NCBI RefSeq assembly: GCF_001021165.1
Contig: NZ_AZAY01000003.1
Location: 1-46,366 of the forward strand
DNA length: 46,366 nt
Source: Marinitoga sp. 1197
Lineage (GTDB): Bacteria > Thermotogota > Thermotogae > Petrotogales > Petrotogaceae
Direction: 5' to 3'
Shown here piece after piece: positions 1 to 46,366 of the stretch; the first letter of the stretch is position 1; every line of letters begins with the position of its first letter. The notes beneath the pieces were generated by a model that had not been told where the DNA came from, ran no database searches, and saw only the letters and a program-made list of their open reading frames with translations. Made by a program: the position numbers and the translations under genes.

Positions 1-50
1 ACGATATTCCTACATATTTTGATGATTTTGTAATTAGAGGATACAAATAA
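1..50 (+). CDS. 3' end of an upstream gene with a lectin-like C-terminal domain (partial)
   Basis: Frame 3 from base 3 reads DIPTYFDDFVIRGYK and stops with TAA at 48-50. This matches the last residues of the genes ending at 10764 and 43468 (DIPTYFDDFVIIGYK). The fragment is therefore the end of another member of the FN3/PQQ-propeller family with the same lectin-like C-terminal domain. Only about 16 codons are visible, so the rest of the architecture is unknown. Confidence 0.8.
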   Translation, partial: DIPTYFDDFVIRGYK

Positions 51-157
51 TACATGTAAATAATTTAGATATAACTTGATTGTAAAATTTAAAATTTACC
101 ATTCTGTTGTCAAAATCGGGACGAAATTAAAAAAGAAATATATATTAAAATAATATT

Positions 158-192
158 AAAAAAAGAACTGCTGAAAAAGCAGTTCTTTTTTT
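158..192 (+). terminator. Intrinsic terminator of the upstream gene
   Basis: A perfect 15-bp inverted repeat (158-172 with 178-192) has a GC-containing core AGAACTGCT, a 5-base loop and a run of seven T. The matching A-run upstream makes it potentially bidirectional. It lies about 110 bases after the stop of the partial gene at 1-50 and separates that gene from the promoters that follow. Confidence 0.9.
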
Positions 193-203
193 ATAAAAAA
201 GTG

Positions 204-233
204 TTGACAAAATATTAATAAAGGTGATATAAT
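204..233 (+). promoter_or_regulatory. Consensus sigma-70-type promoter
   Basis: TTGACA at 204-209 and TATAAT at 228-233 are both perfect hexamers with an 18-bp spacer. The site directly follows the terminator at 158-192. The first gene starts about 390 bases further on, so this promoter either makes a long leader or a separate small RNA. Confidence 0.8.
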
Positions 234-240
234 AAATCTT

Positions 241-477
241 GAGTAAACATAGGTGAATTTTTTGTAAAATAAAGTTATAACCTGAAAATGATTCTTATTC
301 TTTGAAATTCTAACATAATTAGCATATCAAAGATATATTAATAACGTTAATTTTTTAATTAATTTATTATAAATGGAAAATTCGCTATAAAAAATATAAT
401 GCCAATAAGTATTAATTTATTTTTTCTAAATATAAAAGAGTAAAATAAAAAAATATATAAAACAAAAAATTTACACA
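241..477. other. AT-rich non-coding stretch between two promoters
   Basis: No open frame with a ribosome-binding site, no GC-rich hairpin and no recognisable riboswitch was seen here. The only palindromes are short and AT-only, for example TAACGTTA near 346-353. It may simply be leader sequence of the 204-233 promoter. Confidence 0.5.
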
Positions 478-507
478 TTGACTGAATAATATGATATATG
501 GTATAAT
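478..507 (+). promoter_or_regulatory. Second sigma-70-type promoter, upstream of the first lipoprotein gene
   Basis: TTGACT at 478-483 and TATAAT at 502-507 have an 18-bp spacer. The predicted start of transcription near 514 leaves a leader of about 120 bases before the ATG at 634. This is the most probable main promoter of the gene block that follows, because no comparable promoter was found in later gaps. Confidence 0.75.
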
Positions 508-633
508 TAAATTATATTATTAAGAAAAATTATAATTTAATTTAAAAAATAATTTATTTGAATAATAAAATTATAATTTCCTTGTTATTATAATAAATCT
601 GTATGTTCTATAAAATTCTAAAAGGGGGTAATT

Positions 634-1278
634 ATGATGAAAAAGAGTGTAACTTATTTTTTCTTACTTGTACTTATTATAGGTATCTTGAACTCATGTT
701 CAGCATTATTTTCTCCTGTAAAACATTTAAAAGTAGGGAATGTTGTGATCTCAAGCATCCCTAAAGAAGCTATAGTTGAATATATAGATGAATCTTATGC
801 AGACCGAATTAAAGAACTCAAAGAAAACAATATGTTGGTTTTATTTACCGGATATTCTGTTGCAGGAAATATTTCCAAGACCAGTGGTTATGAAAAAGCA
901 AAGATGAATGCTCAGGCTCAAATTTCTGAATATTTAAATAATAAAGTTGAAGTATTCAAAAAGAAGGTCGATGGATACATAAGCAATTTAAATCAAAATA
1001 ATGACAATGCTGATTTACAGGAAATTTCCACAACAGCAATGAAAAGTATTCAAAAAAATTTTTCTGAATCAAAGCAATTTGGTGTAAAGGAAATTGCCAA
1101 ATACCTTGTACCAAAGAACAGTCTAACAGAATATTACGAAGTCTTAGTATATGATCCTTTAGCCTTAATTCAAGTTTTTGAAAGTTCTCAACTTATAAAT
1201 AATATTCAGAAGATAGGCGGAGAATCAAAAGAAATATTCAAAATGCTTAATGATGTGTTCAAAGAAGCCGAAAAGTAA
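634..1278 (+). CDS. LPP20-like lipoprotein
   Basis: The 214-aa product starts with a short hydrophobic signal and a lipobox-like LNSC (Cys22), so it is probably a lipoprotein. The following GGGGG at 624-628 supports a start at 634 or at the adjacent ATG at 637. The body resembles the LPP20/FlgT-type fold: a strand (LVLFTGYSVAG), then a helix with regularly spaced Ala and Lys (EKAKMNAQAQISEYL), and a C-terminal strand region EYYEVLVYDP. The same arrangement recurs in the C-terminal half of the next gene, which makes the two paralogous modules. LPP20-like domains are envelope proteins of unknown biochemical role and often sit beside DUF4384 or caspase-like genes, as here. Family assignment is by pattern only. 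Confidence 0.65.
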   Translation: MMKKSVTYFFLLVLIIGILNSCSALFSPVKHLKVGNVVISSIPKEAIVEYIDESYADRIKELKENNMLVLFTGYSVAGNISKTSGYEKAKMNAQAQISEYLNNKVEVFKKKVDGYISNLNQNNDNADLQEISTTAMKSIQKNFSESKQFGVKEIAKYLVPKNSLTEYYEVLVYDPLALIQVFESSQLINNIQKIGGESKEIFKMLNDVFKEAEK

Positions 1279-1296
1279 TATGTAGTATAATTAAAA

Positions 1297-1328
1297 AAAG
1301 TCTATCGAGGATACACTCGGTAGACTTT
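1297..1328 (+). terminator. Hairpin terminator between the first two genes
   Basis: Arms 1297-1309 and 1316-1328 pair over 13 bp (AAAGTCTATCGAG with CTCGGTAGACTTT, one G-T pair) around a 6-base loop. An A-run precedes it, and only TTT followed by GATTATTT comes after. The T-tract is weak, so it may be partial. The next gene starts at 1353 without a clear promoter, which fits read-through. Confidence 0.65.
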
Positions 1329-1352
1329 GATTATTTGAGGAGTTGAAAATAC

Positions 1353-2351
1353 ATGAAAATCAAATTAGCTGTATTTTTTTTTATATTAATATATATAAAA
1401 TTTTTCCCGAATAGTATTTTGTTAAAAAATAATGAGTTTATATTTCAAATCAATTCTTCTTATTCACTTGAATTACACAATTTAAATGGAGAAGTTTCTT
1501 TATTAGTGCCTCTTTTTAATATTTCTTTATATAACCTTCAATATAACTTTAATATAAAAAATTCAATAGAATATAATAAAAATTTTGTTTCCGATATTTT
1601 ATATAACCATTTGTTAAATTTCAATTTTAATTTAATTTCCATCGGAATGAGCATTGATAATAAAAATTTATTTCCGACACATTTAAATAGTATAAATTTT
1701 TATGCCAAATATAATGGAAATATTTTTAATCCATATTTATTTTTAGACTATGCATTATCCAGCCAGCACAAAATTGGTTGCGGGATTGAATATATTTTTA
1801 AAAGAGAAAAAAAGAAAGAAAATAATATAGGATTAAAATTTTTTACTCTTGATGATATAACCCTCTTAAAAATACCATATGATGCAGAAATAGTAGAAAA
1901 AAATCTTTCCATCATTTCCCGGATTAAAGAATTAAAAGAAAAAAATATATTAATTGTATTTAACGGAATGAGTACGGGAGGGCGTATTTTAATAGATGAT
2001 AATTTCAACCAAGCATTTAAAGATGTTCAACAAAAAATTTCCATGTTTTTAAAAACTAAAGTTTTTGTATTGGAAAAAAGTAATAGCTTAGATAATACAA
2101 GATATAACACATACAAAAAATTTTTCCTTTCAATTTCAGATGAAATTCAATATGGAACCATTATTATAGGAAAGTATTATATAGATTTACCTTTGGGATT
2201 AAGGGAATATCATGTTATTGCAATATATGATCCATATTTATTCTTTAAATTAATTAAAGAAAACAATAAATATAATGAAATAAAGAAAACAATTTCTTTG
2301 GATGAAATATTAAATTATACAATTGAAAAACTGAAAGAAGAAGGAGAATAA
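1353..2351 (+). CDS. Exported protein with beta-rich N-terminal half and LPP20-like C-terminal half
   Basis: The 332-aa product begins with a Sec signal (hydrophobic stretch ending near PNS, residue 21) without a lipobox Cys. Residues about 25-160 alternate hydrophobic and polar residues with many Phe, Tyr and Asn, as in an outer-membrane barrel or beta-sandwich. Residues about 185-325 repeat the pattern of the preceding lipoprotein: RIKELKEKNILIVFNGMSTGG, a helix, then EYHVIAIYDPYLFFKLI (compare EYYEVLVYDPLALIQVF). It therefore appears to fuse a membrane-associated part to the same LPP20-like module. GAGGAG at 1337-1342 supports the ATG at 1353. It ends 4 bases before the next start, so the two are cotranscribed. 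Function unknown. Confidence 0.7.
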   Translation: MKIKLAVFFFILIYIKFFPNSILLKNNEFIFQINSSYSLELHNLNGEVSLLVPLFNISLYNLQYNFNIKNSIEYNKNFVSDILYNHLLNFNFNLISIGMSIDNKNLFPTHLNSINFYAKYNGNIFNPYLFLDYALSSQHKIGCGIEYIFKREKKKENNIGLKFFTLDDITLLKIPYDAEIVEKNLSIISRIKELKEKNILIVFNGMSTGGRILIDDNFNQAFKDVQQKISMFLKTKVFVLEKSNSLDNTRYNTYKKFFLSISDEIQYGTIIIGKYYIDLPLGLREYHVIAIYDPYLFFKLIKENNKYNEIKKTISLDEILNYTIEKLKEEGE

Positions 2352-2355
2352 AATA

Positions 2356-3765
2356 ATGAAAAAATTCTTTATACTAAATGTTCTGATACTTATTATACTA
2401 ATAGGATGTTCCGTTAATTCTAATAAAGATATTATAAAAACTGTAAATAATGGCATATTTTATTATGCTACAGCTGAAATAGAATATTATGACAAAGAGA
2501 TTGCCATTCAAAAGGCAAAGCAGCAAGCTCTTTCAAATCTTGTTCAATATTTTGAATCTGAAATTTTTGTAGAAAAAATGTGGAACTTCGTAGAAGAAAT
2601 TAATAATGAAAGTGTAAATAGTAAAGATAATTTTACATCTACGATAAAAGTTATAACCACACGTTCAATAAATAACGTAAGTTATAATATAACAAATATA
2701 AAAAAAATAAAAGATAATAATGACATTAAATATATAGTAAGAGTAAAGGCTCAAATTCCAACAATAATTATAGATTTTGAGATATTATATAGTTTAAGAT
2801 ACATACAAACCGCAACAAATTTATTAGAAAATCAAAAAAAATATTTATCCAAAAATTTATATTATGAAAAAAAAGAAAAATTAAAAAAATTGTGGGATAC
2901 TTTTGATAAACTTAAAGAACAATATGACTTTCATTATAAAAGAAAAAATTTAAAAAATATATTAAATATTCTTAATACTATAAAAAAATATAATATAGAA
3001 TTTTATTATCAAGAAATAAAAAAATTCCCTTCAATTATAGACACTTCTATAAATCTTCCTTCATCAATTGAATGTGAGATTCATTCAAATACGCAGCCTT
3101 TTACTATCAAAATAAATACACCATATGATTTATCTGGAATAAAAATGAAATTGTTACTTTCTAATAATTCTAATTTATTTTATAACAAAAACAAAAGTGA
3201 AATTGAAGTTATTATTGAAAAAAATAAAATAACAATTCCTTCAATAATTGTTAATTCACTAACTAATGAAACTTTAATATTAAAGTATGAAAAAATAGAT
3301 AATAATATAAAAATATATATCAATACAAAAGATCAAATAAAAATTAAAATTATTCCTTACATATTTTCTTCAAACTACACAGAAAAAAAGTATATAACTA
3401 TTGAAAACAATAATATTCATGTTTTGAAAAACAATTCAGTATATAAAGTAATAATTTATCCATATAAAGACTATTATCTAACTCTTCTTAATTATAAAAA
3501 TGATAATGGTACTATTGAATTGATTTCTAAAAATATGGTAAATTTACTTATAAAAAATAAAATAGAAAAAAATCTTCTATTTTACACTAATTCAGGAAAA
3601 ATATCAGAGGAAGCTATTATAGCTATATATTCAAAAAATAAATTAAGTACAAATTTTATAAAGTTCTTAGAATTTTCAATAACATTAAATGATTTAAAGA
3701 ATTATTATGTTTTAAATAAAAATAACTGGGAAATATTCACGTACACCTATATAATTGGCGAATAG
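2356..3765 (+). CDS. Lipoprotein with LPP20-like and DUF4384-like regions
   Basis: The 469-aa product has a clear lipobox (LIGC, Cys18). Residues about 30-135 look like an LPP20/FlgT-type domain: YYATAEIEYYDKEIAIQKAKQQALSNL followed by strands ending YIVRVKAQIP. A charged helical linker (about 155-220) follows. The C-terminal part has the order seen in DUF4384: a strand with VYKVIIYPYKDYYLTLLNY, then a glycine-containing turn, and a strand pair resembling the SEEAIIAIYSK motif. DUF4384 is known to accompany caspase-like peptidases, and the next gene encodes one 10 bases downstream. AAGGAG precedes the ATG. The DUF4384 call is by pattern and moderately uncertain. Confidence 0.6.
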   Translation: MKKFFILNVLILIILIGCSVNSNKDIIKTVNNGIFYYATAEIEYYDKEIAIQKAKQQALSNLVQYFESEIFVEKMWNFVEEINNESVNSKDNFTSTIKVITTRSINNVSYNITNIKKIKDNNDIKYIVRVKAQIPTIIIDFEILYSLRYIQTATNLLENQKKYLSKNLYYEKKEKLKKLWDTFDKLKEQYDFHYKRKNLKNILNILNTIKKYNIEFYYQEIKKFPSIIDTSINLPSSIECEIHSNTQPFTIKINTPYDLSGIKMKLLLSNNSNLFYNKNKSEIEVIIEKNKITIPSIIVNSLTNETLILKYEKIDNNIKIYINTKDQIKIKIIPYIFSSNYTEKKYITIENNNIHVLKNNSVYKVIIYPYKDYYLTLLNYKNDNGTIELISKNMVNLLIKNKIEKNLLFYTNSGKISEEAIIAIYSKNKLSTNFIKFLEFSITLNDLKNYYVLNKNNWEIFTYTYIIGE

Positions 3766-3775
3766 AGGTGGTTAT

Positions 3776-5551
3776 ATGAACAAAAAAACTATTTTACTTA
3801 TTTTGCTTATAGGATATTTAATAAATATCGCATATTCAAATAAATATGGAATAATAATAATAAATTCCAGATACGAAGATCCAACTATTGAAGATTTAAA
3901 TTACTCAAAAAATGTACTTAAAACAATGACATCTATTTATAAAAAATTAAACATACCAGAAGAAAATATATTAAAAATTTATGGTTCAGATGGGGAAAAA
4001 AACACACGAAACAAAATTATAAAAGAAATATATTTATTTTCCAAAAAAATAGAATCTAAAATTAGAAAAAATGATATTATATTCTTTTATTATTCTGGAC
4101 ATGGCGACTATGATATAAAAAACGGAAAAAAAACTTTATATATTGTTCCAGAAGATGCTATAAAAAAAATAAAAGAAACTTTTTTACCACTCAATCTTTT
4201 AATGAAATTTTTTGATTTTTTTATAAAACAAGGTGCCAATATTATAAATATTTTTGATGCATGTTATCTTGGGAAACAAGATATAGCGGAAATTCCTACA
4301 TTTGATCAATGGATAACTATAGGGATTTCTGAGAAAACAAGCGACAATATATTAACTAAGACATTATCAGATACAATAAATGAATATTTAAAAAATCCAG
4401 AATACACGAAATTGACAATAAATGATTTATATAATGAATTAGATGGAAAAATTCCCGGAATAACTGTTTATCCAAAAGTTTTATTACCAATTCATTCCAA
4501 AGAAGCAAAAGGCGGAGCGGCCATATTAATAGATACTAATATCCCTATTTGGATGATAAAAAAAGGAATATTGGAATATTCTCTTGATGATTCATCATGG
4601 AAAAAAGTTCCAATAACCAAAATTATATTTCTCAATGATTTAAGTCCCGGTGAACATAACATAAAATTAAGGGTAATTAGAAAAGGTATTGAAGAAAAAT
4701 TTTCTAATGAAGATTTTAAAGTAACCAGCGAAAACAATATAAATGTTAAAATAAAAATATATATAGAAATATTGGCTAAAATAAGATTTATTGATAAAAA
4801 TAAAAATATTTTGAAGAATGTAAAAATTATTCTTGATGAAAATTTAAAATATTTTTTTGATGATGAAGATAAAACATTTATTATTAAATCAAAAAATTTT
4901 TATAAAACTTTTTTAATAAAAGCATATTATAAAAATGAAATATTAAAAATTTTGATAGATCCTGGTAATGAAAAAGAATATAATCCATATTTAATTAAAA
5001 AATTTGAAATAACAGATAATGATGGAAAAATAGCATTATTTAATTTTAATAATTTTTCATCTTCTTTGTTAAATAAAATGAAAAAATTAGTTCAAAATAT
5101 AAAAGTATCAGAAATTAATAGTTTCGATAACTTGAATAAGTATTCTCTATTAATTATTTCAAATGATAATTGGTCAGATTTATATTTTATTGAGAGTTAC
5201 GAGAAAGAATCAATAATAAACTTTTTGAATAATGGTGGAAAAATTTTATCTTTTTATGACAACTCAGCTGATTCATTCCTATTATCAAATGGATTTATAA
5301 AAAATATAAGATCTTTTGAAGAATATGAGGGTGGAGTATTTCAATTGGATAATATAAAATTTAGAATCCATTCAAAAACTTATACTTATCTTCCATCTAT
5401 TAATGAAGAGATTATAGCAATGTATAATGGAGAAGCTGTAATGTATTTAAACGAATTTGGAAATGGTAAAATCTATATATGTGGAATCAAACCAGAATTT
5501 TTATCAGATGAGGATTTCCTATACCTTATAAATTATGTACAAAATAATTAA
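3776..5551 (+). CDS. Exported caspase-like (C14) peptidase with Ig-like and GATase-like C-terminal parts
   Basis: The start chosen is the ATG at 3776 (591 aa), because the AGAGGTGG at 3764-3771 is correctly spaced for it. An in-frame TTG at 3755 would place the ribosome site inside the gene. A signal peptide (ILLILLIGYLINIAYS) precedes a caspase p20-like fold: strand KYGIIIINS, strand DIIFFYYSGHGDY with candidate catalytic His109, and strand NIINIFDACYLG with candidate Cys163. This His/Cys pair in SGHG and DACYLG contexts is diagnostic for C14-type peptidases. Residues about 255-325 look like an Ig-type sandwich. Residues about 405-591 resemble a class I glutamine-amidotransferase/ThuA-like fold (strand IALFNF, a helix, INFLNNGGKILSFYDNS). 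An exported caspase homologue would act outside the cytoplasm. Substrate unknown. Confidence 0.8.
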   Translation: MNKKTILLILLIGYLINIAYSNKYGIIIINSRYEDPTIEDLNYSKNVLKTMTSIYKKLNIPEENILKIYGSDGEKNTRNKIIKEIYLFSKKIESKIRKNDIIFFYYSGHGDYDIKNGKKTLYIVPEDAIKKIKETFLPLNLLMKFFDFFIKQGANIINIFDACYLGKQDIAEIPTFDQWITIGISEKTSDNILTKTLSDTINEYLKNPEYTKLTINDLYNELDGKIPGITVYPKVLLPIHSKEAKGGAAILIDTNIPIWMIKKGILEYSLDDSSWKKVPITKIIFLNDLSPGEHNIKLRVIRKGIEEKFSNEDFKVTSENNINVKIKIYIEILAKIRFIDKNKNILKNVKIILDENLKYFFDDEDKTFIIKSKNFYKTFLIKAYYKNEILKILIDPGNEKEYNPYLIKKFEITDNDGKIALFNFNNFSSSLLNKMKKLVQNIKVSEINSFDNLNKYSLLIISNDNWSDLYFIESYEKESIINFLNNGGKILSFYDNSADSFLLSNGFIKNIRSFEEYEGGVFQLDNIKFRIHSKTYTYLPSINEEIIAMYNGEAVMYLNEFGNGKIYICGIKPEFLSDEDFLYLINYVQNN

Positions 5552-5583
5552 ATAAATAAAATATATCTTAAAGGAGTGAGCAT

Positions 5584-8500
5584 ATGAAAAAATTTTATTT
5601 CTTGATTTTATTACTTGCCTTTATATTATTATTTTTCTCTGGTTGTATATTGACACGAGAAGTACCAAAACCCGATCCTGGAAAAGATATATATATAATT
5701 CTCGATGGAAGTGAAAACGAAATAACGGTAAAGTTAAATTGGAAAGTTGATACTCAAGAACCATTAAAATATATGGTTTATTTTGGAAAAAATCCTGATA
5801 AAATGGATAAAATAGCAGAAATTGAGAAAATAGCAGAGTTTACTTATAAGTTTAAATATACACCAACTATTAAAACCTATTATTGGAAAGTAGTGGCTGT
5901 AAATGCTGCAGGAAAAAGAGCGATAAGTGATATAAGAAGAATATACATTATACTAAAACCTGAAGCAAAAATTAATATAAAAAGCGAAGTAACAGAAACA
6001 TCAACAAAAAATGAATATATATTAAGAGAAAATGATTTAAAATATAGCATTGAATTAACCCCAAAAGATGAAAGATTATCAAATTATGAATATGAATATG
6101 AATATAGAGAAAAAATTATTTATGAAGGCGAAACAATATCTGAAGCTACAAAAATAGTAAACGATATATTTGAATTTGAAAATATTATAGAAGATAAAGG
6201 ATTAGGAAAATATGAAATAAAAGTATTTCCATATTACAAGAATAAAACAACAAATGAAACCATAGATGGTAAAGAGATTCATGTCATAGTAAACAGAGAT
6301 AATTATTTTCCTGAGATAACAGAAATAAACCATATAGTAACAGGAGAAAAAGCCATAAAATTACAATGGGACGCTACTGATAAAGATGGAGATGAACTGG
6401 AATATGAGATATGGCTTAATAAAGAAACTGAAGAATCAACTCGTATTGCTACACAAACACAAAAAGAATTAGAGATTAAAGATTTGGATATAGAACAAAC
6501 ATATAATGTCAAAATAATCGCAAAAGATGAAAAAGGTGGAATTGGTGAAGGTATATATTCATTTAAATTAGAAAATGAAGCACCGGAATTAGAAATAGAT
6601 ACAATGGAATCAACGACAAATGTAGCGGTAAATAAAGATATTACAATTGAAGCAACGGTTGTAGATTATTACATACCGTTAGGTAATACATTTGGTTTCA
6701 CAGTAAAATTAACAAATATTACAGAAAATACAGAAGAAGAAATAATGAATATTTCTGAAGAGGGTAGTGAAATAAATAAAACATATGAAATAATAATTGA
6801 TTCAGAAAAATTAAAAGCCGAAAACAAATATAGAATTGATATAACTGCATCTGATGGTATTAAAACTTCTCAGAAATCTTTAGAATTCGAAACTACTCAT
6901 AATCCAGAGATAACAGAAATAAACCATATAGTAACAGGAGAGAAAGCCATAAAATTACAATGGGACGCTACTGATAAAGATGGAGATGACCTGGTATATG
7001 AGATATGGCTAAATAAAGAAACTGAAGAATCAACTCGTATTGCTACACAAACACAAAAAGAATTAGAAATTAAAGATTTGGATATAGAACAAACATATAA
7101 TGTCAAAATAATTGCAAAAGATGAAAAAGGTGGAATTGGTGAAGGTATATATTCATTTAAATTAGCGGGAGATTTAGCTGAAAATACAGCACCGGAATTA
7201 GAAATAAGTACAATGGAATCAACAACAAATGTAGCGGTAAATAAAGATATTACAATTGAAGCAACGGTAGTAGATTATTACATACCGGAAGGTAATGTAT
7301 TTGGTTTCACAGTAAAATTAACAAATATTACAGAAAATACAGAAGAAGAAATAATGAATATTTCTGAAGAGGGTAGCGAAATAAATAAAACATATGAAAT
7401 AATAATTGATTCGGAAAAGATAAAAGCCGAAAATAAATATAGAATTGATATAGAAGCAACAGATGAGATGGAAACTACAAAGAAATCTATTGAATTCGAA
7501 ACTACTCATAATCCTGAGATAACAGAAATAAACCATATAGTAACAGGAGAAAAAGCCATAAAATTACAATGGGACGCTACTGATAAAGATGGCGATGACC
7601 TGGTATATGAGATATGGCTTAATAAAGAAACTGAAGAATCAACTCGTATTGTTACACAAACACAAAAAGATTTGGAAATTAAAGATTTGGATATAGAACA
7701 AACATATAATGTCAAAATAATCGCAAAAGATGAAAAAGGTGGAATTGGTGAAGGTATATATTCATTTAAATTAGCGGGAGATTTAGCTGAAAATACAGCA
7801 CCAGAATTAGAAATAAGTACAATGGAATCAACAACAAATGTAGCGGTAAATAAAGATATTACAATTGAAGCAACGGTAGTAGATTATTACATACCGGAAG
7901 GTAATGTATTTGGTTTCACAGTAAAATTAACAAATATTACAGAAAATATAGAAGAAGAAATAATGAATATTTCAGAAGAGGGTAGCGAAATAAATAAAAC
8001 ATATGAAATAATAATTGATTCAGAAAAATTAAAAGCTGAAAACAAATATAGAATTGATATAGAAGCAACGGATGAGATGGAAACTACAAAGAAATCTATA
8101 GAATTCGAAACTACTCATAATCCAGAGATCGAAATGATAAGTAATATTCCTCAAAATAACGTTGCAATAAATGAAAGTTATGAAGGTACTATAACCATAA
8201 AAGATATTGATGGTGATGAAATTAGTATTGAAGGTACTATAACAGGTATCAGCGATGGTCCAACTGAATTAATTAATAAAAAAGGAATAATAAGTGTTGA
8301 CGGCACTCAAATAAAATATGAGTTGCCGAAAATAACAGTTAATGAAGATTATAAAATTGAAATTGTTGTATCAGATAATGTAGGTGGATTTAATATGATA
8401 GAATACACATTTACCACTACACATAATCCAACAATTACCAGTTTGGAAATAGAACAAATAGATGATGATACCTTAAAAATAAAGTGGGATGCTTCTGATG

Positions 8501-10764
8501 AAGACAATGATGAAATTAAATATGATTTAATAATATATAAAGAAGGAGAAGAATTTGATAGTGTCAAGGCATTAACAACAAATGAATATAATTTAGAAGC
8601 CCAACTCTTTAAAACATATAAATTCAAGTTAAAAGCATATGACGATAAAGGTGGGGAAATAATAAAGGAATCTGAAGAAATTTCAGCACATCCTGTAATT
8701 AATAAAGGTGAAATAAAAACATATAAAGATGAAGAATATATATATATATATGCTAATCTAAATTCACCACAAGGTATAGAATTTGAAATAAGCGTTGAGA
8801 ATGAATTATTAACTGATGATGACCTATCAAGAATTGAAATTCCTCAAAGTATACAGGAAAGATTAAAAATGAACGCTATAAAAAAGATTGTGTACGGCAA
8901 AATAATAGTAAGTTTTGTATTTGAAGATAACATGGAAATTAATGAAGAGAAATTATTGGCAATTAATATGGATGGATTTGATTTAGATGAAGTAAATGTA
9001 AATTACAACATATTAACAATATCATTATCATTAGAATGGAAATTTGAAACAGATGATTGGGTAACCTCCTCCCCAGCAATTGGAGTCGATGGCACTATTT
9101 ATGTTGGCAATAGAGGTGGTAACATATATGTAATAAAAGCTGATGGAACATTGAAGCGAAAATATGAATCAATCTATTTAGGAATATCTTCCCTTGCGAT
9201 AGGAATAGATGGTTCTGTTTATTTTGGAAGTGGTTGGTATATACGTGCAATTAATCCTGATGGCTCTCTGAAATGGAATTTCAAGACAGCCGGCGGGTTA
9301 GTATTATCCTCCCCAGCAATTGGAGCCGACGGCACCATTTATGTTGGTTCAGATGATCATTATTTATATGCAATAAACCCTGATGGGTCTCTGAAATGGA
9401 AATTTAAAACAGAAGGAAAAATATTCTCTTCCCCAGCAATTGGAGCCGACGGCACCATTTATGTTGGTTCAGATGATAATTATTTATATGCAATAAACCC
9501 TGATGGGTCTCTAAAATGGAAATTTGAAACTAATGGTAGTTTTGGTTTGTCTTCCCCAGCAATTGGAGCCGACGGCACCATTTATGTTGGTTCAGATGAT
9601 AATTATTTATATGCAATAAACCCTGATGAGTCTTTAAAATGGAAATTTGAAACTGGGGGTGATGTAGAGTCTTCCCCAGCAATTGGAGCCGACGGCACCA
9701 TTTATGTTGGTTCAGATGATCATTATTTATATGCAATAAACCCTGATGGGTCTTTAAAATGGAAATTTGAAACTGGGGGTGATGTAGAGTCTTCCCCAGC
9801 AATTGGAGCCGATGGCACCGTTTATGTTGGTTCAGATGATCATTATTTATATGCAATAAATCCTGATGGGTCTTTAAAATGGAAATTTGAAACTGGGGGT
9901 GACGTAGAGTTCTCCCCAGCAATAGGAGCCGATGGCACCGTTTATATTGGAAGTAAGGATGGTCATATCTATGCAATAAACGATAATAACGGTGGCTTAG
10001 CAGACACATCATGGCCAATGTTCCATGCAAATTCGCAGCATACTGGTCGTGTTGATGAAGATAATTATTTGACTTCTGAAATAATCCTCAATGAAGATTT
10101 TGAAAATATAGATTTAGGAAAAATTCCTGAAGAATTCCATGTAAGATATAGTGGGCGTTCATATGGGGTTGTACAAGATGAAAATATGGACGATTCTGGA
10201 AATAAATTTTTAAAAGTATGGGGGAAACCATATTGGGGATGTGATATAGAATATTATTTTGATATATTTAATTATCAAAAAATTGAATTTAATTATAGAA
10301 TATATGCATCAGATACAAACAAAATCCATCGGGGTGGGGTTTCGTTCATTAATCCTGATGTTTCATGGGGATGGGGATGTGGAGGAGCCAACATTTGGGA
10401 TAATGGTAATATACGTTTTGTAACTAATAAAAATGAAGAAATAAAAGTAAAAGTTTATAATATAAACTCGTGGAATAAAGTAAAAGCCATACTTTTCCCT
10501 AATGAAAAATATGGAAAGGTTTATATAAACGGAAAATTAATATATGAACAATGGATAAACGATGATGGGTATTCTTCTATAATAAAAGTTTACTTACCAG
10601 ATAATAAAACTATTGAATACACAGTAACTCCGAAATCTGAATATCAAGATCCAAATGCATATAAAGGGCTTAAAGGTATTAGAATTGGAGATGGCGCAGA
10701 CAGCACAGGAGATAATGATATTCCTACATATTTTGATGATTTTGTGATTATAGGATATAAATAG
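5584..10764 (+). CDS. Giant lipoprotein: FN3/Ig repeats, 8-bladed PQQ-like propeller, lectin-like C-terminus
   Basis: The 1726-aa product has a lipobox FSGC (Cys21) and an ideal AAGGAGTGAG site. One FN3-like domain (about 30-120) and an Ig-like part are followed by three tandem copies of an approximately 200-residue pair of domains (about 244-848), a further Ig/cadherin-like and an FN3-like domain, and an unassigned region (about 1040-1145). Eight PQQ-like blades (about 1150-1490) follow, each built as SPAIGADGTIYVGS...YLYAINPDGSLKWKFET. The propeller closes with GGLADTSWPMFHANSQHTG. Residues about 1500-1726 resemble a concanavalin/LamG-type sandwich rich in Trp and Gly (SWGWGCGG). Such propellers scaffold protein contacts, and quinone binding is not implied. 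It probably sits on the periplasmic or outer face and binds a surface or glycan ligand. Confidence 0.85.
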   Translation: MKKFYFLILLLAFILLFFSGCILTREVPKPDPGKDIYIILDGSENEITVKLNWKVDTQEPLKYMVYFGKNPDKMDKIAEIEKIAEFTYKFKYTPTIKTYYWKVVAVNAAGKRAISDIRRIYIILKPEAKINIKSEVTETSTKNEYILRENDLKYSIELTPKDERLSNYEYEYEYREKIIYEGETISEATKIVNDIFEFENIIEDKGLGKYEIKVFPYYKNKTTNETIDGKEIHVIVNRDNYFPEITEINHIVTGEKAIKLQWDATDKDGDELEYEIWLNKETEESTRIATQTQKELEIKDLDIEQTYNVKIIAKDEKGGIGEGIYSFKLENEAPELEIDTMESTTNVAVNKDITIEATVVDYYIPLGNTFGFTVKLTNITENTEEEIMNISEEGSEINKTYEIIIDSEKLKAENKYRIDITASDGIKTSQKSLEFETTHNPEITEINHIVTGEKAIKLQWDATDKDGDDLVYEIWLNKETEESTRIATQTQKELEIKDLDIEQTYNVKIIAKDEKGGIGEGIYSFKLAGDLAENTAPELEISTMESTTNVAVNKDITIEATVVDYYIPEGNVFGFTVKLTNITENTEEEIMNISEEGSEINKTYEIIIDSEKIKAENKYRIDIEATDEMETTKKSIEFETTHNPEITEINHIVTGEKAIKLQWDATDKDGDDLVYEIWLNKETEESTRIVTQTQKDLEIKDLDIEQTYNVKIIAKDEKGGIGEGIYSFKLAGDLAENTAPELEISTMESTTNVAVNKDITIEATVVDYYIPEGNVFGFTVKLTNITENIEEEIMNISEEGSEINKTYEIIIDSEKLKAENKYRIDIEATDEMETTKKSIEFETTHNPEIEMISNIPQNNVAINESYEGTITIKDIDGDEISIEGTITGISDGPTELINKKGIISVDGTQIKYELPKITVNEDYKIEIVVSDNVGGFNMIEYTFTTTHNPTITSLEIEQIDDDTLKIKWDASDEDNDEIKYDLIIYKEGEEFDSVKALTTNEYNLEAQLFKTYKFKLKAYDDKGGEIIKESEEISAHPVINKGEIKTYKDEEYIYIYANLNSPQGIEFEISVENELLTDDDLSRIEIPQSIQERLKMNAIKKIVYGKIIVSFVFEDNMEINEEKLLAINMDGFDLDEVNVNYNILTISLSLEWKFETDDWVTSSPAIGVDGTIYVGNRGGNIYVIKADGTLKRKYESIYLGISSLAIGIDGSVYFGSGWYIRAINPDGSLKWNFKTAGGLVLSSPAIGADGTIYVGSDDHYLYAINPDGSLKWKFKTEGKIFSSPAIGADGTIYVGSDDNYLYAINPDGSLKWKFETNGSFGLSSPAIGADGTIYVGSDDNYLYAINPDESLKWKFETGGDVESSPAIGADGTIYVGSDDHYLYAINPDGSLKWKFETGGDVESSPAIGADGTVYVGSDDHYLYAINPDGSLKWKFETGGDVEFSPAIGADGTVYIGSKDGHIYAINDNNGGLADTSWPMFHANSQHTGRVDEDNYLTSEIILNEDFENIDLGKIPEEFHVRYSGRSYGVVQDENMDDSGNKFLKVWGKPYWGCDIEYYFDIFNYQKIEFNYRIYASDTNKIHRGGVSFINPDVSWGWGCGGANIWDNGNIRFVTNKNEEIKVKVYNINSWNKVKAILFPNEKYGKVYINGKLIYEQWINDDGYSSIIKVYLPDNKTIEYTVTPKSEYQDPNAYKGLKGIRIGDGADSTGDNDIPTYFDDFVIIGYK
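6313..8125 (+). repeat. Three tandem copies of a ~600-bp FN3 + Ig-like domain pair
   Basis: The motif GAGATAACAGAAATAAACC begins near 6313, 6907 and 7516, giving unit lengths of about 594 and 609 bp. The 15-bp difference is the codons for a 5-residue linker insertion (LENEAPEL against LAGDLAENTAPEL). Copies two and three are almost identical in DNA, which indicates recent intragenic duplication or gene conversion. Confidence 0.9.
9033..9990 (+). repeat. Eight 120-bp PQQ-like propeller blade repeats
   Basis: The 40-codon period is exact over most of the array, with minor indels in blades 2, 3 and 5. The segments 9661-9780 and 9781-9900 differ at only three positions. Blade 2 is divergent (IYLGISSLAIGIDGSVYFGSG). 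Confidence 0.9.
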
Positions 10765-10832
10765 TAATTTCTCAAATTTCAAATTTTGCGAATACACTTG
10801 TGAATGGGAAAATATAGAGTGAGGTGATAATA

Positions 10833-13598
10833 ATGCAAAAAAGAATAACATTGTTAATTATGGTCATAATATTAATACTGATAACAGGTTGTATGAAATT
10901 TGATAAAACAAAAAAATGGAATACTACAAGTGATTTGATTACAAATGAAAAAATAGTGAGCATTATTGAAAAAAATGATGGTGTAGAAATAGTAGCATTA
11001 AATAATAAATTAAAAACCATAGAAATAAAATTATCAAAAGATACAGAAATAATCGAAAATCCTAAGACATTGAAAATAAAAAAAGACAATATAGTCGCAA
11101 TATCTAAAATAGGAAAAACATTTGACATAAATGAAAAAATAGTATTTTTAAAAAATTTAACCAAAACAGATTTAAAAATTACAGCACTAAACTTTAAAAA
11201 TGAAAATTTAGGCATAGTAACAAAATCAGTTAATTATGTTGATTATGTGAATCCAAAATATACGACATATTATCCAAATTCAAATCAATTAATGACTCTA
11301 CACTTTCAGAATGTTAAAGACTTGTTAAATATAGAAATAGAAATAGATTATCCTGCAAGTTCAATGGAATTACAAACAGATTTAGGAGCAAATGGAGTCG
11401 TATTTCAAAATGAATTAAAAGATAAGAAAGATAATTTTGATGTAAAAACAGAGGATGGTAAAGTAATAATTAAGCAAATTGGATATAGCTATATAACTGA
11501 ATTAAATGAACCAATACAATTGTCTTTTAAATTCAACGATCCAGCCACAGAAACATTAACCATTTCTGCGACATTTCTTGATCAAAATGCGAACATTTAT
11601 AATAAGAAAAATGAATTTAAAATAAAAATATTGAATATGGCCGGAGATATCAATAATGACAATATAGTAAATATTTATGATTTTATTGAATTTGCAAATG
11701 CATACGGCAGTAATGAAAGCTCAGAAACATACAATAAAAAAATGGATATAGGTTCAGCAATAGATGAAAATGAAGATAATATATATGAAACCATAAATGC
11801 AGATGGAACAATAGATGCAACAGACTTTTCGATATTTAGCGATAATTATGGACTTACCGTAAATAATATAAAACCAAAAGTTTGGATTAAAACAATACCA
11901 AAAATTAATACGAGTAGAAAATTAGATTTTGAATGGAATGGTATAGACTTTAATAATGATAGAGTTGAATATGATGTATGGTTTGGGAAACCTGATGAAT
12001 TAACAAAAATTGGAACAAGGATGGAAACTACTAAAATTTCTTCCAGCATAATAATGGATTTATATAATTCTGAATATTTAAATTATAAAACTCAATATAG
12101 ACTAAAAATAGATGCAATAGATTATAGAGACTCTACAGTAACATATAATTATGATTTTATCACAGTAGATATTCCACCAACTTCTACATTATTGTCACCT
12201 TTTGGAACAAATATAAGATTATTACCAAAATTTGAATTTAATTTTGATTATGATGATGAAAATAGAATAACAAAAAAATTCTTTTTAGAAGAAACAAAAA
12301 GCGGAGAAAGGACAATTATTACATTGAATTCAACTCAAATAAACTTGAACTTTTTCTTGAAACCAGGCAATGAATATAAATGGTGGATAGAGACAACTGA
12401 TGAATATGGAACAACAAATAAAAGCACAGAATCAACTATATTAACAACACATTCGCCGTTAATTGAAATAAAAGAACCCGCAGAAAATGAAAATAATGTA
12501 AGAATTAAATCATTATTAACTTGGGTAGCCACAGATATTGATAATGATCCAATGCATTTTGATATCTATTTAAAAGATGATGATTTTGACATAATAAACG
12601 AGAAAAATCATAACGAACAAGAATTTGAAACAGGTATTCTTGAATACGGAAAAACATATTATTGGAAAATAACTGCTAATGATGATAAAGATGCGAGTAC
12701 AACCACAAATTATTCAACATTCACAGTAGTTAATGAAACACAATTAATGAATATTATCTCAACAAAATTTGAAATAGCGGATATTCTTGATAATGCCACA
12801 CCAATAACAATATATTCAACCGATTTAACAGATTCAATTAATGATGTAGAAAAAATAATAAAAGATAATGAAACAATATATATTCCACTTAAAACTGGAG
12901 ATATAAAAATAATAGATATAACTAATCCGTTAGATCCAGATATAAAAACGGTAAAAATAGGAAAAGAGTTAAATGATCTTGAAGTCTATAATAATAACTT
13001 ATATCTTGGAACCGAGAATGGTATATATATATACAGCACTCAAGAATCAACTATAATATCAAAATATACAGAATTCTATATAAATGATATAGAAATTACG
13101 AATAGCGGAAGTATAATAATAGCAACAAAAGAAAACATAATACTTGGAGAAATAAAAAATGATAGTTTTATAGAAGAAACTGAAATAAGCAAAATAACTC
13201 ATAATATGCAACTTTATGGTGATAGTTTATATTTCACAGCAAATCAAGAGTTTATAGAATATAATTTAACAGATGAATCTTCAAAAATATACAATATTGG
13301 AACATTGGCTTTTGGAAAAGATTTTGTAATAGAAAACAATAATGCATATGTAGTATTTTTGTTGAAAGGAATAAAAATAATAAATCTTGATACTTTCGAA
13401 GAAGAAAACGAAATTGAACTATCAGATCCAATAAAGTATATTGAAAAAAATGGAAATTGTCTATATATCCCTATCAATACACCAACAAATTACAGTATAA
13501 AAAAGATAAATCTTGAAAATTTAACTAATCCAATTATTACTGATATAGATTTTTCAAATCCTAAAAATTTGTTAATTACTGATTGGTCTGTAAATTAA
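10833..13598 (+). CDS. Lipoprotein with cohesin-like, dockerin-like, FN3 and LVIVD-like propeller regions
   Basis: The start is the ATG at 10833 (921 aa), because GTGAGGTGA at 10819-10827 is the ribosome site and overlaps the alternative in-frame GTG at 10824. The lipobox is ITGC (Cys20). Residues about 130-265 resemble a cohesin-type sandwich (MTLHFQNVKDLLNIEIEIDY). Residues about 271-345 carry two dockerin-like calcium loops: GDINNDNIVNIYDFIEF, starting near Asp272, and NADGTIDATDFSIFSDNYG. Three FN3-like domains follow (about 347-632). The C-terminal third (about 640-921) has repeating strands such as IYIPLKTGDIKIIDITNP and LYLGTENGIYIY, typical of LVIVD-repeat propellers. A cohesin-like and a dockerin-like region in one chain may lock the protein internally or allow chaining. 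This is not evidence for a cellulosome. Confidence 0.7.
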   Translation: MQKRITLLIMVIILILITGCMKFDKTKKWNTTSDLITNEKIVSIIEKNDGVEIVALNNKLKTIEIKLSKDTEIIENPKTLKIKKDNIVAISKIGKTFDINEKIVFLKNLTKTDLKITALNFKNENLGIVTKSVNYVDYVNPKYTTYYPNSNQLMTLHFQNVKDLLNIEIEIDYPASSMELQTDLGANGVVFQNELKDKKDNFDVKTEDGKVIIKQIGYSYITELNEPIQLSFKFNDPATETLTISATFLDQNANIYNKKNEFKIKILNMAGDINNDNIVNIYDFIEFANAYGSNESSETYNKKMDIGSAIDENEDNIYETINADGTIDATDFSIFSDNYGLTVNNIKPKVWIKTIPKINTSRKLDFEWNGIDFNNDRVEYDVWFGKPDELTKIGTRMETTKISSSIIMDLYNSEYLNYKTQYRLKIDAIDYRDSTVTYNYDFITVDIPPTSTLLSPFGTNIRLLPKFEFNFDYDDENRITKKFFLEETKSGERTIITLNSTQINLNFFLKPGNEYKWWIETTDEYGTTNKSTESTILTTHSPLIEIKEPAENENNVRIKSLLTWVATDIDNDPMHFDIYLKDDDFDIINEKNHNEQEFETGILEYGKTYYWKITANDDKDASTTTNYSTFTVVNETQLMNIISTKFEIADILDNATPITIYSTDLTDSINDVEKIIKDNETIYIPLKTGDIKIIDITNPLDPDIKTVKIGKELNDLEVYNNNLYLGTENGIYIYSTQESTIISKYTEFYINDIEITNSGSIIIATKENIILGEIKNDSFIEETEISKITHNMQLYGDSLYFTANQEFIEYNLTDESSKIYNIGTLAFGKDFVIENNNAYVVFLLKGIKIINLDTFEEENEIELSDPIKYIEKNGNCLYIPINTPTNYSIKKINLENLTNPIITDIDFSNPKNLLITDWSVN

Positions 13599-13617
13599 AT
13601 TATGGAGGGATAGATAA

Positions 13618-16600
13618 ATGAAAAAAGTTTTATTATTATTTGTTATATTGATTATTATGCATTCTTTGATATTTTCAAAAGGTTTCTTTTCGATTAAATC
13701 TGACACTGAATATAGTTTTTTAAATGAAAAAAGTTTTACGGAAAATTTAAATAGCTTATTAAAAGCAGAATTAGGATTAAAATTTTGGAATAACTTATTT
13801 ATATATAGTGGTGCACAAATTGAGTATTATCCTCAACTATTAAATCATTCAGAATATATTGGATTAGAATATAGGGTTAAAATACCATATATAGATTATA
13901 TTACTTTCAGATTGTCAGGAGGAGTTTCTAATCTAAATATTACTAATTTTAATGTTGATAATTTGTATGGTATTTTTTCTGCTGGATTAAATAAATATAT
14001 AATTAATAATTTAAATATTTTTCTAATGGGAAAAGCAAAATATATGATTTCTTCCAGTGGGAATAATTTAGATCTCCTAATAAGTGGTGGATTGGAATTT
14101 GAACTTGGTAAAACCCAATATTCTAAAAAAGTTCAAATTGAATTAAAAGATGAATATCTAAGAAGAACATCATCATCTGACTATTATCTAAAAGTAAATA
14201 GCATAAAAATTCTAGAAGATGATAAAAAATTTAATTCTGCAGAATTAGTTTTTAAGGATATAGATAACGATAAAATTTATAAATGTACATATGAGAATAA
14301 TAAAATACAATTTCAAAATGTAATGAATAAAGGGAATTACAATTTAAAATTAGAAAAGATATCTTATTCAGGTAAAAATTATAAAGTAAAGAATAATGTT
14401 ATACTAAGTATTAAATTTCCAGCAGAAATTGCAAATATTGATATAACAATTAACAAAAAATATGTAAAAACACAAGATGATGAATTTGAAATTACATTTA
14501 ATTCTCAAGTCAAAGATTATGTTGGAAACATTTTTACCAATGATGAAGTATATGAGTATTTCGATAATATTGAATCAAAATTAGATCTTGTTGACTTTCA
14601 GCCTATGTTCAAAACATTAAATAATCCTGAAAAGATTTCTTATGTTATTGAAAATAATAAAATTGTTCTAAAAAATTTGACTGTTCCTGGAACTTATACT
14701 TTTAATCTTACTGTTCATAATGAAAAAAGAAAGTTTAGTATATTAATAAAACCGTCATTTGAAAAATTATCTTATGAAATAAATGATGACATTAAATTAG
14801 GTGTAAAGGAAATTTCAAATGTCATCTTGAGAGTTAAAGACAAATATAATACTTTTTCACCATTAAGAGTTGAATTTGATAACGGGATTATATTTGAAAA
14901 TGGAAAATTAATATTAAACAAAGAATTAACATCAATAGGTGAATACAGTTTTAAAGTAACAAAAATTGATAATTATGATATTGATAAAGATTTATATATA
15001 ACAATTTTCATCAAGAAACTTTCAAAAATAAAAGATGTAAATATAAATTTTGAAAAAAGTGAATATATAGTTTCTAATCAAATTCAATTAAATCTAAATT
15101 CTATTAATATAGAAGATGTTTATGGTAACAAGTTAACAATTGATAATGGAAAAATAAAAATTATTGGTAATAACGGAAATGAAATAAACGACAGTGGGAG
15201 AAACGAGTTAAAAATTACATTAAAAAATAACGAAACTTTAGACAATATCTTAGTCTCTCCAGAAATAGATAATCTAAATAAAACATATTTTGATATTTCT
15301 CAAACTAAATCTGGAAATTATACATTTTTACTTATATTTAAACTTAATGAAGATATATTTAATAAAGAAATAAATCTTTCTTTTTTACCTGATAAAGTAG
15401 CAAAAGCTGATTTTAATATAGAAGTTCAAAAATATTATAAAGCAGATGAAGAAAAATCAGCTACTTTAACTATAAACTTGAAAGACAAGTATGGTAATAG
15501 CGTATTAACAGGACAAAATGAAGAGAACTTGAAATTTGGAGGGAACATAACAAATATTAAAAAGAAAAGAATTAGCGATTCTCAATATAAAATAAATTTT
15601 GAAAATATAACAAAAGCAGAAACATACGAATTTTATTGTAAATATAACGAATATAACTCAGATACATATACATTTTATGTTATACCATCAGAACCCAATA
15701 GTATATCATTTAACAAAAATAAAGTATATTTAAGAACAGCATATAAAGATGAAAAGGATAAAGTAGAAATTATCTATCATGTTTATGACAAATTTGGAAA
15801 CGAAATTCAATTGGAATATGATAATAACAAATTTAAATTATATGATAATTATGCCAATAAAATGAATTATGACTTTTATATAAAAACAAATATTGAAAAT
15901 AATATAGTTATTAAAAATAATAAAATGATAATCTCAGCAATATCTTCTCCAATAATTCAAAAAATTTCATTTTATGGAAATAATAAAATAGGTGAAATTG
16001 AAGTTAACTTTGTTGCGATTCCAAGAGAGATTAAGTTAGTAAGTAAACCGGAAAAAACATTTAAATATGTAAAAAATATTATTTTATCAATTGAAGATGG
16101 AAATGGCAATCCAGCTGAATTTGAAATAAACGAATTAAATATAAAAAATTCACTAAATGAAATTGATAAGAGTGCAAATATTTCAAGCTATCAAATTGAA
16201 AAAGGAAAGCTGTATATAAACTCTATTTTCCTTGGTAATGTTGGAAATAAAAAAATAGATATTAAAATTTTTGAAAACAAATTCAAAAGTAAATTATCAT
16301 ATGAACTTAATTTTAAATCAGAAAATATTATAATTGATAATATGTCTACTATTGTTATAGAAGATGTTCTTATACCTGCAGAGGGCAAAATGAAAAATAT
16401 TGAACCAGAAATTTCTGAAAATGGACGTTATGTATCTTATCTTGAATTAACTAACGAATATATAAAATTAAAAGTTTTTGATACAAACTCAAAAGAAATA
16501 TTGTCTGTTGGTGAAAGTAATAGAAAGAAAAGAAGTAGAAGTAAAAAAGAAGAACAGCACTCAATATATATGCATAAATGGTATTATGACAATGATAAAT

Positions 16601-17331
16601 TATTTTATTCAATAATAAAAGATAATAACAATTATGATTTGTATTATTATTCTGTATCAGATAACAAAAATATTCCTATTTATACAATGCCAACTCAGGA
16701 TACAATGTTTGATTTATCTCCAAATGGCAAATATATAGCTTGGTCATCTGATGGTAATCTAATGCTTGGAACATTAGATTTTCAGAATAATGAAATAGTA
16801 AATATAAAAAATATTAAATCAAAAGATAATGATAATATCGTTACAGACATTAAATGGTCAAAAGATTCAAAAAAATTAGCCTTTATTTATGGTAATGATT
16901 TATATATATATAACGCAAATAATCAAAAAATTGTAAAATTAACAGAAGATAATGATAAATATAAAAAATATATTACTTGGAATAACGAAGGCACTAAAAT
17001 AGGATATCTTTATGAATTAAATAAATTTGATTATGCATTTTCAGTCGTTTCTCTTGATGGTGAAAAAACAATACTTATAGATAATGGAGTTATCGGAGAT
17101 GTTGGAAGTCCTTTATGGTTCGGAAAAAATATATTAATATCGTTAGATTCAACTCATGGATTGAGTATATACAATATAGAAACACAAAAAATAATGCCTA
17201 TAAAATTTGAGGGAACAGAAACCGTTTCTAAATCATATTTTAAATTTTATGAGAATAAAGATGGAAAAATAAAATGTATTTTTGAAGGATTTACAGGCCA
17301 AGAAGATATACTAAAGGGGACGATTAAATGA
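13618..17331 (+). CDS. Giant exported protein: beta-rich N-terminus, bacterial Ig-like repeats, TolB-type propeller
   Basis: The 1237-aa product has a Sec signal (no lipobox) and GGAGGG upstream. Residues about 25-165 are short amphipathic strands rich in Tyr, Asn and Gly (KFWNNLFIYSGAQIEYYPQ), as in a small outer-membrane barrel. Residues about 170-900 contain successive Ig-like sandwiches with the marker DKYGN or DKFGNE, as in invasin/BIg1-type domains. Residues about 905-1237 are a WD40/TolB-like propeller with motifs PEISENGRYVSYLE, LSPNGKYIAWSSDGNL and IKWSKDSKKLAFIYGNDLYIY. The gene at 28791 is a full-length paralogue. Its stop overlaps the next start (ATGA), so it leads the transporter operon. 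Probably an outer-membrane-anchored scaffold. Confidence 0.7.
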   Translation: MKKVLLLFVILIIMHSLIFSKGFFSIKSDTEYSFLNEKSFTENLNSLLKAELGLKFWNNLFIYSGAQIEYYPQLLNHSEYIGLEYRVKIPYIDYITFRLSGGVSNLNITNFNVDNLYGIFSAGLNKYIINNLNIFLMGKAKYMISSSGNNLDLLISGGLEFELGKTQYSKKVQIELKDEYLRRTSSSDYYLKVNSIKILEDDKKFNSAELVFKDIDNDKIYKCTYENNKIQFQNVMNKGNYNLKLEKISYSGKNYKVKNNVILSIKFPAEIANIDITINKKYVKTQDDEFEITFNSQVKDYVGNIFTNDEVYEYFDNIESKLDLVDFQPMFKTLNNPEKISYVIENNKIVLKNLTVPGTYTFNLTVHNEKRKFSILIKPSFEKLSYEINDDIKLGVKEISNVILRVKDKYNTFSPLRVEFDNGIIFENGKLILNKELTSIGEYSFKVTKIDNYDIDKDLYITIFIKKLSKIKDVNINFEKSEYIVSNQIQLNLNSINIEDVYGNKLTIDNGKIKIIGNNGNEINDSGRNELKITLKNNETLDNILVSPEIDNLNKTYFDISQTKSGNYTFLLIFKLNEDIFNKEINLSFLPDKVAKADFNIEVQKYYKADEEKSATLTINLKDKYGNSVLTGQNEENLKFGGNITNIKKKRISDSQYKINFENITKAETYEFYCKYNEYNSDTYTFYVIPSEPNSISFNKNKVYLRTAYKDEKDKVEIIYHVYDKFGNEIQLEYDNNKFKLYDNYANKMNYDFYIKTNIENNIVIKNNKMIISAISSPIIQKISFYGNNKIGEIEVNFVAIPREIKLVSKPEKTFKYVKNIILSIEDGNGNPAEFEINELNIKNSLNEIDKSANISSYQIEKGKLYINSIFLGNVGNKKIDIKIFENKFKSKLSYELNFKSENIIIDNMSTIVIEDVLIPAEGKMKNIEPEISENGRYVSYLELTNEYIKLKVFDTNSKEILSVGESNRKKRSRSKKEEQHSIYMHKWYYDNDKLFYSIIKDNNNYDLYYYSVSDNKNIPIYTMPTQDTMFDLSPNGKYIAWSSDGNLMLGTLDFQNNEIVNIKNIKSKDNDNIVTDIKWSKDSKKLAFIYGNDLYIYNANNQKIVKLTEDNDKYKKYITWNNEGTKIGYLYELNKFDYAFSVVSLDGEKTILIDNGVIGDVGSPLWFGKNILISLDSTHGLSIYNIETQKIMPIKFEGTETVSKSYFKFYENKDGKIKCIFEGFTGQEDILKGTIK

Positions 17332-18293
17332 GGAAAATAAATTTAATCATATTTTTTATATTATTGATAATAATAGTCTTTCCGAATCCTCTTGAGATAC
17401 TGTATGATACAAATTATAATTCAGAAAAAGATGTTTGGAATGATTTTTTTGATCATAATTACTTGAAAATAATAAAATCAAAAAATACAGATAATGAAAC
17501 TTTGTTAGCTAAAGCCTTTAGCTATTATAAAATATATGATTTTGAAAAAAGTTTTGAACTATTAAAAAAATTAGATCAAAAAATATATTACGAGTATTTT
17601 CGTTTAAGATATGAATTAATATATGAAAATAAAAAATCAAATCTTGATATTATAAATCAAAAAATTGAAAAAATGAATATTTCAAAATCAATAAAAAACT
17701 CCGAAAAAAATTATCTTGCTTATATTCTTGGAAATTCAAGTGTAAAATCAGAATTGAAAAAAGCTTTTGAAGAATCTAAAGTTGATTTAAATAAAGAAAA
17801 AGTATATTTAATAGATGTTGAAGGATTTAATTATGCCTATTCATTATACAAATCTAAAGACTATGAAGAAGCTATGGATATACTTACACAAACAATTACA
17901 TATGATTTTAAACGAAAAACTTGGACTTTAGATTTTGACATAACAGATTTACAAAAAACAGATTTTGGGAATAAAATATTATTTTCTGTAATTTTAAGCG
18001 AATATGCACATATCTTATTAAAAAGAATAGGAATAGATGAAAGATTTTATCTAAAAGGATTGTCAGAAAAAAAAGAAATGTTAACAAATATTCAAAATTC
18101 AAATTCAAAGATGAAAATACTTATTTTAGCTCATAAGATGCTGAAAAAAAGTAATGAATTTATTATTTTTGGAATAAAAAATTTTGATGAATTAAATAAT
18201 AAGAATATAAATCTTAAACTCTTTAATATAAATAATTTACAACAGTTTATAAAAAGTAATCAAGAAATAATGGCGGAAATAAATATATTCTAA
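17328..18293 (+). CDS. Exported helical (TPR-like) protein
   Basis: The 321-aa product has an N-terminal hydrophobic signal (LIIFFILLIIIVFPNP). The rest is predicted almost wholly helical, with paired-helix patterns such as LLAKAFSYYKIYDFEKSFELLKKL and FNYAYSLYKSKDYEEAMDILTQTI, which fit tetratricopeptide repeats. The start codon overlaps the previous stop (ATGA), and the peptide-binding protein gene begins 23 bases downstream. It may be a periplasmic adaptor between the giant surface proteins and the transporter, which is inferred from position only. I recognise no named family. Confidence 0.55.
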   Translation: MRKINLIIFFILLIIIVFPNPLEILYDTNYNSEKDVWNDFFDHNYLKIIKSKNTDNETLLAKAFSYYKIYDFEKSFELLKKLDQKIYYEYFRLRYELIYENKKSNLDIINQKIEKMNISKSIKNSEKNYLAYILGNSSVKSELKKAFEESKVDLNKEKVYLIDVEGFNYAYSLYKSKDYEEAMDILTQTITYDFKRKTWTLDFDITDLQKTDFGNKILFSVILSEYAHILLKRIGIDERFYLKGLSEKKEMLTNIQNSNSKMKILILAHKMLKKSNEFIIFGIKNFDELNNKNINLKLFNINNLQQFIKSNQEIMAEINIF

Positions 18294-18316
18294 TCAAAAA
18301 TATAGGAGTTGATTTA

Positions 18317-19864
18317 ATGAAAAAAAATAAGTTTATATTATTAATTGTAATTCTAATATTATTTAATTTAAACATTAATGGGAAAATATTGAAATATGCA
18401 GAAGTAAGTAGACCTCAGTATTTCGCACCATATTTGAGTGATGATATTTTAACATTAAGAATTTTAGACCTCATATATGCCCCAATGTTTCGAATATTTA
18501 ATGTTGAAACAGCTGGAGATATCACAACTCCAGTAAAAAAAGTTTTTGCAAATGAATATAATACATCACCATATCGTACAACTGTAACATTAAAAAATAA
18601 TATAAAATGGTCTGATAATCATCGTAGAGAATTAACTTCAAAAGATATAGAATTTACATTTAATCTTATAAATTCAGATTATATAAACACATCCTATAAA
18701 TATATTACAAGTATTATTTCAAAAATTAAAACAATGTCTAAAAAGAGTTTAAGTGTCGATTATAAAGTTTATACAAAATATAAACTTTCTGTACTAGATT
18801 TCCCTATAGTTTCCTATAGAACATATTTATCTCCAAAAAATTACTTTAAAAAAGTTGAAAAGGGAGATTTGAATTTTAACGGTCCATATATATTAGAAAA
18901 AACATTCAAAAGAGACTCTATTTATTTTAAAAGAAATGTTAATTATCCTGATCCTCCAGAAATTGATGGAGTAAAAATTAGTATTTCTCCTAGTTATGAA
19001 AATATAGAAAAAGGTGTGATTTCTGGACTATATGAATTAATTACAGATGTGCCTCCAGAAAAAGCATATAGAAATTTTAAAGGAGATAAAAGGTTTAATA
19101 TCTATCCATCTTTTGAAAATAAATTTTATTATATATCGTTGAATTACAATAAAAATATTGAATTTAAAAATAAAAATTTTCGCCGTGCTTTAATATATGG
19201 AATAAATAGAGAAGGTATTTTAGATTCCGTATATTTAGGCGGCGGAAAGGTTATTAGTGGCCCATTCAATCCAACATTTTTTGGATATGATAACCAGATA
19301 ATTCCATATGAATACGATCAAAAAAAAGCTATAGAATATTTAAAAGACGTAAAATTCAAGAAAAAATTTATTTTTATCCAACCACAAGGAAATAAAGAAT
19401 TGGATAACGTAGTTTTTTCTATACAGCAAAACTTAAAAAAAATAAATATTATTCTTGATGTAAAAAAATATTCTTGGAGCGAATATCTTAATAAATTAAA
19501 AAATGGAGAATATGATATGGCTATAGTTGAGTATTCTTCTGCAAAAACTTTAACAAGTATAAGCCCTTTACTTTTACCTGATGGATATCTAAATTTTGGA
19601 AAATATAATTCAAAAGAGCAAAATGAAAAATTGTATAATTTGATAAAAGAAGTTGAAGGTCCATCATCCTTTGAGTTGGATCCAATTGTAATAACGACAA
19701 AATATAAAAATATCCATAAAATTTTACATGAAGAGATTCCATATATTTGGTTATTTACATTACAAAAAAGTCTTGTAATAAGTAAAATATATGATTTTGA
19801 CTTTATTGTACCTTCACGTCCTTTTATGAACATTGATGAGTGGAGGGTTATAAATGAAAATTAA
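18317..19864 (+). CDS. ABC transporter substrate-binding protein, family 5 (oligopeptide type)
   Basis: The 515-aa product is of normal length for SBP_bac_5 proteins of the Opp/Dpp type. A Sec signal (ILLIVILILFNLNINGK) lacks a lipobox Cys, so it is soluble or anchored by the uncleaved signal. Family features include KWSDNHRRELTSKDIEFTF, a GPYILEK strand after the first lobe, FYYISLNYNKNIEFKNKNFRRALIYGINREGIL (the conserved AL.YAIDRE region), and Gly-rich GGGKVISGPFNPTFFGY. AGGAG at 18303 supports the start. It overlaps the permease gene by 11 bases. It should deliver a peptide, or possibly an oligosaccharide as in many Thermotogota homologues, to the transporter encoded next. Confidence 0.9.
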   Translation: MKKNKFILLIVILILFNLNINGKILKYAEVSRPQYFAPYLSDDILTLRILDLIYAPMFRIFNVETAGDITTPVKKVFANEYNTSPYRTTVTLKNNIKWSDNHRRELTSKDIEFTFNLINSDYINTSYKYITSIISKIKTMSKKSLSVDYKVYTKYKLSVLDFPIVSYRTYLSPKNYFKKVEKGDLNFNGPYILEKTFKRDSIYFKRNVNYPDPPEIDGVKISISPSYENIEKGVISGLYELITDVPPEKAYRNFKGDKRFNIYPSFENKFYYISLNYNKNIEFKNKNFRRALIYGINREGILDSVYLGGGKVISGPFNPTFFGYDNQIIPYEYDQKKAIEYLKDVKFKKKFIFIQPQGNKELDNVVFSIQQNLKKINIILDVKKYSWSEYLNKLKNGEYDMAIVEYSSAKTLTSISPLLLPDGYLNFGKYNSKEQNEKLYNLIKEVEGPSSFELDPIVITTKYKNIHKILHEEIPYIWLFTLQKSLVISKIYDFDFIVPSRPFMNIDEWRVINEN

Positions 19865-20642
19865 AAAAATATTAAAAATATTATCTATCTTTTTATTATG
19901 GTTCTTAACTATGTTAATAATCCATCTTTCCAAAACAGGAAGGATAAATGGCTTTTTTTCACAGTTTATTTTAATGATTAAAAATTTTTTTAATCAAAAT
20001 TATCAAATAAGTAATTTAGAAATTATTAAAAGTTTATTAATTACACTTTCATTAATTATTGTTCCTATTATTTTTGGTGTTTTCTTTGGTGGAGTATTAG
20101 CCATTATATTAAAAAAAATAGATTTTAGTTTTTTATCCCTCTTTCCAGAATCCGTTTTATTTCTTTTTTTGTTGATAATAACTAATGGAAGATATACCCT
20201 TAATATTTCTTCTAATTTTAAGGGGATAATTATAAACATTGTTTTGATATGGGTTATTATTACTATAAGAATTTTGGGAATATCTAATCATTATATAAGA
20301 AAATCTTACTTTTTGTATGAAGAGAGTATATTTAACAGAATTACAGAGATTAGAAACATAAAAAAATTGAGGAAATATTTATATATACTCATTAGTATAA
20401 GTCTTGATTCTTTAAGTAATTTTATTTATGAAGTCCCTTTATTTATCACGTATAGTGCCATTCTTGAAATCAAAGCTCAAATTCCTGGAATAGCTTATTT
20501 GTTCTATACTTTTTTCGAAATTTCTGGAAGTTCTAATTTGATGAGAATAGGAACATTTATATTTTTAATATCAACAATATTTATAGAAATAATGTATATA
20601 ATAATAGAAAAACGTTATAAAAAAGAAGGGATTGAAATATGA
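19854..20642 (+). CDS. DppB/OppB-like ABC transporter permease (short)
   Basis: The 262-aa product has about six hydrophobic segments and belongs to the BPD_transp_1 permeases of peptide transporters. The segment EVPLFITYSAILEIKAQIPGIAYLFYTF matches the conserved DppB region where a Glu precedes an IPGLG-type motif. It is shorter than typical DppB (about 300-340 aa): the usual periplasmic region after the first segment is reduced, and the EAA loop (RITEIRNIKKLRKYLYIL) is weak. Both ends overlap neighbours (11 and 4 bases), so expression is translationally coupled to the binding protein and the fused permease-ATPase. Confidence 0.8.
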   Translation: MKIKKILKILSIFLLWFLTMLIIHLSKTGRINGFFSQFILMIKNFFNQNYQISNLEIIKSLLITLSLIIVPIIFGVFFGGVLAIILKKIDFSFLSLFPESVLFLFLLIITNGRYTLNISSNFKGIIINIVLIWVIITIRILGISNHYIRKSYFLYEESIFNRITEIRNIKKLRKYLYILISISLDSLSNFIYEVPLFITYSAILEIKAQIPGIAYLFYTFFEISGSSNLMRIGTFIFLISTIFIEIMYIIIEKRYKKEGIEI

Positions 20643-23056
20643 AAAAGAAATATATATTTTCTATCTTATTTTTATTATTTCATATAATAATTTCAATTTA
20701 TGGATCATTTTATGTAGATGGTGATGAATTCAGAAATATAAAAATAATTGAAAACGAATTAAGTCAAAACACACAACATTCCGCCAGAATTTCAAGAAAT
20801 AGTAGGAGTGAAGAATTTTCTTTGTTTGACATAATAAAAGGATCTTTATATGATTTATCTACCGTTTCTAAAAATGAAAACATATTAATACTTATAAGCG
20901 GATTAATTTCAATGATATTAGGAGGCATATTAGGAACAATAAAAAATAGTTATATTTCAAAAAAAATTATAAACGCAATATTACTTATACCTGGGCTTAT
21001 TATAGTATTATTTATATATAATTTTTATAGCGGAAATATAATTAGTTTAAGCATAGCTATAGGAATAATAGTATCTCCGAGAATTTCACTTTTATTAAGA
21101 AACAGATTAGATGAATTAAATAAAGAAGATTTTACATTTCTTTCGCTATTAAATGGAAATAGTTATATGCAAATTTTAAAAAAAGACTATTTCCCTTACA
21201 TCTTACCAATATATATTACAGCTATTGGATGGAGTATAGCAACATCTGTTATTTTTGAATCTATACTTGGATTTGCTGGACTAACTAATATATTTATACC
21301 AACTTTTGGAAGTCTATTCTATAAATTATACGACATATTTTTAATGTACAAATACTTATCAAACAATTATATTATATACACATTAATTGCAGGGACATAT
21401 GCTTTTCTGTTTTTAATATCTTTAATTTATATGTTTAATTTTATATCCCAAATTTCTGAAATAAATCTTAAAGGAAAATATGATGAATATCTTTTAGAAG
21501 TTTTTAATGGTAAATCTTATATGAAAAGTAATAAAATTCCATCTCGCATTTTTTCAATAGTAGTTAAAAATCTAAAAATATATTCCAATATAACATCAAA
21601 AAAAATAATTGAAATTGATAATATAAAATTTAATAAAGGAGATAAAGTTTTGCTAATTGGCGAATCAGGAATTGGTAAAACTGTATTTATGAATGCAATA
21701 AGTGGTTTTTTGAGTAGAAATTTTAAATATACTGGAGAAATCTTATATATAACTGATCAGGGTACCTATAACATCTTTAATCAAAAGGATAGAAAATTAT
21801 TATATAAATCTGGACTATTAGAATATATCTCTCAAAATCCTCAAAAATCTTTTAATAAATATTTTAGTTTAAATAAACAAATAAAGGATTTTGGCGCATA
21901 TAAACAAATCAAGAATTATAATTTGCCAGATTACAATGAAAACTGTAAAAATTATGTTTATGAAAAAAATGAGGGTCATTTACAAATGTGGAATTTTGAA
22001 ATTGCATTAACCAATTTTAGTCACAATCCTGGAATATTATTTTGCGATGAACCTACAGCATCATTAAACAAAATTAATGTTCTATCATATATAAAGAAAA
22101 GTTTTGATATTATAAAAGAAAACGACACATCTATACTTTTCTGGATAACACATCAAGTAGAAATGCTTATAGACCACCAAAACAATATTAGTTTCAATAA
22201 AATTTTAAAATTCGAAAGAAACGATGATAAATTTATTTACATTTTTGAAGATATGCAAGAAAATATGGCAAAAATAAAAAATGATATAAATGAATTTAAA
22301 AATAAAATGAATGATATTATGAATAAGATTTATAAAACAATTTCAAATAAAGAAGAATTTATAAAATTAAATCTCAAAAAAATAGAATTTTCTCAAAAGA
22401 AAATAAATTATAATATAAATGAAATATTAAATTTAGGAAACTTAGGAATTATTTACGGAAATAACGGTACAGGAAAAAGCACATTAGCTCGCATACTAAT
22501 AAATTACCACAATAAAAATGTGGATGGAGATATTGCATATATTATAGATAACAAAAGGTTAAATTTAAAAAGTATAAAAAATAAAGATTATATATTTCTT
22601 TTAAAATACCTTGAGTATGTTTTTCAAAATCCTGAAAAAGCATTAAATCCATATAGAAAAGTTTATGAATACCTTGAAGATCTAAAAGAAAATTTTAATA
22701 TAAACTATACAGATTTTTATAAAGAATTCAAAGAATTATATAAGGGGAAAAATTTTGAAGATATTTTAAAGAAAAGAATTTATGAATTAAGTTACGGTGA
22801 AAAAAAACGATTCCTTATATTTAAAAGCATTCTAAAAAAACCAAAATTACTGATTCTTGATGAACCTACCGCTTCTTTGGATTATAATAATATTATAATA
22901 TTATTTAGAGAAATATATAATTTTAGGGAAACTAACAATAATAATATATTACTCATTATATCTCACAGTTCATTTCTTTTTTCAAACACATTGCATTTTT
23001 CTAAAAACGATTTAAAAAAGGCAAAAATAAAAATATTTAGAGGTGAGAAAATATGA
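20639..23056 (+). CDS. Three-part fusion: DppC-like permease plus two ABC ATPase domains
   Basis: The 805-aa protein combines what are normally three Opp/Dpp subunits. Residues 1-275 are a DppC-like permease, with the first segment near the start, further membrane segments from about 80, and FESILGFAGLTNIFIPTFGS. The first ATPase has Walker A GESGIGKT (341-348), Q-loop Gln399, Walker B DE at 470-471 and His505, but the LSGGQ position reads GHLQMWNF (446-453). A charged helical linker spans about 545-585. The second ATPase has Walker A GNNGTGKS (607-614), signature LSYGEKKR (717-724), Walker B Asp741-Glu742 and His776. One composite ATP site should be consensus and the other degenerate. Both start and stop overlap neighbours by ATGA. 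Confidence 0.9.
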   Translation: MKKKYIFSILFLLFHIIISIYGSFYVDGDEFRNIKIIENELSQNTQHSARISRNSRSEEFSLFDIIKGSLYDLSTVSKNENILILISGLISMILGGILGTIKNSYISKKIINAILLIPGLIIVLFIYNFYSGNIISLSIAIGIIVSPRISLLLRNRLDELNKEDFTFLSLLNGNSYMQILKKDYFPYILPIYITAIGWSIATSVIFESILGFAGLTNIFIPTFGSLFYKLYDIFLMYKYLSNNYIIYTLIAGTYAFLFLISLIYMFNFISQISEINLKGKYDEYLLEVFNGKSYMKSNKIPSRIFSIVVKNLKIYSNITSKKIIEIDNIKFNKGDKVLLIGESGIGKTVFMNAISGFLSRNFKYTGEILYITDQGTYNIFNQKDRKLLYKSGLLEYISQNPQKSFNKYFSLNKQIKDFGAYKQIKNYNLPDYNENCKNYVYEKNEGHLQMWNFEIALTNFSHNPGILFCDEPTASLNKINVLSYIKKSFDIIKENDTSILFWITHQVEMLIDHQNNISFNKILKFERNDDKFIYIFEDMQENMAKIKNDINEFKNKMNDIMNKIYKTISNKEEFIKLNLKKIEFSQKKINYNINEILNLGNLGIIYGNNGTGKSTLARILINYHNKNVDGDIAYIIDNKRLNLKSIKNKDYIFLLKYLEYVFQNPEKALNPYRKVYEYLEDLKENFNINYTDFYKEFKELYKGKNFEDILKKRIYELSYGEKKRFLIFKSILKKPKLLILDEPTASLDYNNIIILFREIYNFRETNNNNILLIISHSSFLFSNTLHFSKNDLKKAKIKIFRGEKI

Positions 23057-26000
23057 AAAAAAAGGTTATTGTAATGGTATTTCTACTTTTAATAAGTACT
23101 TTAATGTTTTCTGAATTTGAATCATTGTTCATGACAACATTAAACAAAGATTTAAACATTTCTTTTCAATACAACCAAGATTATGGTCTTGGTGCTGAAT
23201 TAGCTATAAAAAATATATTTATATCTGCTTATCCAGGAGTGAATTTTAATGATTTTAATGTTAACCTTTTTAACTATAAAATAGATGCTGGATATAAACT
23301 TACTTTGGGAAATCTTTCAATTGTTCCTTATTTTCAAATGGAAGCATTTAAAAATTCGGTATTCAATACAATAATTTTTTTAGATTATAAAAGCTTCGGA
23401 TTTGGAATAAATACACCTATTTATACAACAAACAAGAAAAGCTTGGACTTTTTATTATATACCAAATTATATGGAACAGAATTTTTTCTTACAATTCCTT
23501 ATGATTTTGAAGCAAGTTCAATACCTTATTTCAATCTTGGTGTAAGAGCAAATTTATTTAGAATTGGCTTTTCAATAGGTTCTACATTTGAAAATACAAC
23601 ACTTTCAAATTATAATGTACAATTATCTTACTTTAATAAAAAGCTAATCCCAATTAAAATAGAACTCAATAACGTTTTATCAAAAAATAGTATATATCGA
23701 TTTAAAAAAAGCGCGGCAGTAGATATAAATATAAAAAATGAAAGTAAAAATAATAAAAATATAAAATATAAGATGCAAATTATACATAATTCAAAAGTTT
23801 TGTTCGAAAAAATATTATCTGGTGAAACTGCAAATATAACCTGGTATCCATCAGAATATGGATTATATGATATAAAATTGTATAGTTTAAATTCAGATTT
23901 CGATTTGAAATATAAAAAGATAGGATTTATTGTATATGACAACAAACCTACAATTAAAATAGAAAACTTTTCATATAAAACCGAGCAAAATGTAAGCAAA
24001 AAAATAAAAGTAATAACAGAATATAAATATTTTGATCCTTTTAAAGAATCCATTCTTTACGTTAACATAAATGGTAAATTATATAAAAAATTTCAATTAA
24101 ATAATAAAAATCAGAAAATAGAATTGGATCTACCAACTTCAGAGTTGGGTACTTTTTCATTAAATATAAAAGTCGATGATAGTTCATTAACAAAATTTTA
24201 TAAAGTAAAGAATAAAATTTCCTTCAAACCAATTAATATAAATTATTTTGAAAATAAAAATTTCAAAATTTCTCTTTCTGATTTATATAATAATCCTTTT
24301 GAATTTGAAGTTGTTGATTCAAACGGGAAAAAAATAGTTAATGAAGATATTACTTTTTATATAAAAAATAGAAAAGGAGATATTGTTTATAAATATAATA
24401 CAAAAACAGATAAAGATGGAATTGCAAGATTTTTTATCTTCACCGATTCTTTAGAAAGTGATACATACAAAATAGATGTTCAAATTCCAAATCTACAGAA
24501 TAATGAATATATATCTTTATACATAAAAAATATACCATATATCCAAATTGTAAAAAATCCATTTAAGATAAAATTTAACACAGTAAAAACTTCAGAATAT
24601 TCTATAGGCGAAGGCAGTAATGAAAAGATTCCAGGAAAAACTAAAGTAAAAACTTCAGAAAATACATTTTATTATAACTATACTATAAAAAATAAGACTA
24701 TTAACTATAGTGGCACAGATGAAACATTAAAAGTAAATATAATGGTTTATGATTTAAACGGAAAGCCTTTAAACACATGTAATGTAAATGCTAAAATATT
24801 TATCGAAGACGACCCAGACGCAGAAATTGATGATATATTGACTTATAAGAAAGAAATAAGATTAAATAATAAAGGACAAGGAGAAATAATTATTAATATA
24901 CTTGATCATGATAAATTTATAGGAAATAACTATATTTTGTTAATATCTGCTTATACATTATCAAATGAGAAAAAAATATGGGGGGAAAACACAACATATA
25001 ATTATTTAAGAATAAAGCCGATACAAACTATATTGAAAAAAGTAGAAATTAAATATCCACAAATAAGAAAATATGGGGAGAAAATGAAATTAAAATTCAT
25101 ATCAAAAGGTTATTCTTTAATTAATCAAACCTTAGAAAATATGAGATTTGTAAAAATAGAGGTTTATATGGAAGTAAACAATAAAACCTATACATATACC
25201 TTTTATACCAATCAAAAAGGTGAATATGAAATAGAAACACCCCCAATATATGATAATTCAATATATATATCTTATAGTGGTTTCCAACAATTTAGTGGTG
25301 AAGAAATAAAATTAAAAGATGAAAATATAACATTAAACATTAATAATTATACTTCTAAAAATATAGATTTTAAAAACATATATAATAGTAGTATAAAAAC
25401 AGTCATAAAGAATAATTATAGTTCTAACATCAGGATTGATGACTCTTCAGAGTATGAATTAAAATTATTTATGAATAATTATCAGATTTCATCTTTTAAA
25501 ATTGCTGGAAATAGAATATTAAATAATGATATATATAAAATATTTGATGTTAGAATACCAAACACCAAAAAGAGCAAATCAATATACCTTGAATCAAGAG
25601 TACCATTTGCTATATTTAAAGAAAATTTATTTATTGGAATCTCCACATATAAAAACTTTAAATATATATATAATGGAAAAATACCTTTTAATGAAGGCTA
25701 TTTGCTAATTAAACCGTTAAAGGGAGATTTTTCTAATTACTATATAAGCCTAAATAATGGTGATAATATTGAAGAAAAAATTGAATTCTGTGAAGACATT
25801 GTTGATTATAAAATGAATTTTGAAATTGAAGATATGTTTGGGAATTTAAGTGAAGATTTGTTTGGAGTTAAATTATTTATTAATGACTATTATATAAAAA
25901 CATTTGCCAATGAATCAAATGCAGATGTAAAAATACCATTATTCGAATGGGGAAATATTGTAAAAATCAAATTGATAAGAAACAATCATATTATATATGA

Positions 26001-27348
26001 AGAAAGTATAAAGCCCGCAAAAATTTTAACCAAAAAAACATTTGATAAACTAATTGAAGAAAAATTAATAAAAACAAAAATAATGATAGAAAATGATAAA
26101 ACAAAATCAAACATGAAATTAGAAAAAATTTATGTTGAAGGTAAAACATTTAAAGGAAATTATTATCCTATAACCGAAGTTTATTTTGATGAAAATGGCA
26201 ATATAGAGCTACCAGAAGGTACATATAATTTCTATATGGTATTTCCAATAGAAGATGGATATAAATTATCTAAAATTGGGATCAATAAAGAAGTATCAGA
26301 AAAGAACAACCGTGAATATTTTAAAATTAAAATCCCTCAATTCTTTGTAAATGTCTCAACTAAGTTCGACATAAAAGATAAAGATAGAATGATGAAAATA
26401 TATTTAGATGGTCATGAAGTATATTATGGAAATACCAGTAAAATAGCAGAATTTTTTGTTCCTCGAGGATATCACTTACTTGAATTTGAAATACCTGGCT
26501 TTAAAAAACTAAAAATTTTAAAATTATTTGAAGAAACAATAAATGGTAATCAACCGTTAAATTTCGTAAAAATATATATAAATTCAAAAACATTCGAAGG
26601 AAATAAAATTTTAAATAAACATTTTTTTACTACCTCAGATTTATCTTTGTCAAAATATGAAAAAGATATAGAACATTCCTATTTTAAAGTTGCTCAAATG
26701 TATCAAACTTATCATATTATTTCAAAAGAAAAATATAGATTAGAAATAAAATCAGAAGAATTATCATTCGATTCAAAAACAAATTCATTAATATTTAATC
26801 CAAACGGAAAAAAAGAAATAAATATTATAAAAGACTACTACTATCAAAAAATTCAAACACCTTTCAATTTAAAAGGACTTTTACTATTAAAATCTTATTA
26901 TAATGAAAGATATCCTTTAATATTAAATCTCATTTCTAACATTGAAAATAAAACACAAATACCTATAATGTATCCACAAAATATCAGAATACCACAGTTT
27001 AAAACTAAAAATAATGTATTATTAAAATTACCATATACACAAGGTATAAAAAGTGTAAATGTTAGAGCCATATATTCTATAAAAGATTATAAATATTTAA
27101 TTGAATATATTCAAAATTGCGAAGTACATTCAGAAATAATTAAAGGTGGAAAAAATATTTTATATATAAAATTAAATAATTTATACGAAAAAGTGGATTA
27201 TTATCTTGAAATAATATTTAAAAACTCAACTTCCAAAGAAATTAAACATTTTAAAATTGATGATTTTAATAATATTCAAGGAGAAAAACATTTCGATGGA
27301 ATTCTAATAGATATAGAGCAATTAAAATTAAATAATGAAGATTTTTGA
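23053..27348 (+). CDS. Giant exported protein: beta-rich N-terminus with many Ig/MG-like domains
   Basis: The 1431-aa product has a Sec signal (VIVMVFLLLISTLMFS). Residues about 20-215 consist of short amphipathic strands with Gly turns (SIVPYFQMEAFKN, SFGFGINTPIY, NLGVRANLFRIGFSIGSTF) that look like an outer-membrane barrel of about ten or more strands. The remainder is a chain of beta-sandwich modules. Several have the pattern VVDSNGKKIVNEDITFYIKN...TDKDGIARFFI, resembling macroglobulin/MG2-like or carboxypeptidase-regulatory-like domains, but no thioester motif is seen. A late region has a PEGA-like motif (VPRGYHLLEFEIPGFKKL). The start overlaps the ATPase stop, so it is translationally coupled to the transporter and is a candidate outer-envelope partner. 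Confidence 0.6.
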   Translation: MKKKVIVMVFLLLISTLMFSEFESLFMTTLNKDLNISFQYNQDYGLGAELAIKNIFISAYPGVNFNDFNVNLFNYKIDAGYKLTLGNLSIVPYFQMEAFKNSVFNTIIFLDYKSFGFGINTPIYTTNKKSLDFLLYTKLYGTEFFLTIPYDFEASSIPYFNLGVRANLFRIGFSIGSTFENTTLSNYNVQLSYFNKKLIPIKIELNNVLSKNSIYRFKKSAAVDINIKNESKNNKNIKYKMQIIHNSKVLFEKILSGETANITWYPSEYGLYDIKLYSLNSDFDLKYKKIGFIVYDNKPTIKIENFSYKTEQNVSKKIKVITEYKYFDPFKESILYVNINGKLYKKFQLNNKNQKIELDLPTSELGTFSLNIKVDDSSLTKFYKVKNKISFKPININYFENKNFKISLSDLYNNPFEFEVVDSNGKKIVNEDITFYIKNRKGDIVYKYNTKTDKDGIARFFIFTDSLESDTYKIDVQIPNLQNNEYISLYIKNIPYIQIVKNPFKIKFNTVKTSEYSIGEGSNEKIPGKTKVKTSENTFYYNYTIKNKTINYSGTDETLKVNIMVYDLNGKPLNTCNVNAKIFIEDDPDAEIDDILTYKKEIRLNNKGQGEIIINILDHDKFIGNNYILLISAYTLSNEKKIWGENTTYNYLRIKPIQTILKKVEIKYPQIRKYGEKMKLKFISKGYSLINQTLENMRFVKIEVYMEVNNKTYTYTFYTNQKGEYEIETPPIYDNSIYISYSGFQQFSGEEIKLKDENITLNINNYTSKNIDFKNIYNSSIKTVIKNNYSSNIRIDDSSEYELKLFMNNYQISSFKIAGNRILNNDIYKIFDVRIPNTKKSKSIYLESRVPFAIFKENLFIGISTYKNFKYIYNGKIPFNEGYLLIKPLKGDFSNYYISLNNGDNIEEKIEFCEDIVDYKMNFEIEDMFGNLSEDLFGVKLFINDYYIKTFANESNADVKIPLFEWGNIVKIKLIRNNHIIYEESIKPAKILTKKTFDKLIEEKLIKTKIMIENDKTKSNMKLEKIYVEGKTFKGNYYPITEVYFDENGNIELPEGTYNFYMVFPIEDGYKLSKIGINKEVSEKNNREYFKIKIPQFFVNVSTKFDIKDKDRMMKIYLDGHEVYYGNTSKIAEFFVPRGYHLLEFEIPGFKKLKILKLFEETINGNQPLNFVKIYINSKTFEGNKILNKHFFTTSDLSLSKYEKDIEHSYFKVAQMYQTYHIISKEKYRLEIKSEELSFDSKTNSLIFNPNGKKEINIIKDYYYQKIQTPFNLKGLLLLKSYYNERYPLILNLISNIENKTQIPIMYPQNIRIPQFKTKNNVLLKLPYTQGIKSVNVRAIYSIKDYKYLIEYIQNCEVHSEIIKGGKNILYIKLNNLYEKVDYYLEIIFKNSTSKEIKHFKIDDFNNIQGEKHFDGILIDIEQLKLNNEDF

Positions 27349-27393
27349 TATTGTAGTAAAAAACTCAACATATAAAATAAGAGATGGGGGAAA

Positions 27394-28602
27394 ATGAAAA
27401 AAATAATAATGATACTAATTTTAATAACGCTAATACTCTCAGGATGTGTAACAAATAACAACGCACCTTCAAAAGCATTAGAAGTTTATCCCATAAATTA
27501 TAGCGAAGGAATACCGTTAAAAATCACATTAAAATGGCAAGGATATGATGAAGAAGATGGGAGCAATTTGAATTATGATGTACACGTAGGAAAATGCAAA
27601 GATAATATGAGTTTAATTGAAGATCAAATAACAAAAAATGAATGTCAAGTACTTGGATTAGAACCAACCACAACATATTATTGGAAAATAGATAGTATAG
27701 ACAGTAAAGGAGCAAAGAGAGAAGGAGAAATATGGGAATTTACAACCAGAGAAAATACTCCACCAACAACACCAGAAATAATTGAACCAGAAAATGGAGG
27801 AACTAATGTAAGTTTAAATCCAACATTAAAATGGAAGTCTATTGATATTGATGGACATAAAATAACATATGACATATACATTGGAGCAGACAAAAACAGT
27901 TTAAAATTAATAGAAAAAGATTATGAAGAATCAACATATAAAATAGAAGGGTTAACGCCGATAACAGCATATTATTGGAAAATAATAGCAAAAGATGGGT
28001 ATGGTGGAATAATAGAAGGAGATGTTTGGGAATTCAAAACCAAAGAAAACACCCCACCTACAAAACCAAAAATAATAGAACCATATAATGGAGCAAAGAA
28101 TGTAAGTTTAACTCCAATATTAAAATGGAAATCAGAAGATATTGATGGACATAAAATAATATATGACATATATTTTGGGAATGACAAAAACAATTTAAAA
28201 TTAATAGAAAAAGATTATAAAGAAACAACATATAAAATAAGGAAATTAGAATTAGGAATAACATATTATTGGAAAATAATAGCAAAAGATGGGTATGGTG
28301 GAATAGCAGAAGGAGAAATATGGGAATTTACAACATCATTATTAAAATGGAAGTACAAAACAGGAGGAGACGTATTCTCTTCCCCAGCGATAGGGAGTGA
28401 CAGGACTATATATATTGGCAGTTGGGATAACTATGTATATGCAATAAACGGAGATGGAACATTAAAATTGAAGTACAAGACAGAGTGGGATGTATCTTCC
28501 TCACCAGTGATAGGAAGTGACGGGACTATATATGTTGGCAGTAGGGATTACTACTTATATGCAACAAACGAAAATAACGGTGGTTTAGCAGACACACCAT
28601 AG
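27394..28602 (+). pseudogene. Decaying FN3/PQQ-propeller lipoprotein (two blades, premature stop)
   Basis: The frame starts with lipobox LSGC (Cys18) and has three FN3-like domains (about 26-303) like its paralogues. Only two PQQ-like blades (about 317-402) follow, against eight in the complete members, which cannot close a propeller. The frame ends GGLADTP then TAG at 28600-28602, exactly where all paralogues have TGG (Trp of WPMFHANPQHTG). The ancestral frame continues as PMFHANPQHTGNVNDN to TAA at 28651-28653. The signs are a nonsense change plus loss of six blades. The 5' part remains intact and could still yield a surface FN3 lipoprotein. Its 5' end is almost identical to that of the gene at 41093. 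Confidence 0.75.
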
Positions 28603-28790
28603 CCAATGTTCCATGCAAATCCGCAGCATACTGGCAATGTCAATGACAATTAAAACATTACAAAAGTAAAATAAAAACACTATATGCTGATTTTAATCAA
28701 AATAACTATATTAAAACAAAAAGAACTTAGACAAATAATATATTATAGATTTTTTTAAAATACTAAAGATTTTTAATAAGGAGAGATATA
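28603..28790 (+). other. Post-stop remnant and AT-rich spacer
   Basis: 28603-28653 is the untranslated continuation of the preceding frame (PMFHANPQHTG and a second stop). The bases that follow (TTAAAACATTACAAAAGTAAAATAA) resemble the flank after the stop at 34683. No convincing promoter or GC-rich terminator was found before AAGGAGA near 28780. Confidence 0.6.
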
Positions 28791-31700
28791 ATGAAAAATA
28801 TAATATTTATAATAATGCTCATAACCCTTTCTATATTAACACAAGCAAATTTTATAGCAAAAATTAATACATCTGCTAATTTTGAAACTAATTATAAAAA
28901 TATTTCATTTGATGATTTCAACAACTATTTCGGAATGAGTATAGGATTTAGTCCTATATCAAATAATTATATTATTGGCGAAGCTAAATTAAAAGATACC
29001 AAAGACTTTTCCCTAAATATAAAACTTAAAAATTATGATTTAATTCCTTGGGGTCCTTGGTTTATAAATATCGGGGCAGACGATATATTAAAATCACGTG
29101 ATTTGTTTGGTGGAATTGGAAAAGAATTTCACATTAATCTTTTTGAGAAAGACTTTTTTAGATTGAATATTATACCAACAATTTTATATAAAAAAAATTC
29201 AGGATTTAATATAAGTATTAGTGCTATGGCAGAAATAGGTCTTTTGGACAAAAAAGAATATATTGAAAATATAAATTTTTCAAATTTGAAAAGTTTATAT
29301 TCAGATAAAGAAACAACAAAATTTTATTGTGACCACGTACAAATACAAAGTAATATGAAAAAATATGATGGAGCAAATCATGATATAGTTTTCTATTTTG
29401 AAGACACTAAAACGTCTAAAGAGTATAAGGCAAAATATTCAAATTCTTACGTAATATTCGATGAAGTAATAAAAGAAACAACAAAATTAAAATTAAAAAA
29501 AATAGAAATGGATAATAAATTTTTTACACTGACTTCAAGAAAAACTATAAGTATCACATTTTATATAATAAAGAAAATAGATAATGTAAAAATAGAATTT
29601 AATAAAAACAAATTTATTATAAATGAATCTGAAGATGTGAATTTTAATTATGATATTGAAATAGATAATGAAAAAATAGAAGATTTAGAAGCATTTCAGA
29701 AATCACTTAACATAAAATGTGAATTCACAATTTATAAAAATAATGGTAATAAATCAGAAAAAATAAAAAACGAAAAAACAAACACTTCAAACCTAACTAT
29801 AAAAGGTTTATATTTTTCCAAATTTGGTAATTATATTATTAAAGTAAAGATATACAAAGAAAATAAAATACAAAATGAAAAAAAAGATCAAATATCGAAT
29901 GAAATCGAAAAACAAATATTAGATGAAAAAGATATACAAGTAATAGTACAACCTGAATTTTCTAAAATAAATATTGAAAGCAAAGATCCTTTTTTAGTCG
30001 AAGATAATAAAATTAAAGATTTAAATATAAAATTCAGAACTAAACAAAACAATGAATATATACCTCAGAAAATAAAATTTGAAAATGGAATAAAATATAA
30101 TGAAAATATTCTATATATACCAAATATACCAAGTTCAAATAATGCAACAATAATAAAGTTAATACCAGTAAAAATAGATAACTATGAAATAAATCAAGAA
30201 TTGAAACAAAACCTTTCAGATGAAATAAAAATAAAAAAGATAACAACTCAAACACAAATTTTCATTGAACCTAAAACTTCATCATTTAAGTCAGCAACAA
30301 CATTGATTATACCTATAAAACAATTTAAAATAAATGGTATTGAAAATGATTTCAATTATCTACCTTTAGATATATACGCAAATAATAAGAAAATATTAGA
30401 TAATGATAAAAAACTTCAAGAGAAAAATATAATCATAAAAAATACAGAAAATTATTTTACACATGGGAAAAATGAAATTTATATAAAACTAAATAATATT
30501 GAGAGTAATCATTTTTTTATAGAGATTGTTCCAAGTAAAATATCAAAAATTTATTTTTACTCCCAATATACAGAAATAAAAGAAAATGAAAAAACAAAAA
30601 TTTATTATAAAATATTCGATAAAGCTGATATAGAATTAAAACATTCAGAAGAAAATTTAAAATTCAAATCAAAAGGCTTAAAAATCATCAACAGAACAGA
30701 AAAATATATAGAAGTTATCCCTGAAAAAAGCCATTCTTTTGGAGAAATAATGGCTACATATGAAAATCTTGAATTGGGAAATTGGGTTATAAAAATAAAC
30801 CAAAAAGAAACTCTTGTGTCCGATTTCAAATTATCAACTAAAACACAATTAAGCACTCCTACAAAATCAGAAGAAATTTCTTCAACTATTCAAAAAAAAG
30901 AAGAAATAATTACATCACCTGAAACGTCAAAGAAAACCTCAGAAGCAACATCAATAAAAATAAAACTTGTAAGAAAAGTATATGAAATAGGAAAGACTAA
31001 TATTGAAATAGAATCTTCTTATATTTCAGATAAATTAGATTTATTTATTAATGATCAGAAAATTCCATATAAAATCTCGGGCAATCGTATAATTGCTAAA
31101 TATGATCAGAAAAGATTTGGAATTTATAAAGTGAATCTAAAATATAATAATATAGAAAGCAATAATGAATATTTCTTTATAATCCCCTCATCTCCTGAAT
31201 ACATAAAATTATATCCAGAAAAAACAGAAATTGAAAATAAGGAAACATTAAATTTTGAAATTTTTGACAAATTTAATAATAGAATCTATGTAAAAGAAAT
31301 AAATAAAAATACTATAAAAACCACATTTAATGACGAAATAAAATTTAAGACTAGTGGTTTGAAATTAGAGTTAACCGAAAATAATATTATATTAATACCA
31401 TCAGAAGAAGCCACAATGGTGAAAGTACAAATATTCTATAAAAACAAAAAATTAAAAGAGTTGAATATGAAAATAATACAGAAAAATATAATTAAAAAAA
31501 CATTAGAACACACCAAATCAGAAAATATTAAACAAACGCAAAATGCAACTAAAACTACTATTGAAAATTATTCAATTAATGGTAAAAATTCAGAAAATCA
31601 ATCTGATAAAGTTATTACTTCAACAAATATTAAACCAACAATAAAAGCAACCAAAACCAATTTAAAAAATCAATCTGATAAAAGCGTAACTCCAATAAAA

Positions 31701-32693
31701 TTAGAAATTTCAAAAATCAAAAATGTAGAATTGAATATTTCAAAAATATTGATTGAAGCAGATACTCGGGAAAAGATCATCGAACCAAAAATTTCTCCAG
31801 ACGGAAAACATATTGTATATATTAGATTATCAAACGAGAATATCTCATTAAACATTTATGAAATAAATAAAAATAAGAGTGTTAAAGTTATTGGAACAAC
31901 TTCTATAAGGAAAAGGAAAGATCAAAAATATTCTATATATCAGTTTTATTGGTTAAATAATAAGGAGATTCTATACACAATGATAAAAGATAATTCATAT
32001 AATATATATTTATATAATCTTCAAAACAAAACAAATTATATACTTATGGAATCAGAAAATAACGAAACAGATTTTGATATATTTGGAAATAACATAGCTT
32101 GGATATCAAATGCTGGACTTTACTATGGAAAAATTGATTTAACCCTTAAAAAAATAAGTAAGGTAAAAGAAATATTCCCACTTTCAACAGATAAACCTAT
32201 AACCGAAATAAAATTTATAACTGAAAATCTAATAACATACATATATAATAACGATATTTATGTATATTCCATAGCAGATAACAAAGTAAAAAAATATACA
32301 AATTCATCAGAACTAATTAAGAACCAGATAAATTTTGTTAAAGACAAAATAATATATATATCTAACGAAAAAAATAAAGATTCAACATTGAATATTCTGG
32401 ATATAAATACAGAAGAAAACTCAAGAGTTTTGAATAATTTAATTGACAAAGACTTTCATATAGCAGCAGTTAATAATTTCTTAATATTAAAATTATCTGG
32501 TTCGGAAAAATATATATTATATGACCTTGAAAACAAAATTTATAAACAAATAAAAATTTCTGGTATTGAAGCAATATCATTAAATAATTTCGGATTAATA
32601 ATGAAAAATAAATACGAATATATAACATATTTTGAAGGATTTAATGGAAAAGAAAATATTTTTGAAGGAAATATTATAATAAGAGGTGAATAA
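28791..32693 (+). CDS. Giant exported protein, paralogue of 13618: beta-rich, Ig-like, TolB-type propeller
   Basis: The 1300-aa product has a Sec signal (IIFIIMLITLSILTQA) and AAGGAGA upstream. Its order matches the gene at 13618: an N-terminal beta-rich part (about 20-165), Ig-like sandwiches with DKFNNR-type markers, and a C-terminal TolB-like propeller beginning EPKISPDGKHIVYIRLSNE. The shared end FEGFNGKENIFEG (FEGFTGQEDILKG in the paralogue) confirms homology. It differs by two low-complexity linkers rich in Thr, Ser and Lys (about 680-725 and 900-970) containing repeated NQSDK. The propeller blades are more degenerate than in the paralogue. It ends one base before the next start. Confidence 0.7.
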   Translation: MKNIIFIIMLITLSILTQANFIAKINTSANFETNYKNISFDDFNNYFGMSIGFSPISNNYIIGEAKLKDTKDFSLNIKLKNYDLIPWGPWFINIGADDILKSRDLFGGIGKEFHINLFEKDFFRLNIIPTILYKKNSGFNISISAMAEIGLLDKKEYIENINFSNLKSLYSDKETTKFYCDHVQIQSNMKKYDGANHDIVFYFEDTKTSKEYKAKYSNSYVIFDEVIKETTKLKLKKIEMDNKFFTLTSRKTISITFYIIKKIDNVKIEFNKNKFIINESEDVNFNYDIEIDNEKIEDLEAFQKSLNIKCEFTIYKNNGNKSEKIKNEKTNTSNLTIKGLYFSKFGNYIIKVKIYKENKIQNEKKDQISNEIEKQILDEKDIQVIVQPEFSKINIESKDPFLVEDNKIKDLNIKFRTKQNNEYIPQKIKFENGIKYNENILYIPNIPSSNNATIIKLIPVKIDNYEINQELKQNLSDEIKIKKITTQTQIFIEPKTSSFKSATTLIIPIKQFKINGIENDFNYLPLDIYANNKKILDNDKKLQEKNIIIKNTENYFTHGKNEIYIKLNNIESNHFFIEIVPSKISKIYFYSQYTEIKENEKTKIYYKIFDKADIELKHSEENLKFKSKGLKIINRTEKYIEVIPEKSHSFGEIMATYENLELGNWVIKINQKETLVSDFKLSTKTQLSTPTKSEEISSTIQKKEEIITSPETSKKTSEATSIKIKLVRKVYEIGKTNIEIESSYISDKLDLFINDQKIPYKISGNRIIAKYDQKRFGIYKVNLKYNNIESNNEYFFIIPSSPEYIKLYPEKTEIENKETLNFEIFDKFNNRIYVKEINKNTIKTTFNDEIKFKTSGLKLELTENNIILIPSEEATMVKVQIFYKNKKLKELNMKIIQKNIIKKTLEHTKSENIKQTQNATKTTIENYSINGKNSENQSDKVITSTNIKPTIKATKTNLKNQSDKSVTPIKLEISKIKNVELNISKILIEADTREKIIEPKISPDGKHIVYIRLSNENISLNIYEINKNKSVKVIGTTSIRKRKDQKYSIYQFYWLNNKEILYTMIKDNSYNIYLYNLQNKTNYILMESENNETDFDIFGNNIAWISNAGLYYGKIDLTLKKISKVKEIFPLSTDKPITEIKFITENLITYIYNNDIYVYSIADNKVKKYTNSSELIKNQINFVKDKIIYISNEKNKDSTLNILDINTEENSRVLNNLIDKDFHIAAVNNFLILKLSGSEKYILYDLENKIYKQIKISGIEAISLNNFGLIMKNKYEYITYFEGFNGKENIFEGNIIIRGE

Positions 32694-32694
32694 A

Positions 32695-34683
32695 ATGGAT
32701 AAAATAATAGTACTCACATTACTAATAGCAATGGTTGCAGGAGGATTAATTGGCGGAATAATAAACAACAATCCACCATTAAAAGCTACAGAGGTTTATC
32801 CATTAAATAACAGTGAAAATATAGTATTAAATCCAACATTAAAATGGGAAGGATACGATATAGAAAATGGAAGCAATATTAAATATGATATATACTTTGG
32901 AGAAGATAAAAATAATTTGAAATTAATAGAAAAAGATTATAAAAAAAATACATATAAAATAGATAATTTAGATCCAATAACAAAATATTATTGGAAAATA
33001 GATAGTATTGATAGCTTAGGTGCTAAAACAGAAGGCGATATTTGGGAGTTTAAAACTAAAGAAAATTCTCCACCTACAACGCCTGTAATACTTGAACCAT
33101 ATAATAATGCAAAGAATGTAAGTTTAAATCCTATTTTAAAATGGAAGTCTATTGATATTGACGGGCATAATATAACATATGACATATATTTTGGTGAAGA
33201 TAAAAATAATTTAAAACTAATAGCAAAAGATTATGAAGATTCAAAATATAAAATAGAAGGTTTAGAAGTAGAAAAAACATATTATTGGAAAATAGATAGT
33301 ATTGATAGCTTAGGTGCTAAAACAGAAGGCGATATTTGGGAGTTTAAAACTAAAGAAAACACACCACCTACAACCCCTGAAATAATTGAACCATATAATA
33401 ATGCAAAGAATGTAAGTTTAAATCCTATTTTAAAATGGAAGTCTATTGATATTGACGGGCATAACATAAAGTATGACATATATTTTGGAGAAGATAAAAA
33501 TAATTTAAAATTAGTGAAAGAAGGATATGATGGAATAGCATATAAAATAGAAGGTTTAGAAGTAGAAAAAACATATTATTGGAAAATAATAGCAAAAGAT
33601 AGATATGGGGGAATAGCAGAAAGCGCTATTGCTAACTTTACAACATCATTATTAAAATGGAAATTTAAAACTGAGGGTAAGGTAGCTTCCTCCCCAGCAA
33701 TTGGAACCGATGGCACTATTTTTGTTGGTTCAGATGATCATTATCTATATGCAATAAACCCTGATGGGTCTCTGAAATGGAAATTTGAAACTAATGGTAG
33801 TATTTTTTCTTCACCTGCGATTGGAAAAGACGGTACTATTTTTGTCGGAAGTGATGATAATTATATCTACGCAATAAACGATAATGGAACATTAAAATGG
33901 AAATTTAAAACAGAAGCTTTGATTCGTTCTTCTCCAGCAATCGGAGCGGATGGTTCCGTTTTTGTCGGTTCATATGACAATTATTTATATGCAATAAATC
34001 CTGATGGATCTCTGAAATGGAGATTTAAAACTGGAAATTGGATATATTCATCTGCAGCAATCGGAGCGGATGGTTCCGTTTTTGTCGGTTCATATGACAA
34101 TTATTTATATGCAATAAATCCTGATGGATCTCTGAAATGGAAATTTAAAACAAATGGAATTGTATACTCTTCACCAGCAATAGGAGCCGACGGCACCATT
34201 TACGTTGGTTCATATGATAATTACTTATATGCAATAAACCCCAATGGGTCTTTGAAATGGAAATTTAAAACTGGAAATAATATAATATCCTCTCCAATGT
34301 TAGGAAATAATGGAACAGTTTATATTGGAAATGGTGATGGTTATATCTACGCAATAAACTCTGACGAATCTTTGAAATGGAAATTTGAAACTGGACGATA
34401 TGCTGATTCCTCACCTGCAATAGGCACAGATGGTACCATTTATATTGGCAGTTGGGATAATTATTTATATGCAATAAACCCTGATGGCTCTTTGAAATGG
34501 AAATTTGAAACAGAAGGAGAAATATACTCTTCCCCAGCAGTAGGAACGAATGGGGCAATATATGTCGGTTCATATGATGGCTATTTATATGCAATAAATG
34601 GAAATAACGGCGGTTTAGCAGACACACTATGGCCAATGTTCCATGCAAATCCACAACATACTGGCAATGTTGATGACAATTAA
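32695..34683 (+). CDS. FN3 + 8-bladed PQQ-like propeller protein with N-terminal membrane anchor
   Basis: The start is the ATG at 32695 (662 aa): GAGGTG at 32683-32688 serves it, and the upstream in-frame GTG at 32686 lies inside that site. Residues 1-25 are a hydrophobic segment ending GGLIGGIINN with no Cys, so anchoring is by signal-anchor or cleavage and not by lipid. Three FN3-like domains follow, each ending in TYYWKI or KYYWKI and WEFKTKEN. Eight 40-residue blades (320 to about 640) close with GGLADTLWPMFHANPQHTGNVDDN, and there is no additional C-terminal domain. This is the simplest complete member of the family. The 5' half is nearly identical to 43525. Confidence 0.85.
   Translation: MDKIIVLTLLIAMVAGGLIGGIINNNPPLKATEVYPLNNSENIVLNPTLKWEGYDIENGSNIKYDIYFGEDKNNLKLIEKDYKKNTYKIDNLDPITKYYWKIDSIDSLGAKTEGDIWEFKTKENSPPTTPVILEPYNNAKNVSLNPILKWKSIDIDGHNITYDIYFGEDKNNLKLIAKDYEDSKYKIEGLEVEKTYYWKIDSIDSLGAKTEGDIWEFKTKENTPPTTPEIIEPYNNAKNVSLNPILKWKSIDIDGHNIKYDIYFGEDKNNLKLVKEGYDGIAYKIEGLEVEKTYYWKIIAKDRYGGIAESAIANFTTSLLKWKFKTEGKVASSPAIGTDGTIFVGSDDHYLYAINPDGSLKWKFETNGSIFSSPAIGKDGTIFVGSDDNYIYAINDNGTLKWKFKTEALIRSSPAIGADGSVFVGSYDNYLYAINPDGSLKWRFKTGNWIYSSAAIGADGSVFVGSYDNYLYAINPDGSLKWKFKTNGIVYSSPAIGADGTIYVGSYDNYLYAINPNGSLKWKFKTGNNIISSPMLGNNGTVYIGNGDGYIYAINSDESLKWKFETGRYADSSPAIGTDGTIYIGSWDNYLYAINPDGSLKWKFETEGEIYSSPAVGTNGAIYVGSYDGYLYAINGNNGGLADTLWPMFHANPQHTGNVDDN
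33652..34611 (+). repeat. Eight 120-bp propeller blade repeats
   Basis: Exact 40-codon period. Blades 3 and 4 share long identical DNA (33941-34020 compared with 34061-34140). Blade 6 is divergent (SSPMLGNNGTVYIGNGDG). Confidence 0.9.
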
Positions 34684-34740
34684 AACTTTACACAAATAAA
34701 AAAAATACATAAATTAAAAAAATGGGGTAAGGGGGTTAAT

Positions 34741-37700
34741 ATGAAAAAAATAGTATTTATATTGCTACTAATAACTTTAATACTAAGTGGTTGCTTTGTA
34801 TTCAAAGATGCTCTAAAAGCGCAATTAAATATAGAAGATTATAAAATATATGAAAGAGGTATTAAAAAAATTGACTATATTTTAAAATGGAAAAAAGGAG
34901 AAGATTCCCTTGCAACTTTATACATAGGAACAAAAAAAGATAATCTTACCCCCATAGTAAAAGATTACAAAGGTGAAGAATATAAATATACATTCAACTT
35001 AAATAGTGATTATAATGAATATTATTGGATGGTTGAAACATATAATGTAAATGGCAAAAGAATAAAAAGTGATATTGCTAAAATAGTATTCGTTCAAAAA
35101 CCTGAAGTAATTATGAGCAAAATTGAAAATAGTATAAAATACAACGATCTAAATTATGAATCATCAAATTCAACAGTAATAATCGATTTTAAAGAAAAAC
35201 CATTAAAGACATACTATGACATAATAACCACCTATAAAAATACAAAAATATCTACAAAAAAAACAGTAACAGATAAATTCGAACTAATTACAGAAGAAAA
35301 AGGTATATATACAATATCAATAAATCCATATTTTATTATAAATAAAAAGAAATATTATGGATACAAAAAAGATATTAATATATACAATTATTTGAACTAT
35401 ATAGATTTTGGAAAAATTGAAGAAATTAAAGAACAAAATAAAGTGATGATTTATGCGAATTTAAAAAATTTAAAAAACATCACATTATCTTCTCTTGTAG
35501 ATATTAAAACAACTGAAGAGATTATATTTAGTCCACTAATAAGCAATTACTCTACATCGATGGAAAATAATAAATTAAAAATATCAATAGATTTTACAGA
35601 ACCAACTACTTATACAGGAAACGTATTAATACTAAACAATAAATGGGATTCTGATAAAATATTTGATATATCTTTTGAAACGTTACCCGAAATAAAATTA
35701 AATACCTTTGATAGTACTAACGTTGCATTAAACCAAAAATTAAGTTGGAACGCAACAGATTTAGATGGAGATGAAATATTATATGATATATACCTATCAA
35801 AAAATAAAAATCTTGAAAAAATTGAAACAAATTATACAAAAACAGAATATTACCCAAAATTATTAAGTAATACAAAATACTATTGGAAAGTTGTAGCTAA
35901 AGATGGAAAACATGAAATTTCATCTAATATTTTTTCTTTTTCAACCACAACTCCACCAAAAATATCATTAAAAAGTCCTAAAAATGGTTCAGTTGATAAT
36001 CCACTTATTGTAACACTCGAATGGGATGCAAGTGATGATAATAATAACGAATTAAAATATGACATATATTTTGGAAAAGACAAAGACCCAAAACTTTTTA
36101 AAAATAACTTAACAAACAAAACATTCACAACGGATATTTTAGAAGAAGCTACATATTACTGGAAAGTCGTGGCGAAAAATAGCAAGAATGCTTCCACCGC
36201 ATCTGAAATATGGACATTTACAACAATAAAAGATTCAAAAAAACCTGTTTTAATTTCTCCTGAAAATTATGCAACAAATGTGAGTTTGAATCCAAAACTC
36301 ACATGGGGAGTCAATTATCCTGGTGAATTAAAATATGCTATTCAATTTGGAGACTCAGAGATGACAACTATTGCAACAGGCATAAATGAAACATCATATC
36401 AATTAAACAATTTAAAAAGTAATACAACATATTATTGGAATATAATATCATATGACAATGATAATATTGAATATACAAGTTCGGCATATTCATTTACAAC
36501 TACAAAACCACCAATATGGAAAGAAATACAAGAATTCACAATAAATGAAAATGAAACATTAGAAATTAATTTGCTCGATTATGTAACTGATGAAAATAAT
36601 AGAATAACGTTTTCTATCGTGTCAGGAAAAGGAATCATAAATGAAAGTTTATACACATGGACTCCAACCTTAGATGAAGGAGATAAATCATATGATATAG
36701 TCATAAAAGCGACCGATATATACGGAGCAACCTCAACTGCAACAATAACAATTAATGTAAAAAATATAAATGTAGACATAAAAAACCTTGAAATAATATC
36801 GCCACAAATAGACCAAACAAACGTTATACCATATAATGTAAAATTAAAATGGAAAGTAGAACCTGAATCGGATCTTATAAAATTTGATATATATTTTGGA
36901 GAAAATCTAACGCTTATTGCTACTGATGTGACAAAAACAGAATACGAAATTGGAAATCTTTCTTTTGACAAAAAATATTATTGGAAAATAATAGCTAAAG
37001 AACCGTTTGGAAGTATAAAAGAAATTTCAGGCAATTTTACAACAATAAAAAATATGATCAAATGGAAATTTGAAACGGGAAATGTTATATTCTCATCCCC
37101 AGCAATAGGAATTGACGGCACTGTTTTTGTTGGATCAGTCGATAATTATTTATATGCAATAAACCCAAATGGGTCTTTGAAATGGAAATTTGAAATGGGG
37201 TATTATGTAACTTCTTCACCTACAATTGGAACCGAGGGTACTATTTTTGTCGGTTCAGGTGATTATTATATATATGCAATAAACTCTGATGGGTCTTTGA
37301 AATGGAAATTTGAAACGGGAAATGTTGTAAGTTCTTCTCCAGCAATAGGAGCCGACGGCACTATTTTCGTTGGTTCATATGATAATTATATCTATGCAAT
37401 AAACCCTGACGGTACTTTGAAATGGAAATTTAAAACGGGGTATTATGTAAATTCTTCCCCAGCAATAGGAGCAGATGGCACTATTTTCGTTGGTTCATAT
37501 GATAATTATTTATATGCAATAAACCCTGACGGTACTTTGAAATGGAAATTTAAAACGGGGTATTATGTAAATTCTTCCCCAGCAATAGGAGCAGATGGCA
37601 CTATTTTCGTTGGTTCATATGATAATTATTTATATGCAATAAACCCTGATGGTACTTTGAAATGGAAATTTAAAACGGGGTATTATGTAAATTCTTCCCC

Positions 37701-40700
37701 AGCAATAGGAGCAGATGGCACTGTTTTTGTTGGTTCAGGTGACAATTATATCTATGCAATAAACCCTGACGGTACTTTGAAATGGAAATTCGAAACTGGA
37801 GATTATGTGTTTTCATCCCCAGCAATAGGAGCCGACGGCACTATTTTTGTTGGTTCATATGATAATTATTTATATGCAATAAATCCGGATGGGTCTTTGA
37901 AATGGAAATTTAGAACGGAAAATGATGTAAGATCTTCACCAACAATAGGAGCAGATGGCACTGTTTTTGTTGGTTCATATGATAATTATTTATATGCTAT
38001 AAACTCGAATTCTAAAGGACCTCTTGAGTCAAATTGGGCAAAATTCAGATCAAACAAATTTAATAATGGAAACCCTTATATATCACAATGCAATTCAGAA
38101 TTAAAAGTTTCATTAAATTCACCTGCAGACAATTCTATTCTTGATGATTCATATATTAAATTATCTTGGAATGTTGAAAGCAATGACAGTACCCATTTAA
38201 AATATTCTGTATACCTTGGGGAAGATTTAAATAATTTATCTAAAATAGCTAACCGGATTGAAGAAAATTATTATTATGTTTCATTAAAGTTTAATACAAC
38301 CTACTATTGGAAAATAGTAATGCATGATTATTATTTTGATACAGTTAGCGATACTTATACTTTTAAAGTCAATGATATTACAGCATGGAATGTTACGATA
38401 TCTGAAAATATTAACGATAATTTTGCATATAACAGTAACATTTTATATTTCATCAGCAAAAGTGGAATTTTATATGCATATGACGTTAATGGAAATAAAA
38501 AGTGGGAATATTCTATTGGAACTAATGTTAACGCATCACCAGTAATTGGAAAAGATAATAGTATTATAGTTGCTGATGGGAATGGAAAAATATATGCTAT
38601 AAGTGCTGATGGGAATTTAAAATGGGAATATGAAACAGAAGGAATGATTTATTCTTCTCCTGCAATTGGAAATGATGGTTGCATATATATTGGAACATCT
38701 GATTATATATATGCATTATCTGATGAAGGAACATTTAAATGGAAAAAGAATATATACGGAGCAGTAAAAAATAGTCCTGTCATAGATCAAAATGGTAATA
38801 TTTATTTCTTTAATGAGAATAATTACTTATATGTAATTAATCCAAATGGAGATATTATTTATACAAATAATTTAAATTTAAATACAGATGGATACTTTGC
38901 ACTTTCGGATAATAATAGAATTTATTTCATAGAAGAAAATATATTATATTGCTATGATTTAAGTAATAATGAAATATGGAAATACTATTCGGAAAATAAT
39001 ATTGTAAAAGGTGTTGTAATAGACATACATAACAACATATATTTTGGGGATGATGACGGCTATTTATACAAATTAGACAAAAATGGAGACCTTCTAAGAA
39101 GGATTAAACTTGATTCTAAAATTATCTCAATACCTGTATTATCTGCTAAGAATTACATATATATTGGATTAGAAAATGGTGAAATCAGAAAATATTCTCT
39201 TGAATTTGAATTGTATGGAAAGTATGTTTCTGATAAAGCAATAACCAATATGTTCTTATTGGATAACGGGAATTTAATATTTGGCAGTGAAAAAAATCAT
39301 ATAATTAGTATTGATTTTAAAGATGATGGACTAATGAAAAGCTCTTGGCCTATGGCTAGAAGATATTATACAGGAATAAATAATTTTATGATTATATCTA
39401 ATTCTATTCCTGAAACACCAAAAATAATTTCTCCTGATGAAGTTATAAACAGTGGAATTACTGATGTTGAATTGGAAATTTCATGGAAATCCTCAGATCC
39501 GGATGGAGATTATATAAAATACGATATTTATTTTGGCAAGAATAGCGAACCTAAACTCTATAAAATTTCGTACGAATCAACATCTATTTATTTAAAAAAT
39601 CTTGATTTAGATACAACTTATTATCTAAAAATTATAGCAAAAGATAGTTTCGGAGGTAGTTCAGAAAGCATAATATACTCATTTAAAACAAGAAATATTC
39701 TAAAAGCAAAAATATCGGTAGATGGTGCTATAACCACAACACCTGCAATATGGATAGACGGTTCAAACTATATTGTTTATTTTACAACTGAAAATAGTTT
39801 ATACTCAATTACTCCTGATGGAACCATTAATTGGACTTATAATGCAACTTCAACAATAAATACATCACCAGTGTTAGGTAACGATGGAACAATATATATA
39901 AATGACGGTAATTATTTATTATCTATTGATAAAGATGGAATTAAAAATTGGGAATACAATACAAGTTACAATATTAGTTATACTCCAGCAATTGGAAAAG
40001 ACGGAAATATTTATGTTCAAGATAATTATAATTTATATAAAATTAGTAATAATGGTTCTTTCGTTTGGAAAGAATATCTTTCGAATTATTCGTATTCATA
40101 TCCAGTAATAGATAAAAATGGAAATATTATTATAGGTATTACAAATTATATTAAAAGTTATTATAGTAGTGGATATAATAAATGGTCTAAATATTATGGT
40201 TATTATTATTATTTTTACACCTTTTCATTAGGAGCTGAACATTTATATGTAGGATCAGACGAAAATCTAATTGCTTTGGATCTTAATGGTAATGAGATTT
40301 GGCGTTTTAATATTGAAAATAAAATAGAATCAGCCCCAATAATTGACGATCAAGGTAATATATATTTCGGAGCTAACAATGGTTATTTCTATGCGCTTGA
40401 TGCTTCTGGGAATTTAAAATGGAAATATTACATTGGAGGTTCAATAACATCAGATGCTGTAATCGGAAAAGATAGAACTATTTATGTTGGCAGTAATAAT
40501 GGCTATCTATACGCAATAAAACCTGATGGAACTATGTATTGGAGATTTAAAACAGATGGTGCAATTTATGGTGGAATAACTTTGTTCTATGATGGAAACC
40601 TTTACTTTGGAGACAATGCTGGAAATTTATATATTTTAAATGTAAAAAGTAAAGGTTTGATGAATTCTCCATGGCCAAAAATTCATAAAAATTTATTAAA

Positions 40701-40716
40701 CAACGGACGGCAATAG
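34741..40716 (+). CDS. 1991-residue lipoprotein with three 8-bladed PQQ-like propellers separated by FN3 domains
   Basis: The lipobox is LSGC (Cys18) and AAGGGGG precedes the ATG. The N-terminal third has an FN3-like domain, an unassigned beta region (about 120-320), three FN3-like domains (about 325-595), a putative-Ig/cadherin-like domain (about 595-680, TITINVKNIN) and another FN3 (about 690-770). Propeller 1 (772 to about 1100) has near-identical blades. An FN3 (about 1115-1210) leads to propeller 2 (about 1213-1550), and another (about 1557-1653) leads to propeller 3 (about 1654-1991). Propellers 2 and 3 have strongly diverged blades. Each propeller ends in a variant of the closing motif: SNWAKFRSNKFNNG, SSWPMARRYYTG, SPWPKIHKNLLNNG. 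Probably a large surface scaffold. Confidence 0.85.
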   Translation: MKKIVFILLLITLILSGCFVFKDALKAQLNIEDYKIYERGIKKIDYILKWKKGEDSLATLYIGTKKDNLTPIVKDYKGEEYKYTFNLNSDYNEYYWMVETYNVNGKRIKSDIAKIVFVQKPEVIMSKIENSIKYNDLNYESSNSTVIIDFKEKPLKTYYDIITTYKNTKISTKKTVTDKFELITEEKGIYTISINPYFIINKKKYYGYKKDINIYNYLNYIDFGKIEEIKEQNKVMIYANLKNLKNITLSSLVDIKTTEEIIFSPLISNYSTSMENNKLKISIDFTEPTTYTGNVLILNNKWDSDKIFDISFETLPEIKLNTFDSTNVALNQKLSWNATDLDGDEILYDIYLSKNKNLEKIETNYTKTEYYPKLLSNTKYYWKVVAKDGKHEISSNIFSFSTTTPPKISLKSPKNGSVDNPLIVTLEWDASDDNNNELKYDIYFGKDKDPKLFKNNLTNKTFTTDILEEATYYWKVVAKNSKNASTASEIWTFTTIKDSKKPVLISPENYATNVSLNPKLTWGVNYPGELKYAIQFGDSEMTTIATGINETSYQLNNLKSNTTYYWNIISYDNDNIEYTSSAYSFTTTKPPIWKEIQEFTINENETLEINLLDYVTDENNRITFSIVSGKGIINESLYTWTPTLDEGDKSYDIVIKATDIYGATSTATITINVKNINVDIKNLEIISPQIDQTNVIPYNVKLKWKVEPESDLIKFDIYFGENLTLIATDVTKTEYEIGNLSFDKKYYWKIIAKEPFGSIKEISGNFTTIKNMIKWKFETGNVIFSSPAIGIDGTVFVGSVDNYLYAINPNGSLKWKFEMGYYVTSSPTIGTEGTIFVGSGDYYIYAINSDGSLKWKFETGNVVSSSPAIGADGTIFVGSYDNYIYAINPDGTLKWKFKTGYYVNSSPAIGADGTIFVGSYDNYLYAINPDGTLKWKFKTGYYVNSSPAIGADGTIFVGSYDNYLYAINPDGTLKWKFKTGYYVNSSPAIGADGTVFVGSGDNYIYAINPDGTLKWKFETGDYVFSSPAIGADGTIFVGSYDNYLYAINPDGSLKWKFRTENDVRSSPTIGADGTVFVGSYDNYLYAINSNSKGPLESNWAKFRSNKFNNGNPYISQCNSELKVSLNSPADNSILDDSYIKLSWNVESNDSTHLKYSVYLGEDLNNLSKIANRIEENYYYVSLKFNTTYYWKIVMHDYYFDTVSDTYTFKVNDITAWNVTISENINDNFAYNSNILYFISKSGILYAYDVNGNKKWEYSIGTNVNASPVIGKDNSIIVADGNGKIYAISADGNLKWEYETEGMIYSSPAIGNDGCIYIGTSDYIYALSDEGTFKWKKNIYGAVKNSPVIDQNGNIYFFNENNYLYVINPNGDIIYTNNLNLNTDGYFALSDNNRIYFIEENILYCYDLSNNEIWKYYSENNIVKGVVIDIHNNIYFGDDDGYLYKLDKNGDLLRRIKLDSKIISIPVLSAKNYIYIGLENGEIRKYSLEFELYGKYVSDKAITNMFLLDNGNLIFGSEKNHIISIDFKDDGLMKSSWPMARRYYTGINNFMIISNSIPETPKIISPDEVINSGITDVELEISWKSSDPDGDYIKYDIYFGKNSEPKLYKISYESTSIYLKNLDLDTTYYLKIIAKDSFGGSSESIIYSFKTRNILKAKISVDGAITTTPAIWIDGSNYIVYFTTENSLYSITPDGTINWTYNATSTINTSPVLGNDGTIYINDGNYLLSIDKDGIKNWEYNTSYNISYTPAIGKDGNIYVQDNYNLYKISNNGSFVWKEYLSNYSYSYPVIDKNGNIIIGITNYIKSYYSSGYNKWSKYYGYYYYFYTFSLGAEHLYVGSDENLIALDLNGNEIWRFNIENKIESAPIIDDQGNIYFGANNGYFYALDASGNLKWKYYIGGSITSDAVIGKDRTIYVGSNNGYLYAIKPDGTMYWRFKTDGAIYGGITLFYDGNLYFGDNAGNLYILNVKSKGLMNSPWPKIHKNLLNNGRQ
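37054..38010 (+). repeat. Eight 120-bp blade repeats of propeller 1
   Basis: Segments 37441-37560 and 37561-37680 differ at a single base (GAC against GAT in the NPDG motif), which indicates a very recent duplication or conversion of one blade. Confidence 0.95.
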
Positions 40717-40779
40717 GAAGATTTTCATTATTTAAACAACCTCCTTAATTTTAAAGCTAACTCTGAAGCAAAAACTGTG

Positions 40780-40818
40780 ACTATACAATGTCAGGGATAA
40801 TCCCTGACGTTGTATAGT
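40780..40818. repeat. 18-bp inverted repeat hairpin with 3-base loop
   Basis: Arms 40780-40797 (ACTATACAATGTCAGGGA) and 40801-40818 (TCCCTGACGTTGTATAGT) pair fully except for one G-T pair. No T-run follows, so a classical terminator is unlikely. It lies just left of a duplicated gene fragment (40848-40964). It could be a terminator remnant, an end of a small mobile element, or an RNA-processing or stabilising hairpin after the long gene at 34741. Confidence 0.7.
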
Positions 40819-40847
40819 GCTGAAAAATAACAGTAAAAGATTGTTTC

Positions 40848-40943
40848 TATGCAATAAACGATAATAACGGTGGTTTAGCAGACACACCATGGCCAATGTT
40901 CCATGCAAATCCGCAGCATACTGGCAATGTTAATGACAATTAA
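40848..40943 (+). pseudogene. Orphan 3' end of a PQQ-propeller gene
   Basis: The frame reads YAINDNNGGLADTPWPMFHANPQHTGNVNDN and stops at 40941-40943. It is the last half-blade and closing motif of the family, without start or ribosome site. The DNA after the stop (TAAAACTTTACACAAATAAA) is identical to that after the stop of the gene ending at 34683, so the downstream flank was duplicated together with the gene end. Confidence 0.9.
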
Positions 40944-41092
40944 AACTTTACACAAATAAAAAGAATTACTTTCGATTATCTAATACAACAACATTGAAAC
41001 CCTTATTAAAAATAGCGTGAAAGTATTTTAAACAATATATTTTCAGAATTTTAGAATATAGAAAACTAATTAAAAAAATGGAGGTGGGGAAA
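40944..41092. other. Spacer before the 41093 gene
   Basis: The first 20 or so bases are the duplicated flank described for 40848-40943. The remainder is AT-rich, without a convincing -35/-10 pair. GGAGGTGGGG at 41080-41089 is the ribosome site of the next gene. Confidence 0.6.
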
Positions 41093-43468
41093 ATGAAAAA
41101 AATAATAATGATGCTAATTTTAATAACGCTAATACTCTCAGGATGTGTGACAAATAACAATGCACCTTCAAAAGCATTAGAAGTTTATCCCATAAATTAT
41201 AGTGAAGGTATACCGTTAAATATAACATTAAAATGGATAGGATATGATGAAGAAGATAAAAGCAATTTATATTATGATGTATATATGGGAAAAAGCAAAG
41301 ATAATTTAAATTTAATGGAATATCAAATAACAAAAAATGAATATCACGTACTTGGATTAGAACCAACCACAACATATTATTGGAAAATAGATAGTATTGA
41401 TAGTAGAGGAGAACTAACAGAAGGCGATATTTGGGAGTTTAAAACCAAAGAAAACACACCACCCACAACACCTGAAATAATTGAACCAGAAAATGGAGCT
41501 GAAAATGTAATTTTAAATCCTATTTTAAAATGGAAGTCTATTGATATTGATGGGCATAACATAAAGTATGACATATATTTTGGAGAAAATAAAAATAATT
41601 TAAAATTAATAGCAAAAGATTATGAAGATTCAAAATATAAAATAGAAGGTTTAGATGTAGAAAAAACATATTACTGGGAAATAATAGCAAAAGATGAATA
41701 TGGTGGAATAGCAGAAAGTACTATTGCTAATTTTACTACAACATCATCATTACTAAAGTGGAAATTCAAGACAGAAGATAGGGTACTTTCCTCCCCTGCA
41801 ATTGGAGCCGATGGCACTATTTATATTGGTTCATATGATAATTACTTATATGCAATAAACCCCGATGGGTCTTTGAAATGGAAGTACAAAACAAATGGAG
41901 TTGTAGCTTCCTCACCAACAGTAGGAATTGATGGTTCTATTTATGTTGGTAATAGTGATGGATATATTTATGCAATAAATTATGATGGTTCTCTGAAATG
42001 GAAATTTGAAACAAATAAAAATATATCAACTTCCCCAGCGATAGGAATTGATGGTACTATTTATGTTAGCAGTGATGATGGATATATTTATGCAATAACT
42101 TTTGACGGTTTTTTGAAGTGGAAATATCTAACATATGGATATGCCGAATCCTCACCATCTATAGGGTATGATGGCATTATTTATGTTGGCAGTGATGATA
42201 ATTATGTCTATGCAATAAACCCCGATGGGTCTCTAAAATGGAAATACAAAACAAATGGTGATGTGAAGTCCTCCCCAGCAATTGGAAAAGATGGCATTAT
42301 TTATGTTGGCAGTGATGATAATTATGTCTATGCAATAAACCCCGATGGGTCTCTAAAATGGAAATACAAAACAGATGGTGATGTAGAGTCCTCCCCAGCA
42401 ATTGGAAAAGATGGCGCTGTTTTTGTTGGCAGTTTGGATAACTATGTATATGCTATAAACCCGGATGGCTCTTTAAAATGGAAATTTAGAACAGCTGATT
42501 GGGTAAAATCCTCTCCTGCAATAGGAGCGGATGGCACTGTTTTTGTTGGCAGTTTGGATAACTATGTATATGCTATAAACCCGGATGGCTCTTTAAAATG
42601 GAAATTTAGAACAGCTGATTGGGTAAAATCCTCTCCTGCAATAGGAGCGGATGGCACTATTTATATTGGAAGTAAGGATGGTCATATCTATGCAATAAAT
42701 GGAAATAACGGCGGTTTAGCAGATACTCCATGGCCAATGTTCCATGCAAATCCTCAACATACTGGTCGGGTTGATGAAGACAATTATTTGACTTCTGAAA
42801 TAATCCTCAATGAAGATTTTGAAAATATAGATTTAGGAAAAATTCCTAAAGAATTTTCTGTATTATATAGTGGTCGTTCATATGGAGTAGTACAAGATGA
42901 AAATATAGATGCTTCTGGAAATAAATTTTTAAAAGTATGGGGGCAACCAGGTTGGTGTTGTGGTATAGTATTCTATTTTGATATATTTAAATATCAAAAA
43001 ATTGAATTAAATTATAAAGTATATGCGTCAAATAAAGAACATATTGGTTGGATTGCATTTATTAATCCAGATGTTTCGTGGGGATGGATATGTGGAGGTG
43101 CTAATATTTGGGATAATGGTAATATACGTTTTGTAACTGATAAAAATGAAGAAATAAAAGTAAAAGTTTATAATATAAATTCATGGAATGATGTAAAAAC
43201 AATCTTTTTCCCTAATGAAAAATATGGAAAAGTTTATATAAACAACACATTAATATATGAATATTGGATAAACGATGATGGGTATTCTTCGAAAATAAAA
43301 GTTTACTTGCCAGACAATAAAACTATTGAATACACAGCCATGCCAAAGTCTGAATACCGAGATCCGAATGCTTACAAGGGACTTAAAGGTATTAGAATTG
43401 GAGATTGTCCAGGTAACGACGATATACCTACATATTTTGATGATTTTGTAATTATAGGATATAAATAG
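41093..43468 (+). CDS. Lipoprotein: two FN3, 8-bladed PQQ-like propeller, lectin-like C-terminus
   Basis: The ATG at 41093 (791 aa) is chosen because GGAGGTGGGG at 41080-41089 precedes it. An in-frame ATG at 41078 would overlap that site. The lipobox is LSGC (Cys18). Two FN3-like domains (about 26-215), eight blades (about 221-560) and the closing motif GGLADTPWPMFHANPQHTGRVDEDN are followed by a concanavalin/LamG-like domain (about 569-791). That domain is almost the same as the end of the gene at 5584 (NEDFENIDLGKIP, SWGW.CGGANIWDNGNIRFVT, PTYFDDFVIIGYK). The N-terminal end is nearly identical to 27394, so this gene joins a 27394-type front to a 5584-type back. Confidence 0.85.
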   Translation: MKKIIMMLILITLILSGCVTNNNAPSKALEVYPINYSEGIPLNITLKWIGYDEEDKSNLYYDVYMGKSKDNLNLMEYQITKNEYHVLGLEPTTTYYWKIDSIDSRGELTEGDIWEFKTKENTPPTTPEIIEPENGAENVILNPILKWKSIDIDGHNIKYDIYFGENKNNLKLIAKDYEDSKYKIEGLDVEKTYYWEIIAKDEYGGIAESTIANFTTTSSLLKWKFKTEDRVLSSPAIGADGTIYIGSYDNYLYAINPDGSLKWKYKTNGVVASSPTVGIDGSIYVGNSDGYIYAINYDGSLKWKFETNKNISTSPAIGIDGTIYVSSDDGYIYAITFDGFLKWKYLTYGYAESSPSIGYDGIIYVGSDDNYVYAINPDGSLKWKYKTNGDVKSSPAIGKDGIIYVGSDDNYVYAINPDGSLKWKYKTDGDVESSPAIGKDGAVFVGSLDNYVYAINPDGSLKWKFRTADWVKSSPAIGADGTVFVGSLDNYVYAINPDGSLKWKFRTADWVKSSPAIGADGTIYIGSKDGHIYAINGNNGGLADTPWPMFHANPQHTGRVDEDNYLTSEIILNEDFENIDLGKIPKEFSVLYSGRSYGVVQDENIDASGNKFLKVWGQPGWCCGIVFYFDIFKYQKIELNYKVYASNKEHIGWIAFINPDVSWGWICGGANIWDNGNIRFVTDKNEEIKVKVYNINSWNDVKTIFFPNEKYGKVYINNTLIYEYWINDDGYSSKIKVYLPDNKTIEYTAMPKSEYRDPNAYKGLKGIRIGDCPGNDDIPTYFDDFVIIGYK
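41752..42711 (+). repeat. Eight 120-bp propeller blade repeats
   Basis: Segments 42421-42540 and 42541-42660 differ only at the last base. The blade text around AGCTGATTGGGTAAAATCC also occurs in the 43525 gene at 45340-45360, which indicates exchange between genes. Confidence 0.95.
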
Positions 43469-43479
43469 TGAGGTCTATT

Positions 43480-43503
43480 CCACAACATACTGGCAATGAT
43501 TAA
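43480..43503 (+). pseudogene. Eight-codon remnant of the PQQ family closing motif
   Basis: After the stop at 43468, the bases 43480-43503 read PQHTGND and TAA. This matches the natural end of family members that lack an extra C-terminal domain (HANPQHTGNVDDN). It appears to be the original gene end left behind when the lectin-like 3' segment was joined. Confidence 0.75.
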
Positions 43504-43524
43504 AATATTTGAGAGGTGAATAAA

Positions 43525-46293
43525 ATGGATAAAATAATAGTACTCGCATTACTAATAGCAATGATTGCAGGAGGATTAATTGGCGGAATAATAAACAACA
43601 ATCCACCATTAAAAGCTACAGAGGTTTATCCATTAAATAACAGTGAAAATATAGAATTAAATCCAACATTAAAATGGGAAGGATACGATATAGAAAATGG
43701 AAGCAATATTAAATATGATATATATTTTGGCAATGATAAAAACAATTTGAAATTAATAGAAAAAGATTATAAAGAATCAACGTATAAAATGGAAGGTTTA
43801 GCGCCAATAACAAAATATTATTGGAAAATAGATAGTATTGATAGTAGAGGAGCAAAAACAGAAGGCGATATTTGGGAGTTTAAAACTAAAGAAAACACAC
43901 CACCAACAACACCTGAAATAATTGAGCCATATAATAATGCAAAGAATGTAAGTTTAAATCCAACATTAAAATGGAAGTCTATTGATATTGATGGGCATAA
44001 TATAAAGTATGACATATATTTTGGTGAAGATAAAAATAATTTAAAATTAATGAAAAAAGGATATGATGGAATAGCATATAAAATAGAAGGTTTAGAAGTA
44101 GAAAAAACATATTATTGGAAAATAGATAGTATTGATAGCTTAGGTGCTAAAACAGAAGGCGATATTTGGGAGTTTAAAACCAAAGAAAACACACCACCCA
44201 CAACACCTGAAATAATTGAACCAGAAAATGGAGCTGAAAATGTAAGTCTGATTCCAACATTAAAATGGAAGTCTATTGATATTGATGGACATAATATAAC
44301 ATATGACATATATTTTGGAGAAGATAAAAATAATTTAAAACTAATAGCAAAAGATTATGAAGAATCAAAATATAAAATAGAAGATTTAGATACAATAACA
44401 AAATATTACTGGAAAATAATAGCAAAAGATAGATATGGTGGAATAGCAGAAAGCACTATTGCTAACTTTACAACATCATTATTAAAATGGAAATTTAAAA
44501 CAAATGGAAGCGTATATTCCTCCCCAGCAATTGGAGCCGATGGCACCATTTACGTTGGTTCATATGATAATTATATATATGCAATAAACCCTGATGGGTC
44601 TTTGAAATGGAAATTTGAAACAGAAGCTTTGATTTCTTCTTCCCCAGCAATTGGAGCCGATGGCACCATTTACGTTGGTTCATATGATAATTATATATAT
44701 GCAATAAACCCTGATGGGTCTTTGAAATGGAAATTTGAAACTGGAGAGTGGGTAAAGTCCTCCCCAGCAATTGGAACCGATGGCACTGTTTTTGTCGGTT
44801 CATATGATAATTATATATATGCAATAAACCCTGATGGGTCTTTGAAATGGAAATTTGAAACTGGGAGTGATGTAGCTTCTTCTCCTGCAATAGGAGCGGA
44901 TGGCACTGTTTTTGTCGGTTCATATGATAATTATATATATGCAATAAACCCTGATGGGTCTTTGAAATGGAAATTTGAAACTGGGAGTGATGTAGCTTCC
45001 TCCCCAGCAATAGGAGCGGATGGCACCATTTACGTTGGTTCATATGATAATTATATATATGCAATAAACCCTGATGGATCTTTAAAATGGAAATTTGAAA
45101 CTGGGAGTGATGTAGCTTCTTCTCCTGCAATTGGAGCAGATAACACTATTTACATTGGAAGTAAGGATGGATACATGTATACAATAAACCCTGATGGGTC
45201 TCTAAAATGGAAATTTGAAACTGGAGATTGGGTAGCTTCTTCTCCTGCAATAGGAGCCGATGGTTCTGTTTTCGTTAGTTCATATGATAATTATATATAT
45301 GCAATAAACCCTGATGGGTCTTTAAAAGGGAATTTTAGAACAGCTGATTGGGTAAAATCCTCTCCTGCAATAGGGTCTGATGGCACCATTTATATTGGAA
45401 GTAAGGATGGTTATATCTATGCAATAAAAGGAAATAATGGTGGTTTATCAGACACACCATGGCCAATGTTCCATGCAAATCCACAACATTCTGGTCGTGT
45501 TGATGAAGACAATTATTTGACTTCTGAATTTGTAGAAAAACTAGAAAAAACACTTTTAATAGTAAATGATAAGGATGATATGGATTCTGTAAGTATAGAA
45601 TTTAAAAAAATTATGGAAGAAGAAAAAAAGATAGATATAGCTGATGGAGAAGATATAAGAAATGGTAATGTTAATCCTGAAGACTATGGAGTTATTGCAT
45701 GTTTTATATATGGAGGAGAAGATAAGGTTTCGAACATAGATGAATCAGTAGCTAATAAGATATTAGAGGCGGTAGAGACTGGATCTGTTTTTATAACAAA
45801 TAATGAAGCAGGTGGGGCAAAATTATTAAGTTTAATGAATTATGTAAATTCTTCTATGAAATCAGGATGGTTCCCTGCATTAAATGACTCGTTTTTTATT
45901 ACAGAAGCTCGTGAAAACGATCCATTATTTGAAAATGTGAATGTATGTACAGAAGATCCTCATTCGCATGATGTATCTTATTGGAATTCTGGAGATTATG
46001 ATTCATTAATATTTAGAATAGATAATAATCTTTCTTATACAGGACGATATGGTATAATAGAATATATAATAGACCCTGATGAATATCTTGCAAAAGGTTT
46101 TCATACGGGATGGAATGTTAATGATGAAACAGATATATTTCCACAATGGAATGTGGGAAAAGGTAGAATAATAATAACAACTTACTTACTTTGGACTTTT
46201 GATCAAGAAAATCAAACTGGAGGGTATATTGGAAAAGCCGGAAGAGATATATTGCACAATATAGCCAAAGGTGCATTAAGATCAAATATCTAA
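43525..46293 (+). CDS. FN3 + 8-bladed PQQ-like propeller protein with ThuA/GATase-like C-terminal domain
   Basis: The start is the ATG at 43525 (922 aa). GAGGTG at 43513-43518 is its ribosome site and contains the alternative GTG at 43516. As in 32695, a Cys-free hydrophobic N-terminus (IAMIAGGLIGGIINN) anchors it. Three FN3-like domains, eight blades (320 to about 640) and the closing motif WPMFHANPQHSGRVDEDNYLTSE follow. After that junction the sequence departs from its relatives: residues 669-922 look like a class I amidotransferase/ThuA-like fold (strand TLLIVNDKDDMD, GVIACFIYGGEDK, GSVFITNNEAGGAKLL, GKGRIIITTYLLWTF). ThuA-like domains can be carbohydrate-related, but catalysis cannot be claimed here. 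A displaced lectin-like fragment follows the stop. Confidence 0.8.
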   Translation: MDKIIVLALLIAMIAGGLIGGIINNNPPLKATEVYPLNNSENIELNPTLKWEGYDIENGSNIKYDIYFGNDKNNLKLIEKDYKESTYKMEGLAPITKYYWKIDSIDSRGAKTEGDIWEFKTKENTPPTTPEIIEPYNNAKNVSLNPTLKWKSIDIDGHNIKYDIYFGEDKNNLKLMKKGYDGIAYKIEGLEVEKTYYWKIDSIDSLGAKTEGDIWEFKTKENTPPTTPEIIEPENGAENVSLIPTLKWKSIDIDGHNITYDIYFGEDKNNLKLIAKDYEESKYKIEDLDTITKYYWKIIAKDRYGGIAESTIANFTTSLLKWKFKTNGSVYSSPAIGADGTIYVGSYDNYIYAINPDGSLKWKFETEALISSSPAIGADGTIYVGSYDNYIYAINPDGSLKWKFETGEWVKSSPAIGTDGTVFVGSYDNYIYAINPDGSLKWKFETGSDVASSPAIGADGTVFVGSYDNYIYAINPDGSLKWKFETGSDVASSPAIGADGTIYVGSYDNYIYAINPDGSLKWKFETGSDVASSPAIGADNTIYIGSKDGYMYTINPDGSLKWKFETGDWVASSPAIGADGSVFVSSYDNYIYAINPDGSLKGNFRTADWVKSSPAIGSDGTIYIGSKDGYIYAIKGNNGGLSDTPWPMFHANPQHSGRVDEDNYLTSEFVEKLEKTLLIVNDKDDMDSVSIEFKKIMEEEKKIDIADGEDIRNGNVNPEDYGVIACFIYGGEDKVSNIDESVANKILEAVETGSVFITNNEAGGAKLLSLMNYVNSSMKSGWFPALNDSFFITEARENDPLFENVNVCTEDPHSHDVSYWNSGDYDSLIFRIDNNLSYTGRYGIIEYIIDPDEYLAKGFHTGWNVNDETDIFPQWNVGKGRIIITTYLLWTFDQENQTGGYIGKAGRDILHNIAKGALRSNI
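44482..45441 (+). repeat. Eight 120-bp propeller blade repeats
   Basis: Exact 40-codon period. Blades 1-5 are nearly identical, with the clause GGTTCATATGATAATTATAT repeated in register. Blade 8 begins SLKGNF where relatives have SLKWKF, so one core Trp is lost. Confidence 0.95.
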
Positions 46294-46296
46294 TAT

Positions 46297-46366
46297 AAAA
46301 CAATCCTCAATGAAAACTTTGAAAACACAAATTTAGGAAAAATTCCTGAAGAATTCCATGTAAGAT
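46297..46366 (+). pseudogene. Displaced start of a lectin-like C-terminal domain (runs off the window)
   Basis: Following the stop at 46291-46293, the frame reads TILNENFENTNLGKIPEEFHVR. It is homologous to IILNEDFENIDLGKIPEEFHVR of the gene at 5584, where it directly follows DNYLTSE. No start codon or ribosome site precedes it. It continues past the window edge. Confidence 0.85.

Follow-up and report, generated by a model that had tools for sequence, protein, structure and literature searches.

Can a type I ABC importer run on one good ATP site? The window analyzed here (the whole stretch of 46,366 nucleotides) carries a gene that offers a natural test of this question, because the residues acting in cis are intact at both of its putative ATP sites, with deviations confined to the trans elements of a single ATPase. 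An initial annotation had described its product as a permease and two ATPases in one 805-aa chain, and the uninterrupted reading frame, two ABC_tran stretches recognized by Pfam (NBD1 and NBD2) and the profile assignments given below bear this out. We consider the chain to be part of a reduced, fused type I ABC importer of the Opp/Dpp lineage, the cycle of which is probably driven mainly by one ATP site. The fused gene overlaps both the permease gene upstream and the giant gene downstream by 4 bases, and the genes for the solute-binding protein (SBP) and the permease overlap by 11 bases, which places the fused gene in a tight operon (Table 1).

Table 1. Genes of the conserved cluster and motifs of the fused chain, in window coordinates.
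Feature	Position	Strand	Basis or remark
Secreted protein, 1237 aa, Ig-like region then PD40/WD40-like propeller	13618..17331	+	Pfam DPPIV_N/PD40; first gene of conserved cluster
Secreted TPR-like protein, 321 aa, N-terminal signal sequence	17328..18293	+	G100 homologue, BLAST E 3e-9
Periplasmic SBP, SBP_bac_5 family (Opp/Dpp/Nik type), 515 aa	18317..19864	+	PF00496 E 1.2e-46
Short membrane protein in DppB position, 262 aa	19854..20642	+	Hydrophobic segments
Fused DppC-DppD-DppF-like chain, 805 aa	20639..23056	+	ORF, Pfam, D and F HMMs, structure models
EAA-type coupling loop of permease domain (residues 163-191, EDFTFLSLLNG...FPYILP)	21125..21211	+	Sequence inspection; BLAST alignment to DppC proteins
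NBD1 Walker A GESGIGKT (residues 341-348)	21659..21682	+	Sequence, pair alignment
Degenerate NBD1 signature KNEGH (residues 443-447), aligned with LSGGM	21965..21979	+	HMM alignment; G100 counterpart VSDGV
NBD1 Walker B plus D-loop (residues 466-477), with catalytic Glu471 but no D-loop Asp (ASLN)	22034..22069	+	
NBD1 switch His505	22151..22153	+	Invariant in pair alignment with G100 homologue
NBD2 Walker A GNNGTGKST (residues 607-615)	22457..22483	+	Sequence, pair alignment
NBD2 signature LSYGE (residues 717-721)	22787..22801	+	Pair alignment, HMM alignment
NBD2 Walker B plus D-loop (residues 737-748), with both Glu742 and Asp748 (ASLD)	22847..22882	+	
NBD2 switch His776	22964..22966	+	Invariant in pair alignment with G100 homologue
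Secreted protein, 1431 aa, beta-rich N-terminus, Ig-like domains	23053..27348	+	Weak Big_1/CarboxypepD_reg Pfam matches

BLAST aligns the N-terminal domain of the chain with DppC permeases (best E 3e-11), and the BPD_transp_1 match of this domain at residues 105-264 is weak, falling below the cut-off (20.7 versus 26.4 bits). To the two ATPases we applied D-subunit and F-subunit HMMs built from single-chain Dpp-type ATPases at loci of the same phylum. NBD1 scored higher with the D model (74.8 bits, versus 54.0 bits for F) and NBD2 with the F model (94.9 bits, versus 76.4 bits for D), and the same preferences were repeated in the only fused homologue found, in a genome that we call G100. Together with the DppC-like N-terminus, these preferences indicate the chain order C-D-F. 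The oligo_HPY C-terminal domain, which is expected in the E. coli Dpp ATPases and was detected by Pfam in the D and F control ATPases of the same phylum, was absent after both ATPases in the window chain and in its G100 homologue. We therefore speak of the Opp/Dpp lineage, and of a stripped-down derivative rather than a standard member. The initial annotation took separate C, D and F subunits as the norm for this family, but D and F are not separate in every case: in OppD and DppD of Mycobacterium tuberculosis (Mtb), the structures of which are solved, D and F are fused in one chain.

Within NBD1, the alignment recovered all of the elements that had been reported as retained, namely Walker A, the Q-loop (Q399), the Walker B DEP (residues 470-472) and the switch His. 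The signature is indeed degenerate, but the motif originally proposed for it, GHLQMWNF, was read three residues out of register: it begins 3 residues downstream of the C-loop start, covering the last of the C-loop and the helix that follows. The segment lSGGmrQR of an HMM built on 48 Dpp-type ATPases with canonical motifs aligns with KNEGHLQM (from K443) in the window and with VSDGVLQV in G100, and in both AlphaFold models the signature helix begins at E445 in NBD1 and at Y719 in NBD2, so that KNEGH is the C-loop. Relative to the canonical motif, L is replaced by K, S by N, the first G by E and Q/M by H, while the second G and the helix Gln are retained. We also found a second deviation that had gone unmentioned, the loss of the D-loop Asp, which is replaced at residue 477 (N477) to give ASLN instead of ASLD. 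The comparison set comprised 80 unique ATPases (single chains, 290-400 aa); it was drawn from loci fetched by similarity to the query and is thus biased towards the Dpp type. Of these, 79 combine xSGG[MQE] with the D-loop Asp, and none lacks that Asp.

NBD2 has its Q-loop at Q663 and its Walker B DEP at residues 741-743. Its LSYGEKKR, previously called intact, is near-canonical rather than perfect, with Tyr in place of a Gly. In ABC dimers an ATP molecule is sandwiched at each site by the Walker A of one ATPase and the signature of its partner, and the D-loop likewise acts in trans. Walker A, the Q-loop, the catalytic Glu and the switch His are retained in both ATPases of the fused chain; the differences lie in the signature (KNEGH versus LSYGE) and the D-loop (ASLN versus ASLD). 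Judged by these motifs, the site that would be composed of NBD1 Walker A, E471 and H505 with LSYGE and D748 of NBD2 is consensus, and the site that would be composed of NBD2 Walker A, E742 and H776 with KNEGH and N477 of NBD1 is degenerate in its trans half only. At the level of motif states this agrees with the earlier expectation of one fully consensus composite site, made of the Walker A, Walker B and His of ATPase 1 with the signature, to which we add the D-loop, of ATPase 2. With normal residues in cis and degenerate ones in trans, the second site should bind ATP yet hydrolyze it slowly or not at all.

The AlphaFold models of the fused chain rest on thin alignments and reach a modest pTM of 0.51-0.55 (0.51 for the model used in the fit described here). 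The first was based on a chimeric alignment; the second is preferred. Both ATPases of the preferred model superpose colinearly on Mtb DppD in its ATP-bound state (8wdb_D), with a Z of 25.0 and 3.6 A across 445 residues, and the fused ATPase chain of Mtb was the top structural match over the two window ATPases. This modeled fit is in line with an intramolecular dimer of the Mtb DppD type.

We also asked how widely the system occurs. With profiles of the fused chain and of the short permease, it was found in 2 of 103 genomes of the phylum, those being the window genome and G100, a genome of another family in the same class that encodes a fused chain of 768 aa with 25-28% identity. A 7.3-kb contig of G100 (C59) carries, in colinear order, a propeller protein (C-terminal end), a TPR-like protein, an SBP, a short permease, the fused chain and a secreted protein, again with 4-base gene overlaps. 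BLAST E-values between the two operons are 4e-4 for the propeller protein, 3e-9 for the TPR-like protein, 1e-68 for the SBP, 8e-14 for the short permease and 8e-65 for the fused chain. The propeller match pairs the last 100 C-terminal residues of the 1237-aa protein with the end of the ORF that precedes the TPR-like gene in G100 (shuffle z 6.0). The positional counterpart of the 1431-aa protein opens with the same 4-base overlap, and its similarity to that protein is not significant (shuffle z 1.9). Neither the 321-aa TPR-like protein nor the 262-aa protein had a Pfam match. The profile of the 262-aa permease gave strong matches only in its own genome and in G100, and also weakly matched the C-terminal part of permease-sized frames of 325-369 aa (E about 2e-4). 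Contamination of G100 by this contig was considered and rejected, as both its GC content (37.0%, versus 37.3-43.4% in the other sampled G100 contigs) and its tetranucleotide profile (correlation 0.954, inside the range of those contigs) fit its genome. We regard the architecture as real, conserved and, within this phylum, rare. No orthologue turned up in the other six genomes searched in its genus (one of seven, counting its own), no further homologues were detected among the 103 phylum genomes with either profile, none was present among plasmids at 80% coverage or among viral contigs, and a scan of genome contigs with exact peptide patterns of one sequence returned distant ATPases only.

The G100 homologue also bears on how the NBD1 deviations are to be read. 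Its NBD1 has the signature VSDGV and the D-loop ASLS, so a canonical homologue, which would have spoken for a defect of a single strain, was not encountered; degeneracy recurs in the sole homologue found, in a clade of two sequences. By its motifs the degeneracy in G100 is milder, with Ser and the second Gly surviving in the signature, and "dead" is consequently too strong a word for the family. VSDGV is about as far from LSGGQ as the LSYG of NBD2, and the asymmetry in G100 may accordingly be weak.

Taking these results together, we propose the following cycle. In an outer-membraned cell, the periplasmic SBP would hand its ligand to a permease pair in which the short 262-aa protein joins the N-terminal domain of the fused chain, and the two ATPases of that chain would form one intramolecular head-to-tail dimer. 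The site with NBD1 Walker A, Walker B and His and with the NBD2 signature and D-loop would be expected to hydrolyze ATP, the reciprocal site would bind ATP with slow or absent hydrolysis, and transport would be powered mainly by the former. The presence of an SBP and of a coupling loop leads us to infer inward transport; the dimer geometry and the hydrolysis at a single site are likewise predictions. A bolder version, which we offer tentatively and think rather unlikely to hold in full, is that this is a new family of fused C-D-F type I importers in which the trans elements of the D-type ATPase alone are degenerate, serving under single-site drive as a dedicated envelope-spanning uptake system that is operon-coupled to giant surface proteins.

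Alternatively, the importer may be symmetric, with both sites hydrolyzing ATP and the odd C- and D-loops of NBD1 being compatible substitutions tolerated in a fast-evolving, AT-rich lineage. We give this possibility appreciable weight while still judging it improbable. The second Gly and the helix Gln are retained in NBD1, G100 keeps Ser-x-Gly, the catalytic Glu and His are intact at both sites, and the NBD2 signature is itself LSYG. In E. coli DppBCDF without DppA an ATP analogue was seen in DppF only, whereas with DppA both sites hydrolyze and each single Glu mutant keeps clear ATPase activity (PMC12136057); the equivalence or functional asymmetry of two sites is thus not readable from sequence alone. 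What tips the balance towards single-site drive is that the deviations concentrate in one ATPase, in both of its trans elements and in both homologues, whereas 79 of the 80 comparators are canonical. It is very improbable that NBD1 is instead a pseudo-ATPase heading for loss or an artefact of assembly at 21960-22000. Presence in one of seven genomes of the genus and the GC content of the ABC gene block (22%, versus 27-30% in most fetched stretches) would fit such decay, but the frame is open, all other NBD1 motifs are intact, and NBD1 is about as similar to its homologue (28.4% identity) as are the permease domain (25.3%) and NBD2 (31.4%), which argues that it is not decaying. The G100 chain already contradicts this explanation, and rules out both a single-strain defect and the sequencing error that had been raised for this interval, since its NBD1 has the same helix pattern (GxLQxxNF) and the same 3-residue insertion between signature helix and Walker B ("NP...DEP"). 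The gene looks less like a broken one than like a real but rare variant of a known pump.

The SBP raises a different alternative. Its Pfam match is above the cut-off, as is that of the G100 SBP (E 1.8e-41), and no lipobox Cys was seen in its 515 residues. Its match to DppA extends to residue 405 and falls just short of the dipeptide ligand loop, where residues 399-410 contain EYSSAK (EYSAAR in G100, an EYSxA pattern). When the alignment was extended by eye, an Ala stood opposite the DppA Asp that holds the amino group of the peptide. These features, together with the EYSxA pattern of G100, suggest that the ligand may be something other than an ordinary dipeptide. They are also compatible with the view that the ABC module and its SBP-like protein are an envelope machine acting on the giant secreted and propeller proteins of the operon, for example in sensing, assembly or export of surface layer components, as is the coupling of the module, through overlapping genes, to propeller, TPR-like and giant secreted proteins in two distant genomes. 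However, an SBP_bac_5 protein together with a type I coupling loop in the permease is normally a mark of import, and the similarity of the giant proteins between the two operons is not significant. We therefore regard a role other than nutrient import as unlikely, and retain the single-site importer as the preferred reading.

Among known systems, the closest in layout are DppABCD and OppABCD of Mtb (PDB 8wdb, 8wd9, 8j5q), which are SBP-dependent and carry both ATPases in one chain, D then F, as in the window. They differ in that permease C is a separate chain and the signatures are canonical in the published alignments (LSGGE/FSGGQ in OppD, LSGGM/LSGGQ in DppD), whereas here C is fused to D-F and NBD1 is degenerate. 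E. coli DppABCDF has the same subunit types, and the window SBP belongs to the DppA family, but the E. coli system consists of five separate chains with intact motifs in both ATPases. Heterodimeric exporters such as TM287/288, BmrCD, TAP and CFTR also combine one consensus and one degenerate composite site, in an exporter rather than an importer-type fold. In these exporters the degenerate site has usually lost the catalytic Glu or His as well; both residues are kept at the second site of the window chain. The initial annotation called such asymmetry unusual for peptide importers, which is reasonable for the Opp/Dpp branch but does not extend to importers generally: RbsA and NupO of B. subtilis, from sugar and nucleoside importers, each have two ATPases in one chain and one degenerate site (PMC11466899). 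They belong to another importer class, and their second Walker A lacks the Lys, unlike the window chain, in which all cis residues are kept and the trans elements of NBD1 deviate. The authors of that study ask whether fusion and degeneration of ATPases are linked (PMC11466899). Our results bear on whether ATPase fusion goes with loss of one site, as the Dpp-lineage fusion described here follows the trend of RbsA and NupO while the Mtb D-F fusions do not.

The surroundings of the operon are also distinctive. The ABC block (17328-23056) has a GC content of 22%, compared with 23.5-30% in the stretches fetched from the same genome, a hint that the block is of foreign origin or evolves rapidly. The giant proteins at 13618-17331 and 28791-32693 flank the ABC operon and are paralogous (28% identity over the C-terminal half), both having Ig-like regions and PD40-like propeller ends. 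Their relatives in the family are fragments only. One locus of a same-genus genome (L128:6991-8304) encodes, in an unrelated gene context, a 437-aa lipoprotein with only the Ig-like part of the first of the two. A secreted caspase-like (Peptidase_C14) protein is encoded at 3755-5551 and adjoins small lipoprotein-like or secreted proteins at 634-3765. An island of lipoprotein-like or membrane-anchored proteins with fn3 domains (5584-10764, 27394-28602, 32686-34683, 34741-40716, 41078-43468 and 43516-46293) also contains PQQ-type propeller repeats (SSPAIGADGTIYVGS...YAINPDGSLKWKF) in many near-identical copies, which suggests duplication and recombination in the recent past.
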